Below, in pieces: positions 1 through 64,000 of a stretch of 64,000 bases of DNA. Position 1 is the first letter of the stretch. Each line of letters starts with the position of its first letter. The position numbers and the translations under genes were made by a program. The notes under the pieces are model-generated. The model was not told where the DNA came from. It made no database searches and saw nothing but the letters and a program-made list of their open reading frames with translations. Origin of the DNA: Cystobacter ferrugineus (GTDB lineage: Bacteria > Myxococcota > Myxococcia > Myxococcales > Myxococcaceae); NCBI RefSeq assembly GCF_001887355.1, contig NZ_MPIN01000027.1, positions 1-64,000 of the forward strand. Direction: 5' to 3'.

Positions 1-1075
<1,075 letters not shown>

Positions 1076-1243
1076 CCTCAATCTCTCAGCAGCCCCACCG
1101 AGAGGGTGGGTGGTACGAGAGTCGAGGCCAGGGTCGAGGCCCCGAGCGAGCGCGACGACGCGCGGCGCCGGGCCCGGAAGAAGGCACACGAGCTTCGCAG
1201 TGGAAGTTGATTTCCCTACCCTTCGTATGAACTGTCCTGTTTT
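1076..1243 (+). other. 23S-5S internal transcribed spacer
   Basis: A 168-base spacer without a tRNA gene. It contains the hairpin CCCACC-GAGAG-GGTGGG at 1094-1110, which could help fold the 23S 3' end for processing, and a GC-rich middle. I see no promoter that would make 5S independent, so 5S is presumably processed from the rRNA operon transcript. Confidence 0.6.
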
Positions 1244-1360
<117 letters not shown>

Positions 1361-1367
1361 TTTTTTT

Positions 1368-1680
1368 GAAGGCCTCGAGTCCGCACCTCACGGTGCCGAT
1401 TCGGGGCCTTCGCCTTTGCGGGCTCCGACAGAATCGGCTTCTTCAGTTTTCTCTTTTCGGTCCCATTCTCCAGGCTTCTTGCTGGACGGCCTGGCGGGCC
1501 CATTTGCCGTTTGTGGCGAGCCGTTCGGAGCCAAGTGGCTGGAACTCTTAGAGAATCGCCATCGGGTGGAGTTTGACTCCCTCTTCTCGCTCCGTCTAAA
1601 GTCCTCGTCTCGTCCGTTTTCCACCCACCGTTTCCCCCTTCAACGGCACTGGGGCCTCGCCGGGCGGGCGAAACCACGCA
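1368..1680 (+). other. Intergenic region with a long hairpin, upstream of the kinase gene
   Basis: A 313-base gap. Its first 44 bases (1368-1411) fold into one long imperfect stem: GAAGGC pairs with GCCTTC at the base, and GCACC-TCAC-GGTGC forms the tip at 1383-1396. It may be a second, factor-dependent stop or processing signal for the rRNA operon; no T-run follows. The remainder (1412-1680) presumably carries the promoter of the kinase gene, but I could not pick a convincing -35/-10 pair. No coding potential resembling the neighbours is seen. Confidence 0.45.
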
Positions 1681-4422
<2,742 letters not shown>

Positions 4423-4521
4423 CACCCCGCATGGCGGGCGCTTCCTCCAGTGTTCTCCCCTGGAGGGACGCCCTCCGCGCCCCCTGTTTCCCAGCCTTGG
4501 TTCCGCTAAGGTAAGATCATC

Positions 4522-5895
4522 ATGACGACGACGCCCATTCGCGGAAAGGCCGCTTCGGCCGGACCCGCTCAGCAGCCTTTCTCCTATCCGCTTCGCCGTG
4601 AGTTCGTGGAGCCCGATTGGAGGCGCCTGCCCGGTTACAAGGACGTGACCCAGGCCGAATGGGAAAGCTCCGTCTGGCAGCGCAAGCACACCGTCAAGAA
4701 CCTCAAGGAGCTCCAGGCCGTCCTCGGCTCCCTCCTGCCGCAGGAACTCCTGGCCAGCCTGGAGCGCGATCAGCGTGAGCGCGCGACCATGTCCATCCTC
4801 GTGCCGCCCCAGATGATCAACACGATGGATGAGACGGACCTGTGGAACGATCCGGTCCGCCGCTACATGCTGCCCGCCTTCGACGACCGGCACCCCGAGT
4901 GGCCCAACCACCCCAAGGCCAGCCGCGACAGCCTCCACGAGGCGGAGATGTGGGCCGTCGAGGGTCTCACCCATCGCTACCCCACCAAGGTGCTGGCGGA
5001 GATGCTCCCCACCTGCCCCCAGTACTGCGGCCACTGCACCCGCATGGACCTGGTGGGCAATGACGTGCCCCAGGTCCAGAAGCACCGCTTCCACCTCGGC
5101 CAGAAGGAACGCTACGAGCAGATGCTCGACTACCTGCGCCGCACTCCCACCGTGCGCGACGTGGTCGTCAGTGGCGGTGACATCGCCAACCTGCCCATCC
5201 AGGCGCTCGAGCCCTTCGTCAGCGCCCTGCTCGACATCCCCAACATCCGGGACATCCGCCTGGCCAGTAAGGGGCTCATGGCCATCCCCCAACACTTCCT
5301 CCAGGACTCCGTCCTCCAGGGCATGGAGCGCCTCGCCAAGAAGGCCAACGAGCGCGGCGTGGACCTCGCGCTCCACACCCACGTCAACAACGCGCGCCAG
5401 CTCACCCCCCTCGTCGGCAAGGCCGTGCGCAAGCTGCTCGACATGGGCTTCCGCGACGTGCGCAACCAGGGCGTGCTCCTGCGCGGCATCAACGGCACCC
5501 CCAAGGAGCTGCTCGAGCTGTGCTTCACCCTGCTCGATCACGCGAAGATCCTGCCGTACTACTTCTACATGTGCGACATGATCCCCAACTCGGAGCACTG
5601 GCGGCTGAGCGTGGCCGAGGCCCAGCAGCTCCAGCACGACATCATGGGCTACATGCCCGGCTTCGCCACCCCGCGCATCGTGTGCGACGTGCCCTTCGTG
5701 GGCAAGCGCTGGGTCCATCAGGTCGCCGAGTACGACCGCGAGCGCGGCATCTCGTACTGGACCAAGAACTACCGCACCGGCATCGAAGGGGATGACGCCG
5801 CGGCGCTCACCCGCAAGTACGAGTACTTCGATCCCATCTACACGCTGCCCGAGTCCGGACGGCAGTGGTGGCGTGAGCAGGCCCAGGCGGCGTGA
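4522..5895 (+). CDS. Radical SAM aminomutase-like protein (KamA family, divergent)
   Basis: A 457-residue KamA/YodO-type radical SAM enzyme. The iron-sulfur cluster motif C-x3-C-x2-C is seen as CPQYCGHCTR near residues 172-181, followed by the SAM-binding VVSGGD. Compared with canonical lysine 2,3-aminomutase, the conserved DxPGGGGK loop that carries the PLP lysine is altered to DVPFVGK, keeping the aspartate and lysine but losing the glycine run. The CRHC arginine is a glycine. A C-terminal extension (about 390-457) is rich in Tyr and Trp. It precedes the canonical enzyme gene with a one-base stop/start overlap, so the two are probably co-translated. Substrate is unknown; glutamate or another amino acid, or a partner role for the second gene, are possibilities (inference). 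Confidence 0.85.
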   Translation: MTTTPIRGKAASAGPAQQPFSYPLRREFVEPDWRRLPGYKDVTQAEWESSVWQRKHTVKNLKELQAVLGSLLPQELLASLERDQRERATMSILVPPQMINTMDETDLWNDPVRRYMLPAFDDRHPEWPNHPKASRDSLHEAEMWAVEGLTHRYPTKVLAEMLPTCPQYCGHCTRMDLVGNDVPQVQKHRFHLGQKERYEQMLDYLRRTPTVRDVVVSGGDIANLPIQALEPFVSALLDIPNIRDIRLASKGLMAIPQHFLQDSVLQGMERLAKKANERGVDLALHTHVNNARQLTPLVGKAVRKLLDMGFRDVRNQGVLLRGINGTPKELLELCFTLLDHAKILPYYFYMCDMIPNSEHWRLSVAEAQQLQHDIMGYMPGFATPRIVCDVPFVGKRWVHQVAEYDRERGISYWTKNYRTGIEGDDAAALTRKYEYFDPIYTLPESGRQWWREQAQAA

Positions 5896-7106
5896 TGTCC
5901 TCCTCCCTCCCGCCCTCCAAGGGCGCTCCCGCGCGTCCAGCCTCCCAGGCCGGCCGCGCGGTCCTGTTTCCCGAGGCCACCGACGCGCAGTGGGCCGACT
6001 GGCGCTGGCACCAGCGCAACGCCGTGCGCAACCTCGCGCAGCTCGAGAAGGTCATCCCCCTCGCGCCCGATGAGCGCGCGGGCGTGCAGGAAACCTCCTC
6101 GCTCTTCCGTGTGGGCATCAGCCCGTACTACCTGTCCCTCATCGACCGGGACCACCCCCTCTGTCCCATCCGCATGCAGTCCATCCCCGTGCGCGCCGAG
6201 GCCCGCGTGCGCCCCGGGGAGCTCGAGGATCCGCTCGGCGAGGACAAGACCCGGCCCGAGGAGGCCATCGTCCACAAGTACCCGGACCGCGTCCTCTTCC
6301 TCGCGCTCGACACCTGCTCCGTCTACTGCCGCCACTGCACCCGCCGCCGCATCACCAAGGGCGGCGAGGCGGAACTCTCCAAGGAGCAGATGCGGCGCGG
6401 CATCGAGTACATCCGCCGCCACCCCGAGGTGCGCGACGTGCTCGTCTCCGGGGGAGATCCCTTCCTCCTCACCGAGGAGCGGCTCGAGGAACTGCTCGCG
6501 CCCCTGTACGACATCCCCCACGTGGAGATGGTGCGCATCGGCACGCGCGTGCCCGTGTGTCTGCCCATGCGCGTCACCGACGCGCTCGCCCGGCTGCTGC
6601 GTCGCTACGCCCCCGTCTACGTCGTCACCCACTTCAACCACCCGAAGGAAGTGACTCCCGAGGCGCGCGAGGCCTGCGAGCGGCTCGTGGACCATGGCGT
6701 CCCCGTGGAGAACCAGGCCGTGCTCATGCGGCGCCTCAACTCGGACGCGCGCATCATCCAGGAGCTGTCCCACGCGCTGCTGCGCATCCGCGTGCGCCCC
6801 TACTACCTCCACCAGATGGATGTGGCCCAGGGCTGCGAGCACCTGCGCACTCCCCTCGCCAAGGGCGTGGAGATCCTCCAGCAACTCCGCGGCCACACCT
6901 CCGGACTCGCCGTGCCCCACCTCGCCGTGGACCTGCCCGGTGGGGGCGGCAAGGTGACGCTCCAGCCGGACTACGTGGTGGAGCGCGGCGCGCACGAAAC
7001 CGTGTTCCGCAACTACAAGGGCGAGCGCTACGTCTACCCCGAGCCGGAAGAGCTCGACTGCTCTTGCCCCTACGACGCCGTGTGGCGCGAGCGGCGCTGG
7101 GGGTAG
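5895..7106 (+). CDS. kamA: Lysine 2,3-aminomutase (radical SAM, PLP)
   Basis: A 403-residue protein with the full lysine 2,3-aminomutase signature: cluster motif CSVYCRHCTRRR, VLVSGGD, the substrate-contact stretch HQMDVAQGCEHLRT, and DLPGGGGKVTL, whose lysine would form the PLP aldimine and whose aspartate would bind the lysine side. The family interconverts L-lysine and beta-lysine using a 5'-deoxyadenosyl radical; EpmB is a shorter relative acting on elongation factor P. A GTG at 5892 is in frame, but ATG at 5895 gives the TGATG overlap with the upstream paralogue and is preferred. The CSCPYD motif near the C-terminus may bind metal. Confidence 0.9.
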   Translation: MSSSLPPSKGAPARPASQAGRAVLFPEATDAQWADWRWHQRNAVRNLAQLEKVIPLAPDERAGVQETSSLFRVGISPYYLSLIDRDHPLCPIRMQSIPVRAEARVRPGELEDPLGEDKTRPEEAIVHKYPDRVLFLALDTCSVYCRHCTRRRITKGGEAELSKEQMRRGIEYIRRHPEVRDVLVSGGDPFLLTEERLEELLAPLYDIPHVEMVRIGTRVPVCLPMRVTDALARLLRRYAPVYVVTHFNHPKEVTPEAREACERLVDHGVPVENQAVLMRRLNSDARIIQELSHALLRIRVRPYYLHQMDVAQGCEHLRTPLAKGVEILQQLRGHTSGLAVPHLAVDLPGGGGKVTLQPDYVVERGAHETVFRNYKGERYVYPEPEELDCSCPYDAVWRERRWG

Positions 7107-7116
7107 GGCAGGGCGC

Positions 7117-7680
7117 TCACGGCTCCCCGGCGGGCACCGGTTCACCCTCGGGCGATGCTGCCTCCTCCGGCATGGGCATTCCCTCACCCTCGGCCGGCAC
7201 CTGCTCCTCCGTGGGCAGCCCATGCTCCACGATGGGCAGGGTGCCCTCCGTCCCCTCCTGCTCCACCTGCTGCTCGCTGCCCCAGCCCCGCTCGATCGGA
7301 ACCTCCTCGGGCGACTGCCCCCTGGATTCCCCCGCCGCGCTCTGCTTCTGCGCTTCCAGCGCCTTCTCCGCGGCATCCACCTGGGCGTTCTGCTTCGGCC
7401 CCATCCGGCCCACCTGCCGCGCGTAGTCCTTCCGCGACACGCCGTGCTTGTCCATCACCCCCTGGACGGCCTCCTGCTGCTCCTGGATGATCTGCCGACG
7501 CTCGGCGGTGTTCATCTCGGAGGACTTCTTGCCTCCATGCGCCGCGTTCACCTTCTCCAGCGCCTCCTTTTCATCACGCCGGATGCGCGCGAGCTTCTCG
7601 GGCGGGAGCTCCTCCGCGAGCGCGAGCGCGGGCACGCTCAGCCAGGTGGAAAGCAGCAGGACACTCAGACGGCGGGACAT
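7117..7680 (-). CDS. Exported Glu/Gln-rich protein, unknown function
   Basis: A 187-residue protein starting MSRRLSVLLLST with a clear signal peptide (cleavage likely after ALALA). The first half is charged and helical (many Lys/Glu/Gln, possibly coiled coil). The C-terminal half is acidic and rich in Pro, Glu and Gly, so probably disordered. The start at 7680 is chosen because CAGGAG lies 5-6 bases upstream; a longer frame from 7707 would overlap the upstream gene and lacks such a site. It is third in a minus-strand unit after the ATPase and PEGA genes (23-base gap), so it may serve the same envelope process (inference). Confidence 0.75.
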   Translation of the reverse strand: MSRRLSVLLLSTWLSVPALALAEELPPEKLARIRRDEKEALEKVNAAHGGKKSSEMNTAERRQIIQEQQEAVQGVMDKHGVSRKDYARQVGRMGPKQNAQVDAAEKALEAQKQSAAGESRGQSPEEVPIERGWGSEQQVEQEGTEGTLPIVEHGLPTEEQVPAEGEGMPMPEEAASPEGEPVPAGEP

Positions 7681-7703
7681 GGAAACTCCTGATCGAACGG
7701 GGC

Positions 7704-8183
7704 TCACCGCTTGCCAGCGGTGCCCCGGGTACTCTGTTTCAGCCGGGCCTTCACCGTGACCATCTCATCCTGGGGGCAGGACGTGCGATGGGTCGTGCGC
7801 TCGAAGCCACGCCGGGAGAACGTGATGACGACCGGTTCGCCCCGCTCGCATTCGAGTCCCACCATGACCGGGGTTTCCCCCTGATTCTTGCCATTGACCT
7901 GGACGGTGGCTTCCGAGGGCTCGGAGTCGAGCGAGAGAATGGCTCCCTCGAAGGGGGCGCGTGACTCCCGGATGGCGTTGCCGGCGGACTCCGCTTCCTC
8001 CACGGTCTCCGTCTCCCCGTCCTCCGAGGTGATGGGCGTCAGGGTGATGTCGCGCGGCCGGGTGCTCACCTCTCCTCGGACGAGAGGCTGGATCAGCAGT
8101 CCGACGGCGGCCATCGCGCACAGGGCGGAGCCGAGCTTCAACACCGCGGCGACCTTCTGGCTGGCGTGCTTCTGTGGGCTCAC
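7704..8183 (-). CDS. Membrane-anchored PEGA-domain protein
   Basis: A 159-residue protein with one N-terminal hydrophobic segment (about residues 17-36), an acidic linker, and a C-terminal PEGA-like beta domain (about 78-150). That domain has the typical pattern of a small value 'SLDSEPSEATVQVNGK' followed by GETPV. It begins 25 bases after the ATPase stop codon and ends 23 bases before the next gene, so the three are likely one transcript. PEGA domains occur on periplasmic parts of myxobacterial kinases and envelope proteins; the ligand is unknown. Confidence 0.8.
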   Translation of the reverse strand: MSPQKHASQKVAAVLKLGSALCAMAAVGLLIQPLVRGEVSTRPRDITLTPITSEDGETETVEEAESAGNAIRESRAPFEGAILSLDSEPSEATVQVNGKNQGETPVMVGLECERGEPVVITFSRRGFERTTHRTSCPQDEMVTVKARLKQSTRGTAGKR

Positions 8184-8208
8184 GAGCGCTTGCTCCCCAT
8201 TCCCGGCT

Positions 8209-9729
8209 TCATCCGACCACCCGGAAGACTTCCCGCAGCGTCGTGTTCCCCGCGTGGACGCGCTCCAGGCCCGCCGCGAGCAAGGGCATCATGCCCTCCC
8301 TCACCGCGAGTTCATGGGTCTGCGAGGTGGGCACCTTGGTGTTGATGCACTCGCGAATGGTCGGGGTCACGCTGAGGACCTCGTAGAGCGCGGTGCGCCC
8401 CAGGAAGCCCGAGCCCCCACAGCGCTCGCAACCCGTGGAACCATAGAACGGACCCGAGGTGGGCAGGCCCGCCGCGTTCAACCGCGCCACCTCCTCGTTC
8501 TCCGGCTGGAAGGGCACGCGGCAGTGGGGGCACAGCGAGCGCACGAGCCGCTGCGAGATGCTGGCCACCGAGGCGGACGCGAGCAGGAAGGGCTCGACGC
8601 CCATCTCGATGAGCCGGTTGAAGACGCCCGCCGCCGAGTTCGCATGCACTGTCGTCAAGAGCAGGTGCCCGCTCAGCCCGGCCTGGATCGCCGTGCGCGC
8701 GGTCTCCGCGTCGCGGATCTCTCCCACCATGATGACGTTGGGATCCTGGCGCAGCACCGAGCGCAGTCCCTGGGCGAAGGTGAAGCCCTGCTCGGTGTTC
8801 ACCTGCGTCTGGGAGAAGAGCGGGACGTCGTATTCGATGGGATCCTCGATGGTGGCGATCCGCGTCATGTCTCCGCGCGTCTCCTTGATGTAGCCGAGCG
8901 AGGCGTACAGCGTCGTCGTCTTGCCGCTACCGGTCGCGCCAGCGACGAAGATGACGCCCTGGGGCAGATCGAGGACGCGCTGGAACGGCGCGAGCAGCCC
9001 CTGGGGGAAGCCCAGGTTGGCCAGCCGTGGCAACCGCACGCTGCTGCGCGCGATGCGCAGGGCCACCGACTCCCCGTGGTTGGTGGGCAACAACGATACC
9101 CGGATGTCCGCGGGGCCCTCGGGCGTGTGGATGGAGAAGTGGCCGTCCTGGGGCCGATCCGTCCGGAAGAGCACCACCTTGGACAGCACCTTCAGGCGGT
9201 TGATGAGGCGCGGGTGGTGTTCCCGCGAGAGCATCATCACCTCCTCGAGCACGCCGTGGACGCGGAAGGCGATGCGCGTGCCCATCTCCAGCGGGTGCAC
9301 GTGCACATCACTGGCTCCCACCCGGATGGCGCCATCGAGCAGGGTATCCACGAAGGCGATCATGTCGGGCTCGGCGCGCATCATGTAGCGGCGCAGCGTG
9401 ACGTTCAGCTCGGAGAGCAGCTCGCGCACGGCGAACGCCACCTCCGCGTTCACCACCTCCAGCGGCGACAGGGCCTGGCGCTGCTCACGGGCTTGAATCG
9501 AGCGATGGCTCCGGCGTTCCATCCACACGCCCCCCACGCCCAGCACCAGCGACAGGCCCAGCAAACCCAGTGGGAGGGTGGCGCGTTCGGACAGGTATCC
9601 ACCCAGCGCCTGAAGGGTCGCCATGTCTCGCGCGGGGTTCTTCACCAGCCATAGAATCAGGCCACCGGTGAGAATCAGCAGCGAGAGCACCCAGATGCCT
9701 CGAGTGATGGTGCGCAGGAAGTCGATCAT
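8209..9729 (-). CDS. GspE/PilB/TadA-family secretion ATPase with N-terminal membrane anchor
   Basis: A 506-residue secretion ATPase of the type II secretion/type IV pilus class. Visible are the N2E-like region with ASDVHVHP (about 148-155), Walker A GATGSGKTTT (about 268-277), the Asp box around IATIEDPIEYD, Walker B with MVGEIRD, the His box TTVHAN, and a tetracysteine metal site CPHC...CERC typical of GspE. Instead of the usual cytoplasmic N1E domain, the first 75 residues hold two hydrophobic segments (about 10-28 and 52-68), so the ATPase would be fixed to the inner membrane. No pseudopilin, secretin or platform gene is nearby. Divergent from the MFS gene. Confidence 0.88.
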   Translation of the reverse strand: MIDFLRTITRGIWVLSLLILTGGLILWLVKNPARDMATLQALGGYLSERATLPLGLLGLSLVLGVGGVWMERRSHRSIQAREQRQALSPLEVVNAEVAFAVRELLSELNVTLRRYMMRAEPDMIAFVDTLLDGAIRVGASDVHVHPLEMGTRIAFRVHGVLEEVMMLSREHHPRLINRLKVLSKVVLFRTDRPQDGHFSIHTPEGPADIRVSLLPTNHGESVALRIARSSVRLPRLANLGFPQGLLAPFQRVLDLPQGVIFVAGATGSGKTTTLYASLGYIKETRGDMTRIATIEDPIEYDVPLFSQTQVNTEQGFTFAQGLRSVLRQDPNVIMVGEIRDAETARTAIQAGLSGHLLLTTVHANSAAGVFNRLIEMGVEPFLLASASVASISQRLVRSLCPHCRVPFQPENEEVARLNAAGLPTSGPFYGSTGCERCGGSGFLGRTALYEVLSVTPTIRECINTKVPTSQTHELAVREGMMPLLAAGLERVHAGNTTLREVFRVVG

Positions 9730-9839
9730 TCGTGCGTCCAGCCTAGCAAGGCGCGGCAGGAGCGTCGCGGTGGTGTCTTCCTCACGGAGCGCTTTCCTCC
9801 CGCTTGTGCGGCAACGGGGTGGACTGTAGAGGGCCGCGC

Positions 9840-11030
9840 GTGGACTCTTCCTCTCGCCTGAGCCCGGGCCTCGTCTGGTTGATGGCCCTCGCCTCGGGCC
9901 TCGCGGTCGCCAACCTCTACTACCACCAGCCCCTGCTCGGAGACATCGGCCGGACGTTCCAGGCGTCGGATCGGGCGGTGGGGCTCGTGGCCACGGTGTC
10001 CCAGGTGGGCTACGCCCTGGGGCTGTTGCTCATCGTCCCACTCGGTGACAGCCTCGAGCGACGCCGCGTCATCGTCACCATGACGCTGCTGGTGAGTCTG
10101 GCGCTGATGGGCGTGGCCCTGGCCCCCAACCTGTCCACGGTGGTGCTCGCCGGCGGGCTGGTGGGGGTGACCACGGTGGTGCCCCAGTTGCTCGTGCCCT
10201 TCGCCGCGCACCTCGCCGCCCCGGAGCAGCGCGGACGCGTGGTGGGGCAGGTGATGAGCGGATTGCTCATCGGCATCCTCCTGTCGCGCACGGCGGCGGG
10301 TTTCGTCGGCGTTCAGTTCGGCTGGCGCTCCATGTTCTGGTGCGCCGCGGGCTTGATGCTGGTGCTCGCGGGGGTGTTGCGGCTCACGCTGCCCCATCAG
10401 CCCGCGAGCGCCTCCTGGTCCTACCCGGCCCTGTTGCGCTCGCTGGTGGCGCTGGTGCGCGAGGAGCCCGTGCTCCGGCTCCACTCCCTGCTGGGCGCGC
10501 TCACCTTCGGGTCCTTCAGTGCTTTCTGGAGCACGCTGGCGCTCCACCTGCACGCCCTGCCGCAGCACTACGGCGCGCGCGTCGCGGGGCTGTTCGGCGT
10601 CGTGGGCGTGGCCGGAGCCATCGCCGCGCCCCTGGTGGGCCGCTACAGCGACACCCGCGGGGACCGGCGCATCAACGCGTTCTCCCTGGGTGTCCTGCTC
10701 GTCTCCTTCGTCGTGCTCGGCGTGGCGGGGCGGTGGCTGTGGGGCCTCGCCCTGGGCGTCATCCTGTTGGACCTGGGCGCCCAGGCCAACCACATCTCCA
10801 ACCAGGCGCGCGTCTACGCCCTGCGCCCCGAGGCCCGCAGCCGCCTCAACACCGTCTACATGGTGACGTACTTCGTGGGCGGCGCACTCGGTGCCTGGCT
10901 GGGCAGTCTGGCCTGGAGCAACCTGGGGTGGACAGGCGTGTGCGCCGTGGGGGGGCTGCTGCCGCTCGTGGGCTTGCTGGTGCTGGGCGCCGCCGCTCCA
11001 CCGCGTCAGGAGGAGCAGCCCCGGGCGTGA
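9840..11030 (+). CDS. MFS transporter (efflux type)
   Basis: A 396-residue major facilitator with about 12 hydrophobic segments. It has the family's early motif NLYYHQPLLGDIG and a loop 2-3 motif GDSLERRR. It belongs to the AraJ/DHA1-like drug or sugar efflux group by likeness; substrate cannot be told. GTG at 9840 is chosen as start because GAGGG lies six bases before it and because upstream residues are not membrane-like. It reads divergently from the ATPase gene and converges on the next lipoprotein gene. Confidence 0.85.
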   Translation: MDSSSRLSPGLVWLMALASGLAVANLYYHQPLLGDIGRTFQASDRAVGLVATVSQVGYALGLLLIVPLGDSLERRRVIVTMTLLVSLALMGVALAPNLSTVVLAGGLVGVTTVVPQLLVPFAAHLAAPEQRGRVVGQVMSGLLIGILLSRTAAGFVGVQFGWRSMFWCAAGLMLVLAGVLRLTLPHQPASASWSYPALLRSLVALVREEPVLRLHSLLGALTFGSFSAFWSTLALHLHALPQHYGARVAGLFGVVGVAGAIAAPLVGRYSDTRGDRRINAFSLGVLLVSFVVLGVAGRWLWGLALGVILLDLGAQANHISNQARVYALRPEARSRLNTVYMVTYFVGGALGAWLGSLAWSNLGWTGVCAVGGLLPLVGLLVLGAAAPPRQEEQPRA

Positions 11031-11069
11031 GGCCGATAGGAGACACCGGGTCGCCCGCTGGCCCTGGGC

Positions 11070-11480
11070 TCAGCGCGACGTGCCGCCTTGGTCCTGCCCG
11101 GTGTTCGTCGCTCCGCCGCTGCCCTCGTCGCTGCCCTGGGTTCCCGTCCCCGGGGTGCCCGTGCCCGGCGTCGGCGTGCCGCTTCCCTGGACGTCGCCGG
11201 TGTCCGTGCTTCCCGCGCCCACTCCGCCGCCGCCCGTCCCGCTGCCGGTGCCACCCCTCGAACTCCCCTCCGGCTTCGGCAGGTTGTCGCGACCCATCTC
11301 ACCGCCACTGGTTCCCGAGCCGCCCGTTCCTCCCTGCTGGGATGTATCGCCGGATCCGCCCGTTCCCTGTCCCTGTCCTTGTCCTTGTTTGGCCGTGTCG
11401 TAGTGATCGGCTCTGCACCCCGCGGTCAGCAGCAGGGCCGCCGCCATGGCGCCAACGAGCGCCACCTTGATGTGCCTCAT
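11070..11480 (-). CDS. Gly/Thr/Ser-rich lipoprotein
   Basis: A 136-residue protein with a type II signal peptide (MRHIKVALVGAMAAALLLTAGC; lipid-modified Cys near 22). The mature part is almost entirely Gly, Thr, Ser and Gln in short repeats such as GQGQGQG and GTGTPGTGT, which suggests a disordered tether. Start at 11480 is supported by GGGAGGGAG upstream. The function is unknown. The repeats make its length prone to slippage variation. Confidence 0.75.
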   Translation of the reverse strand: MRHIKVALVGAMAAALLLTAGCRADHYDTAKQGQGQGQGTGGSGDTSQQGGTGGSGTSGGEMGRDNLPKPEGSSRGGTGSGTGGGGVGAGSTDTGDVQGSGTPTPGTGTPGTGTQGSDEGSGGATNTGQDQGGTSR

Positions 11481-11612
11481 GGTCGTTTCTCCCTCCCCGC
11501 ATGGGGATTGCCCTTCATGGGGAAAGCTGATCGCTTCCGGGCGGGACGACATCGCACCGGGAAACACGCGTCCTCCCGATTGGCTGTTCACGTGGAAGGG
11601 GAGTTTCAACGC

Positions 11613-12176
11613 TCAGCGCTGATGCGAGGGCGGGGGAATAGAACGCTTCGGCGGCTCCTCCATCGGGCGGTTGCAGTACAGCCAGGCCGTGAGCCCCAGC
11701 AACGCCATCACCGCCAGGCGCCTCATCAAGTCCTCCCGCCGCCTCGTGGGGGAGTTCTCCTCCTCGCGCTCGGCGGCCTGGAGCGCCCCCGTCACCTCCT
11801 GGCCCAGGGCGCGCATCCGCCGGCACAACGCCAGTGTCTCCGTCAGGGCGGGAGGCACCCCCACGGTGTCCTGCTCGAGCGCTCCGGTCAGGGCCCGTGC
11901 CCAGACATCCTCTTCCGCGTCGTTCTCCGGTGGCCGGCAGGGCAGGGACGCCGCCCGGGTCACTCCCAGCGCCGCGCGCAGGAAGTGGACGGAGAAGGAC
12001 TCCGGGGAGATGCCGTAGAAGGCCGCGCTCTGCTCCAGGGAGCGGCCCTGGGTCAGCCGCGTGAGCAGGAAGGCGGCCTCGCGGTAGGGCAGGGCTCGGA
12101 GCGCCGCGAGCAGTTCCGCGGTCGAGAAATGGGAGGCGTCGGGGGCAGGGGACACGGGCGCGGCATTCTCCGACAT
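11613..12176 (-). CDS. Sigma-region-4-like protein with C-terminal membrane segment
   Basis: A 187-residue protein. Residues about 18-70 resemble the helix-turn-helix of sigma region 4 (LRALPYREAAFLLTRLTQG followed by a second helix pair). Its last 40 residues carry Arg-rich sequence, then one hydrophobic helix (about 150-167) and a short Pro-rich tail. No region 2 is present, so it is not a complete sigma factor. It could be a membrane-tethered regulator or an anti-sigma-like partner (inference). It is divergent from the SpoIID-like gene, with about 50 bases between the starts. Confidence 0.65.
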   Translation of the reverse strand: MSENAAPVSPAPDASHFSTAELLAALRALPYREAAFLLTRLTQGRSLEQSAAFYGISPESFSVHFLRAALGVTRAASLPCRPPENDAEEDVWARALTGALEQDTVGVPPALTETLALCRRMRALGQEVTGALQAAEREEENSPTRRREDLMRRLAVMALLGLTAWLYCNRPMEEPPKRSIPPPSHQR

Positions 12177-12226
12177 CCGGCGGCTGATTTCTTGAGCCGT
12201 GATCCGCCCCCCCTACACTGGCGGCC

Positions 12227-13333
12227 ATGTGGCGACCTGTTGCACTGCTGTTGCTCCTGCTCGTGCCCCTGCGCGCGCCCGCCGTGGAGACCATGCGCAT
12301 CGCCATGGGTGACGCCCAGGGCGAGGTGCGCGTGAGTGGCAAGGGCCTCTCCTTTGGTTCCGATACCGAGGACGCCGCCTTCACCCCCCTCCAGCAGGAC
12401 GGGGTGGTCGTGCGGCGGCGGGGCTCGCGCCTGGAGCTCAACGGCGCCCCCGTCATCGGCTCCGCGGTGCGCTTCCGCGCTGGCGTGGAGTCGTCGGACG
12501 CGGGCACTCCGGGTGACTCGGCCATTCGCGCCCGGGACATGGAGGTGCGCGGCGACGTCGTGGTGCGCCTGTACAAGGACGGGCTCCAGCTCATCAACGT
12601 CATCGCCCTGGAGGACTACCTCGCCGCCGTGCTCGGCAGCGAGATGCCCGTCTCCTTCCCCTCCGAGGCCCTCAAGGCCCAGGCCGTGGCGGCCCGCACC
12701 TACGCCCTTCAGAAGAAGTTGGAGGCCTACGGTGCCCCCTTCCACATGGGCAGCAGCGTGCTCCACCAGGTGTATGGCGGACTCAACCGCGAGGACCCTC
12801 GCACCCGCGCCGCCGTGGTGGCCACCCGTGGAGAGGTGCTGACGTACGAGCTCGCCCCCATCGAGGCCTACTTCCATGCCTCCTGCGGTGGCCACACCGA
12901 GTCCGGCTGGGATTCGCTCCAGCGGGATCTGCCCTACCTCAAGGCCGTGGAATGCCCGTGTGGCCGCCTGCCCGCCAGCCGCTGGAGCGCCACCGTCTCC
13001 GACGCCGAGCTGCGCGCTGCCCTGGGCCAGCCCACCGAGGGCTTCCGGGTGACGGGACGCACCTCCACGCACCGGGTGAGCCGGGTCAGCGTGGCCGGCG
13101 GAGCCTCGGTGGATGGGGCCCAGTTCCGGCGCAAGCTCGGCTACACGAAGCTCAAGAGCCTGGACTTCGACGTGGAGCACACCCAAGGCAAGTGGCATTT
13201 CACCGGCCGTGGCTATGGCCATGGGGCGGGCCTCTGCCAGTGGGGCGCCAAGGCGCTGGCCGACGGCGGCATGTCCTACCGGGACATCCTCCTGCACTAC
13301 TACCCGGACACCGAGCTGCAGCAGCTCTACTGA
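12227..13333 (+). CDS. SpoIID/LytB-domain protein
   Basis: A 368-residue exported protein with a signal peptide in the first 20 residues. The SpoIID core is visible from about residue 115: VIALEDYLAAVLGSEMP, then the block SEALKAQAVAARTYAL, and a late GHGAGLCQWGAKALAD motif. SpoIID is a peptidoglycan lytic transglycosylase active on denuded glycan strands during spore engulfment in Firmicutes. In myxobacteria it may act in cell-wall turnover or in sporulation, which involves loss of peptidoglycan. A 61-base gap leads to queA on the same strand, so co-transcription is possible. Confidence 0.88.
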   Translation: MWRPVALLLLLLVPLRAPAVETMRIAMGDAQGEVRVSGKGLSFGSDTEDAAFTPLQQDGVVVRRRGSRLELNGAPVIGSAVRFRAGVESSDAGTPGDSAIRARDMEVRGDVVVRLYKDGLQLINVIALEDYLAAVLGSEMPVSFPSEALKAQAVAARTYALQKKLEAYGAPFHMGSSVLHQVYGGLNREDPRTRAAVVATRGEVLTYELAPIEAYFHASCGGHTESGWDSLQRDLPYLKAVECPCGRLPASRWSATVSDAELRAALGQPTEGFRVTGRTSTHRVSRVSVAGGASVDGAQFRRKLGYTKLKSLDFDVEHTQGKWHFTGRGYGHGAGLCQWGAKALADGGMSYRDILLHYYPDTELQQLY

Positions 13334-13394
13334 AGCTCCACCGCTACATCCCGTTTCGTCCGAGGCGCCCGGGCTGTTACAAGCGGCTCCCGCC

Positions 13395-15681
<2,287 letters not shown>

Positions 15682-15884
15682 CACCCGGGGAGGGGGCCCC
15701 GGGAGGGCGCCCCTGGCCGCCTGGCCGACGAGAGTGACGCGGGGCGGAAGTGTCCGGTTTCCTCGGTTTGCTTGCCGGGGGCGTGGGGCTGCTGCTAAGA
15801 GGCCCCCCTTTCGGACACATTCGCCGGCCGTGAAATCCAGGGGCGGCGACCCGGTACAAATTTCATCCAGCGACGAGGCGGTTC
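15682..15884 (+). other. Intergenic region between tgt and yajC
   Basis: About 200 bases. The first 50 bases are very GC-rich with self-complementary runs (GGGGGCCCC and GGGCGCCCC), which may form a weak transcription pause. The remainder is expected to hold a promoter for yajC, but no clear consensus hexamers were recognised. Confidence 0.35.
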
Positions 15885-16235
15885 GTGGCAGACAGCATTC
15901 TAATCCTGGCGCAGGCGGCGGGCGGTCCCAGCGGGATGATGAACATCGTCTTCATCATCGGGCTGTTCGCCATCATGTACTTCGTGATGATCCGCCCGCA
16001 GCAGAAGCAGCTCAAGAAGCACCAGGAGCTCATCTCCAGCCTGAAGAAGGGCGACGAGGTCGTCACCCAGGGCGGCCTCATCGGGCGCATCCAGGTCGTG
16101 CAGGATCGCGAGGTGACGCTCGAGGTGGCCAGCGGCACGCGCATCCGCGTGCTCAAGACTTCGGTGGCCGGACGCTACGCGGCGGGTGAGGCGGCCGGGG
16201 CGACCAAGGCCGAGGACAAGAAGGAGGAGAAGTGA
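15885..16235 (+). CDS. yajC: Preprotein translocase subunit YajC
   Basis: A 116-residue small membrane protein: one hydrophobic helix (about residues 16-37, IVFIIGLFAIMYFVMI) followed by the family's PQQKQLKKHQELISSLKKGD and a small KOW-like domain (VVTQGGLIGRI). YajC accompanies SecDF at the Sec translocon. Start is GTG with GAGGCGG upstream. The stop overlaps the secD start by one base (TGATG). Confidence 0.95.
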   Translation: MADSILILAQAAGGPSGMMNIVFIIGLFAIMYFVMIRPQQKQLKKHQELISSLKKGDEVVTQGGLIGRIQVVQDREVTLEVASGTRIRVLKTSVAGRYAAGEAAGATKAEDKKEEK

Positions 16236-18007
16236 TGGATCGCGGCTGGTACTGGAGGCTGAGCCTGGTCATCGGCGTCACGCTGGCGACCGTGTGGCTG
16301 CTGATGCCCTCCTATTATTCCTTGTTCAAGGTGGACCGGAGCGAGCGCAACAACCTCGCGGCGATCGAGAAGGCGATGCCCGCGTGGGCGCCTCCCGCCA
16401 AGTACCGCATCAACCTGGGGCTCGACCTGCAGGGCGGCATCCACATGGTGATGCGGGTGGACACCAAGACGGCCCTGGAGAAGCGCACCGAGCGCCGGGG
16501 CGATCAGATCGCCCGCTACATCAACGACGAGAAGAAGCTGGGCCAGGTGACGGTGGACACGGACGTGGAGCGGCTCCAGCTCACGTTGACCGCGCAGGAC
16601 CCCGCCACCATGGACGCCATCGAGAAGGAGGTGCTCGCCACCTTCACCGACTTCACGCGCGTGTCGCGTGACGGCGCCAGGCTGGTGCTCACGCCGGACG
16701 AGGGCCAGATCAACCGCTTCCGCGAGGAGTCGGTGGATCAGGCGATGCTCGTCATCCGCCGCCGCATCGACAAGTGGGGCGTGGCCGAGGTGGACGTGCG
16801 CAAGCTGGGCACGGACGCCATCCAGATCTCCCTGCCGGGCCGCAATGATCCCGAGCAGGCCAAGGAACTGGTGGGCACCACGGCGCAGCTCGAGTTCCAC
16901 ATGGTGGACGACACCACGGACTTCTTCCGCGAGCACTACCAGAAGACGCCTCCGCCCGAGGGCAGCAACATCACCCTCACCACCACCGAGGGTTTCCCCC
17001 AGCTCGAGGGCCCCAACCGCGAGGCGCTCCTGGCGTACGTGAAGGACGCGACGCCCCAGGGCCGCGTGGTGATGCTCGAGTGCATCGCCAGCGCGACGCG
17101 CAAGGGCGTGTGCGACAGCTACCGCACCTACCTGCTGGAGAAGGAAGCGCCGCTGACGGGCGAGAGCCTCACCGGCGCGGACGCCTCGCTCAGCCAGCTC
17201 AACGAGCCCGAGGTGAACATCAGCTTCGACGCCGCCGGGGCCCGCCAGTTCGAGCAGCTCACCGAGAAGGGCGTGGGCCGGCGCATGGCCATCGTCCTGG
17301 ACGACTACGTGCAGTCGGCGCCGCGCATCAACGAGCGCATCGGCGGTGGCCGGGCGCGCATCACCATGGGCCGCTCGGGAGGCCGTCCGCTGGAGCAGTG
17401 GCTGGCGGACGCCCAGACGCTGGCGCTGGCGCTCAAGGCGGGCGCGCTGCCCGCGCCGGTGACCACGGGCGAAATCCGTCAGGTGGGCGCCTCGCTGGGT
17501 GACGAGCTCATCCGCAAGGGCAGCCTCGCCGCGGTGGTGGGCGTGCTGTGCGTCATCGTCTTCATGGGGCTGTACTACCGCGCCGCGGGCCTCATCGCGG
17601 ACGTGGCCCTGCTGCTCAACGGCCTGCTCATCCTCGGGGGCATGGCGCTCTTCAACGCCACGCTCACGCTGCCGGGCCTCGCGGCCTTCGTGCTCACGTT
17701 GGGCATCGCGGTGGACGCCAACGTGCTCATCAACGAGCGCATCCGCGAGGAGCTCAGCCACGGCAAGACGGCACGCGCCGCGGTGGACCAGGGTTATGAC
17801 CGCGCCTTCTGGACCATCTTCGACGCCCACGTCACCGCGATCGTCGCCGGCCTCATCCTCTTCTTCACCGGTACGGGCCCGGTGCGCGGCTTCGCCACCA
17901 CGCTCATCATCGGCCTGCTGGCGTCGCTCTTCACCTCCATCCTGGTGACGCGCGTCATCATGACCTACTTCGTCCACGGCCGGAACGCCCAGACGGTGTC
18001 CGTCTAG
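16235..18007 (+). CDS. secD: Protein translocase subunit SecD
   Basis: A 590-residue SecD that uses the proton gradient to pull exported proteins from the Sec channel. It has an N-terminal membrane helix, a large periplasmic P1 domain starting after the GLDLQGG motif, and five further hydrophobic segments in the last 170 residues that include the block TLGIAVDANVLINERIREEL. ATG at 16235 is preferred over the in-frame GTG at 16232: AGGAGGAG sits five bases before it and it overlaps the yajC stop. Followed by secF after 24 bases. Confidence 0.97.
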   Translation: MDRGWYWRLSLVIGVTLATVWLLMPSYYSLFKVDRSERNNLAAIEKAMPAWAPPAKYRINLGLDLQGGIHMVMRVDTKTALEKRTERRGDQIARYINDEKKLGQVTVDTDVERLQLTLTAQDPATMDAIEKEVLATFTDFTRVSRDGARLVLTPDEGQINRFREESVDQAMLVIRRRIDKWGVAEVDVRKLGTDAIQISLPGRNDPEQAKELVGTTAQLEFHMVDDTTDFFREHYQKTPPPEGSNITLTTTEGFPQLEGPNREALLAYVKDATPQGRVVMLECIASATRKGVCDSYRTYLLEKEAPLTGESLTGADASLSQLNEPEVNISFDAAGARQFEQLTEKGVGRRMAIVLDDYVQSAPRINERIGGGRARITMGRSGGRPLEQWLADAQTLALALKAGALPAPVTTGEIRQVGASLGDELIRKGSLAAVVGVLCVIVFMGLYYRAAGLIADVALLLNGLLILGGMALFNATLTLPGLAAFVLTLGIAVDANVLINERIREELSHGKTARAAVDQGYDRAFWTIFDAHVTAIVAGLILFFTGTGPVRGFATTLIIGLLASLFTSILVTRVIMTYFVHGRNAQTVSV

Positions 18008-18031
18008 GCAGCACCTCGGGGTACAGCCGAC

Positions 18032-19204
18032 ATGCAGATCCTCAAGAACAAGACGAACATCGACTTCATCGGCAAGCGCAAGCCGGCCCTCTTCATCTCC
18101 ACGGCGATCAACCTGATCATCCTCGTGGGCATCGCCGTGGTCGGCTTCAACTTCGGCGTGGACTTCGCCGGCGGTACGGTGGTGGAGGTGCAGTTCAACC
18201 ACTCCATCTCCGCGAGCGAGGTGCGCCAGCGCGTCGAGTCCACCGGGCAGCTCCATGACGCGTCCGTGCAGAGCATCGGCGCGGCGTCGGAGAACTCGTT
18301 CCTCGTGCGCCTGGGCGGCGTGACGCAGCTCACCGAGGAGGGTGGGGCCAAGGCGAGCCAGGCCCTTCAGGCGCTCGGCCAGATCGATCCCAAGGCCATC
18401 CGCGTGGACCTGGCCAACGGCATCATCAACGTGCGCTCCAAGCAGCCGCTGGACGTGAAGCAGATCGAGAAGAGCGTGGAGGACACCGGCACCGGCGTGG
18501 AAGAGGTGCGCGACATCGGTCAGGCACAGTCCGGCGACTATGACTACCAGGTGGTGGCCAGCGGCATGGCGGACCGCATCCGCGGCGCGCTGATGCAGGG
18601 CCAGGGCACCGACACGCCCGACTTCGAGATGCGCCGCGTCGAGTACGTGGGTCCGCAGGTGGGCAAGCAGCTGCGCAACCGCGGCATCCAGGCGCTGCTC
18701 TTCTCCATGGTGGCCATCCTCATCTACGTGGCCTTCCGCTTCGACTTCAAGTTCGGCCCCGGCGCGCTGCTCGCCATGCTGCACGACGTCATCATGGTGG
18801 CCGGCTTCTACCTGTTCAGCCGCGCCGAGTTCGGCCTCACCGCCATCGCCGCGCTGCTCACCATCGTGGGCTACTCGGTCAACGACACCATCGTCATCTA
18901 CGACCGCATCCGCGAGGACATGGGCAAGTTCAAGGGCAAGCCCCTGCCCGAGGTCATCAACATCGCCGTCAACGACACCCTGGTGCGCACCATCCTCACC
19001 TCGGGCACCACGTCGCTCTCGCTCGTCGGTCTGCTCATCTTCGGCGTGGGGGAGATCCGCGACTTCGCCTGGGCGATGCTGGTGGGCATCATCGTGGGCA
19101 CCTACTCGTCCGTGTACATCGCCAGCCCCGTCACCATCTGGCTGGATGAGCGCGAGCAGGCGCGCGGGAAGAAGGCGGGCGTCAACCAGCCCACGACGGC
19201 CTGA
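18032..19204 (+). CDS. secF: Protein translocase subunit SecF
   Basis: A 390-residue SecF. It has the N-terminal hydrophobic helix, the VDFAGGTVVEVQF motif opening the periplasmic domain, and the C-terminal bundle with GYSVNDTIVIYDRIRED and the block LTSGTTSLSLVGLLIFG. It forms a complex with SecD and YajC. The soluble insertion (about residues 75-180) is somewhat longer than in E. coli SecF, as in other deltaproteobacteria. The end, an Arg/Lys-rich tail, is cytoplasmic. Confidence 0.97.
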   Translation: MQILKNKTNIDFIGKRKPALFISTAINLIILVGIAVVGFNFGVDFAGGTVVEVQFNHSISASEVRQRVESTGQLHDASVQSIGAASENSFLVRLGGVTQLTEEGGAKASQALQALGQIDPKAIRVDLANGIINVRSKQPLDVKQIEKSVEDTGTGVEEVRDIGQAQSGDYDYQVVASGMADRIRGALMQGQGTDTPDFEMRRVEYVGPQVGKQLRNRGIQALLFSMVAILIYVAFRFDFKFGPGALLAMLHDVIMVAGFYLFSRAEFGLTAIAALLTIVGYSVNDTIVIYDRIREDMGKFKGKPLPEVINIAVNDTLVRTILTSGTTSLSLVGLLIFGVGEIRDFAWAMLVGIIVGTYSSVYIASPVTIWLDEREQARGKKAGVNQPTTA

Positions 19205-19465
19205 GTTCCCCCGCACCATCCAGGTAGCGCTCGCCGAGGCCCTCGGGCTCCGTGACTCCACGGACCCGCGGGCCTCGGGTGTTTCCAGGGGACGGAGGGC
19301 CCTCGCGCGAGCCCCGGCGAAGGTATATCCCACCCCCTTGAGAGGGCAGGCGAGCAGGGGAGCGAGCCCCAGGTCAGGTCAGGCTGGACAGACCCCCCAG
19401 GTAGAGTGATGAAGATTTGTGGCCTGGACGCCTCCACGGTAGGAGGCTCCGGAGTGGAGGTGATT

Positions 19466-21181
19466 GTGCGTTGGATGATGCCGGAAGTGCCCCAGGAGCA
19501 GGCGGCTTCACTGTCCGTGGAGCTGGGTCTCCATCCCCTGCCGGCGCGAATCCTCATCCACCGCGGACTGCGCACCCCCGAGGCCGCCTCCGCCTTCCTG
19601 TCGGACCGGCTGGCCGATCTGCCCGATCCCTTCCGGATGAAGGGCATGGCCGTGGGCGTGGAGCGACTCATCCGGGCCATCCGGGAGAAGGAGCGCATCA
19701 CCCTCTACGGTGACTATGACGTGGACGGCGTGTGCTCCACGTCGCTCATGGCCCTGTTCCTCCGGGAACTGGGCGCCCGGCCCGCCACCTACATCCCCCA
19801 CCGCATGGACGAGGGCTATGGCCTCAACCTCCAGGCGGTGGAGAAGATCGCCGCGGACGGCACCCGGGTGCTGGTGACGCTCGACTGTGGCATCACCTCC
19901 GTGGCGGAGATCGCCCGGGCGAAGGAGCTGGGGCTGGACGTGGTGGTGGTGGACCACCACACGGTGCCCCCCACGCTGCCCCCCGCGGTGGCCGTGCTCA
20001 ATCCCCACCAGCCCGGCTGCGAGTACCCCACCAAGCACCTGTGCGCCGCCGGCGTGGCCTTCAACCTCTGCATGGGCCTGCGCAAGCGGCTGCGCGATGA
20101 TGGCTGGTTCGCCACCCGCAAGGAGCCCAACCTCAAGGCACTGATGGACCTGGTGGCCATGGCCACCGTGGCGGACGTGGTGCCGCTCACCGGCGCCAAC
20201 CGCATCCTCGTCCACCATGGCCTCCAGGCGCTGAGCGCGGGCCTGCGTCCCGGCGTCCGGGCGCTCAAGGAGGTGGCGGGGCTGGACGCGGACAGTCCCG
20301 TGTCCGCCGGGCAGGTAGGCTACCGGCTGGGCCCGCGCATCAACGCCGCGGGACGGCTGCATGATGCCTCGCTGGGCCTTCAGCTCCTGTGCTCGGAGAC
20401 CCTCGAGGCGGCCCGTCCGCTCGCGCAGGTGTTGGATCGGGCCAACGCCGAGCGCCAGGGTCTGGAGAGCAGCATCCTCACCGAGGCGCTCGCCCAGGCC
20501 GGGGAGCGCGCCGAGCAGAACGCCCGCGGCTTCGTGCTCTACGCGGACGGGTGGCACCCGGGCGTCATCGGCATCGTGGCCTCGCGCGTGGTGGAGCGCT
20601 TCCACCGGCCCACGGTCATGGTGGGGGTGAAGGACGGGGTGGGCAAGGGCTCGGCGCGCAGCATCGAGGGCTTCCACCTCTACGACGCGCTGAGCGGCTG
20701 CGCGGATCTGTTCGCCCGCTTTGGCGGCCACAAGCACGCCGCCGGGCTCACCATCGAGGGCAAGCACCTGCCCGCCTTTCGCGAGGCCTTCGAGCGCATC
20801 GCGCACCAGCGCCTGACGCCCGAGGATCTCATCCCCCGCTGCAAGGTGGACGCGGTGGTGGGCGTGTCGGAGCTGGACGAGAAGGCGGTGGAGGCGCTGC
20901 AGAAGCTCGGGCCCTTCGGGCAGGGCAACCCCGAGCCCGTGCTGGTGCTGCGCCGCCAGGTGGCGCGCCCGCGCGTGCTGCCGCACAAGACGGGCGGCTC
21001 GGGGCACCTCAAGCTGGCCCTGGTGGACGCGCCCAGCGTGGACGCCATCGGCTTCGGCATGGCGGACAAGCTGGCCCTGACCGAGGGGCCCGTCGATCTG
21101 GCCTTCCAGGCCGGCTTCGACACCTTTCGCGGCCAGCGCCGGTTGTCCCTCAAGCTCAAGGACTTGCGGATCGCCGCCTAG
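19466..21181 (+). CDS. recJ: Single-stranded-DNA-specific exonuclease RecJ
   Basis: A 571-residue RecJ, a 5'-3' ssDNA exonuclease in recombination and mismatch repair. DHH motifs: LYGDYDVDGVCSTS, then the DCGIT motif, then VVVDHHTVP. The DHHA1 motif GGHKHAAG (about 430) and a C-terminal OB domain follow. A longer frame from 19406 exists, but GTG 19466 is chosen: a near-perfect GGAGGTGAT lies just upstream and the protein then begins VRWMMPEVPQ, matching the family's usual N-terminus. About 260 bases separate it from secF; that gap shows no gene. It is the last native gene before the foreign block. Confidence 0.94.
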   Translation: MRWMMPEVPQEQAASLSVELGLHPLPARILIHRGLRTPEAASAFLSDRLADLPDPFRMKGMAVGVERLIRAIREKERITLYGDYDVDGVCSTSLMALFLRELGARPATYIPHRMDEGYGLNLQAVEKIAADGTRVLVTLDCGITSVAEIARAKELGLDVVVVDHHTVPPTLPPAVAVLNPHQPGCEYPTKHLCAAGVAFNLCMGLRKRLRDDGWFATRKEPNLKALMDLVAMATVADVVPLTGANRILVHHGLQALSAGLRPGVRALKEVAGLDADSPVSAGQVGYRLGPRINAAGRLHDASLGLQLLCSETLEAARPLAQVLDRANAERQGLESSILTEALAQAGERAEQNARGFVLYADGWHPGVIGIVASRVVERFHRPTVMVGVKDGVGKGSARSIEGFHLYDALSGCADLFARFGGHKHAAGLTIEGKHLPAFREAFERIAHQRLTPEDLIPRCKVDAVVGVSELDEKAVEALQKLGPFGQGNPEPVLVLRRQVARPRVLPHKTGGSGHLKLALVDAPSVDAIGFGMADKLALTEGPVDLAFQAGFDTFRGQRRLSLKLKDLRIAA

Positions 21182-21314
21182 TCGGAAGCTGACTTCGGCT
21201 GCCTGGGTCGTGGCCTTGCGCGCGTCAAGCCGTGGAAAGGCCAATTGCCATGAACACCATGGATGCGGCATGCGCATGGGTTCCCAGCCCAGGGGCCCGA
21301 CGCCTCCACTGCTT
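21182..21314. other. Left junction of the foreign block
   Basis: 133 bases between the recJ stop and the stop of the candidate immunity gene. The change from myxobacterial to foreign sequence must fall here. I see no inverted terminal repeat, no tRNA fragment, and no copy of the right-junction sequence near 34036. Confidence 0.4.
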
Positions 21315-22226
21315 TCACCCAACGACCAGACGCCCCACTGCCACGTCGGGGTGAACCATGCCGCCGTCGATGTAGAGATCCCAGCGATCATGGATGCGGA
21401 ACAGCGTCTCCTCGACCGAGCCGTAGTGCGCCGCCTGCGGATGCAGGACGAGCGTGGCGCCGCTCAATTGGAGCGTGAGTTCGAGCGAGTCTGCGTCGAA
21501 ACGTGCCGACGCCACCGGACCGGCCCGTAGGACGGCCGTCAGCAGCTCGAAGGCCTTCGTCAGTGCCTGCTGGTCCGCGTCGGGCAGCTTGCGCGGCATC
21601 GCGCGCGTCGAAACCGGTGCCTGCCCGTCGGGCACCAGGGTCCATCGACGGCTCTGCAGTCCCACGCCGCGGTCGAAGCGGATCGTCACGTTCGGGTCGT
21701 CCGGCAGCGAACGCATCAGCTGTGTCACCCGCGCATCGCACAGGGCGGCCAGCCCGGCCTCGAGCAACCGCGCCGGGTCGGGCTTCCCGGCCGGCTTGCG
21801 CGACTTGCCTGTCTTGCCGCCTTTCTTCAACGCGCGGACCTGGTCAGTGGCCCATTCGAGGGCGTCGTCGGGATCGACGAGCGTGCCGTCCGGCGCTTCC
21901 AGCACACCGCCGCAGATGACGGCGATGTTGGCCGCGACGAGAGCGGCGCAGATGCCATCGGTGGCAGAGGAGCGATATCCGGCGGTGGCGACATGGTCGA
22001 AGCGTTGCCCGGCTAGCGCCTGCGGCAACGCTTCCACCTGCTCCAGTTCCCATTCGAAACCGCACTCCTGCTCGCCGATCCGGCAGGGCACCCAGCCCTC
22101 GTCACTCTGCGGATCGAACGCTTCGGCGAAAGCGAACTTCGGCTCCATCGCGCGGACCATCTTGGCCAGCCAGCCAGCGTCCGGCAGCAGGCTGGCTTGA
22201 AGGTATACGGCGATGCTCGTCGACAC
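21315..22226 (-). CDS. Candidate immunity protein for the Rhs toxin
   Basis: A 303-residue cytoplasmic-looking protein (no signal peptide or membrane helix), starting at GTG 22226 with GGGAG eight bases before it, only 29 bases after the Rhs stop codon. The N-terminal half contains WVPCRIGEQECGFEWELE and a segment ending IAVICGGVLEAPDG; the middle is Lys-rich (KKGGKTGKSRKPAGK). The C-terminal half ends DGGMVHPDVAVGRLVVG. I do not recognise the family. The role is inferred only from position: polymorphic toxin genes are typically followed directly by the gene that neutralises their variable C-terminal domain. Confidence 0.6.
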   Translation of the reverse strand: MSTSIAVYLQASLLPDAGWLAKMVRAMEPKFAFAEAFDPQSDEGWVPCRIGEQECGFEWELEQVEALPQALAGQRFDHVATAGYRSSATDGICAALVAANIAVICGGVLEAPDGTLVDPDDALEWATDQVRALKKGGKTGKSRKPAGKPDPARLLEAGLAALCDARVTQLMRSLPDDPNVTIRFDRGVGLQSRRWTLVPDGQAPVSTRAMPRKLPDADQQALTKAFELLTAVLRAGPVASARFDADSLELTLQLSGATLVLHPQAAHYGSVEETLFRIHDRWDLYIDGGMVHPDVAVGRLVVG

Positions 22227-22255
22227 GGTTCACTCTCCCTGGCACGGCGAAGGCA

Positions 22256-25200
22256 CTATCGCGGAAGTACGTCGATGTGGACCTGCACCACGTCACCGAA
22301 GTAACTGCGTCGCTTGCGGATGCCGCCCTTGCTGTAGCCCTTGCCGATCTTGAGGTCCAGGCCGAGTACGTTGTCGCCTTTGTACTGGACCAGCACGTCG
22401 ATACCCACCGAGCCCTTGCGTCCCTTGCCCGAGTGTTCTCCGTCGTCGTCCGCGAACGGTTCGGCGACGACGGTGATGCCGTGGTAGTTGAGCTTGCGCA
22501 GTTCCTTGGCGACATCGGCCAGGCGCGCCTTCAACCGCTGGTGCGCGGCGGTGCCTGCCGCGCCCTTGTTGGGGAAGTCGCCCATCCCGACCAGGTCCAT
22601 GACCGACTTCACCATCGCATCGAGCACCAGCTCGCCGACCAGGCCGAGGCTTTCCGGCGGCTTGCCGAACAGCACCTGGCGCATCACGATGCGGCCGCCC
22701 TGCGCGGTGCCCACTCGGGTGATGCCCTGCAGGTTCATCGACAGGCCGATGTTGCCGATGCTCGCCACGCCGAAGTAACCGCTCGGATCGACGTAATACG
22801 TGGGCGCCGAATTGGCATACAGGTACTTGTGCAGCGTCACCGGGTCGGTGCTTTCGCCCGGATAGGGGTCGAGCGAAACGAAGCGGCCCGAACGCGGGTC
22901 CATGTAGCGGGCGCGCAGGTAATAGAACCCGAGGTTCGGGTCTAGCTGCTCGCCGGCGAACAGGAATGCGTTGTCGCTGGTGCCGGTGTGGGACTCGGTT
23001 TCGCCGAAGGCCTCGTACCAGTAGCGGTCCGTGGCGGCGCCAGCAGCCGTGCTCAGCAGACGCGTGCTGCCCAGGCCGTCGAGGTGGAGGTAGTCCGTCT
23101 GGGTGCCTTCGCTGCGGGCAATGCGCTCGTCGCCGGTCAGGTACAGCACGGAGCGGCCGCCACTGTGCTCCTCGATGACCTGGTCGTGCTCGGCCACCGG
23201 ATCGACCACGAAGCGCGTCGTGACGCCATTGACGGTCTGCGACTGACGGATGCCATTGGCGTCGTAGACGTAGGTCATCACCGAGGCCGGCGTGACCGCA
23301 TCGACCAGGCGACCGGCTCCGTCGTAGCCAAACAGGCTCTGGCCCGTACCGTCGTTGCGCTCGATCAGGCTTCCATTGGCATCGTAGAGGTACTGGACCA
23401 CGCTGCCGTCGCTGGCGACTTCCTGTTCCAGGCGATCGTTGGCGTCGTAGGTATACGTCGTGGTGCGCGTGACGCCCGCCTTGACCCGAACCTGTGTCAG
23501 GCGGTTGCCGACCGCGTCATAGGTCCAGTCGGTGGTGCGGTTTCCACGCGTGCTGTCGGTGACCTGCTCGCGTTTCAGGCGCTTGAGCGCGTCGTACTGG
23601 TACACGACGGTGCGCGTCGCGCCCGACCCGCTCTCCACCACCTGTGTGCGCAGGCCCGAGGCATCGACCGTGTACGTCAGTCCCAGAAGCACCGCGCTGG
23701 TGGCGGTGCGATGGAAGAGCGTGCGCAAACGGTTGCGCACGTCGTAGACGTAGTCGGCACGGTTGCCGTTGGGTAGTTGCACGGCGCTGCGGTTGCCGAC
23801 GTCGTCGTAGGCGTAGGACGTCGTCGCCCCGCCACGCGTGACGGTCGAGAGGCGATTGAGCTCGTCGTAGCCGTAGGCGATATCCTGCTGGGCCGTGGTC
23901 ATGCGCACGCGGTTGCCCGCCGCGTCGTAGGCGTAGCCGATCTCGATACCGTCGGGCTGGCGGATGGACACCAGCCGGTCGGCCGCGTCGTAGCCGTACA
24001 CCGTCGTGCCCGCCGCGGTCGTCGCGGTGGCGACCTGCCCGCTCGCGGTGTAGGTCGTCGAGGTGCCGCTGCCGTCGGAGTGGCGCACTTCGACTTCGCG
24101 GTTCATGGCGTCGTAGCGGTGCGTCGTGATCGCACCGTTGAAGTCCGAGGTGACGGTCAGGTTGCCATTGGCGTCGTACTGGCTGAACTCGGCCTGTCCG
24201 CCCGGCAGCGTCCGCGAGGTGACGCGTCCGGCATCGTCGTAGGTCCAACGCGTCGTGCGTCCCAGCGCGTCGGTCTGCTGCAACTTGTTGCCCAGCGCGT
24301 CGTAGACGTAGGTCGTGCGCTTGCCGTCCGCATCGACCACCGCCGCGAGCTGACCCAGCACGGTGTACTCGAACACCGTGGTGCGGTTCATCTCGTCGGT
24401 CTGGCTCGCCTTGCGGCCCAGCGCGTCGTACGTGATGCGGCTGCGCGGGTTGTCGGCATCCGACGTGGTGGTATCGGGATGGATGGTCTCCACCAGCCGA
24501 CCGGCCGCGTCGTGGACGAACTTGGTCGTGCGACCCAACGCGTCGCGCACGCTGGCCTGCGTGCCGTCGGGATTGTAGGTCGTCACCGTGCTCTTGCCGC
24601 GCGCGTCGGTCACCACCGACACGCGACCGGCATCGTCATATGCGAACTGGGTGAGGTTGCCGCGACCGTCCTGGCGACTGAGCTGGCGGCCGGCCTTGTC
24701 GTAGGCCGAGCGCGTGACGCTGCCGTCCGGATGCCGGGTTTCCGTCAGCCGTCCCGCCGCGTCGTAGACCTTCTCCGTGAGGCCGCCGTCCGGGCCCACG
24801 CGCGTGACCTGCCGGTTCTCCGCGTCGTATCCGAGGCGTTCACGGGTGCCATCCGGGAACCGGGTCTCGACGAGGTTGCCTGACGCGTCGTAGTCCATCT
24901 CGGTGCGATGGCCGTTGGCATCGATGCGCGCCGACTCCTTGTCGATCGCGTTGTACTCCACGCGAACGGTATTGCCCCGAGGATCGATGACCGCGGTGCG
25001 TCGACCCTTGGCGTCGTACTCGTAGCGCGTGACGAGCGTGCGCGGGTTGCCATCGGCGCCCTGCACGTCGCGCGACTCGCTCAGCACGCGACCCATCGTG
25101 TCGTACGCATAGCGCACCACATGACCGGCTGCGTCGGTCTCGCGCGTCTTGTTGCCCTGCGCGTCATAGGCGAACGTGCTGACCGCACCGAGCGGTCGAC

Positions 25201-28200
25201 GCAGTTCGGTCAGCGCACCGGACGAGGAATACGCCATCTCCGTACGCTGACCAGAGGCGTCGACGGTGGAGCGCATCTGTCCGGTGCGGCCGTCGTAGAC
25301 ATTGTTCGCCGTCACCACGCCGTTGGCATCGGTCTGCGTCAGCACCTGTCCGCGGTTGTCGTAGGTCCAGCGCGTCACCTGGCCGAGCGGGTTGGTCTCC
25401 TTGGTCTTGTTGCCGGCGGTGTCGTACTCCCAGCGCCAGAGTTCACCCTCGCCGTTCTCGCGCGTGAGTTCGTTGCCGTACGCGTCGTAGCTGTGCCTGG
25501 TCACCTCGCCCAGCGGGTTGATCTCCTGCGTGATGCGGCCGTTCTCATCGAAGGCGTACGTCGTGGCGTGGCCCAGGCGGTTCTTCACCACCTGCGTGCG
25601 GCCATCCAGGTCGATGGTGTATTCGATCCGGCGTCCTTCGGCGTCGACGTGCGCGACCATGCGGCCGTTCTCGTCGTACTCCGTGCGCGCCGCGCGGATG
25701 CCGCGCGGATCGACGATGTCCTGTAGGTAGTGCGACCAGCGGCCTTGCAGGTAACCGTAGGTCGTGACGTTGCCGCCCTGGTCGACCGACGCGGACAGAT
25801 CGCCGACGAAGTCGTAGGTGTAGTCGATGAGGTTGCCGTCGGGCAGCTTGATCGTGGCGATGCGTCCGGCGCTGTCGCGGATGAACTGCACGCCCACGCC
25901 GCTGGAATGCAGGACGCCGTCGCGCGTGTAGGTCAGCGTGTTGCCGTCCAGGTCCGTGACGCGGCGGATGCCGACGCCCTGGTGCACGTCGTAGCGGATG
26001 CCTTCCTTGGTGGTCAGCGCGTAATCGTTCGGATCGGCCGGGCCAATCTCGCCCAGGTCGATCAGCTGGTTGCCCGCCAGGCGCACGTTGCCCAGCGTGG
26101 TCTGTTCCAGCTTGGACGTCGTGCCCGGCAGCGCTTCGAACGCGATCTGCACGTCGATGTTGGGCACCAGGAACTGGCATTCCGGCATCGCCTTGGCGCG
26201 GAACTTCTCCAGCTTTCCGTCCGGCAGCGCGACGGTGACGATCGGGTCGCCCTGCGGCTGCACGCACCAGTTGCTGAAGAAGCCATCGCGGTACTCGTTC
26301 AGGCTCCAGCCCTGGCCCACGGTGCGCGATTCGTGCACGCGCACGTTCTGGTAGTCCACGCTCCAGCCGTAGCCGAAGTCTAGCTTCTCGTGGCTGCGGC
26401 GGGTGTCGTAGGTGCGCGTGACCGTGATCGGCAGCCCCATCAGCGGGATCGACACGTCCTCGAAGCTGAGGCTGAAGTGGCCCAGCTTCATTTCGCCTTC
26501 GACCACGATGTTGCTGAAGGCCTTGGCCTGATGGCCGGCGCGATCCCAGGCTTCGAGCACGACCACGTACTGGCCGTTGAGCAGGCGCGTGGGATCGAGC
26601 TGGCCGAGCGCACCGGACACCTCGGTGTCACCGCTGGACACCTGCCGCGAGGCGGTGCCGCCGCGGTCGATCAGGTAGAGCTTCCAGCCGGCCAGGTCGG
26701 CATCCTGCACGGTGCCGGTGACGGTGGTGGGCGCGGTGACGACGGCGTCGTCGGTCGGCGCGGTCAGCGTGAGCGTCGGGCCTTCGCTGCTGCTGGCATC
26801 GAGCACGAAGAACTCGCCGATGGCCTGCGCGGTCTCCGTGCCGTCACTGACGGTGGCCTCGAGCACGTGGCGTCCGAGCACCGTGGTCTTCACCAGCGCG
26901 AGCAGGTTCGCATCGACCGGCACGAGCGTGCCATCCATGCGCAGTTCCACGTTGACCTGCGAACCGGCGTTGAGCGGCTGCACCTGCACGGTGACCACTT
27001 CGTTCGGTCCGACCTGCGCGGGCGACACGTCGAGCGTGGCGCTCAGCGCCAGGCCGTCGACCACGCGCAGCGACCAGGCCTGCTCGGTCCACAGCGCGCC
27101 GTCGCTGACGCGCACGCGCACCGGGAAGTCGCCGGCCTGCGTCGGCTGCCAGTCGATGCGGCCCGTCTGGGCGTCGATGGTCATGCCGGCCGGCGCCCGC
27201 GGGAGGCTGTAGGCCAGCAGGTCGCCGTCCGGATCGCGTGTGAGCACGTCGTAGCGGTAGGCGCGGTCGATCTTGGCCGACGTCGCTGGCGCGCTCAGGA
27301 TCACCGGCGCGCCGTTGTCGCCGCTGCCCTGTTCGGTGACTTCCAGCGTGAACGTCTGCCAGGCGACGCCGCCGCGGCCATCGTTCACCTGCACCTTCAC
27401 CGAGTGCGTGCCCAGCTGCGAAAGCGCCGGCGTCCATGCGATGGCGCCGGTGTCGGCGGCGATCGTCATGCCCTGCGGGCGTTCGAGCAGCTCGAAGGCC
27501 AGCGTGTCGCCGTCGGCGTCGCTGGCGGCGACGGCGTAGGCATAGGCCTGGCCGAGCACCGCGCGCGGGTTCGGCGCGCTGGTGATCCGCGGCGCGCGGT
27601 TGGATGCATCGTTGACGAAGACGGTGAAGTGCTGGCGCGACCAGCCGCCGCGTTCGTCGCGCACTTCCAGTTCGAACGCCTGCGCGCCCAGCTGCGAGGC
27701 GTCCGGCGTCCATCGCACCGTCGAGGCCGGGCCGACCTGCGCGCCAGCCGGCAGCGTATTCCACACGAACGCCAGCACGTCGCCGTCCGGATCGATGGCG
27801 GTGGCGGCGTACTCGTACGACTGGCCCAGCGTCATCGACAGCGTCGGCACGCTGGTGATCGACGGCGGGTTGTTCGGAGTGGCGTAGACCTTGATGGTGA
27901 AGGGCTGCTCGGCGCGCGCGTTGCGCTCGTCGATGGCGACGACCTTCACCGGCACCGGTGCGGCCGGGGCGGTGTTGGGCTGCCACAGCACCGTGCCGGT
28001 GCGCGCGTCGATCTGCATGCCCGTCGGCGCGCCTTCGAGCACGTAGCGGATGCGCTGGCCTTCCGGATCGATGGCGCGCACGTCGTAGCGGTAGAACTGG
28101 TTCACGGTCGCGGCCGTCACCGGGGTGGACTCGATCACCGGCGGTTGGTTGGGCTCGGTCGACGCGGTCACGTCCACCGTCCACGACTGCTGCGTGGCGT

Positions 28201-31200
28201 TGCCGTTGAGGCTGCGCGCGGCGATGACGAAGCTGAAGCGCCCCACCTGGCCCCAGCGCGGCGTCCACAGGAGCTCGCCGGTGCGCGGGTTGAGAGTGGC
28301 GCCATCCGGCGTCGTGCTGAGTTCGAACGTCACCACGTCACCCAGGTGCGGCGAGCTCGCCGTGGCCTGGTAGCGGTATGCCTGGTGTTCGATGGCGTTG
28401 CGCGGCGCGGTGCCGGTGAGTGTCGGCGCGAGCATGCGCTCGCTGACCGCGACCACCCACGTTTGTTGCGCCTCGAGGCCGCCGTGGTCACTGACGGACA
28501 CGCCCGCGACGCGGCCCGCGGCCACGTTGTTGCCCACCTCGCACTCGGCTTCGTCGGCCGCGGTGACGATCACCGCCGTGACGTCGCCAGCGCCGACGGC
28601 GTCCGGCGTCGTCGCCAGTTGCGCCGGCACGCTGCGGCCCGGTGCCAACGTCGGCACGGCGACCTTGCCCAGCAGCGTGCCGCTGCCAGCATCGCCGCGG
28701 TAGAAGGCTACCTCCAGCGGACGGCTGGATTCGGTGCCGCGGTTGTTGACGTCGGCGGTGAGCGTCAGCGCCGCGCCGTTCTGCGCACCGTACGGCGCGG
28801 ACACGCGCAGGTCGGGGCGGAACACCGTCGCCTGGGCCACGCTCTGGCGTCGGCCCTGCACGTACAGCGGCTGGGGCAGGCGCGAGGTGTCGGCCGGATT
28901 CGGCTTGAGGTCGGCGCGGATCTGGTCGAGCGCGAACGCGCTCTGGTGCAGCACGCGCGAGGCGGCATGCCACGGCAGGGTGCTCGAGCGGTAGGCGCGC
29001 AGCGCGTTGCCCTCGCTCAGCAGCAGTGTCGCGTTGCCGTCGCCGTCGATGTCGGCCAGCGTCGGCGTGTGGCTGTGGTCGCTCATGCCGGCGAAACGCC
29101 ACAGCACCGCGCCGCTGCGGCCGGCGATCATCTGCACGTAGCTGGGGTGGGTGGTGAAGATTTCCAGCTCGCCGTCGCGGTCGATGTCGGCCGCCATCGC
29201 CGCGCGGAAGTTGTTCGCGGACCAGTTGGTGGCGCCGCTGATCTCCCACATCGTCTCGCCCGCCGCGATCGAGTGCAGGCGTCCGGACGCGGCGAGAAAG
29301 ATGTCTTGCGTGCCGTCGTTGTTGAGGTCGGCCACCAGCAGCGGGCCGGCGTTGCTGATCTGCGCGGTGCGCAGCCAGACGAGGTTGCCGTCCGGATCGA
29401 CCAGGCTCAGGCGGTAGCCGCGGTTGGTGTACTCGCTCACCGCGATGTACGGGCGCGCACTGCCTTCCAGCGCCACCGGCGCGTAGAACGCGAAGTTCAC
29501 CGTGGCATCGACGGTACTGGGCAGCTTCTTGCGCAGCGCGCCGTTGGCATCACGGATCTCGCCGCGGTAGATGACCTCGCGGCGGCCGTCGTTGTCCAGG
29601 TCGATGGCCAGTGCGTGGCCGCGGTTGTCCGTACCCACCGGGAACTGCCACTTCAGCAGGCCGTGGGCGTTGTAGACCGACGGGCCGACGAGGATCTCGG
29701 CCAGTCCGTCGCCGTCCAGGTCGCTCACGCTGATGGCGTTGTAGTCCAGCGACGTCGTCGTGATCGGCGCGTTGCTGACCCACAGCGGCGTGCCGTTCGA
29801 GCGCAGCGCGACCAGATAGCGCTGGCTGTCGACGAACAGGATGTTGACCTCGCCCTCGCCGGTGAGGTCGGCCATCGCCGGCTGCACGTACCAGTCCGGC
29901 GTACGCTGGTTGTAGCTCCACAAGGTCTCGCCCGTGCGCGCGTCGAACGCGTGCAGGCGGCGGTTGGAGACGGTGGTGTCGGTCCAGGTCACGGCGACCG
30001 CCGCGACGAGGTCGTTGGAGGTGAGCTCACCGTCCAGGTCGGTGTCGACCAGTGGGCCGACCAGCGGCTGCGTCGGGAAGCGCACGCGGCTGTTGGTCCA
30101 GCGCACGCTCGGTGCGAACTCCCCCACGGATGGATCGCGCGCCAGGCAGAACGGGTTCTGCGCCGCCATCGCCGCCGGGTAGGCGGAAGCGACCGATGCG
30201 GCCGGCCAGGTCAGACGGCCGGTCGCGGTGTCGATCGTCGCGCCAGGCGGCACCACCGTGCCCTTCCACGCGAACTGCTCGAGCACGTTCACGTCGGAGA
30301 CCGACGGCGAGTACGAATAACTGCTGCCCAGCGTGGCCTGCAGGCCGGGTGCGCTGGTGATGCGCGGCGCCTGGTTGGGCAGATCGCCCAGCAGCGTGTA
30401 GACCTGCAAGTCGTAGTTGCCGTGCTGGTCGCGCACGCGCAGCACCACGCGCTCGCTCTTGCCGGCGAACGCCGCCGGCACCTGCCAGCGCACCACGCCG
30501 CTGGCCTCGTCGATGGCCAGGTCAAGCGGACCGAGGAAGACGTCGTAGCGCAGCTGCGAGGACGGCTCGGCCGTCACCTGCGTCGCGTACTCGTACAGCG
30601 TGCCCTGCACCGCGCGGCGCTCGGGCTCGGACATGAAGCGCGGCGGCAGGATCGCGGCGTCGACGGTCAGCGTGAAGCTCTGTCGCACTTCGGCGCCGGC
30701 GAGATCGCGCGCGATCACTTCGATCGTGTGCGTGCCCTGCTGCGAGACGTCGGCGATGAAGGTCACCTCGCCCGTGAGGCGGTTGATCGACATCCCGATC
30801 GGTGCGGCGCCAAGCGACCAGGCGACCGCGTCGCCGCGATCGGGATCGAGCACGGCCGCGCGGTAGACGTAGCGTCGGCCGACGCCGGTGGTGGATTCGG
30901 GCGTCGAGGTGAACACCGGCGCCTGGTTCTGGTCGACGACCTGGACGGAGAAGCCCTGCTCGTCGCTGAGTCCACCGCGGTCGCTGACGCGCGCGCGCAC
31001 CCAGGCCGCGTCGAGCGTGTTGTTGTCGACCGCGCACTCGGTGACCTGCTGCGACACCTCGATGCGCGCGCTCAGGCGCTTGGGGTCCGGACCCGTCGCG
31101 CCCCACCAGGGCACGCTCAGGTGAGTGATGGCGCCGGCGGCCAGGTCTGGCACGACCTCCAAGGAGATGAGCTGGTCGTCGGCGAAGACCTGCACGACCA

Positions 31201-33691
31201 CCGCCTCACCCACCGCGGCCAGGCCGCGGTTGCCGATGTCCAGTTCCACCGTGTCGCCGTTGGACTGCAGGCCGTGGATGTAGACGTCGGGCAGGTTGCG
31301 CGTGGGCAACTGTTGCAGGATTTCCTGCACCTTGATCTTCAGCAGCGCGTTGGTGAACGACTGCGCCACGCGGCCGCCGTCGCGCAGGACTTCGATGTCC
31401 CACGCGGCGCCGCCGGTCTCCAGCGCGAGCTTGACGTAGTCGCCGATGGTGTTGCCGTCGCCGCCGTACGCGCTGGCGTTCAGGCAGGTCTGGAAGCCGC
31501 CGCGGCCGTCGGCCTTGTAGCCGACGCTGTGCTGGCCCAGGCCCAGCGCGGCCGAGCCGTCGCCGCACTTGAAGCGCGCGTTGACCACCGCGTTGAGTAC
31601 GGCCTTGCCGGCCTGCATTTCGGCCAGCAGCGAGGCGTAGGTGATCGAGGCATCCGTGTTGTCGCGGTCCTCGTCGGTCACCAGGATGATGTTGCGCGCC
31701 GCCGTCTCGCGCAGCGGATACTGCGTCACCGCGTGGTGCACAGCGCGCCAGCCGTCCTCGGTGCCGCTGCCGCGCAGGCGAAGCTGGGCCGATGCGGTGA
31801 TGAACTGCCGGTAGTCGCCCATCGGTTCGGTACCGACGTTGATCGGCAGCGGCACCGGGTCGTAGGCCAGCAGGCCGTAGCGGTTCGGCACGGCGCCATC
31901 GCCGACGCCGTTGGTCATCAGGTGCGCTTCCAGCGGCGCGGCGAAGTCGGCCAGCCACTCGTGCTCGCCGGACATCGAGCCGGATTCGTCGACCACGACC
32001 ACCACGTCGGCCGCCGGCGCCAGACTGCTCACGCGTTCGCCACCGGCCATGCACATCGTGTTGGGCTGGCGGTTGTTGCCGGCCCAGCCGGCGGCGGCGA
32101 TCGCGGCCGCGTTCCAGCGGATCTCGCCGGTGTCGGCGGCGATGGTCATGCCCTGCGGCTGCTGAACCAGCGAGTGGGTCAGCACGTCGTTGAGGTCGGG
32201 ATCCTGCGCCTGCAACGCGTAGAGGTAGCCGTCCAGCTCCGGCGCGTCGAGCACGGCGGGACTGACGATGGACGGCGGGCGGTTGCTGCGTTCGACCACG
32301 AGCACGAACGATTGCGCATCGCTCGCACCGGCGCGGTCGGTGACGGCCACGGTGACCGGATGTTCGCCGGCCTGGTCGGCGCCGGGCTGCCAGTCGATCA
32401 CGCCGGTGGCGGGATCGATGGACATGCCAGCGGGCGCGGCGAGCAGGCTGTAGGTCAGCACGTCGCCGATGTCGATGTCCTCGGCGGTCACCGGGTAGCG
32501 ATACGGCGCGTTGTCCGCGGCGAGCAGCGGCGCGGTGCTGGTGATGCGCGGCGGATCGTTGACCGGCGTGACGGTGATGGCGACGGTGGCGACGGTGGAA
32601 TCCAGTTCGCCGTCGTTGGCGCGGAACGTGAGGCGGTCCGGGCCGTGGTAGTTGGGATTTGGCGTGTACACCAGCGCCGGCGCGGTGCCGGTCAGCGTGC
32701 CGTGCGTCGGCGCGTCGACGACGGTGTAGGTGAGTGCGTCGGACTGCGGATCGGTGGCGGTCAGCGTGAGCGGCAGCGCCACGTCTTCCGGCGTGGTGAC
32801 GGTGGCGTCCTTGGCCACCGGCGCCTTGTTGAAGCAGCGCCTGGCGCCGCGGTATTCGTAGCTCAGCCAGCCATTGCCGGTGAGCTGGTATCCGCGCAGG
32901 CGGATGACGGCGAAACGATCGACGCGGTAGGCGAACTTGCCGTTCTGGACGTTGCCGCCACCGTGGCCATGGTCGTCGTCGTGATGACCGCCCTTGCCGT
33001 GGTCCTTGTCCTTGCCGTGCTTGTGGCCTTTGCGGTCGCAATCCTTGCCGTAGTCGTGGTCGTCGTCATCGTCGCAGTGATTCTTGCCGTGCTTGTGGCC
33101 TTTGCGGTCGCAATCCTTGCCGTAGTCGTGGTCGTCGTCATCGTCGCAGTGATGGCCGCCGCCCTTCGTCGCGCGGTCGTACACCGGCACGATGATGTCC
33201 TTGTCGATCAGCGCATCGAGGTTGCGGCGCACGCTGGAGGCGTTCATCGAACCCGACGCACCCAGCACCCAGTCGCCGGCATCGAGGCGGCGATCGCGCG
33301 AATCGTAGGGATTGCGGTAGGTGTCGCTGTCGCCCGGTGGGCGCAGGCTTTCGGCCAGCGTCGGCGCGCTCTGGCTGCCGGCCCACGTCAGCCAACCGTA
33401 CTGACCGGCGCCGGTGCCGCGCGGCACACGATCGAACACGGCGCCCGGCTGCGCACCGGAAAGCAGATTCGCGGGAACGGCGATGGGATAGACCGCGCAC
33501 AGTTCGGGTTCGGGCTTGGGACCGCCGTGGCCCGGATGCCCCTTGCCCCAGCCGAAGAAGTCCAACAAGCGATGACCGCCGCCGGAGGCCAGCGCGATGT
33601 CGACCGACAACACGACCAGCGCGATGACGCCGACCAGACCAAAGGTGCGCGTGCGCGCGTGATAACCACTCCGGCCGTGACTGCTGTCCAT
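22256..33691 (-). CDS. Giant secreted Rhs/YD-repeat polymorphic toxin
   Basis: A 3811-residue protein. Start ATG 33691 (MDSSHGRSG) has GGGGAG upstream; an in-frame extension to 34132 runs through the glmS remnant and is not used. Order: signal anchor about 14-35; Asp/His-rich 24-residue tandem repeat 180-227; cadherin-like and He_PIG-type Ig repeats (about 280-540); von Willebrand A domain with MIDAS DESGSMSG near 568; more He_PIG repeats; FG-GAP/VCBS-like repeats (about 1210-1565); a CARDB-like segment near 1650; further He_PIG repeats to about 2230. Then come an Rhs N-terminal block near 2400, dozens of YD repeats (about 2580-3465), and the Rhs core LFAGEQLDPNLGFYYLRARY (about 3578) ending DPSGYFG, the usual toxin cleavage site. 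The last 170 residues are a variable toxin domain with D3765, D3779 and K3781 arranged like a PD-(D/E)XK nuclease (inference). Confidence 0.93.
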   Translation of the reverse strand: MDSSHGRSGYHARTRTFGLVGVIALVVLSVDIALASGGGHRLLDFFGWGKGHPGHGGPKPEPELCAVYPIAVPANLLSGAQPGAVFDRVPRGTGAGQYGWLTWAGSQSAPTLAESLRPPGDSDTYRNPYDSRDRRLDAGDWVLGASGSMNASSVRRNLDALIDKDIIVPVYDRATKGGGHHCDDDDDHDYGKDCDRKGHKHGKNHCDDDDDHDYGKDCDRKGHKHGKDKDHGKGGHHDDDHGHGGGNVQNGKFAYRVDRFAVIRLRGYQLTGNGWLSYEYRGARRCFNKAPVAKDATVTTPEDVALPLTLTATDPQSDALTYTVVDAPTHGTLTGTAPALVYTPNPNYHGPDRLTFRANDGELDSTVATVAITVTPVNDPPRITSTAPLLAADNAPYRYPVTAEDIDIGDVLTYSLLAAPAGMSIDPATGVIDWQPGADQAGEHPVTVAVTDRAGASDAQSFVLVVERSNRPPSIVSPAVLDAPELDGYLYALQAQDPDLNDVLTHSLVQQPQGMTIAADTGEIRWNAAAIAAAGWAGNNRQPNTMCMAGGERVSSLAPAADVVVVVDESGSMSGEHEWLADFAAPLEAHLMTNGVGDGAVPNRYGLLAYDPVPLPINVGTEPMGDYRQFITASAQLRLRGSGTEDGWRAVHHAVTQYPLRETAARNIILVTDEDRDNTDASITYASLLAEMQAGKAVLNAVVNARFKCGDGSAALGLGQHSVGYKADGRGGFQTCLNASAYGGDGNTIGDYVKLALETGGAAWDIEVLRDGGRVAQSFTNALLKIKVQEILQQLPTRNLPDVYIHGLQSNGDTVELDIGNRGLAAVGEAVVVQVFADDQLISLEVVPDLAAGAITHLSVPWWGATGPDPKRLSARIEVSQQVTECAVDNNTLDAAWVRARVSDRGGLSDEQGFSVQVVDQNQAPVFTSTPESTTGVGRRYVYRAAVLDPDRGDAVAWSLGAAPIGMSINRLTGEVTFIADVSQQGTHTIEVIARDLAGAEVRQSFTLTVDAAILPPRFMSEPERRAVQGTLYEYATQVTAEPSSQLRYDVFLGPLDLAIDEASGVVRWQVPAAFAGKSERVVLRVRDQHGNYDLQVYTLLGDLPNQAPRITSAPGLQATLGSSYSYSPSVSDVNVLEQFAWKGTVVPPGATIDTATGRLTWPAASVASAYPAAMAAQNPFCLARDPSVGEFAPSVRWTNSRVRFPTQPLVGPLVDTDLDGELTSNDLVAAVAVTWTDTTVSNRRLHAFDARTGETLWSYNQRTPDWYVQPAMADLTGEGEVNILFVDSQRYLVALRSNGTPLWVSNAPITTTSLDYNAISVSDLDGDGLAEILVGPSVYNAHGLLKWQFPVGTDNRGHALAIDLDNDGRREVIYRGEIRDANGALRKKLPSTVDATVNFAFYAPVALEGSARPYIAVSEYTNRGYRLSLVDPDGNLVWLRTAQISNAGPLLVADLNNDGTQDIFLAASGRLHSIAAGETMWEISGATNWSANNFRAAMAADIDRDGELEIFTTHPSYVQMIAGRSGAVLWRFAGMSDHSHTPTLADIDGDGNATLLLSEGNALRAYRSSTLPWHAASRVLHQSAFALDQIRADLKPNPADTSRLPQPLYVQGRRQSVAQATVFRPDLRVSAPYGAQNGAALTLTADVNNRGTESSRPLEVAFYRGDAGSGTLLGKVAVPTLAPGRSVPAQLATTPDAVGAGDVTAVIVTAADEAECEVGNNVAAGRVAGVSVSDHGGLEAQQTWVVAVSERMLAPTLTGTAPRNAIEHQAYRYQATASSPHLGDVVTFELSTTPDGATLNPRTGELLWTPRWGQVGRFSFVIAARSLNGNATQQSWTVDVTASTEPNQPPVIESTPVTAATVNQFYRYDVRAIDPEGQRIRYVLEGAPTGMQIDARTGTVLWQPNTAPAAPVPVKVVAIDERNARAEQPFTIKVYATPNNPPSITSVPTLSMTLGQSYEYAATAIDPDGDVLAFVWNTLPAGAQVGPASTVRWTPDASQLGAQAFELEVRDERGGWSRQHFTVFVNDASNRAPRITSAPNPRAVLGQAYAYAVAASDADGDTLAFELLERPQGMTIAADTGAIAWTPALSQLGTHSVKVQVNDGRGGVAWQTFTLEVTEQGSGDNGAPVILSAPATSAKIDRAYRYDVLTRDPDGDLLAYSLPRAPAGMTIDAQTGRIDWQPTQAGDFPVRVRVSDGALWTEQAWSLRVVDGLALSATLDVSPAQVGPNEVVTVQVQPLNAGSQVNVELRMDGTLVPVDANLLALVKTTVLGRHVLEATVSDGTETAQAIGEFFVLDASSSEGPTLTLTAPTDDAVVTAPTTVTGTVQDADLAGWKLYLIDRGGTASRQVSSGDTEVSGALGQLDPTRLLNGQYVVVLEAWDRAGHQAKAFSNIVVEGEMKLGHFSLSFEDVSIPLMGLPITVTRTYDTRRSHEKLDFGYGWSVDYQNVRVHESRTVGQGWSLNEYRDGFFSNWCVQPQGDPIVTVALPDGKLEKFRAKAMPECQFLVPNIDVQIAFEALPGTTSKLEQTTLGNVRLAGNQLIDLGEIGPADPNDYALTTKEGIRYDVHQGVGIRRVTDLDGNTLTYTRDGVLHSSGVGVQFIRDSAGRIATIKLPDGNLIDYTYDFVGDLSASVDQGGNVTTYGYLQGRWSHYLQDIVDPRGIRAARTEYDENGRMVAHVDAEGRRIEYTIDLDGRTQVVKNRLGHATTYAFDENGRITQEINPLGEVTRHSYDAYGNELTRENGEGELWRWEYDTAGNKTKETNPLGQVTRWTYDNRGQVLTQTDANGVVTANNVYDGRTGQMRSTVDASGQRTEMAYSSSGALTELRRPLGAVSTFAYDAQGNKTRETDAAGHVVRYAYDTMGRVLSESRDVQGADGNPRTLVTRYEYDAKGRRTAVIDPRGNTVRVEYNAIDKESARIDANGHRTEMDYDASGNLVETRFPDGTRERLGYDAENRQVTRVGPDGGLTEKVYDAAGRLTETRHPDGSVTRSAYDKAGRQLSRQDGRGNLTQFAYDDAGRVSVVTDARGKSTVTTYNPDGTQASVRDALGRTTKFVHDAAGRLVETIHPDTTTSDADNPRSRITYDALGRKASQTDEMNRTTVFEYTVLGQLAAVVDADGKRTTYVYDALGNKLQQTDALGRTTRWTYDDAGRVTSRTLPGGQAEFSQYDANGNLTVTSDFNGAITTHRYDAMNREVEVRHSDGSGTSTTYTASGQVATATTAAGTTVYGYDAADRLVSIRQPDGIEIGYAYDAAGNRVRMTTAQQDIAYGYDELNRLSTVTRGGATTSYAYDDVGNRSAVQLPNGNRADYVYDVRNRLRTLFHRTATSAVLLGLTYTVDASGLRTQVVESGSGATRTVVYQYDALKRLKREQVTDSTRGNRTTDWTYDAVGNRLTQVRVKAGVTRTTTYTYDANDRLEQEVASDGSVVQYLYDANGSLIERNDGTGQSLFGYDGAGRLVDAVTPASVMTYVYDANGIRQSQTVNGVTTRFVVDPVAEHDQVIEEHSGGRSVLYLTGDERIARSEGTQTDYLHLDGLGSTRLLSTAAGAATDRYWYEAFGETESHTGTSDNAFLFAGEQLDPNLGFYYLRARYMDPRSGRFVSLDPYPGESTDPVTLHKYLYANSAPTYYVDPSGYFGVASIGNIGLSMNLQGITRVGTAQGGRIVMRQVLFGKPPESLGLVGELVLDAMVKSVMDLVGMGDFPNKGAAGTAAHQRLKARLADVAKELRKLNYHGITVVAEPFADDDGEHSGKGRKGSVGIDVLVQYKGDNVLGLDLKIGKGYSKGGIRKRRSYFGDVVQVHIDVLPR
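33011..33153 (-). repeat. 72-bp tandem repeat coding an Asp-rich motif
   Basis: Two near-identical copies in tandem with a 72-base period (33011-33082 and 33083-33153), encoding a 24-residue unit with CDDDDDHDYGKD and KGHKHGK. A shorter, diverged Asp/His/Lys stretch follows in the protein. The unit is in frame and suggests recent duplication. Asp/His-rich repeats on secreted proteins often bind Ca2+ or other divalent metals (inference). Confidence 0.85.
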
Positions 33692-33840
33692 GTCGCTCTC
33701 CCCAGAGCACCAGGGCCGAAGCCCGGTTCCTTTCAGGTCACTGCCGCCCGGTCGCGCCGGGACGCGTACGGTACTACGCAATGTCCAAGCAATGTCCAAG
33801 GGAGAAAAGTCTGCCTTCCTGTCATGCGAAGGCGGCGGCG
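33692..33840 (-). promoter_or_regulatory. Leader of the Rhs gene, between glmS remnant and rhs start
   Basis: 149 bases. It holds the Shine-Dalgarno GGGGAG just upstream of the Rhs ATG, a small hairpin CCCGG-TCGCG-CCGGG at 33747-33761, and a direct repeat CAATGTCCAAG at about 33779-33800. The hairpin could end transcription from the donor's glmS. No clear promoter hexamers were recognised. Confidence 0.4.
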
Positions 33841-34035
33841 TTATTCGACCGTCACCGACTTGGCGAGATTGCGCGGCTTGTCCACGTCGGTCCCGTGCGC
33901 GAGCGCTGCGTGATAGGCGAGCAATTGCACCGGGATGGCGTGCACCATCGGCGCCAGCACGCCGACGTGGCGCGGAGCGCTGATCACGTGCGCGCCTTCG
34001 GACGGGCCGAACTCGCTGTCCTCGTCGATGAAGAC
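33841..34035 (-). pseudogene. glmS: 3' fragment of glmS (glucosamine-6-P synthase), foreign type
   Basis: The minus strand encodes the last 64 residues of GlmS with an intact stop: from VFIDEDSEF through [19 protein letters not shown] to [17 protein letters not shown]. This is the strongly conserved C-terminal tail of the isomerase domain and is closest in feel to gammaproteobacterial (Xanthomonadaceae-like) sequences. Upstream of the VFIDED codons, similarity to GlmS stops abruptly, so about 545 residues are missing and there is no start. It lies 150 bases before the Rhs gene on the same strand, as if the Rhs locus sat just downstream of glmS in a donor genome. Confidence 0.88.
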
Positions 34036-34340
34036 GTTGAGGGTGAGGGCTGGATTGGCGGACTCCGAAGTGGAACGCGGCCAGCAACTCGTGGAGCCCT
34101 GGACGAAGGTCACGACCACCGAGTCTCCCCAAGCGGAGGCAGAGCCGAAGCCACGAGATCCGTCAGGGCCGAGATGAATTCCTTGGCGTACCTCCAGGGG
34201 CGGGGGCTCTTCGGACGGGGCCGTGTGGACGAGGGGCTCGCCATGGCCCGTGTCCAAGTGGACGTGGGGCCCACTCGCGCATCCCGCCAGCCAGGGCACC
34301 ACCCTCGGCAACCAACCTGAGTCCGCTCCACTTTGTGCAT
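34036..34340 (-). pseudogene. Frameshifted, truncated myxobacterial lipoprotein gene
   Basis: The minus strand shows a lipobox-like VVPWLAGC, then [18 protein letters not shown] and PPPLEV in one frame. It continues in another frame as [17 protein letters not shown], ending at a stop near 34125. The opening [12 protein letters not shown] pattern resembles the N-terminus of a lipoprotein family common in myxobacteria (TIGR02269-like, from memory). The reading frame is broken and the 3' part is replaced by the glmS fragment. It is probably native sequence cut by the foreign block. Confidence 0.5.
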
Positions 34341-34453
34341 GCGCTCCCCCCCCCACTCCCTGGATAGGGAGCAGGGCGGAGGCTTTCACAGGGCGGAACT
34401 GAAAGGGTGGAGAGCGCGGGTTGACGACCCCCGCGAAATCTCCCTTGGGTGGC

Positions 34454-34675
34454 TCAGGCGATTCCCCAGCGCACCCGGCCGGGTGTCAGCAGCGCTCCCG
34501 CGCGCGCCAGGTCGTTCATCCGAAAGCGCTCCGCCCGCTTCTCGAAGGCCGTGCGGCACCGCTCCGAACAGAAGAAGTACCGCCGCTTCTTGTACTCCGT
34601 GGACGGGCGGCCCTCGGGCGCTTCCAGGTGCTTGCCGCACACCGGATCCAACTGCCGTTTCTGCGTGCTCTTCAT
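34454..34675 (-). CDS. Small YHS-domain protein
   Basis: A 73-residue protein consisting of one YHS domain: [13 protein letters not shown] at the N-terminus, then [24 protein letters not shown], giving the C...C-x3-C pattern of YHS/TRASH metal-sensing domains. Such domains bind Cu or other soft metals and often sit next to metal ATPases or oxygenases; no such partner is adjacent here. It is the first intact native gene to the right of the foreign block. Confidence 0.82.
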
Positions 34676-34887
34676 CTCCCGCCTCCCTAACCCCTTCGGT
34701 CTGACGCGCCGTTACAAAAGCAGCAGGCGTGCCAGGAGCGGAATTCAGTGGATTCGCGGGTTTACACGTCCGTCAAACCGGAAAGGGACGGTACATCCGT
34801 CCACCGGGGGAAAAGTTTTCCCTGGATGCGGCCATGGCCCGCCCGGCCGGAGCTGCGGGGAGAGGGCGGGCGAGCGCCCGTTTCCCA

Positions 34888-35736
34888 TCAGAAGCCGATG
34901 CCGGCGCTCAGGCCCGCGAAGGTGTCGTCCTGGTAGCCGCGCCGGAAGCGCATCAGCTCCAGGCGCCACGCGAGTCGCGTGTTGGACAGCATGGACAGCT
35001 TCGTGCGGCCCCGCAGGCCCACGCCGTACTGGATGAGGGGCTTGATGCCCTCCACTGGCGTCAGCTTGCCGCCCACCTCCAGGCGCGACATCTCGTAGAC
35101 GATGCCTCCGCCTACCTGCGCGTAGACGCCGTAGTCCGAGCCCTCCCCGAAGGTCAGCTCGTACGCGGGGGCGAGCGAGGCGTAGTGCCGCTGCACGTCC
35201 CCGACGACGAGCGCGGTGCCCTCGCGCTGGCCGACGAAGCTGTAGCGCGCGTCCAGCCAGAGCGCCTCGCGCAGGGGCTCGGAGTTGAGCAGCCGTCCGT
35301 ACTCCCAGGTGAAGCGTCCGCCGAAGGCGGGCACCGGCTCTCCGAACAACTGCCCGCGCGCGCTGCTCAGTAGCATCACTCCGCCGAGCACCTCGAAGGC
35401 GATGCCCGTGTTCGGGTCATCCATGCGCGCCAGCCGCTCGAACTCCTTCTCCTCCTCTTCCCCCCGCTCGGCCCGGCGGAAGTCGTCCGGATCCTTGTAC
35501 TCCGAGTCCCGGGCGGAACGGCGCCGGGGACGCGCGGAGGCGGGAGGGTCCTCGTCCTCGGGGTAGGCGTAGGGCGTGTCCTCGGGGGGGGCACGGCCCC
35601 GGCGGGACGGCGCCTCCTCCTCCTCGTCCGGGTACCGGTAGGGCGAATCCGTGTCCTGGGCGAGCACGGGCGAGGCGAACGTGAGACAGCCCAGGAGGGA
35701 AAACAGCGGCCAGGCGGGGGGGGCGCGGGTCGTCAT
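34888..35736 (-). CDS. Outer-membrane beta-barrel-like protein with acidic linker
   Basis: A 282-residue exported protein (signal peptide MTTRAPPAWPLFSLLGCLTF, cleavage likely after VLAQ). Residues 28-105 are a disordered linker of Tyr-Pro-Asp/Glu repeats and Arg-rich patches. The rest has alternating hydrophobic beta-strand patterns with an aromatic final residue (SAGIGF), typical of an outer-membrane barrel. Its ATG overlaps the stop of the upstream lipoprotease gene (ATGA, 35733-35736), so the two are translationally coupled. Confidence 0.75.
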   Translation of the reverse strand: MTTRAPPAWPLFSLLGCLTFASPVLAQDTDSPYRYPDEEEEAPSRRGRAPPEDTPYAYPEDEDPPASARPRRRSARDSEYKDPDDFRRAERGEEEEKEFERLARMDDPNTGIAFEVLGGVMLLSSARGQLFGEPVPAFGGRFTWEYGRLLNSEPLREALWLDARYSFVGQREGTALVVGDVQRHYASLAPAYELTFGEGSDYGVYAQVGGGIVYEMSRLEVGGKLTPVEGIKPLIQYGVGLRGRTKLSMLSNTRLAWRLELMRFRRGYQDDTFAGLSAGIGF

Positions 35737-36998
35737 GGGGTGGAGTAGATGGAAGGGCAGTCGCCGGGGACGGTGCTGGCGGGGCACGCATTGGCGCCGG
35801 TCAGGGCGGTGGCGGGGATCTGCAGGATGTTGACGAAGTTGTTGCACACCTGCGCCTGCAGGGTGCTGCCGGCCGGCAGGTGCTGCACGATGGCCTTGGC
35901 GGCCACGGCGAGCGTGAAGGACTCCTGCGAGTTCAGGAAGCCGTTGGCGAGCTGATTGAAGCCGTACTTCGCCCCGTCCGGGTCTGAGTAGGTGGCGATC
36001 AGCGCGCGCGCCAGCTCCTGACGCTCGGCCTCGGTGCCCGCGGAGCGGTAGAGCGCGTGGGCGATGAGGGTGCCCACCCGGTACTCCAGGCCGGGGACCT
36101 CGGCGAGGTTGCCGTTGACGAGCTGGTTGTAGAGCAGCGCGTCCATGCACCGGGGCGTGGCCAGGTCGCGCGAGGCCACCAGGGCGTCATCGTAGGTGGT
36201 GGACAGCACGCGGGTGTTGCAGCCGAAGCGCGTGGCGCACGAGGCCACGTAGGCGTGGTAGTCGGCGATCCCCTCGTCCATGGCCTTGAGGACGTTGAGG
36301 CCGGGGGTGAAGCCCTGCTGGGACCACAGGGTGAGGGGGGCGGGCAGGGCGCGGCCGTCGAAGACGCGGCGGTTGAAGACGAGGTGGGCGTACTCGTGCG
36401 TGAGGATGGAGGCGTTGATGGCCAGGGGCGCCTTCTGCAGTGTGTCGAAGGGCAGCACCATGAAGGCGCCCATCGGCGCGAAGAAGAGGGCGTTGTCGAT
36501 CTGCGGCTTGTCGCTGAGCTCCGCGAGGATGAACTCGGGGAAGTAGTAGACGGGCGTCTGGGGCAGGTCCGCCTGGGGCACGTTGGCCACGGTGTTGAAG
36601 TATTCCCAGGCCCGCTCCAGGTTGTAATACGTGGTGGTGACGTTCCAGGAGTGGAAGTCCGCGGGCGTCAGCACCCCCTGGGCGTCGGGGATGAAGCTGG
36701 CGGTGATGGGGCGGCCCGCGTCCTTCGTCATCGCACGCCGCAGTGCGTCTTCCGTCGTGGCCGCCCGGACCTCGGGATCGTTGCCGGAGAGCTGGATGCT
36801 CGCGCTCCCCACGAAGCGAGCCACCTTGCCCTCCAGGGAGGCGACGTCGGTGACCGTCTTGAGCTCCACCTCCGTGGACGTGTACTCCCCGTTGCTGGAG
36901 AGCACGAGGGCGCGCACCTTCATGGGCGGGCGCGTCTCGGGCGCGCAGGAGACGACGAGCGCCGCGAGCGCCGTGGCGGCTGTCAGCTTTCGGACCAT
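35733..36998 (-). CDS. Lipoprotein with HEXXH metalloprotease motif
   Basis: A 421-residue protein with a lipoprotein signal (AALAALVVSC, Cys near 18). The zinc-protease motif HEYAH sits near residue 201 (ILTHEYAHLVF), followed about 40 residues later by DEGIADY, whose Glu fits a third zinc ligand of gluzincin-type peptidases. The rest has no family I recognise. It is probably anchored to the outer membrane facing outside or in the periplasm. It is coupled by a 4-base overlap to the downstream barrel-like gene. It is divergent from aspS, with about 140 bases between the starts. Confidence 0.75.
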   Translation of the reverse strand: MVRKLTAATALAALVVSCAPETRPPMKVRALVLSSNGEYTSTEVELKTVTDVASLEGKVARFVGSASIQLSGNDPEVRAATTEDALRRAMTKDAGRPITASFIPDAQGVLTPADFHSWNVTTTYYNLERAWEYFNTVANVPQADLPQTPVYYFPEFILAELSDKPQIDNALFFAPMGAFMVLPFDTLQKAPLAINASILTHEYAHLVFNRRVFDGRALPAPLTLWSQQGFTPGLNVLKAMDEGIADYHAYVASCATRFGCNTRVLSTTYDDALVASRDLATPRCMDALLYNQLVNGNLAEVPGLEYRVGTLIAHALYRSAGTEAERQELARALIATYSDPDGAKYGFNQLANGFLNSQESFTLAVAAKAIVQHLPAGSTLQAQVCNNFVNILQIPATALTGANACPASTVPGDCPSIYSTP

Positions 36999-37135
36999 GC
37001 CGGGCTTCTTACTACGGGTCCGGCGAGCACCAGAAGCGGGCCGGGAAGCGCGGCACCTTCCTTTCGGAGTCCTTGACGCGTCGTTTCCGCGCTCTCTATG
37101 GTGCCGCCCCTTCTCTCCTCCTGGCAGGCGGTGTC

Positions 37136-38956
37136 ATGGCGGTCCCGTTCATTACCGAGGTCAAGCGAACCCATACATGCGGGCAGCTCACCAAAGCCCA
37201 GATTGGCGAGGAGGTCGTCCTCTTCGGCTGGGTGCAGAACCGGCGTGATCACGGTGGCGCGGTCTTCATCGACCTGCGCGACCGCGAGGGCCTGACTCAG
37301 GTGGTCTTCGAGCCGGACATCGCCAAGGAGGCGCACGACCTCGCGGGCCAGCTGCGGCTGGAGTACTGCATCGGCATCAAGGGCAAGGTCGTCTCGCGCG
37401 GCTCCCAGGTCAATCCCAAGCTCAAGACGGGCGAGATCGAGATCAAGGCGTCCGACCTCACCATCTTCAACCGCTCCGAGCCCACGCCCTTCCTCGTCGA
37501 GGACAACATCGACACCGCCGAGGAGAAGCGCCTGGCGTACCGCTTCCTCGACCTGCGCCGCCGGCCGCTGCAGCAGTCCTTGATGACGCGCTCGAAGATG
37601 AACGCGCTCACGCGCAGCTACCTCAACGAGCACCGCTTCCTGGAGCTCGAGACGCCCTTCATGGGCAAGTACACCCCGGGCGGCGCGCGCAACTTCCTCG
37701 TGCCCAGCCGGCTCAACCCGGGCAAGTTCTACGCGCTCGCCGAGAGCCCCCAGCTCTACAAGCAGCTCTTCATGGTGGCGGGCTTCGACCGCTACTTCCA
37801 GATCGTCAAGTGCTTCCGCGACGAGGACCTGCGCCTGGACCGGCAGCCCGAGTTCACGCAGATCGATCTCGAGATGAGCTTCGTCACCCAGGACGACGTC
37901 TTCTCCGTCGTCGAGGGGCTCATCAAGAAGCTGTGGGGCGAGGTGCTGGGCGTGGACGTACCCACGCCCTTCATGCGCATGGACTTCGATGAGTCCATGG
38001 CGAAGTACGGCAACGACAAGCCGGACCTGCGCTTCGGGCTGGAGCACGTGGTGCTCACGGACCTCATCCGCCAGCACGGCGCCGCGGGCGGCGTGCCGAT
38101 GATCTGGGAGGCGGTGGAGCAGGGCGGCATCGTCAAGGCGATGGTCATCCCCGGCGACAAGCCGCTGAGCCGCGCGGAGAGCGACAAGCTGGAGGAGTTC
38201 GCCAAGCAGAACGGCGCCAAGGGGCTGGCGCGCGCCAAGGTGGGTGAGGGCGGCGAGTGGACCCAGTCCCCGCTGTCCAAGACGATCACCCCCGCGCTGC
38301 GCCAGGCCATCACCCAGGCGTGCGGCGCGAAGACGGGTGACCTGATCGTCTTCCAGTTCGGCCGTGAGTCGCTGGTGCACACGGTGATGGCCAACCTGCG
38401 CGTGCACGTGGCCAAGAAGCTCGGCCTCATCCCCGAGTACGGCAGTGGCGGCGTGTGGAAGTTCCTCTGGGTGGTGAACCCCCCGCTGTTCGAGTACGAC
38501 GAGGAGACCAAGACGTGGGCCGCGGCGCACCACGCCTTCACCCGGCCGCACGACGAGGACGTGCAGTACCTGCAGACCGATCCGGGCCGCGTGAAGTGCT
38601 ACCGCTACGACGTGGTGCTCAACGGCTTCGAGATCGGCGGCGGCTCCATCCGTCTGCATGATCCGAAGGTGCAGGCCGAGGTGTTCAAGGCGCTGGGCAT
38701 TGGCGAGGAGGAGGCGCGCGCGAAGTTCGGCTTCCTCCTGGACGCGCTGAAGTTCGGCGCGCCGCCGCACGGTGGGCTCGCGCTGGGCATGGACCGGCTG
38801 GCGTTCCTGCTCACGGGCGTCGAGTCGCTGCGCGACGTGATTCCCTTCCCCAAGACGAAGACGGGCACGGACCTGATGACGGGCGCGCCGGGCGACGTGG
38901 ACGAGCGCCAGCTGCGCGACGTGCACGTGCGCTCCACGCCCCTGCCGCAGAAGTAG
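37136..38956 (+). CDS. aspS: Aspartyl-tRNA synthetase
   Basis: A 606-residue class II synthetase of the bacterial type. It has an N-terminal OB fold (GWVQNRRDHGGAVFIDLRDR), motif 2 FRDEDLRLDRQPEFTQID, the GAD insertion with the VFQFGRESL segment, and motif 3 GGLALGMDRLAFLL. The frame extends 21 codons upstream, but ATG 37136 (MAVPFITEVKRTHTCGQL) fits the family start. Whether it also charges tRNA-Asn cannot be told from sequence alone. Followed by the lipid kinase gene after 15 bases. Confidence 0.97.
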   Translation: MAVPFITEVKRTHTCGQLTKAQIGEEVVLFGWVQNRRDHGGAVFIDLRDREGLTQVVFEPDIAKEAHDLAGQLRLEYCIGIKGKVVSRGSQVNPKLKTGEIEIKASDLTIFNRSEPTPFLVEDNIDTAEEKRLAYRFLDLRRRPLQQSLMTRSKMNALTRSYLNEHRFLELETPFMGKYTPGGARNFLVPSRLNPGKFYALAESPQLYKQLFMVAGFDRYFQIVKCFRDEDLRLDRQPEFTQIDLEMSFVTQDDVFSVVEGLIKKLWGEVLGVDVPTPFMRMDFDESMAKYGNDKPDLRFGLEHVVLTDLIRQHGAAGGVPMIWEAVEQGGIVKAMVIPGDKPLSRAESDKLEEFAKQNGAKGLARAKVGEGGEWTQSPLSKTITPALRQAITQACGAKTGDLIVFQFGRESLVHTVMANLRVHVAKKLGLIPEYGSGGVWKFLWVVNPPLFEYDEETKTWAAAHHAFTRPHDEDVQYLQTDPGRVKCYRYDVVLNGFEIGGGSIRLHDPKVQAEVFKALGIGEEEARAKFGFLLDALKFGAPPHGGLALGMDRLAFLLTGVESLRDVIPFPKTKTGTDLMTGAPGDVDERQLRDVHVRSTPLPQK

Positions 38957-38971
38957 AGGACTCCCAAGCCG

Positions 38972-39889
38972 ATGAAGACGTTCCTCGTGGTGAACCCGCG
39001 CAGCGCTGGCGGAGAGACGGGCAGACGGTGGGCCGAGATCTCGGGCCAGGTGACCCGGGTGATCGGAGACTTCGGCTTCGGGTTCACCGAGGGAGTCATG
39101 GACGCGGTGCGGCTGACGCGGGATGCGCTCGCGGATGGCTACGAGTGCATCACCGCGGTGGGAGGCGACGGCACCGTCAACGAGGTCGTCAACGGCTTCT
39201 TCGCGGACGGCAAGGCCATCAACCCCCAGGCCGCCCTGGGCCTCATTCCCCGGGGCACCGGGGGTGACTTCCGGCGGGCCTTCGGGTGGGACCTGGAGCT
39301 GGACTCCGCCTTGGCGCGCCTGCGCGGCGACAAGACGGAGCCCTTCGACGTGGGGCTGGCCGAGTACGTCAACCACGAGGGGAAGCCGGAGGCGCGCTAC
39401 TTCGCCAACATCGCCTCCTTCGGGGTGAGCGCCGCCATTGCCCACGAGGTGAACGTGGGTAGCAAGGCGCTCGGCGGCAACCTGAGCTTCCTGTGGGGCA
39501 CGGTGAAGACCCTGGCGAAGCACAAGGACGTGCAGGTGCGCCTCCAGGTGGATGGGGGCGAGCCCGAGGCGATGGGCATCACCGCCATCGCCGCGGCCAA
39601 CGGCCGCTACTTCGGCAGCGGCATGTGCGTGGCTCCCAAGGCCGTCACCCACGACGGCCGCTTCGACCTGACGCTCTGGCGCGACTACACCCTGGCCGAC
39701 TTCGTCATCAAGTCCAAGGGCGTCTACAACGGCGACCACATCACCTGGACGAAGACGCGCTACATCCAGTGCCAGACGCTGCGCGCCGAGAGCGACGAGC
39801 AGGTGTTCCTGGAGATGGATGGGGAAGTGCCCGGACGGCTTCCCTGCCGCATCTCCATCCTGCCGGGCGCCATCCGCCTCAAGGTGTAG
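38972..39889 (+). CDS. Diacylglycerol kinase-family lipid kinase
   Basis: A 305-residue YegS/DgkB-type kinase. It has the opening VNPRSAGG, the nucleotide motif GGDGTVNEVVNGF near residues 65-77, and GLIPRGTGGDFRR. Family members phosphorylate diacylglycerol, sphingoid or related lipids. Expected at the cytoplasmic membrane face. Placed 15 bases after aspS, so probably co-transcribed although functionally unrelated. Confidence 0.9.
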   Translation: MKTFLVVNPRSAGGETGRRWAEISGQVTRVIGDFGFGFTEGVMDAVRLTRDALADGYECITAVGGDGTVNEVVNGFFADGKAINPQAALGLIPRGTGGDFRRAFGWDLELDSALARLRGDKTEPFDVGLAEYVNHEGKPEARYFANIASFGVSAAIAHEVNVGSKALGGNLSFLWGTVKTLAKHKDVQVRLQVDGGEPEAMGITAIAAANGRYFGSGMCVAPKAVTHDGRFDLTLWRDYTLADFVIKSKGVYNGDHITWTKTRYIQCQTLRAESDEQVFLEMDGEVPGRLPCRISILPGAIRLKV

Positions 39890-39962
39890 CGCGCCCCCCC
39901 CGCCGGGCCGGGATGGCCTCCCCGGCCCCATGTCCCTGAACCTGACGGGACACCCCGCTGCG

Positions 39963-41549
39963 TCACCTGGCCTTGGTGGCGAGCTGTCGGCGCAACTCCT
40001 CGGCCAGGGCGAGCTGGCCAGGGCCCGGGGGCAGGTTCCGGGCTTCCCGCTCCAAGACATCTAGCGCGCGCTGCGGGTCTCCATGCTGGGCGTGGAAGCG
40101 CGCCAGGTTCAGCAGGGCCTCCTCGGAGTGCTCGAGGGCGAAGGCCTTTTCGAACATGGGCTGGGCCTCCGCGGTGCGTCCCTGCTGGTCCAGGGCCACG
40201 CCGAGCATGCCGTAGGGGCGGCCATACTCGGGGTCGAGCGCGATGGCGTCCCGGGCGCATTGCTCGGCCTCGGCCCAGCGGCCGAGCCGCATCCAGGCCT
40301 CGGCGGCGAGCATTTGGAGCAGGGTGCTGCGGGGTTGCACCTCGATGCCCTGGAGGGCGAGCGAGTTTCCATCCCGCCAGTCCTCGTGTCTCGACTGCAC
40401 GGCCAGGGCGTTGCCCGCGCCGAGCGCGACGAGCATCCCCCAGGCGAGCGCGGGCCGAGGCAGCCGGGTGGCGAGCAGCGACACGGCATGGGTGAGCGCC
40501 ACCGTGGCGCCCATGAGGGGCGCGTAGAGCAACCGTTCTCCATACACGGACGGGCCCACCACGAGCAGGTTGGAGATGGGCAGGAAGAGCAGCAGGAACC
40601 AGGCGACGCCCGCGCTCACCAGGGGAGCCCGGCGCCAGGTGCTCAGCGCCAGGGCGACGAGCAGCCCGAGCGCGCCAAGGCCGAGCCAGGCCCCGGCGCT
40701 GTCCACCCCCACGGGGGCGCATGCGGGCGCCGAGCACATGTAGAGCCGGCGCAGGGGGTTGGCGATGCCGGCGAGGTACTGGGACCAGAAGATGTCGGCC
40801 GCGCCGAGCACGCGCCCGCTCCAGGAGGCGGTGACGAGCGGGTTGGTCATGTCTCCGATGGTCGCGCCGAGGAACGTTCCCAGGGCGTGCTTGCGCATCC
40901 CCAGGACGAGTGCCGTCACGGCGGCATAGACGCCCAGCCGGCCCCAGGGCAGGACGCGCCAGCGGCCCGTGCGCAGCGCCTCCATCAGACACCATACGAG
41001 CGGATAGAGCAGGGCGCTTTCCTTGGAGAAGAGCGCCAGGGTGTAGCAGACGGCGGCGAGCGTGGCTGCCCGAAGGCCCGGGGTGCGGTGGGCGGCCCAG
41101 CCGAGCAGTCCGAAGAGCGCTGCGAGCACATCCGCGCGGCCGACGATGGAGTGCACGGCCTCGGCGGGAGCGGCGAGCGCGGCGAAGAGGGCGGCGGCGG
41201 CCCAGGCGGTGGTGTCGCCCGCCCACGAGCGCCACACGCCGAACAGGGCCAGCACGGCGAGCACATGCAGCAGCACGTTGGTGAGGTGGAACACCCACGG
41301 CTCGCCGCCGCCCACCCGCGCGTCGAGCACGAAGGTCAGCACCGCGAGCGGCCGGTAGGTTCCAATGGTTCCCGGTGGAACGCGGCCCCAGTAGTCGCGG
41401 GTGAAGGCCTCGGCGGGAGACACCTCGCCCTGGACGACGGGGTTGCTCACCACGGCGTAATGATCATCCAGGACGAAGCCCGAGGGCACGGCGCCCGCGT
41501 ACACCAGTGCCGTCCACGCGCCGAGCAGCACCCACCCTCGTGTCTTCAC
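39963..41549 (-). CDS. Membrane O-mannosyltransferase-like protein with TPR tail (TMTC-like)
   Basis: A 528-residue protein. About ten hydrophobic segments cover residues 5-395. The first loop has FVLDDHYAVVSNP, the Asp-Asp motif of GT-C glycosyltransferases, and the STG-like YRPLAVLTF follows. Residues about 405-520 form TPR repeats (EAWMRLGRWAEAEQCARDAI and similar). This is the architecture of TMTC proteins, which in animals O-mannosylate cadherins; bacterial homologues are common in myxobacteria but not characterised. Acceptor unknown. Convergent with the lipid kinase gene. Confidence 0.78.
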   Translation of the reverse strand: MKTRGWVLLGAWTALVYAGAVPSGFVLDDHYAVVSNPVVQGEVSPAEAFTRDYWGRVPPGTIGTYRPLAVLTFVLDARVGGGEPWVFHLTNVLLHVLAVLALFGVWRSWAGDTTAWAAAALFAALAAPAEAVHSIVGRADVLAALFGLLGWAAHRTPGLRAATLAAVCYTLALFSKESALLYPLVWCLMEALRTGRWRVLPWGRLGVYAAVTALVLGMRKHALGTFLGATIGDMTNPLVTASWSGRVLGAADIFWSQYLAGIANPLRRLYMCSAPACAPVGVDSAGAWLGLGALGLLVALALSTWRRAPLVSAGVAWFLLLFLPISNLLVVGPSVYGERLLYAPLMGATVALTHAVSLLATRLPRPALAWGMLVALGAGNALAVQSRHEDWRDGNSLALQGIEVQPRSTLLQMLAAEAWMRLGRWAEAEQCARDAIALDPEYGRPYGMLGVALDQQGRTAEAQPMFEKAFALEHSEEALLNLARFHAQHGDPQRALDVLEREARNLPPGPGQLALAEELRRQLATKAR

Positions 41550-41626
41550 GCACCGCCTCCTTGCGTGCCCTTATACAAGGATCCCGGGTGCGTGAACGTC
41601 CGGGGGGTGGACCGCGGCCAGGGCGC

Positions 41627-41880
41627 TCAATCTTTCCAGGACAGCTCGAACTGCCCGGTTACCTCCAGATTGTCCCGGATGGCCTCGAGGATCTGCTGAG
41701 CGGGCTAAGTGCTTGCGGTTGTCCTCCATTCTGCTCAGGTTGCCCGAGGTGCTCTCGTCGGTGTCCAGGAACTGACACCGCCAGTTCCTGGGAACATGCG
41801 TTTTTCCGGCAGTGATCTCGAGGTGGGCACGCGCGACGCTCGCTGCTGGACAGAGCCCTACCACCGCGGATCGTCGTGGG
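41627..41880 (-). pseudogene. Frameshifted remnant of an unrecognised gene
   Basis: On the minus strand, the stretch QQILEAIRDNLEVTGQFEL, ending SWKD and a TGA at 41627-41629, reads like a real protein C-terminus. The frame feeding into it breaks near 41700, and the preceding coding-like text (LDTDESTSGNLSRMEDNRKHLA) is one frame away. No start or full domain is found. Alternatively these are chance frames in the 359-base gap between the TMTC-like gene and the ABC operon. That gap must also contain the ABC promoter, which I could not identify. Confidence 0.35.
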
Positions 41881-41908
41881 CACCTGGTGTGCCATACCTC
41901 TGGGGACG

Positions 41909-43219
41909 ATGCCGCCATCCCGTTTCGCTTCGGCGCTGAGTCGTAGGCACTTCATGACGTGGGCGCTCGGCACGGGGGCCGCTGCCGCCCTCGGCGGGTG
42001 CCAGGAGTCACGTGCGCCCAGGGAGTCCAAGGACTCGAAAGTCACGCTGACGTTCTGGAATGGCTTCACCGGTGGCGACGGAGCGTACATCAAGAAGCTC
42101 GTCGAGCAGTTCAATCAGGCGACACCGGGCATCCAGGTCAAGATGAACATCTACCTCTGGGCCGACTTCTTCCAGAAGGTCCCGGGCGCGGTGATCAGCG
42201 GACAGGCTCCCGATGTCTGTGTCATGCACCTCGATGGCATCCCCACCAACGCCGCGCGTGGCATCATCATGCCCATGGATGACCTCGCCCAGGCGCTCGG
42301 GCTGAAGGCCTCTGATTACACCTCGCAAGAGGTCTGGCAGGGAGGCCTCTACAAGGGCAGACGCTACGGCATCCCGTTCGACATGCACCCGCTCGGCATG
42401 TACTACAACAAGGGCGTCCTGCGGCGGGCGGGGCTCGACCCGGAGAAGCCACCGCGCACCGGCGACGAGTACATGGCGGCGCTCGAGCAACTCAAGGGCA
42501 AGGGCATCCAGGGCCACTGGATGGCTCCCTTCCTGTTCACCGGCACGTTCCAGTTCGAGTCCCTGCTGTGGCAGTTCGGCGGGGAGTTGTTCGATCCGGG
42601 CGTCACCCGGGCGACCTTCGACTCCGACGCCGGCGTGCGGGCACTGACGTGGCTGGTCGATCTGGTGAAGAAGGGCTACAGCCCGCCGAACGTGGGCCAG
42701 GACGCGGACTTCATCGCCTTCCAGAATGGACAGAACGCCTTCAACTGGAATGGCATCTGGCAGCTCAACGCGCTCGACGAGGTGCCGGGGCTCGAGTGGG
42801 GGGCGGCGCCGATTCCGAGGATCGGCCCCCAGGAGGCCGTCTGGGGCAACTCCCACCAGTTCGTGCTCATGCGGCAGCGCTCGCCGGACCCGCGCAAGCT
42901 GGAGGCCGCGCGCACCTTCATTCAGTGGATGAGCCAGCGCTCCGTGGAGTGGCTCGAGAGTGGCAAGATTCCGGTGCTCCAGCGCGTGGCCGAGAGCCCG
43001 GAGTTCAAGTCGCTCGAGATGCAGGGCCAGTTCGCCCGGCAGGCGCCCTATATCCGCTTCCCACCGGCCGTCGCGGGCATCAGTGACGCGCTGGCCCTGG
43101 TGGACAAGGCCGTGAACCAGGCCGTGCTCGGCAAGGCCTCGCCCGCCGACGCGCTGAAGGCCGCCGCGGCGCAGGCCACCCAGGTGGTGCGCGACAACCA
43201 CGAGAAATACGGCGACTGA
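41909..43219 (+). CDS. ABC transporter sugar-binding lipoprotein (Tat-type signal)
   Basis: A 436-residue family 1 solute-binding protein. It begins with a twin-arginine-like signal SRRHFMTWALGTG followed by a lipobox ALGGC, so it is likely exported folded and lipidated. The mature protein opens KVTLTFWNGFTGGDGAYIKK, typical of the MalE/UgpB class, with later ALEQLKGKGIQG and the block NWNGIWQLNAL. Ligand is likely an oligosaccharide. It starts the three-gene importer operon; ATG 41909 is chosen because it gives a complete signal peptide. Confidence 0.88.
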   Translation: MPPSRFASALSRRHFMTWALGTGAAAALGGCQESRAPRESKDSKVTLTFWNGFTGGDGAYIKKLVEQFNQATPGIQVKMNIYLWADFFQKVPGAVISGQAPDVCVMHLDGIPTNAARGIIMPMDDLAQALGLKASDYTSQEVWQGGLYKGRRYGIPFDMHPLGMYYNKGVLRRAGLDPEKPPRTGDEYMAALEQLKGKGIQGHWMAPFLFTGTFQFESLLWQFGGELFDPGVTRATFDSDAGVRALTWLVDLVKKGYSPPNVGQDADFIAFQNGQNAFNWNGIWQLNALDEVPGLEWGAAPIPRIGPQEAVWGNSHQFVLMRQRSPDPRKLEAARTFIQWMSQRSVEWLESGKIPVLQRVAESPEFKSLEMQGQFARQAPYIRFPPAVAGISDALALVDKAVNQAVLGKASPADALKAAAAQATQVVRDNHEKYGD

Positions 43220-43224
43220 CCCTC

Positions 43225-44112
43225 ATGGACACTCCAACTCCCATCCGGCGCGCCGGACGCGCGACCCCGTACCTCTTCCTGGCTCCGTACCTGGTGCTGT
43301 TCGGGGTTTTCGTGGTGCTGCCCGCCCTCTACGGGTTGTGGATCAGCCTGCATGACTGGGACTTCCTGCTGCCGCGCAAACCCTGGGTCGGGCTGCGCAA
43401 TTACCAGAACCTCTTCTCCCCGGAGTCGCGTGACTTCGGTGACTTCTGGCAGAGCATGAAGGCCACCGGGCTCTTCACGCTCTTCAGCGTGCCCTTCCTC
43501 GTCGCGCTGCCCCTGCTCGTCGCGCTGCTGCTCAACCGCGAGTTTCCCGGCCGCACCTTCTTCCGCGCCATCTTCTTCGCGCCCTACGTGCTCGGCGTGG
43601 CCGTGGTGGGCGTGCTCTGGCGCTTCCTGCTCGACCCCAACATCGGCCTCATCAACAACATGCTGTCCGCGTCCCTCCCGTGGACCACCGATCTGCCCTG
43701 GGCCTGGGTGTCGCTGGTGGGCATGACGGTGTGGTGGACGCTCGGGTTCAACGCGATCATCTTCCTCGCCGGGTTGCAGGACATCTCCCGGGAGCTGTAC
43801 GACGCCGCCAAGGTGGACGGGGCCAACCGCTGGCAGCAGTTCCTCCATGTCACGCTGCCTGGCTTGAAGCCGGTGCTGCTGCTCGTGCTCACGATGACGA
43901 TCCTCAGCTCGGCCAACATGTTCGGCCAGTCCTATCTCGTCACGCGCGGGGCTCCGGCCAACGAGACGCGCACCGCCATCATGTTCATCGCCGACACGGG
44001 TCTGCGCACCTTCCGCATGGGCAACGCCGCGGCCATGAGCTACGTGCTCGCCCTCGCGCTGCTCGTGGTCAGCGCCTTCAACTTCCGCTTCCTCCGGCAG
44101 GAGGACACGTGA
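43225..44112 (+). CDS. ABC sugar transporter permease, MalF type
   Basis: A 295-residue permease with six hydrophobic segments and the cytoplasmic EAA loop LYDAAKVDGANRWQQFLHVT that docks to the ATPase. It starts five bases after the binding-protein gene and overlaps the next permease by one base. Substrate follows the binding protein. Confidence 0.92.
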   Translation: MDTPTPIRRAGRATPYLFLAPYLVLFGVFVVLPALYGLWISLHDWDFLLPRKPWVGLRNYQNLFSPESRDFGDFWQSMKATGLFTLFSVPFLVALPLLVALLLNREFPGRTFFRAIFFAPYVLGVAVVGVLWRFLLDPNIGLINNMLSASLPWTTDLPWAWVSLVGMTVWWTLGFNAIIFLAGLQDISRELYDAAKVDGANRWQQFLHVTLPGLKPVLLLVLTMTILSSANMFGQSYLVTRGAPANETRTAIMFIADTGLRTFRMGNAAAMSYVLALALLVVSAFNFRFLRQEDT

Positions 44113-44954
44113 TGAGTGCCACTCCCGCCCGTTCCCTCCAGCGGCTCTCCTTCTACGTCCTGCTCGCGCTGCTGACGTGGATCTTCGTGGCGCCACTGCT
44201 CTGGATGTTGAGCACGTCGCTGAAGACGAACCCCGACGCGACCCGGCAGCCGCCCTCGTGGATTCCGCATCCCGTCACGACCGGGGCCTACGTCCCCCTG
44301 GTCTCGATGGAGTCCGAGACGCCGGTGTTGCTCTGGTTCTTCAACAGCCTCGTCGCGGCCACGGCCAATGCGCTGCTCGTGGTGGGCACGTCGGTGCTGG
44401 CGGCGTACGCCCTGGCCCGGCTCGAGTTCCCCGGCAGGAGGGTGCTGTTCGGTCTGATCATCGGGACGTTGTTCATCCCGACCTTCGTGTTCCTCATCCC
44501 CAACTTCTTGATCGTGAGCAGCCTTGGCTGGCTCGACTCGCTGTGGGCGCTGATCGTGCCAGGGGCGGGGAGCGCCTTCGGTGTCTTCTTCATGCGCCAG
44601 TTCTTCGCGACCCTGCCCCGGGAACTGGAGGACGCGGCGCTGCTCGAGGGCGCCAACCAATGGCAGATCTTCCGGCGGATCATCCTGCCGCTGGCCCGCC
44701 CCGGCATCGCGACGCTGTCCGTGTTGGCCTTCCTCACCAACTACAATGACTTCATCTGGCCGGTGTACGTGTTGTTCAGTCCGCGCAACTTCACCCTCCC
44801 GCCCGGGCTGTCCATCCTCCAGGGCGCCTACACCACGAACTACCCGGTGATCATGGCGGGTGGGGTCGTCGCCAGCATCCCGGCGATCCTCCTGTTCATC
44901 CTCGCCCAGCGGCACGTCATCGAGGGCGTGTCTCGCAGCGGCCTCAAGGGCTGA
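44112..44954 (+). CDS. ABC sugar transporter permease, MalG type
   Basis: A 280-residue partner permease with six hydrophobic segments and the EAA motif LEDAALLEGANQWQIFRRII. The start ATG 44112 overlaps the previous stop (TGATG). No ATP-binding subunit gene follows, so the importer must borrow a shared ATPase encoded elsewhere, as MsmK-dependent systems do. The 3' end overlaps that of the convergent phosphodiesterase gene by 11 bases. Confidence 0.92.
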   Translation: MSATPARSLQRLSFYVLLALLTWIFVAPLLWMLSTSLKTNPDATRQPPSWIPHPVTTGAYVPLVSMESETPVLLWFFNSLVAATANALLVVGTSVLAAYALARLEFPGRRVLFGLIIGTLFIPTFVFLIPNFLIVSSLGWLDSLWALIVPGAGSAFGVFFMRQFFATLPRELEDAALLEGANQWQIFRRIILPLARPGIATLSVLAFLTNYNDFIWPVYVLFSPRNFTLPPGLSILQGAYTTNYPVIMAGGVVASIPAILLFILAQRHVIEGVSRSGLKG

Positions 44955-45699
44955 CCCACTCGAGCTCCGCCGTCACCGCCAGGTGGTCCGACACGCGCTC
45001 GGCGAGCGTGCGCTGCTCCCGGAAGCGCAGGGCCCCGGGCGCGAGGATCCAGTCCAGCCGCCGCGCCGGACGTCTGGCGGGCCAGGTGGGCTCGCCGCCG
45101 AGCGAGGGGGCGTGCAGCGCCAGGGCTTCCACCAACCGGGAGAGGGAGCCTGCCGGTGAGTCCCCGGGCGAGTTCAGGTCCCCCAGCACCAGGCGGGGAC
45201 GTGGTGGGCGCCGCTCGAGCGCCTGGAGCAGCCGGGCCACCTGCCGTTGGCGGCAGCGCTCGGAGAAGCTGTCCAGGTGCACCGAGACGACGTCGAGCAG
45301 GCGGCCCTCGTCCTCCACCGCCGCCACCACGTAGCCCTTGTCCACGGCCCGGTCCGCCTCGAAGGAGTTCCACTCGGGCTCATGCAGGGGCCGCAGGGAG
45401 AGCAGCGCGGTGCCCCGGGCACAGACGCCGGGCAGGTGCAGATGGGGCCCATGCAGCAGGTGCGGGTAGCCCGCGCGGGTGGCCAGCCGCTCCAGGGGAT
45501 CCACCGCGCCGCTGAAGAGCCCGGCCCGGTCCACCTCCTGGAGCGCCACCACATCCGCCCGCTCTCGCGCGAGCAACCCGGCCACGCGCTCCAACTGCTC
45601 CAGCAGCCACCGGCGCGGGAGCAGGAAGGGCAGGGGCATGGGGAGGGACGGCACGCCGTGCGCGATGTTCAGCGTGAGCACCTTGAGCATGCGTCCCAT
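44944..45699 (-). CDS. Endonuclease/exonuclease/phosphatase-family protein
   Basis: A 251-residue EEP-fold protein without signal peptide. Motifs: LTLNIAHG, then the metal-binding VVALQEVDR, then DVVSVHLDSFS, then VLGDLNSPGDS, and the final SDHLAVTAEL. This fold includes DNA exonuclease III, sphingomyelinases and inositol phosphatases; substrate cannot be assigned. ATG 45699 is chosen as start, with another at 45690; a longer frame to 45792 adds non-conserved residues. Confidence 0.85.
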   Translation of the reverse strand: MGRMLKVLTLNIAHGVPSLPMPLPFLLPRRWLLEQLERVAGLLARERADVVALQEVDRAGLFSGAVDPLERLATRAGYPHLLHGPHLHLPGVCARGTALLSLRPLHEPEWNSFEADRAVDKGYVVAAVEDEGRLLDVVSVHLDSFSERCRQRQVARLLQALERRPPRPRLVLGDLNSPGDSPAGSLSRLVEALALHAPSLGGEPTWPARRPARRLDWILAPGALRFREQRTLAERVSDHLAVTAELEWVSP

Positions 45700-45809
45700 C
45701 CTCTCACCCCATGTCACGGCGCGAGCTGGATGTAGAGCAGGTCGGGCCGGGCCCTGGGATGTAGCCCGTCGCCCGTCAAAGGTCACGGACACGCGGACCA
45801 GGAATTCTT

Positions 45810-46391
45810 TTATCCAGTCGAGGCTCGGGGCGTGTCCAGCCGGAGCTGGTTCCGGTCCTGCGTGTCATGGGGAGAGAACGACCAGCGCCAGATGCGTTTC
45901 ATGAACAGGTCGGAGTACTGCTCGAGATACGTCGAGTACCACTTGTTCAGGGTCTCCTCGCCGAGCACGTCATAGATCAGTGCGTACTGCGCCCGGAACA
46001 GCGCCTTCTGCTGGGCGACGTATTGCGCAGGATCCCGCTCGTAGTCGGCGAGCCGCGCCGCCTCCTCCTCCTTCACGGTCGGCCTGTGGTGGATGTAGAG
46101 GCCGAAGTAGCGGTCGCAGAACTCATGGTAGTCGCGGGTGAAGAGGATGAACGTGTGCCACATTTCATCCAGGAGCAACAGGGACTGGCTGATGGCCAGT
46201 TGCCTGACCTCCGTCTGATGGGTGATGGAGTAGGCGCTGAGCCAGAGCCATTTCAAGGTCTCGCGGAAGAGCTCCTGTGCTTCCTCGAAGGAGAGTTCCC
46301 ACGTTTTGATGAACCTGTGGACGACCGCATCGTTGCGATAACGCAGGACCTCTTCCAGTGAAGATTTCATGCCTGTTCTTGAGTCCGACAT
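45810..46391 (-). CDS. GRDP-like protein with DxxWH motif, partner of small Cys peptide
   Basis: A 193-residue cytoplasmic protein without signal peptide. It is mostly helical. Its centre has LLLDEMWHTFILFTRDY, then HEFCDRYFG and YIHH, matching the D-x-x-W-H...Y-x2-F-C pattern of the GRDP-like (glycine-rich domain protein) family, whose biochemical role is unknown. His, Asp and Cys spaced this way could bind a metal (inference). ATG 46391 (MSDSRTGMKSS) has CAGGGGGA upstream; the in-frame extension to 46469 runs through a stem-loop and is rejected. It lies 116 bases downstream of the 39-codon cysteine peptide gene on the same strand, suggesting a two-gene unit. Confidence 0.72.
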   Translation of the reverse strand: MSDSRTGMKSSLEEVLRYRNDAVVHRFIKTWELSFEEAQELFRETLKWLWLSAYSITHQTEVRQLAISQSLLLLDEMWHTFILFTRDYHEFCDRYFGLYIHHRPTVKEEEAARLADYERDPAQYVAQQKALFRAQYALIYDVLGEETLNKWYSTYLEQYSDLFMKRIWRWSFSPHDTQDRNQLRLDTPRASTG

Positions 46392-46473
46392 CGTGTCCCC
46401 CTGAAAGACGGGCAAGGGGCGCATCCACTCCGCGTGAATGAACGCGCCACTCCCCATCCACTCGTTCATTGCT

Positions 46474-46493
46474 CACGTGCGCCGGTGCACGTG
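46474..46493 (-). promoter_or_regulatory. Stem-loop between the Cys-peptide gene and the GRDP-like gene
   Basis: Arms CACGTGCG and TGCACGTG (46474-46481 and 46486-46493, one G-U pair) around a CCGG loop, 14 bases past the stop of the small peptide gene on the minus strand. No T-run follows, so it is better read as an RNA stabiliser or partial attenuator that keeps the peptide message more abundant than the downstream one, a layout common in peptide operons. Confidence 0.5.
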
Positions 46494-46507
46494 CGTATCG
46501 TTCCTCA

Positions 46508-46627
46508 TTATCCGACGCGACAGACGCTGCAGACGACGCAGGGGGGAATACACATGTCGTTCACGTTCTTCGCCAGGAGCTGCTCCAGCAGGGTGTCCTT
46601 GCGGGATGCGGTCGAGTGGGTGTTCAT
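46508..46627 (-). CDS. 39-residue cysteine-rich peptide, RiPP precursor candidate
   Basis: A small gene read from ATG 46627 to TAA 46508. AGAGGAA lies five to six bases before the ATG, one of the strongest ribosome-binding sites in the window. The first 24 residues are polar and helix-prone (starting MNTHSTAS, with LLEQLLAK in the middle) and lack any signal peptide. The last 14 residues are CIPPCVVCSVCRVG, with Cys at 26, 30, 33 and 36 (C-x3-C-x2-C-x2-C). This leader-plus-Cys-core layout suits a ribosomally made, modified peptide; a small metal- or cluster-binding peptide is the main alternative. I know no family with this core. The likely partner gene follows on the same strand. Confidence 0.65.
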   Translation of the reverse strand: MNTHSTASRKDTLLEQLLAKNVNDMCIPPCVVCSVCRVG

Positions 46628-46965
46628 GGTGTTTCCTCTTCGTTGATGCTGGATTTGTTTTCCGGCCGGGCTGTCGTTGCGAGGGAGCAGGGCTCACCGC
46701 TTTCTTCGCCACGGCCCGGTCCAGTCCGCCGGCTCCAGTGTTACCGGACAACTGGACAGAAGGAGCCGTCCCGGGTTGTGACGCGACGTAACGTGCTCGG
46801 CGGCTCCCCTGGCAGGAGAGCGGGCCCGCTGTCACGACCCGGCCAGAAGAAGGGCCCTGGCATGGGGAGGAGCCAACAGGTCACCCTGCCCCAGGAAGGT
46901 GCCATCTTGCCTGGCCCGGGGCAGAAGCCTACCTCCTCGTCATTACGGCAAGGAGGGGCGGCATC
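46628..46965. other. Divergent intergenic region (Cys peptide / PRISE-like reductase)
   Basis: 338 bases between two divergent starts, so it should contain promoters for both. Plus-strand open frames crossing it have no domain and no ribosome-binding site until AAGGAGGGG just before 46966. I could not identify -35/-10 or sigma-54 elements with confidence, and see no other gene. Confidence 0.4.
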
Positions 46966-48054
46966 ATGCAACGGGTGGCACTCGTTGTCGGGGCCAGCGG
47001 CATCGTGGGCAACAACCTCGCCCGACGGCTCGCCTCGGGGGGGTGGACGGTGTACGGGCTGGCGCGGCGGCCGCCGATGGACCTGGCGGGCGTGCATCCC
47101 GTCGCCGCCGATCTGCTGCGCCCGGACATGCTGCGCTCGGCCCTCTCTGGAGTGAAGCCGACGCACGTCTTCTTCTGTACCTGGTTGCGGCAGTCCACGG
47201 AGGCCGAGAACTGCGCGGTGAATGGCGGCATGGTGCGCAACCTCCTCGACGTCCTGCGCGAGGAAGAGTCGCTGCGGCATGTCGCCCTGGTGACCGGGTT
47301 GAAACACTATCTCGGGCCGTTCGAGGCGTATGGAAAGGGCGTGCTTCCGGACACCCCCTTCCGCGAGGAACAGCCGCGCCTGCCGATCGAGAACTTCTAC
47401 TATGTCCAGGAGGATGAGGTCTTCGCCGCGGCCAGGCGGCAGGGCTTCTCCTGGAGCGTGCACCGCCCGCACACCATCATCGGCTTCGCCGTTGGCAACG
47501 CCATGAACATGGGGGTGACGCTCGCTGTCTACGCCGCGATCTGCCGGGAGACCGGGCGTCCCTTTCTCTTCCCCGGCTCGCCCACACAGTGGAACGGCCT
47601 GACGGATGTCACCGACGCGCGACTGCTCGCACGGCATCTGGAGTGGGCCGCGACCGCGGAGGGTGGACGCAACGAAGCGTTCAATGTCGTCAACGGGGAT
47701 GTCTTTCGCTGGCGGTGGCTGTGGCCGAGGCTGGCCGAGCACCTCGGGGTACGGGCGGCGGATTACCCGGGCCACGCCACGCCGCTCGAGCAGCAACTGG
47801 CCGATGCCGGACCCATCTGGAAGGACCTCGCCCACAAGTACAAACTGGTCGAGCGCGAGCTGGAACGGCTGACCTCCGCGTGGCACACGGATGCCGATCT
47901 CGGACGTCCGATCGAATGCCTGGCCGATATGTCGAAGAGCCGCCTGCGCGGGTTCTTGGACTACCAGTACACACCGGACTCGTTCTTCGATCTCTTCTGG
48001 AAGCTGCGCGAGGCGCGCCTGCTTCCCTCCTACCGGCCAGCGGACACTCCCTGA
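46966..48054 (+). CDS. SDR-family reductase, PRISE (progesterone 5-beta-reductase)-like
   Basis: A 362-residue extended short-chain dehydrogenase. N-terminal NADPH site VVGASGIVGNNLARRL with a following ARR (phosphate-binding basic residues), then GLKHYLGPFEAYGKG, which carries the catalytic-lysine region of the PRISE subgroup. FYYVQEDEVF supplies the tyrosine in the unusual position of that subgroup, and HRPHTIIGFAVGNAMN follows. PRISE enzymes reduce enones and, in plants, cyclise iridoids; bacterial substrates are mostly unknown. The start has AAGGAGGGG six bases upstream. It stands alone, followed by palindromic sites. Confidence 0.85.
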   Translation: MQRVALVVGASGIVGNNLARRLASGGWTVYGLARRPPMDLAGVHPVAADLLRPDMLRSALSGVKPTHVFFCTWLRQSTEAENCAVNGGMVRNLLDVLREEESLRHVALVTGLKHYLGPFEAYGKGVLPDTPFREEQPRLPIENFYYVQEDEVFAAARRQGFSWSVHRPHTIIGFAVGNAMNMGVTLAVYAAICRETGRPFLFPGSPTQWNGLTDVTDARLLARHLEWAATAEGGRNEAFNVVNGDVFRWRWLWPRLAEHLGVRAADYPGHATPLEQQLADAGPIWKDLAHKYKLVERELERLTSAWHTDADLGRPIECLADMSKSRLRGFLDYQYTPDSFFDLFWKLREARLLPSYRPADTP

Positions 48055-48098
48055 CGGGATCTCCAATCCGTGGCGCCTCATCTCCGGGCCGGTTCGAT

Positions 48099-48159
48099 GC
48101 GTCAATTTGACGCGGCGACTCCAGGTTGACGCTCAGTGTGTCTTGTTCTTAAGACACAC
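48099..48159 (+). promoter_or_regulatory. Palindromic operator-like sites upstream of the DJ-1 family gene
   Basis: A perfect 15-base palindrome GCGTCAA-T-TTGACGC (48099-48113), a second half-site TTGACGC at 48126-48132, and a nine-base-arm inverted repeat GTGTGTCTT-GTTCTT-AAGACACAC (48136-48159). They lie 30-90 bases before ATG 48189. The first set looks like an operator, and TTGACG could double as a -35 element. The second could be an operator or a stem for ending the upstream transcript; no T-run follows. Confidence 0.5.
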
Positions 48160-48188
48160 ACCGCGACCCCCCGTGAGGAGCTGAACGG

Positions 48189-49043
48189 ATGAGCGATGTG
48201 AGCGACAAGACGGACACGACCGGGAAGAGGATGGGGCTCGGGCGCCGGGAACTCCTGGCGCTCGGTGCTGGCTTCACGTTGGGAGGAATCAGCCCTCCCG
48301 CTGCCGCCGCCATCGAGCCGTGGCGACAACCCCAGCCGGAAACAGGGGAGCCCGCATCACCGCCCAGGGTGGCGATGCTCGTCTACCCCAAGATGGTGCT
48401 GCTCGATCTCGTGGGGCCATTGACGGTCATGAACCTTCTCCCCGCGGAGGTGCATCTCGTCTGGAAGGACAAATCACCCGTCTCCACGGACGTTGGCCTG
48501 CCCGTCACCGCGAGCACGACCTTCGCCGAGTGCCCCGAGAACCTCGATGTGCTGCTCGTGCCCGGTGGAATCTCGGGGACGGTCCAGTGCATGAACGATC
48601 TCGAGGTCATCACCTTCCTCTCGCAACGAGGCGCGAGCACGAAATACGTCACCAGTGTCTGCACGGGCTCGCTCGTGCTCGCGGCCGCTGGACTGCTCAA
48701 GGGCTACCGCGCCACCTCTCATTGGGCCGTCGCGGACCTTCTGCCCTTGATGGGGGCGAGGCCCGCGCGGGGCCGCGTGGTGCGTGATCGCAATCGCATC
48801 ACCGGTGGCGGAGTGACCGCGGGCCTCGACTTCGGTCTCGTCCTGGCGGCGCTGCTGAAAGGCGAGGAGGAAGCGCGACGCATCCAGCTCACGCTCGAAT
48901 ACTCGCCCGCGCCGCCCTACAGGAACGGCACGCCCGAAGAGGCCGGTCCCGAGAGAACGGCCGAGGTCAAGAGGCGCAGGCGTGCGTTGGACGAGCAGGC
49001 ACGGGTTGCTGCCGAGGCAGCCCGTGACCGTCTGGGGCTCTGA
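48189..49043 (+). CDS. Exported DJ-1/PfpI-family protein, isonitrile hydratase-like
   Basis: A 284-residue protein. It has a twin-arginine signal (LGRRELLALGAGFTLGG) and a DJ-1/PfpI domain from about residue 58 (VAMLVYPKMVLLDLVGPLTV). The nucleophile elbow SVCTGSLVLAAAGLLKGYRA has Cys near 158, followed by TSHWAV. These match the isonitrile hydratase (InhA) group, which turns isonitriles into formamides. Unlike the cytoplasmic Pseudomonas enzyme, this one would be exported folded. The C-terminal 35 residues are charged. GxA-type transcription factors (GlxA) share the domain but carry an AraC helix-turn-helix, absent here. Confidence 0.82.
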   Translation: MSDVSDKTDTTGKRMGLGRRELLALGAGFTLGGISPPAAAAIEPWRQPQPETGEPASPPRVAMLVYPKMVLLDLVGPLTVMNLLPAEVHLVWKDKSPVSTDVGLPVTASTTFAECPENLDVLLVPGGISGTVQCMNDLEVITFLSQRGASTKYVTSVCTGSLVLAAAGLLKGYRATSHWAVADLLPLMGARPARGRVVRDRNRITGGGVTAGLDFGLVLAALLKGEEEARRIQLTLEYSPAPPYRNGTPEEAGPERTAEVKRRRRALDEQARVAAEAARDRLGL

Positions 49044-49180
49044 GCGGATCGCAGTGGATCGCGCGGTGTGTCAACGCGGCAAGCCAGACGGCGTGAGCTC
49101 CGCTTTCTTCCGTATCACCCTTCGTGTGATGTGGCTTACACTCCACCATGAGTGAAGAGGCAATCCTCTCCTGACCAGCG

Positions 49181-49201
49181 CCTCCGGCGGCACGCCGGAG
49201 G
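49181..49201 (+). promoter_or_regulatory. Perfect hairpin in the leader of the next gene
   Basis: Nine-base arms CCTCCGGCG and CGCCGGAGG around a GCA loop, ending 43 bases before ATG 49245. No T-run. It may be a leader-RNA stem or a protein-binding palindrome. The rest of the 200-base gap from 49044 shows no gene. Confidence 0.4.
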
Positions 49202-49244
49202 GACTGGCGGCGAGACGCAAGCACATGCACGAGGCGGAACCATC

Positions 49245-50219
49245 ATGAGAACGCGGAGCGCAGTGGCGAGTGGCGGGCTGTGGGGGCTGCTGGTGGTGTT
49301 CGGAGCGACGGGGGCATTCGCCCAGGGCTCTCAGGTACCGGCCGTCACGGTGCCACGGCCGCAGGATGCGCCCTCGCGGGTGATTCCGCCCCTGCACACC
49401 TTCTACAGGGTGGGCATCGCCGCGCGCGCGAACCCCACGGGCCTCTTCACCAACCTCACCTTCCAGGTGCGCTACCGCTTGTACGAGAGCGAGTCGCCCA
49501 TGCTGAAGGACAACTACGTCGGCTTGGGGCCGGTGGCCTTCGTGAGCCCCGCCCTGGTGCGCGGCGGCCTCGGCGTGGAGTTCCAGCCGTTCCCCATGTT
49601 GCAGTTGTCCGCCTCCTACGAGGGCATCGGCTGGTTTGGCAACTTCAACTACCTGCAGTCCTTCCCCAGTCCCAACTCGGACGCGAGCGATCGGCGCCTG
49701 GCGGAGCTCGGCGGGGTGGGGGGGTCCAACTATGTCTCCAGCGGCACCTTGTTCTCCCTGGCCGCGATGCTGCAATTCAAGGTGGGTCCCATCGCGGTGC
49801 GCAGCAACCCGCGTTTCCTCAACTTCAACCTGAAGCTGCGCGACGGAGACCACGTCTTCTACGAGCCGGTGCTGGACGTGGTGGCCCCCAACGGCGGCTG
49901 GGTGGCGACCAACGACGCGGATCTGCTCTACCTGGCGGGCCGCTTGACGGTGGGTTTGCGCTACACGGCCACGGGCAGCTTCTACCAGCCCGAGCACTAC
50001 CCGGCCGGAGAGACGGACACCGGGCTCAACCCCGCCATCCACCGGGTGGGCCCCTTCATCTCCTACACCTTCTATGACGAGCCCGACCGGCTCTTCAACG
50101 CGCCCTCCGTGGTGCTCATCTCGCAGTGGTTCCTCAGCCACCGCTACCGCACGGGCGCGGAGGTGAGTCAGGCCATGCCGTGGGTCGCGCTCGCCTTCCA
50201 GTTCAAGGGCATCCCCTGA
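49245..50219 (+). CDS. Exported protein, probable outer-membrane protein
   Basis: A 324-residue protein with a signal peptide (MRTRSAVASGGLWGLLVVFG, cleavage after AFAQ). The mature protein alternates hydrophobic and polar residues in beta-strand fashion with many aromatic residues at strand ends (LTFQVRYRLY, LSASYEGIGWFGNFNY, FKGIP end), consistent with an outer-membrane barrel. I do not recognise a family. ATG 49245 gives the signal peptide and has GAGGCGG upstream; the frame opens earlier at 49152. Confidence 0.75.
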   Translation: MRTRSAVASGGLWGLLVVFGATGAFAQGSQVPAVTVPRPQDAPSRVIPPLHTFYRVGIAARANPTGLFTNLTFQVRYRLYESESPMLKDNYVGLGPVAFVSPALVRGGLGVEFQPFPMLQLSASYEGIGWFGNFNYLQSFPSPNSDASDRRLAELGGVGGSNYVSSGTLFSLAAMLQFKVGPIAVRSNPRFLNFNLKLRDGDHVFYEPVLDVVAPNGGWVATNDADLLYLAGRLTVGLRYTATGSFYQPEHYPAGETDTGLNPAIHRVGPFISYTFYDEPDRLFNAPSVVLISQWFLSHRYRTGAEVSQAMPWVALAFQFKGIP

Positions 50220-50285
50220 CTCGAGGGGTGTTTCGTGCTATTCTTGGAGTTCCTCGAAAGCACGTTGTACATCCAGGAGAGGCCG

Positions 50286-50573
50286 ATGCGAGTGAAGATC
50301 CTTGGTGGTTTGCTGGCGATGGGACTGCTGTCCGTGGGCTGTGGTGGAGTGGTCGCGGACATGAACGCCGGCGCCGAGGCGCGAGGTACGGAGCTCACGA
50401 GCCAGGAGCAGGGTCTGGCTCCGAGCTGTGCGCCCGGCTACACCGCCTACGACATCTGGGATTGCGAGCGGATGTGTACCGGCTACGGCAACGCCCTGAA
50501 TCGCTACTGCTACAACGGCACGGATGAGTACTTCGCGGGGAACGTCCGCAAGGTCTGTGGCGCCTGTTACTGA
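50286..50573 (+). CDS. Small Cys-rich lipoprotein
   Basis: A 95-residue protein with a lipoprotein signal (LLAMGLLSVGC, Cys near 19). The mature C-terminal half has six cysteines (in the stretches APSCAPGY, DCERMC, RYCYNG and VCGACY) and several tyrosines, likely disulfide-linked outside the cell. ATG 50286 has AGGAGAGG upstream. It follows the putative outer-membrane protein by 66 bases. Myxobacterial genomes carry many such short secreted Cys proteins of unknown role. Confidence 0.72.
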   Translation: MRVKILGGLLAMGLLSVGCGGVVADMNAGAEARGTELTSQEQGLAPSCAPGYTAYDIWDCERMCTGYGNALNRYCYNGTDEYFAGNVRKVCGACY

Positions 50574-50939
50574 TTCACGCCGTGATTCATCTCCCCGGCC
50601 GTCGGGCGGGTACCGAGGCCGGGGGGCCACGCTGAGGGCCTGCTCGCCGTCTGGCGCGAAGCGTGCCTCGCGGCCGGGGGGCGGGTTCTCTTTCGCCGAC
50701 ATGTGCTGAGCGTTTCCTGTCCGGGGTCTGTGCGGCCAGGCCAGGGAGCGACGCCATGCACGGCCTCGCGTTCTTGTCCATTCAGCGAAAAGCTCGCCGT
50801 GTTCGAGGGGGCACGGTTATCGAGCGAGAGGAGTTCGCGAACGGCGTTGAAGCGCAATGGGGGCAACAATCCCTTGGCCACGGTGATTGCCAATACGGTC
50901 GCCCAGGACAACCCTGCACACGCTTTCGTGGGGTAGATC
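50574..50939 (+). other. Intergenic region upstream of trxA, possible gene remnant
   Basis: 366 bases. The plus-strand frame ending at TAG 50934 gives EKLAVFEGARL and NNPLATVIANTVAQDNPAHA at its C-terminal end, which reads like a protein tail lying 3 bases before the thioredoxin start. It has no plausible start, ribosome-binding site or domain upstream. It may be a decayed gene or simply an open frame. No terminator or promoter was recognised. Confidence 0.3.
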
Positions 50940-51266
50940 ATGAGCGATAGATACATTCACGTGTCAGAGGCCAATTTCGACGTGGCCGTGTTGAAGGATC
51001 ACGGCCCGGTTCTGGTCGATTTCTGGGCGGAGTGGTGCGGCCCTTGTTCAAGGATTGCTCCGATTCTGGACGAAATCGCCGATGAATATGCGGGCAAACT
51101 GACCATCGCCAAGCTGAACATCGACGAGAACCGCTCCATCGCGCAGAAGCATGGCGTCCAGCGCATTCCGACGTTGCTGCTGTTCAAGCGGGGAGAAGTC
51201 GTCGCGGTCAAGGAGGGGGTGCCGTCCAAGCCCCAGTTGAGCGAGTTCCTGGCCGCCAATATGTAG
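50940..51266 (+). CDS. trxA: Thioredoxin
   Basis: A 108-residue thioredoxin with active site [15 protein letters not shown] near residues 29-43, the cis-proline motif RIPTLLLF and the usual [12 protein letters not shown] end. Reduces disulfides using thioredoxin reductase. Its codon use is less GC-extreme than its neighbours. It is followed after 43 bases by the BP74-like gene, so the two may be co-transcribed. Confidence 0.95.
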
Positions 51267-51309
51267 TCGACGCAGTCGAACGGGTAGGAAACAAGAAAAG
51301 GAAGATGCC

Positions 51310-51663
51310 ATGGCTGATGCCAAGTATTTCTCATTCATGCAGCGGGAGAACCAGGAGTTCGTCTTCGAACTGACCGATCCCGCGAAGATCCAACAGGCCC
51401 AAGAAATCCTCACCGGAAAGGAGCAGGCCAAGGTGCACGTCATGGGCAAGATCGTGAAGAGCCGGAAGCCCTACAACCCCAACTGGGATTACCATCTCGA
51501 TCCGGCGAGCATCACGTTCTTCCAGATGGCCATTGAAGTGTGTGATGCGAACATGGGCTACGTCGAGGATCATCTGGACGAAGCCGGAGGCGCCTTCCTG
51601 CCGGGCTCCTTCTGGTGTCCGTGGGACTCCAGACTGACGCGGGAAGTCACCCCTACCGCCTGA
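51310..51663 (+). CDS. BP74 N-terminal-like small protein
   Basis: A 117-residue cytoplasmic protein: [18 protein letters not shown] near the N-terminus, then [21 protein letters not shown] and [18 protein letters not shown], ending [14 protein letters not shown]. This resembles a domain first described in the Dictyostelium protein BP74 and seen as a small secreted or intracellular protein in Streptomyces and myxobacteria (from memory). The function is unknown. AGGAAAC and AAAGGAAG precede the ATG. Two cysteines may interact with the adjacent thioredoxin (inference). Confidence 0.68.
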
Positions 51664-51725
51664 CAGGCGAACAAGGTGTCAGGCGAATGGCTTGACACCT
51701 TCGCCAGGGGCCGCCGACTGGGGGC

Positions 51726-52295
51726 TCAATTCAGTGTCCCGCAGTCGGCGATCCGCTGCACCCGAAGCGTGGCCAGCCGCTCCAGCGGCGCCGCTGCTTC
51801 CAGTCCCTCCAGGAGCGCCACCGCGCGGGCGACCGCGTCCAGGGTGGACATCCCGGAGGGGTGCGTGGGCTCGCGCAACCGGAGTGTCCCGGGGGCGGGC
51901 GGCGGCAGCACCAGCCGGGGGATCGTGCGCAGCGCGGCGATCCGTTGGGTCATCCGCCGTGTCTGCGACCAACTCCCGTCCAACACCACCAATTGCCTGG
52001 GCGCGGGGGCGTCCGGGGGCGCGGTGGGGCCATCGGGGAAGAGCAGCCAGGTGCCTGGCTCGCTGATCAAGGCGGTGTCGAGCGCCTCGTCCAATGCGCC
52101 ATAGGTGAGCAGCCTGGAATTCGTGAGGGCCAGCGCGGCCAGCCGCCCGGTGTTGCTCTTCTTCCGGGGCTCCACCACGTGCTGGACGAGGAGGAACCGG
52201 GTGCGCGTCTCCACCCGGGGGAGCTCGGCGCACAGGCACAGGTGGAGCGGGAGGTTGCAGCGGTCACAGCGGGGACGGGCGATGGGGAGAGACAT
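51726..52295 (-). CDS. DTW-domain tRNA-uridine aminocarboxypropyltransferase
   Basis: A 189-residue DTW/TapT-family protein. N-terminal zinc-type motif CDRCNLPLHLCLC, then FLLVQHVVEPRKKSNTGRLA, and the DTW-equivalent motif DGSWSQTRRM near residue 110. Relatives install the 3-amino-3-carboxypropyl group on uridine 47 (or 20) of tRNA using SAM. The 3' end faces the BP74-like gene. Confidence 0.88.
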   Translation of the reverse strand: MSLPIARPRCDRCNLPLHLCLCAELPRVETRTRFLLVQHVVEPRKKSNTGRLAALALTNSRLLTYGALDEALDTALISEPGTWLLFPDGPTAPPDAPAPRQLVVLDGSWSQTRRMTQRIAALRTIPRLVLPPPAPGTLRLREPTHPSGMSTLDAVARAVALLEGLEAAAPLERLATLRVQRIADCGTLN

Positions 52296-52339
52296 CCTCC
52301 GTCATCCTGTTCCGGTGGCGGCGGGAAGAGAAGCGCTCT

Positions 52340-55330
52340 TCATGAAGGACAGGGGTTCACGTCAGCTCGGGGCCCCAGGGGCAGGGATACGGTGAAGAGC
52401 GCGCCGCGCTCCGGTTCGCTCTCCACGCTCACGCTGCCGCCCAGCGCGCGGACGATCTCCCGCGTGATGTAGAGCCCCAGCCCCAGCCCGCCATAGTGCC
52501 GGTCGCTCACCGCGCGCTCGAACTTCTCGAAGATGCGCGCCTGGGCCTCGGCCGCGATGCCGATGCCTTCGTCCCGCACACCCAGCAGCGCGCGCCCGTC
52601 CACCGTGGCGAGCGTCACCTCCACCGGGCGGCCCGCGCCGTACTTCAGCGCGTTGGTCAGCAGGTTGCTCACCACCTGCTCGAGCCGCAGCCGATCCCAT
52701 TTCCCCACCACCGGCGCCTCGTCCAGCCGCAGCCGCAGCGCGCAATCCGCCTTGGCCGCCTCGGCCTCGAAGGCGTGGGCCACCTCGCGCACCAGCGCGC
52801 TCAGATCCACCGGCTCCAGGTGCAGCTCGAGCCGCCCCGTGCTGATGCGTGACACGTCCAGCAGGCCGCTCACCAGCACGCTGAGCTTGCGCGTCTGCGC
52901 GCTCACCACGTCCAGCACCGCGCCCACCTGGCGCGCGGGCAGCGCGCCCTCCGGCTCCGTGCTCACGCGTCGTTGCAGGGCCTGCACCTTGAGCTGGATG
53001 GGAGTGAGCGGCGTCTTGAGCTCGTGGCTCGCCACCCCGAGGAAGTCATCGCGCAGCCGCACCGCCGTCTGCGACGCCGCGTACAGCCGCGCGTTGTCCA
53101 CCGCGAGCCCCGCGCGCCGGCCCAGGTCCTCGGCGAGCCGCACGTCCGCTTCGTCGTAGCGCCGCCCCGACTCCGAGTGGGCGAGGATGAGCACGCCCAG
53201 CAGCTTTCCTCGCGCCACCAGTGGCACCGCGAGGAAGGAGCGCAACCCCAACTGGCGCGCCATCCCCAGCCGCTCCGGGTCGCCGCCCGTCGCGGCGACG
53301 AGCATGTCTTCCGTGACATCCGGCACCCACGAGGCCTCGCCGGTGCGCAGCACGTGGGGCACCCCATGCTCGGCCTTCAGGTTGAGGGTGTAGCGGCGGG
53401 CGATCTCCCACGCGAGTCGCACCTTCGCCGGATCGGTGTGGCTCACCGCGAGCCGGCGCAGCGAGCCGTCCTCCTCCAGCATGTCCACGCAGCACCAGTC
53501 CGCGAGCGTGGGCACGGCGAGTCGCGCCACCTGCTGCAGCGTGGCCTCGGCATCCAGCGTGCTGCCCAGCAGCGCGCTCGCCTCGGAGAGGAAGCGGTGG
53601 GCGTCGCGGGTGCGGCGCGCGTCGTCGATGTCCGTGGCCGTGCCGAACCACTTGAGGGGGCGGCCGTCCGGCTCGCGCATGCAGGTGGCGCGGGTGAGGA
53701 ACCACCGGAAGGAGCCATCCGCGCGGCGCAGGCGGTACTCCGCCTCGTAGAGTTCCCCCGTCCGCACGCTGACCATCCAGCCCCGCAGTGCCTCGTCGAT
53801 GTCCTCGGGGTGGATGATCTCTGCCCACGCGCTGCCCAGCACCTCCTCCACCGTCCGGCCCGTGTAGCGGGTGAGTACCTGGTTCACGTAGTCGAGGTGC
53901 CCGTCGGCTCGGGCGGTCCACACCACCTGGGGCATGGACTCGGCGAGCGTGCGGTACTCCTGCTCGCGCTTTTGAAGGGCACGCTCCGTGTCCTTGAGCG
54001 CGGAGATGTCCTGGAAGGTGACCACGCCCACGGCGGGGCTGCCCGGCATGGCGGGCACCTGCGAGGACTCCACCAGGATGGCGGTGCTGCCGCGCGGGGT
54101 GTCCAGCGTCATCTGCAGCCCGCTCACGCTCTCGCCTCGCGCCGTGCGGGCCGAGGCCATCTGCTCGGGCGGAATCACGGTGCCATCCAGGTGGCGCACG
54201 GTGACGATGCGGTCGTACTCCGCGCGCGTCTCGGGCCGAGGGTAGGTGCCCCCCCACATCCGGTCCGCCGCCGCGTTGGCGAAGGTGAAGCGTCCGCTGC
54301 CGCGCTCCACCAGCACCAGGGGGACGGGGATCCGGTGCAGGACGGCCTCGAGCCACTGCTGCTGCGCCGTGAGACGCTCGTTGAGCGACTCCGCGTGCTG
54401 CTGTGCCCGCACCTGGTTCGTCACGTCCAGGAAGAGCGAGCCGACGGCCACGACGGCGCCGTCCTCGCCCCGCACCGGGAAGTAGTTCACCAGCACGTGG
54501 CGCCGCTCGCCGGTGTGCGCGAAGTCCACGGACGTGGGCAGTCCCATCAGCGTCTCGCCCGTGCGCAGCACGTGCTCCACGCGCTGCTGGATGCGGGCGG
54601 CCTCCTGGGGCGGCGACACCTCGTGCACGGAGCGCCCCACCATCTGCTCCGGAGTGCTGCCGACGGCGTGGGCGAGCCACGCGTTGCAGCGCACGTAGCG
54701 CAGCTCGCGGTCCACCAGCGTCATGCCCACGGGCGCGGCCGCCAGCAGCGCGTCCACCAGTGGCAGTGGTCCCACCGCGCGCTGCACCTCCTGCACCGCC
54801 GCCTGCACGCGCGCCGCGCTCTCTCGCTCCATCAGCTCGCGCTCGCGCCGGCGCATCTCGGCCTCCTCGCGCTGCAACTGCCGGCCACGGCGGTAGAGGT
54901 CCACGAAGACGCCGACCTTCGCGCGCAGGATGTCCGGATCGTACGGCTTGACGATGTAGTCCACCGCCCCGTGCGCGTAGCCCTCGAGGATGGCCCCCTC
55001 GTCGCGGCTCACGGCGCTCAGGAAGAGGATGGGCGTGGCGGCCGAGCGCTTGCGCTGCTTGATGAGTGTCGCCGTCTCCAACCCGTTCAGCCCCGGCATC
55101 TGCACGTCCAGCAGCACCGCGGCGAAATCCTCGGAGAGCACCGCCTTGAGGGCCTCCTCTCCGGACGACACCTTCACCAGCGGCTGGCCCAGGGGCGCGA
55201 GCACCGCCTCCAGCGCGATCAGGTTGGGTGGGTAGTCGTCCACCAGCAGCAGCGGGGCGGGCGGCAATGGAGCGGAAGGGGAGGTGGACACGGGGTGCAC
55301 GAGCGGGCGGTGGCTGAGAGAACCTCGCAC
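52340..55330 (-). CDS. Receiver-PAS-GAF histidine kinase
   Basis: A 996-residue soluble sensor kinase. Receiver about 27-145 (VLLDVQMPGLNG phospho-acceptor and KPYD), a short coiled linker, three PAS domains (about 190-310, 330-450, 460-585; the third is a PAS fold with PAC end EYRLRRADGSFRW), GAF about 600-750, HisKA with LGVASHELKTPL (phospho-His near 770), and HATPase_c with the N box VVSNLLTNALKYG and G boxes about 875-985. No membrane helix. The annotated start is GTG 55330; internal GTG codons around residue 11-16 are also possible, as no Shine-Dalgarno is clear. No partner regulator is adjacent, usual for orphan myxobacterial kinases. Confidence 0.9.
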   Translation of the reverse strand: MRGSLSHRPLVHPVSTSPSAPLPPAPLLLVDDYPPNLIALEAVLAPLGQPLVKVSSGEEALKAVLSEDFAAVLLDVQMPGLNGLETATLIKQRKRSAATPILFLSAVSRDEGAILEGYAHGAVDYIVKPYDPDILRAKVGVFVDLYRRGRQLQREEAEMRRRERELMERESAARVQAAVQEVQRAVGPLPLVDALLAAAPVGMTLVDRELRYVRCNAWLAHAVGSTPEQMVGRSVHEVSPPQEAARIQQRVEHVLRTGETLMGLPTSVDFAHTGERRHVLVNYFPVRGEDGAVVAVGSLFLDVTNQVRAQQHAESLNERLTAQQQWLEAVLHRIPVPLVLVERGSGRFTFANAAADRMWGGTYPRPETRAEYDRIVTVRHLDGTVIPPEQMASARTARGESVSGLQMTLDTPRGSTAILVESSQVPAMPGSPAVGVVTFQDISALKDTERALQKREQEYRTLAESMPQVVWTARADGHLDYVNQVLTRYTGRTVEEVLGSAWAEIIHPEDIDEALRGWMVSVRTGELYEAEYRLRRADGSFRWFLTRATCMREPDGRPLKWFGTATDIDDARRTRDAHRFLSEASALLGSTLDAEATLQQVARLAVPTLADWCCVDMLEEDGSLRRLAVSHTDPAKVRLAWEIARRYTLNLKAEHGVPHVLRTGEASWVPDVTEDMLVAATGGDPERLGMARQLGLRSFLAVPLVARGKLLGVLILAHSESGRRYDEADVRLAEDLGRRAGLAVDNARLYAASQTAVRLRDDFLGVASHELKTPLTPIQLKVQALQRRVSTEPEGALPARQVGAVLDVVSAQTRKLSVLVSGLLDVSRISTGRLELHLEPVDLSALVREVAHAFEAEAAKADCALRLRLDEAPVVGKWDRLRLEQVVSNLLTNALKYGAGRPVEVTLATVDGRALLGVRDEGIGIAAEAQARIFEKFERAVSDRHYGGLGLGLYITREIVRALGGSVSVESEPERGALFTVSLPLGPRADVNPCPS

Positions 55331-55547
55331 AGAAGTGCCCCGGGCGCGCAGGCTCGTGTGGCCGGGGATGTCTGGCGCCAGACGTCCTCATAACACCGAG
55401 CCCCGCGCGCACTCCGGGGGCCCCGCCTGCTCACTCGGAGTGTGACTGTTTTCCACTCCGCGAAACAGCCCCCGTTCCAGGAAGCAGGGAGTGCGAGCGT
55501 CCAAGGGCACCCCGGGGCGCTGGGGGCTCCTCGGCGCGCAATTCCTC

Positions 55548-55979
55548 TCAACCGCGCTCGCCGCCCGCTTCCGTACGCCATTGCTCGAGCAGCTCCAGGG
55601 CCTTTTCCCGCGTGGAGACGAATTGAATCCTCGTGCGCGGCGGATCATCCGGTGAGCGGGTCAGCGCGGCGGCGAGGACCACTCCCTTGGCGATGGCCCT
55701 GTGCAGCAGTCGCGTATTGAAGAGGATCATCCCCAGAAACCACCCGGACCGGATGTTTTCGCTCATGTAGCGCTTGGCCTCCGCGTCCATCCCCATCGAG
55801 GCCTGCATGTCGCTCAGGACGAAGTAGGGCTGGTCCGAGGCCAGCTCCCGGTAGAGATTCACGATTCGAACGGCTTCCTCCCGCGAGCACTCCCCTTGGA
55901 GTTTCACCCAGAGAAGATCAGGGGGCTCGAAGCGAAAGGTGTTCGCCCCTATCGTCCATTCGCGTGGGCCGGGCGTCAT
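55548..55979 (-). CDS. Small STAS/SpoIIAA-like protein
   Basis: A 143-residue cytoplasmic protein with predicted alternating strands and helices: TFRFEPPDLLWVKLQGECS, then FVLSDMQASMGMDAEAKRYM, and the C-terminal REKALELLEQW. The layout resembles the SpoIIAA/STAS-like family seen repeatedly in myxobacterial genomes, without a known ligand. Divergent from the dehydratase gene (54 bases between the starts). Confidence 0.65.
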   Translation of the reverse strand: MTPGPREWTIGANTFRFEPPDLLWVKLQGECSREEAVRIVNLYRELASDQPYFVLSDMQASMGMDAEAKRYMSENIRSGWFLGMILFNTRLLHRAIAKGVVLAAALTRSPDDPPRTRIQFVSTREKALELLEQWRTEAGGERG

Positions 55980-56033
55980 GAGAGCGTGGCGGATGGTAGC
56001 AAGAATCGACCCGCGACAACGAAGAGGTTATCC

Positions 56034-57080
56034 ATGGGGAAGCGGCGCGCGCGGGTGCGCGGTCTGCTACAACCCCCAGTGTCCATCCAACCTCTACTCC
56101 CCGTGACCCTTCCTGTTTCACGTGACGACATCCGCGCCGCCCACGAGCGCATCCGCCCCTATATCCGCCGCACGCCCGCCTGGAGACTGCCAGACGGAGC
56201 CCTGGGACATGACGGCCCGGTGAGCCTCAAGCTGGAGCTGCTCCAGCACGCGGGCTCGTTCAAACCGCGAGGGGCCTTCAACACGCTGCTGACGCAGCGG
56301 GTGCCGGAGGCGGGTGTCGCCGCGGCCTCGGGGGGCAATCATGGGGCGGCGGTCGCCTACGCGGCGAGCCGGCTGGGCGTTCCGGCCCGCATCTTCGTGC
56401 CGGAAATCTCCAGCCCCGCGAAGGTCGAGATCATCCGCCGCCTCGGTGCGGAGGTCGTCATCCAGGGGCTGCGCTACGCCGACGCGCTCCAGGCGTGCGC
56501 CGCGTACATCGAGCAGACGGGCGCGCTGTCCATCCACGCCTACGATGCGCTCTCCACCATCCAGGGCCAGGGCACCGTGGCGCTCGAATGGGAGGAGGAG
56601 GAGCCCGGGCTCGACACGGTGCTCGTGGCCGTGGGGGGAGGCGGGTTGATTTCAGGCATCGCGAGCTGGTGGGCGGGGCGGGGCGTCAAGGTGGTGGGCG
56701 TGGAGCCCGAGGGCTCACGGGCCTTGCATGCCTCGCTCGAGGCGGGACACCCCGTGGACGTGGCGGTCGAGTCGATCGCGGCCGATTCGCTCGGTGCGCG
56801 CAACACGGGAGGGCTCGTGTTCTCCATCGCCCGAGCGGCGGTGGACCATGTGGCACTGGTGAGCGACGCGGCGATCCGCGAGGCCCAGCGGACGCTCTGG
56901 CGGGACTGGCGCATCGCCTCGGAGCCCGGTGGCGCGACGGCCCTGTCCGCGCTGCTCTCCGGGGCCTACCGGCCGCGCCCGGGCGAGCGCGTCGGCGTGC
57001 TGCTCTGCGGGGGCAACGTGGAGCTGAGCAAGCTCGCGGAGCTCCTTCACCTCCCAGACACGTGGCAAGCGGGGAAGTAA
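56034..57080 (+). CDS. Threonine/serine dehydratase-like PLP enzyme
   Basis: A 348-residue fold-type II PLP enzyme. PLP lysine motif SFKPRGAFN, the glycine-rich ASGGNHGAAVAYAA, and VAVGGGGLISGIASWW binding the PLP phosphate. Likely deaminates threonine or serine to a 2-oxo acid; no C-terminal ACT regulatory domain, so this is the short, catabolic or racemase-like class. ATG 56034 has GAGG upstream; GTG 56103 would start the protein right at the conserved region and cannot be excluded. The last 34 bases overlap the 3' end of the convergent apyrase gene. Confidence 0.85.
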   Translation: MGKRRARVRGLLQPPVSIQPLLPVTLPVSRDDIRAAHERIRPYIRRTPAWRLPDGALGHDGPVSLKLELLQHAGSFKPRGAFNTLLTQRVPEAGVAAASGGNHGAAVAYAASRLGVPARIFVPEISSPAKVEIIRRLGAEVVIQGLRYADALQACAAYIEQTGALSIHAYDALSTIQGQGTVALEWEEEEPGLDTVLVAVGGGGLISGIASWWAGRGVKVVGVEPEGSRALHASLEAGHPVDVAVESIAADSLGARNTGGLVFSIARAAVDHVALVSDAAIREAQRTLWRDWRIASEPGGATALSALLSGAYRPRPGERVGVLLCGGNVELSKLAELLHLPDTWQAGK

Positions 57081-58081
57081 TCCTCGTGGACCGCTGCTCC
57101 CAGTGTCCACGAAGAGTAGGGTTTGACGAGGTGGAGGGTGGTGATGTTCATCACCCTCAGCAGTGCGGACGTATAGGCCAGCCCGTAACACGGGGACGTC
57201 GATGAGGCCCGCGCGCACTGGTCCTTTCCCAGGTTCTCCAGGTCCGCCCTCGGCACCTCGTGCTTGTCCTTCTCCTTGTCGAACCGCATCCATCCCTCTC
57301 CCGCCCCATACACCGGACGCTCATCCACCTCGGGCCACTTTCTCTTCATCTCCTTCACGTCTTCGAGGAACTTCGACTTCGTCAGCAGCCGCTCCACCGC
57401 ATCCCGGCAGCTCTCGAAGTTCCCCGGCGTGTTCCCGTCGAGACCACAAGAATCCTTCGCTTGGGCATCCAGTTCGTTCCTGATGCTATGAATGCCCACC
57501 GCATCGTCACTCGTGATGTCGTCGCTCGAGGGACTCATGGCGAACTGCACCGAGGCCCCTCCCGTCTCCAGAATCGAGAAATCCTTCCCGGGGGAGCTCA
57601 GCCGCTGCTCCATGGCCAGCCACGCGAGCTCCCCCTCCTTTTTCCCGTCGATGACGTCCGTGTGTCCGATGCGGTCCTCGAGCCCCTCGTTCAACACCTT
57701 CCAACATTCATCGAACTCGGTCCTGGATTTCGCCCGCAGCTTCCGGAGACCGCCCGTGCCCAGGAGCACCACGTGCTCCCTGGGCAGGTTGTCGAGGTGC
57801 TGCTTCAGCGTGTCCACCACTTTGTTGTCCGCGCACAGGCTGGTCAGGGAAGCCGCATCCATCGGCTTTCCGTCATGCAGGGGCGTGGCCTCGCATCCCC
57901 GAGGCCCGCGATTCACGGTGTAGAGCATGAAGCGGGTGCTCGAGGAGCCCGCGTCGATGACGAGGTGCTGAATGGGTTGTGGGAGAGCCGAGGGCTCCGC
58001 GCTGGAGCGAGCGTGCCGACATCCACCTCCCCACAGCGCAACGCACAAGAGGAACAGGGAGCAACCAAGAGCACGGGACAT
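57047..58081 (-). CDS. GDA1/CD39-family apyrase-like lipoprotein
   Basis: A 344-residue protein with a lipoprotein signal (LLCVALWGGGC, Cys near 21) and apyrase conserved regions: ACR1 VIDAGSSSTRFMLY (about 41), ACR2-like GTGGLRKL (about 107), ACR3-like EGELAWLAM (about 150), ACR4-like LETGGASVQFAM (about 170), and a late Cys-containing region. Ecto-NTPDases of this fold remove phosphates from extracellular nucleotides; bacterial members are known mainly from Legionella. The acetate/sugar-kinase fold is shared with Ppx/GppA phosphatases, the main alternative. Anchored outside, it could process prey or host nucleotides (inference). Confidence 0.82.
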   Translation of the reverse strand: MSRALGCSLFLLCVALWGGGCRHARSSAEPSALPQPIQHLVIDAGSSSTRFMLYTVNRGPRGCEATPLHDGKPMDAASLTSLCADNKVVDTLKQHLDNLPREHVVLLGTGGLRKLRAKSRTEFDECWKVLNEGLEDRIGHTDVIDGKKEGELAWLAMEQRLSSPGKDFSILETGGASVQFAMSPSSDDITSDDAVGIHSIRNELDAQAKDSCGLDGNTPGNFESCRDAVERLLTKSKFLEDVKEMKRKWPEVDERPVYGAGEGWMRFDKEKDKHEVPRADLENLGKDQCARASSTSPCYGLAYTSALLRVMNITTLHLVKPYSSWTLGAAVHEDYFPACHVSGR

Positions 58082-58317
58082 GCAACCTCCATGAACAAGT
58101 CGGGTTCACCACTCCATGAGCTCTGCCACCCATGATGTGCACACGCAGTGCGCCAATTCGACTCCCGGTTCGTTCGGAGCGGACCATGACAACGCGGTCC
58201 TGGTTCGTTCCATGCGCCCGCGCCATGGCGAGCCGGCCGCCTTGGCGTCCACGGCGGTGTCAGGACGCGCGGCGCTGTGGGTGCAGGTGTCAACATGACC
58301 CGAGTCGGGCATCTGAT

Positions 58318-58372
58318 TCAACCTGACGGTTGACAATCGCGCATGGCCCCCTATCCTCAACCGTATGGTTGA
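58318..58372 (+). promoter_or_regulatory. ArsR-gene promoter with two identical palindromic operators
   Basis: Two copies of TCAACC-N4-GGTTGA, at 58318-58333 and 58357-58372, centres 39 bases apart (close to four helical turns). A strong sigma-70-like promoter lies between and across them: TTGACA at 58330-58335, 16 bases, TATCCT at 58352-58357. Operator 1 covers the -35; operator 2 touches the -10 and covers the ATG at 58365. The arrangement predicts tight autorepression, and a transcript starting at or within a base of the ATG, that is leaderless. Confidence 0.75.
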
Positions 58373-58733
58373 GTGTGATGCCAGCACCCTGGACGAGGTG
58401 TTTCATGCCCTGTCCGATCCGACGCGACGGGCGATGTTGCGCCGCCTGAGCACACGGGAGCACACCGTCGGCGAACTCGCGGAGCCCTTCGCGATGTCGC
58501 TCGCGGCGGCCTCCAAGCACGTCAAGACGCTCGAGCGGGCGCGGCTCGTGCGCCGGACGGTCCGGGGACGCACGCACGTGTGCGGGCTCAACCCTGCTCC
58601 CCTGGCCGAGGCCAATGAATGGCTGCGCTTCTACGAGCGCTTCTGGTCCGGGCGGCTCGACGCGCTCGAGGCCCTGCTCCGGGCCGAGGACGCGGCGGCT
58701 GGCGCCAACATGGAAAGGAAGAAGAAACGATGA
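58365..58733 (+). CDS. ArsR/SmtB-family transcriptional regulator
   Basis: A 122-residue winged-helix repressor. HALSDPTRRAMLRRLSTREH is the typical first part, and MSLAAASKHVKTLERARLV is the recognition helix. It lacks the Cys metal-binding motifs of metal sensors and belongs to the group found beside AHSA1/SRPBCC and glyoxalase genes. Expected to bind the two palindromes at its own promoter. Its stop overlaps the next start by four bases (ATGA). Confidence 0.9.
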   Translation: MVECDASTLDEVFHALSDPTRRAMLRRLSTREHTVGELAEPFAMSLAAASKHVKTLERARLVRRTVRGRTHVCGLNPAPLAEANEWLRFYERFWSGRLDALEALLRAEDAAAGANMERKKKR

Positions 58734-59116
58734 AGATCAAGCTGACGAGCGTGCTGGTGGATGATCAGGCCAAGGCGCTGAGCTTCTATACGGAGAAGCT
58801 CGGCTTCGTGAAGAAGCAGGACATTCCCATGGGCCCGGTACGGTGGCTCACCGTCGTCTCGCCCTCGGAGCCCGAGGGCGTCCAGCTGCTGCTCGAGCCC
58901 ATGGGGCATGCGTTCGCCGCGACGTACCAGAAGGAGCTCTACGCGGCGGGCATTCCCCTCACGGCCTTCTTCGTCGACGACCTCCCGAGCGAGTACGCGC
59001 GGCTGAAGGCCCTGGGCGTGGTGTTCCGAGGCGAGCCCAAGACGATTCCCGGAGGACCGACCATCGCCGTGCTCGAGGACACGTGCGGCAACCTCCTCCA
59101 ACTCGTGCAGGGATAG
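58730..59116 (+). CDS. VOC/glyoxalase-family protein
   Basis: A 128-residue single vicinal-oxygen-chelate protein: MKIKLTSVLVDDQAKALSFY and LGFVKKQDIPMG at the N-terminus, the central LLLEP, and a C-terminal VLEDTCGNLLQLVQG strand supplying a metal ligand. Such proteins include glyoxalase I, bleomycin and fosfomycin resistance proteins; substrate unknown. Translationally coupled to the ArsR gene through the ATGA overlap. Confidence 0.88.
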   Translation: MKIKLTSVLVDDQAKALSFYTEKLGFVKKQDIPMGPVRWLTVVSPSEPEGVQLLLEPMGHAFAATYQKELYAAGIPLTAFFVDDLPSEYARLKALGVVFRGEPKTIPGGPTIAVLEDTCGNLLQLVQG

Positions 59117-59172
59117 ACAATGAGCAGGCCCCGGATTCGAATCCACTGCGTCACGCTCGGAGCGGCATCCTG

Positions 59173-59730
59173 ATGCGCCGCGCCCGGACACGCGGTGCCC
59201 CTGGCACCCTCACCGAGCAGGGCACGGTCCGCTTCGAGCGGCTCCTGCCCGGTTCCGCCGAGCGGCTCTGGGCCTATCTCACGGATTCGGAGAAGCGCGG
59301 CCAGTGGCTGTCGACCGGCGCCCTGGAGCCCTGGGTCGGCGGGCGCATCGAGCACGTCTTCCGCCATGCGGAACTCAGCCCCTCGCTCGAGCCCATTCCC
59401 GAGCGCTACCAGCACATGAAGGACGGCCATGCCTTCACCGGCCGCATCATCCGCTACGAGCCCCCGCATGTGCTGGCCTACACCTGGGGCGATGAACCCG
59501 ATGCGTCCGAGGTCACCTTCGAGCTGAACCCCCGGGGCGAGGATGTCCTGCTCGTGCTCACCCACCGGAGGCTCGGCGCGCGCCGGGAGCGGGTCAGTGT
59601 CGCGGGCGGCTGGCACACCCACCTTTCTCTTCTGGAGGATCGCCTCCACGGGCAACAACCCCCCTCGTTCTGGTCTCTCCACACCGCCCTGGAGGCCGAG
59701 TACGAGCAGTTGCTCGCCGGGGAGGAGTAG
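59173..59730 (+). CDS. SRPBCC (AHSA1-like) protein
   Basis: A 185-residue START-like fold protein: VRFERLLPGSAERLWAYLTD and SEKRGQWLSTG at the start, EPPHVLAYTWGD in the middle, and GWHTHLSLLEDRLHGQ at the end, the usual marks of the bacterial AHSA1 group. It binds hydrophobic ligands in a deep pocket. Third gene in the ArsR-VOC-SRPBCC module, probably co-transcribed after a 56-base gap. Start ATG 59173 is chosen to match the family length. Confidence 0.85.
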   Translation: MRRARTRGAPGTLTEQGTVRFERLLPGSAERLWAYLTDSEKRGQWLSTGALEPWVGGRIEHVFRHAELSPSLEPIPERYQHMKDGHAFTGRIIRYEPPHVLAYTWGDEPDASEVTFELNPRGEDVLLVLTHRRLGARRERVSVAGGWHTHLSLLEDRLHGQQPPSFWSLHTALEAEYEQLLAGEE

Positions 59731-59782
59731 GCCCTCGGCCTCCGAGGGCCCCGGTGCCCTCCGGGCTCAATCCGCGTGGCGG

Positions 59783-62428
59783 CTATCGCGCCGGTTCGCC
59801 GGCGAGGTCCAGCTTCACGCTGGGCCGGCGACGGCCGTCCGTCAGGTGACTCTCCACGAGCCCGAGAATGGCCCTGGACTGATACCCCCGTGCCAGTTGG
59901 ATGACCTTGGTGGAGAACGGACCATACTGCTCACCGAGGTCCGTGAGCCGCGTTGCCCAGTGGAGGATGTCCCGCATGCTGCCGGCCAACGCGAGTTGGT
60001 GAAGCACCGCCAGTTGCTCCTGGGGAGGGGGAGTCAGCAGTTGGGCGTCGTATTCCCGCGTGGTGGGTTGTTGCCGGGGGGGCTCGTATGTCCAGCTCAA
60101 TCCCAGGCAGGCGCTCATTTCCTTCAACAGCACTTCGTAATCGATGGGCTTGGCGATGAACGCGTTGGCGCCGGCCGCTAGACTCCTGTCCCGATCTTCC
60201 TGTGCGGCGCTGGCGGAGACGGCGAGAATCGGCACTTCCCGCCCATGCGGTAGCTGGCGAAGCTGGTGCGTGGCCTCCAGGCCGTCCATCACGGGCATCA
60301 TGGTGTCCATGAGGATCAGGTCTGGCTGGAGGATTCGTGCCTTGTCCAATCCTTCGCGACCGTTCTCCGCCTCGGCCATCTCGAAGCCGAGCCGACCCAG
60401 CAGTTCGACCACCATCGCCCGGTTCTCGGCCACGTCGTCCACCACCAGGACCTTCTTGCGCGGCCCCTGATAGCCAGTCACGACGCCGTCCGGCGGTGGC
60501 GCCGCCGTCTCGACCTTCACCACCGGCAGCTCCAGCTCGAACCAGAAGGTGCTGCCCTGGCCGACCCGGCTCTCGACCTGGATATCCGAGCCCATCAGCC
60601 GCACGAACTGCCGGCTGATGGCCAACCCCAGGCCGGTTCCCCCTTGCCGGCGCCGCGCCTCGCCCGCCTGTTCGAACGGCTGGAACAGGATGCCCAGCTG
60701 GTCCTCGCTGATGCCGATGCCGGTATCCCGCACCTCGAAGCGTATCCGGTCAGGAGCCGTGAAGCGCACGCGCAGCCGTACCTGGCCGCTATCGGTGAAC
60801 TTGACCGCATTGGAGAGCAGGTTGAGCAGCACCTGGCGCAAGCGCTTTTCGTCGGCCCGCACCCAGGTGGGCAGGTCCGGTGTCATGTCGCAGCAGAAGT
60901 CCAATCCCTTCTGCGCCGCCCTGACGCTGATCATCTCGGTGATGGTGCGCAGGAAACGGGCGAGCTGGAGATCCGTGACGTAGAGTTCCAACTTGCCCGC
61001 TTCAATCTTGGCGAAATCCAGGATGTCGTTGATCAGCGTCAGCAGATGCTCGCCGCTTTGTTGGATCACGTTCACACCCGCGATCTCCCGTTCATCCAGC
61101 CTCTTGTCCCGGCGCAGTATCTGCGCGTAGCCCAGAATGCCGTTCAGCGGGGTGCGCAATTCGTGGCTCATGTGGGCCAGGAACGTGCTCTTGGCGAGGT
61201 TGGCCGTTTCGGCCGCGTCCTTCGCGCGCTGGGCCTCGGCGAATACCGTTTCCAGGTGGCCGATGGTCTCGGCCAGGCGCTGCGTCATGATGTTGATGCT
61301 GAGGGCGAGCACGCCGATCTCGTCGCTCGATTCGACCGCGGCACGCGCGGACAGATTGCCGGCCGCCACCTGTTCCGCCACGCCGGTCAGACGGTGCACC
61401 GGACCGACGATGTTGCGCCGGAACAGGAATGCCATGGCGAAGCTGAAGATGACGGCCACCAGCCCGCCCGCCACGGTCTGCGGGCGCGCCTTGGCGAGGC
61501 TGCTGCGCGCCCGTGCCAGATCGGTCTGCAACTGGGCCTGCTGCCGCTCGGTCACCTTCCCCAGCAGGCCGAGCAGGGTATCCGCCTGCGGTGTGACCTG
61601 GGTGCGGTACAGGTACAGGTCCTCGTACGCGTGTTCGCCGCCGAGGATGCTGACGAGCTCCAGCGCCAGCTCCGCGAATCCGGCCCGATCCCGCGCGATG
61701 CCATCGAGCGCGGCCCGCTGCTCGGCGGACAGCAGGTGACGCTTGCCGGACAGCTCATTCCAGATCGTCGCGTTGGTCGCGAGCTGTGGCCCGTAGGCCA
61801 GCTTGAAATTGAGCTCCCCCGAGGCGCCGTAGGCCATCAGGTTGGTCGCCATCGCATCGAACGAGTTCTGGAAGCCCAGCATGTCGGCCAGCAACTCGCG
61901 GTTCCGCGGCGAGACACCGCGTGTCTTCTGGATGTCGATCATGGCATCGACCTTCTCCAGGATCTGGATCCGCAGCGCTTGAATGTCGACCCGGGCGAGC
62001 CGTAGCGCGGGCCGGTTCTTGAGCGGGTTGTCATGCAGCTCGAACAAGTGTTGTGGCAGCTTGACCCAGCGCGCATAGGTCTCGGTCAGTTCGGCCACCC
62101 ACCTGGCTTCCTCGTCGGGCCAGTTGACAGACATCGCCTGTAGCGAGGCCAGACTGTCCTCGAAGGACTTTCTCGCCATGTGGTACTGATCGATGTCCAG
62201 CGGATCGGACAGCACCAGGTAGCCGCGCACGTGCAGTTGCATCCGCAACAGGCTGGCCTGAGCCTGTGCGGATGCCAGCGTCGCCGGTCCGCGCACGCCC
62301 TCGGTGCGGTTGATGTCTTCGGTGGCGCTGCGCCCGGCAATGAAGCCCAGCGCCACGACCAGCAGCGTGACAGCGGCCAGTGTGCCGAATCCGAGCGTGA
62401 GCTTGCGTCCGATGCCCAGGGGTTTCAA
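59783..62428 (-). CDS. Membrane hybrid histidine kinase (HAMP-HisKA-HATPase-receiver)
   Basis: An 881-residue kinase. Membrane helix about 13-31, a helical periplasmic sensor region to about 320, second helix about 325-343, HAMP about 345-398, HisKA with FLAHMSHELRTPLNGILGY (phospho-His near 433), HATPase_c about 535-650 with DTGIGISEDQLG and GGTGLGLAISR, a receiver about 668-785 (phospho-Asp in LILMDTMMPVMDG), and a C-terminal helical tail (about 800-881) that may be an Hpt-like or dimer segment. It starts four bases after the stop of the binding-protein gene, so the two are translationally linked. No cognate response regulator is in the window. Confidence 0.92.
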   Translation of the reverse strand: MKPLGIGRKLTLGFGTLAAVTLLVVALGFIAGRSATEDINRTEGVRGPATLASAQAQASLLRMQLHVRGYLVLSDPLDIDQYHMARKSFEDSLASLQAMSVNWPDEEARWVAELTETYARWVKLPQHLFELHDNPLKNRPALRLARVDIQALRIQILEKVDAMIDIQKTRGVSPRNRELLADMLGFQNSFDAMATNLMAYGASGELNFKLAYGPQLATNATIWNELSGKRHLLSAEQRAALDGIARDRAGFAELALELVSILGGEHAYEDLYLYRTQVTPQADTLLGLLGKVTERQQAQLQTDLARARSSLAKARPQTVAGGLVAVIFSFAMAFLFRRNIVGPVHRLTGVAEQVAAGNLSARAAVESSDEIGVLALSINIMTQRLAETIGHLETVFAEAQRAKDAAETANLAKSTFLAHMSHELRTPLNGILGYAQILRRDKRLDEREIAGVNVIQQSGEHLLTLINDILDFAKIEAGKLELYVTDLQLARFLRTITEMISVRAAQKGLDFCCDMTPDLPTWVRADEKRLRQVLLNLLSNAVKFTDSGQVRLRVRFTAPDRIRFEVRDTGIGISEDQLGILFQPFEQAGEARRRQGGTGLGLAISRQFVRLMGSDIQVESRVGQGSTFWFELELPVVKVETAAPPPDGVVTGYQGPRKKVLVVDDVAENRAMVVELLGRLGFEMAEAENGREGLDKARILQPDLILMDTMMPVMDGLEATHQLRQLPHGREVPILAVSASAAQEDRDRSLAAGANAFIAKPIDYEVLLKEMSACLGLSWTYEPPRQQPTTREYDAQLLTPPPQEQLAVLHQLALAGSMRDILHWATRLTDLGEQYGPFSTKVIQLARGYQSRAILGLVESHLTDGRRRPSVKLDLAGEPAR

Positions 62429-62432
62429 GTGG

Positions 62433-64000
62433 TCACAACCCCATCGATGCCCGGTAGGTGCGCCGCTGCCGCTCGCGCCCGAGCCGGAGGGTGATTTCCT
62501 CGAAGTCGACGGCGGCTGCTTTCAAGGCCGCTTCCGGGCTCAACTGGCCGCTCTCGGCTTCCGCCAGGTGAACGTCGAGCGCCTGCCAATAGCTGTAGGC
62601 ACCGGGAACGCGCAGATACGGCGACTGCAGCCGGTTGCCAAAATTGGCGGAGTAGGCTCGCAGGTAGTCGCGGATGTCCGCCTCGTCCCAGCCCGCCTTC
62701 AGGTACGTGTCGAGCCGTCCGCTGCCGTTGGGCGGCGGGAAGTGGAAGCGGCGGCCCGGGTCGATGCCATCCCAACCGCGCGCCGCGTACACCTGGGACT
62801 TCTCCTTGCTGGCCATCAGTGCCAGCAGGTAGTAGGTCGCTTCCGGCGCCTTCGAGTACTTTGAAATCACGCCGGCCCACGAGCCACCAGTGGTATTGCC
62901 CACCAGATTCGGCTGTCCGGTCTTGACCCACTTGCCTTGCGCGATGTTGTAGTAGCCGTGGGTGCCCGGAATGGGAGCGGAGCCGACCTTGCCCTTGACC
63001 TGGCTTCCCTCCTGCTGTGACAGCGCGCCCAGATCGCCCCAGGTGAAGGTGAGCGCGGCGCGCCCCGCCAGGAAATAGTCCCAGCTCTTCCCCATATCCC
63101 AGGTCAACATCTCCCTGGGCCCGAACCGGACCAGATCGACCAAGACCTCGAGCGCCCGCACATGGCCGGGGCTATCGATCAGCGGCTTCATGGTCTTCGG
63201 ATCGAACCAATACAGCCTGGGGTTGTCCGGTCCAATCACGAACGGCGCCGACAACGACATGAAGTTGAACATGCTGTGCGTACCGGGCTTCAGTGCAATC
63301 CCCAGGCCGTTGTCAGGCACACCATCGCCGTTGAGATCGCGGCCGTTGAAGTACTCGGCCACATCCCGGAACTGTTCCCAGGTCGTCGGTACGGCCAGCG
63401 CATAGCCGAACTTCTGCTTGAAGGCGGCCTGGTGCCGTGGGTCCTCGAGCAGGTCGCGGCGGTAGTACATGACCTGGCCGTCGTGGTCGTTGGCGACCAT
63501 GTATTTCTTGCCGCCGTAGGAGAGCAGACCGCGCGGGCCCGGAAGCACCTCATCGATGTTCCACTTCGGAAAGCGCGGGTCGTCGTAATACTTGTCGTAG
63601 GCGACGATGTAATCACCGGCCACCAGTTCGCCCAACCACCAGGCGCAGGCGATGGCCGCGTCGTACTTGCCAGCACCATTGAGCACGTCGGAATAGAAGT
63701 TGTCGAAATGCTCTTTGAACGGAACCTGGACAACCGTGAGGGTGGCGCCCGTGGCGGCCTCGAACTCTCCCTTCAACTCCGGAATGGCCCAGGCGATCGA
63801 ACCGTCGGTCACGATCACTGTCACGTGCTGGCCGGCGAACGGGCAACTGCCGGGTTTGCACGCGGGTACCACCCGAGGAGGGATGAGGTCGCCTGTCTTG
63901 ACCACCGTGACCCCAGTACCCTCGGGCTTCGAACTCCCGGGCAGGATGCTCGCGGGAGCCGGCTGCGCTTCCTTGGATTCTGGCGGCTCGCTGGCTCGCG
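62433..64000 (-). CDS. Extracellular solute-binding protein, N-terminus beyond the window
   Basis: At least 522 residues; the frame is open past GTG 63905 to the window edge. That extra N-terminal part ([18 protein letters not shown]) looks like a Pro/Ser linker of a lipoprotein, so the true start and signal lie outside. The body is a family 1 (sugar) binding protein: [20 protein letters not shown], then [17 protein letters not shown], then [20 protein letters not shown] and [13 protein letters not shown]. No permease genes accompany it. Placed four bases before the hybrid kinase, it probably acts as a periplasmic ligand sensor for that kinase rather than for import (inference). Confidence 0.85.

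Follow-up and report, generated by a model that had tools for sequence, protein, structure and literature searches.

The chromosome of the myxobacterium carries, between recJ and a gene for a small YHS-type protein, a block of roughly 13 kb that was very probably acquired by a single transfer, across phyla, of a glmS-Rhs fragment from a chromosome of the family Lysobacteraceae. The block consists of a giant Rhs gene with an open frame, a putative immunity gene and the 3' end of a glmS gene. The Rhs core and the glmS tail belong to the Lysobacter family, and the Rhs codon use resembles that of this donor family. In one Lysobacteraceae genome (G104) glmS and Rhs are collinear, and in relatives of the host the same site is empty or, in the closest ones, filled by a SitA5 toxin cassette. 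A preliminary description had proposed one transfer of a glmS-downstream fragment into a myxobacterium, and the relatives of Rhs and glmS, the gene order of G104 and the codon use support this proposal. The transfer appears to have been single and recent.

Gene content and limits of the block

The window analyzed comprises bases 1-64000 of the 64,290-base contig C27, in a genome of 12.05 Mb assembled in 42 contigs. The features of the block and its flanks are listed below; outside them, the contig is syntenic with myxobacteria.

19406..21181, plus strand: intact recJ of the host, an open reading frame with its stop codon at the left edge of the block
21182..21317, no strand: spacer from the recJ stop to the stop of the putative immunity gene, left edge of the insertion
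21318..22226, minus strand: putative immunity gene, 303 aa, GTG start, named from its position 3' of the Rhs stop
22256..33691, minus strand: giant Rhs polymorphic toxin gene, 3811 aa (open reading frame, RHS/YD repeats, Rhs-associated core)
22256..22798, minus strand: polymorphic C-terminal toxin region of Rhs, different from the tips of G104 and Root916
33841..34035, minus strand: Lysobacteraceae-type glmS tail, last 64 codons and stop (NCBIfam glmS model, nucleotide identity)
34036..34150, plus strand: host-type debris, a fragment like a gene of the relative G001 (78% over about 80 bases, 34044-34123)
34150..34345, minus strand: 5' stub of a broken gene for a sitA5-like lipoprotein toxin (partial match to NF050093, DNA relatives)
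34454..34675, minus strand: gene for a small YHS-type protein, right flank, named by reading of the sequence

Open reading frames, domains and coordinates agree with the arrangement described before, with Rhs, immunity gene and glmS tail between recJ and myxobacterial genes, and the distance of 150 bases given for the glmS stop and the Rhs start was measured as 149 bases. On the left side, the stop codon of recJ marks the point (21177-21182) at which similarity to the corresponding region of seven relatives is lost. The spacer 21182-21317 has no match in the myxobacterial or Lysobacteraceae loci compared. On the right side, two Lysobacteraceae glmS loci cease to match the DNA at 34036, in line with the loss of similarity placed earlier at 34035. 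One correction is needed on this side: similarity to the two closest genomes (G002 and G003) resumes only at 34316, and in five others at 34448-34458. The interval without a counterpart in G002 and G003 thus extends to 34315, beyond the end of the glmS tail, because bases 34036-34345 are host-type debris and not recognizably foreign DNA.

The Rhs frame is open from the ATG at 33691 to the stop at 22256-22258 and contains no internal stop. The protein matches PF05593 (RHS/YD repeats) in 21 stretches with E 1.3e-110, and the Rhs-associated core model TIGR03696 with 57.4 bits against a cut-off of 32.5. From the N-terminus it is composed of a hydrophobic segment, Ig/cadherin-like repeats, a weak VWA match, FG-GAP, CARDB, RHS/YD repeats, the Rhs-associated core and a variable C-terminal domain; the hydrophobic segment was recognized by reading the sequence. 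Over 3626 codons aligned with the Rhs gene of G104, dN is 0.11 and dS is 0.46. The gene therefore evolved under constraint, presumably for the most part before the transfer.

Relatives of the Rhs gene and the glmS tail

Lysobacteraceae is used here for the family of Lysobacter sp. Root916 as defined in the genome sample, of which 395 genomes were sampled for the Rhs and 297 for the glmS tail. Genome contigs were scanned with the N-terminal 2497 residues of Rhs, and 2 of 17 candidate loci were confirmed, both from Lysobacter (sp. cf310 and sp. Root916, 78%). At the nucleotide level these two strains are 79% identical to the window over 22768-32933. A 4.3-kb part of the Rhs DNA is matched at E 1e-20 by four of the 395 Lysobacteraceae genomes, cf310 and Root916 included, and by two of 20 genomes of the genus of Root916. 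The best relative is G104, with 87% identity in the 4.3-kb part and 83.5% over 22812-33785; no donor closer than 87% in that part was found among the 395 genomes. The outcome named beforehand as a refutation, with the nearest homologues lying at this locus in myxobacteria, did not occur. Among 98 myxobacterial genomes searched at E 1e-40 a comparable Rhs is present in the own genome and in none of its 97 relatives, while one other searched genome gives 43% over 272 aa.

The glmS tail corresponds to positions 545-607 of the 607 positions of the NCBIfam glmS model (E 2.5e-18). It is a 3' end that was carried along and not a complete two-domain enzyme. It is matched by 282 of the 297 Lysobacteraceae genomes, with best nucleotide identities of 87-88%; G104 reaches 85% and is thus not the closest in this part. 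A search for the host's own glmS revealed one full-length GlmS, with a C-terminus different from that encoded by the tail. The assignment of the block to another phylum is in agreement with these results, as both the best Rhs relatives and the glmS tail lie in the Lysobacter family.

In G104 (locus L057) the glmS stop is at 18341 and Rhs at 2785-14268, on one strand, collinear with the window and about 4 kb apart. The order on this strand is a glmS with complete end, a VirD4-like gene, an L,D-transpeptidase gene, an M23-type peptidase gene and Rhs. The intervening stretch L057:14605-18115, with the VirD4-like type IV secretion gene (PF02534), the L,D-transpeptidase (YkuD) and the M23-type peptidase, the last identified by sequence reading, is absent from the window copy. 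The proposed origin downstream of glmS is upheld by G104; the Rhs and glmS matches of cf310 and Root916 lie on different contigs, and the left 1.6 kb of the block has no assigned donor.

A block whose closest relatives belong to another phylum would also be expected if Lysobacteraceae DNA from a mixed culture had been joined into a myxobacterial contig. Such an assembly chimera is unlikely, and its probability is set very low. It needs two separate false joins in one contig of 64,290 bases, one of them exactly at the recJ stop. The three 16S genes of the assembly are 100% identical over 1536 bases, the estimated contamination is 3.09 as compared to 2 for the one-contig relative G002, and a single GlmS is found, the other long SIS-domain frame that was read (contig C3) lacking the GlmS C-terminus. 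Moreover, 4 of 15 relatives have other genes inserted at this site, and a true insertion is preferred here.

Composition

The G+C content per kb is 0.65-0.72 inside the block and similar outside, so that the block is not set apart by this measure, which was rejected as a mark of foreignness. Codon use is more informative. That of the Rhs gene correlates at 0.996 with the Rhs of G104, at 0.987 with three G104 genes pooled with the Root916 Rhs (a set not independent of Rhs), and at 0.925 with four host genes. The Rhs of G104 itself gives 0.919 with the host as compared to 0.925 for the window copy, which therefore shows hardly any drift towards the host. Tetranucleotide frequencies of the whole block correlate at 0.71 with the host and 0.74 with Lysobacteraceae, and those of four host segments, one of which overlaps the block by 527 bases, at 0.83-0.89 and 0.63-0.71, respectively. 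The compositional difference expected between block and flanks thus shows in codon use and in the tetranucleotides of the block taken as a whole. Individual 3-kb slices do not all show it: for those at 21001-25500 and 27001-30000 the similarity to Lysobacteraceae is no greater than that to the host. Third-position G+C is 0.83 in the immunity gene, 0.91 in Rhs, 0.81 in the four host genes together and 0.93 in recJ; given the values of recJ and the four host genes, this measure discriminates poorly.

C-terminal toxin region and putative immunity gene

In blocks of 200 residues, Rhs is identical to its G104 counterpart in 121-189 of 192-200 positions up to residue 3600, and then in 64 of 174. The drop starting at residue 3601 is also seen against Root916, and the tips of G104 and Root916 differ from that of the window and from each other. 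A core that is conserved and a tip that varies between orthologues is the mark of a polymorphic toxin (PMC3482391); the Rhs is of this known kind and carries a tip not described before. Searches of Pfam, NCBIfam, PDB sequences and plasmids gave no usable match for the tip, and a search of the 395 Lysobacteraceae genomes, run without a positive control, returned an empty result. Two NCBIfam matches (E 0.012 and 0.038) were dropped, being at chance level and far under the cut-off. A structure model of the tip, folded without an alignment, has a mean pLDDT of 47.8 and matched no fold at E 0.001; matches to beta-lactamase and MenT3 were discarded at E values of 0.013 and up and TM scores of 0.1-0.3. 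In this low-confidence model, predicted strands near the end of the tip carry a glutamate, an aspartate and a DLK stretch, from which a nuclease of the PD-(D/E)XK type might be guessed.

The 303-aa frame begins 29 bases after the Rhs stop. Its product has no Pfam or NCBIfam match at E 1 and nothing among PDB sequences and plasmids, and weak partial matches of 30-32% were obtained in 3 of the 395 Lysobacteraceae genomes. Reading of the neighborhoods of these three found no evident toxin beside them, and they therefore give no support to an immunity role; the protein is a putative cognate immunity protein by virtue of its position.

Toxin tip, immunity gene and the spacer 21182-21317 make up the last 1.6 kb of the block, which was matched to no donor. 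With no tip match and no close immunity match in the 395 genomes, this left part is not tied to the same donor as the remainder. It is conceivable, though rather doubtful, that two events took place, in which the Rhs core and the glmS tail came from Lysobacteraceae and the C-terminal toxin and the immunity gene were swapped later in the host, from another source. Exchange of the C-terminal toxin is usual for Rhs genes, and tip and immunity gene lack the close relatives in the donor-family sample that the core has. The lower third-position G+C of the immunity gene relative to Rhs also points this way, by a measure of poor discrimination. The exchange may, however, equally well predate the transfer and belong to the donor lineage; tips vary there as well, with G104, Root916 and the window each having a different one. 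We favor the reading that tip and immunity gene arrived together with the block.

The recipient site between recJ and the YHS gene

Among 58 relatives in the family, the region downstream of recJ was read in 20 genomes chosen by their recJ match, with G026 skipped. Over its last 1182 bases, recJ has an identity of 96% in G002 and G003 and of 89% in G001; the 11 genomes that follow reach 81-87%, and the rest less. The YHS gene was found downstream of recJ in 15 of the 20; the stretches read from the other five have no YHS match, two of them being short (1.8 and 4.4 kb). The two genes are separated by 8-58 bases in 11 of the 15, and recJ directly followed by the YHS gene is therefore the likely ancestral state. 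Whether relatives have recJ next to the YHS gene, a check suggested in the preliminary description, can thus be affirmed for 11 of the 20 genomes read.

In the remaining four (G002, G003, G016 and G025) the gap is 1.6-3.3 kb. The insert of G002 (2.8 kb) encodes, adjoining the YHS gene, a SitA5 toxin of 537 aa (NF050093, E 1.3e-61, 208 bits, cut-off 160), followed by a pentapeptide-like gene that presumably confers immunity to it. Qnr- and HalA-like matches of the latter gene were all under the cut-off and were dropped. The insert of G003 (2.2 kb) contains a SitA5 escort domain (204.5 bits, E 2.1e-60). At L020:2810-4171, minus strand, this escort reads in frame into part of the pentapeptide-like gene, as if the toxin domain had been deleted, both genes being whole in G002. 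The insert of G025 (1.6 kb, L025:17454-18818) was read as a transposase-like frame, and the site was therefore struck independently there. That of G016 (3.3 kb, L075:1190-4422) was read as genes for a 691-aa membrane transporter-like protein and an exonuclease/phosphatase-like protein. The SitA5 nature of the target site was absent from the preliminary description and was found here; as judged from these sequences, the recJ-YHS junction is a kin-discrimination toxin site.

A remnant of a similar gene is present in the window. Bases 34150-34345 match positions 3-40 of the 262 positions of the SitA5_escort model NF050093 with 25.1 bits and E 1.1e-5, which is below the SitA5 cut-off of 160, and the stretch is counted as a fragment and not as a SitA5 member. 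Its frame changes after a lipobox-like and an LDTG stretch, and some 115 bases separate it from the foreign glmS tail. DNA relatives of 34030-34345 occur in 7 of 59 genomes, the own one included. Those of the stub are found in contig C2 of the own genome (G000), in G010 and in G002; the G010 gene and the second gene of G002 pass the SitA5 cut-off. These relatives are located elsewhere, away from the recJ-YHS site. By blastn the stub does not match the SitA5 genes of G002 and G003 at this site, and the cassette that was lost was therefore a different one, or already broken. Between stub and glmS tail, bases 34044-34123 run in the opposite sense to the stub and resemble part of an unrelated G001 gene at 78% identity. 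By its sequence the right flank is a mosaic of scrambled host gene debris, and the debris at 34036-34345 is the outcome of more than one rearrangement.

The stub and the cassettes of G002 and G003 suggest that the block displaced a SitA5 cassette and that the stub is what was displaced, so that one polymorphic toxin locus apparently displaced another. A more far-reaching proposal, put forward only tentatively, is that the myxobacterium gave up its own SitA5 kin toxin, of the outer-membrane-exchange type, for the complete toxin-immunity locus of a competitor from another phylum, and that the foreign Rhs, with a toxin and an antidote not described before, helps to set social compatibility in the lineage. 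If this is true, the recJ-YHS junction is a site of toxin-cassette exchange open to cross-phylum donors.

Proposed mode of acquisition and function

A Lysobacteraceae fragment with the glmS 3' end, Rhs and, presumably, the immunity gene very probably entered the myxobacterial chromosome and integrated between recJ and the YHS gene, the site of SitA5 cassettes in the host lineage. The host probably took up DNA of a Lysobacteraceae bacterium, which then recombined at a locus tolerant of cassette turnover. DNA uptake by myxobacteria is a possible route of transfer, and the DNA may have come from killed cells or on a passing element.

The 3' end of glmS is the landing site of Tn7-type elements, and such an element leaves glmS outside itself. 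The attached glmS end and the VirD4-like gene between glmS and Rhs in G104 would fit movement of the block by a Tn7-like element targeting the glmS end, or by another genomic island. We regard this as scarcely probable, given that 64 glmS codons travelled with the block, that the two block proteins scanned (Rhs and the 303-aa protein) contain no transposase domain, that no tRNA gene is present in the window, and that 21160-21330 and 33990-34360 share no 9-mer, direct or inverted. The main coding space of the block is filled by Rhs and the immunity gene, and neither mobile-element machinery nor terminal repeats were seen in it. With glmS codons inside the block and no shared 9-mers at its ends, a Tn7-type origin was rejected in favor of the uptake of a chromosomal fragment.

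Rhs is most likely a long surface or secreted protein exported by a Sec-type route, as its sequence suggests, whose C-terminal toxin would be released into neighbors, with the downstream 303-aa protein most likely protecting the producer. The pair may serve the host as a weapon, or may be kept since loss of the antidote would be costly.

Comparison with known systems

Rhs polymorphic toxins are described, in the part of the source consulted, as having a C-terminal toxin tip and an immunity gene downstream (PMC3482391). The window Rhs shares with them the RHS/YD repeats, the core, the abrupt change after the core and the small gene downstream. It differs from the proteins described there by its very long N-terminal part (Ig/cadherin-like, weak VWA, FG-GAP, CARDB) and by a tip and a neighbor without usable Pfam, NCBIfam or PDB-sequence match. 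With the Rhs of cf310, Root916 and G104 it has the layout in common, at 79-84% nucleotide identity over 10-11 kb. The tips of G104 and Root916 are different (cf310 was left out of the tip alignment), and so is the chromosomal position in cf310 and Root916, whereas G104 is alike in position, though its glmS and Rhs lie about 4 kb farther apart. The locus adds to these systems a toxin tip and a putative antidote without known family.

A search of a literature library found no paper joining Lysobacter, myxobacteria, Rhs and horizontal gene transfer, and none of the papers found there dealt with Rhs transfer into myxobacteria. According to the parts consulted of a study of SitA, these lipoproteins pass between myxobacteria by outer membrane exchange, their genes often adjoin mobile elements, and two cassettes taken from a different species worked in M. 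xanthus (PMC5562445). It has been proposed that new social compatibility types arise in myxobacteria when toxin-immunity cassettes are gained by horizontal transfer, and the cases given in these parts of the study are sitAI cassettes within the order (PMC5562445). SitA5, as named in NCBIfam, resembles the Rhs in being a polymorphic toxin that is paired with an immunity gene, and its genes stand at this chromosomal position in G002 and G003. It is unrelated to Rhs in sequence and presumably in delivery, and in the window a broken 5' stub is all that is kept of it. In the present case the source lies in another phylum, and the transfer has left an unusually legible footprint, with the end of the donor glmS still attached and the possible stub of a displaced toxin beside it. 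The locus is thus a case of a foreign polymorphic toxin locus at a kin-discrimination toxin site.
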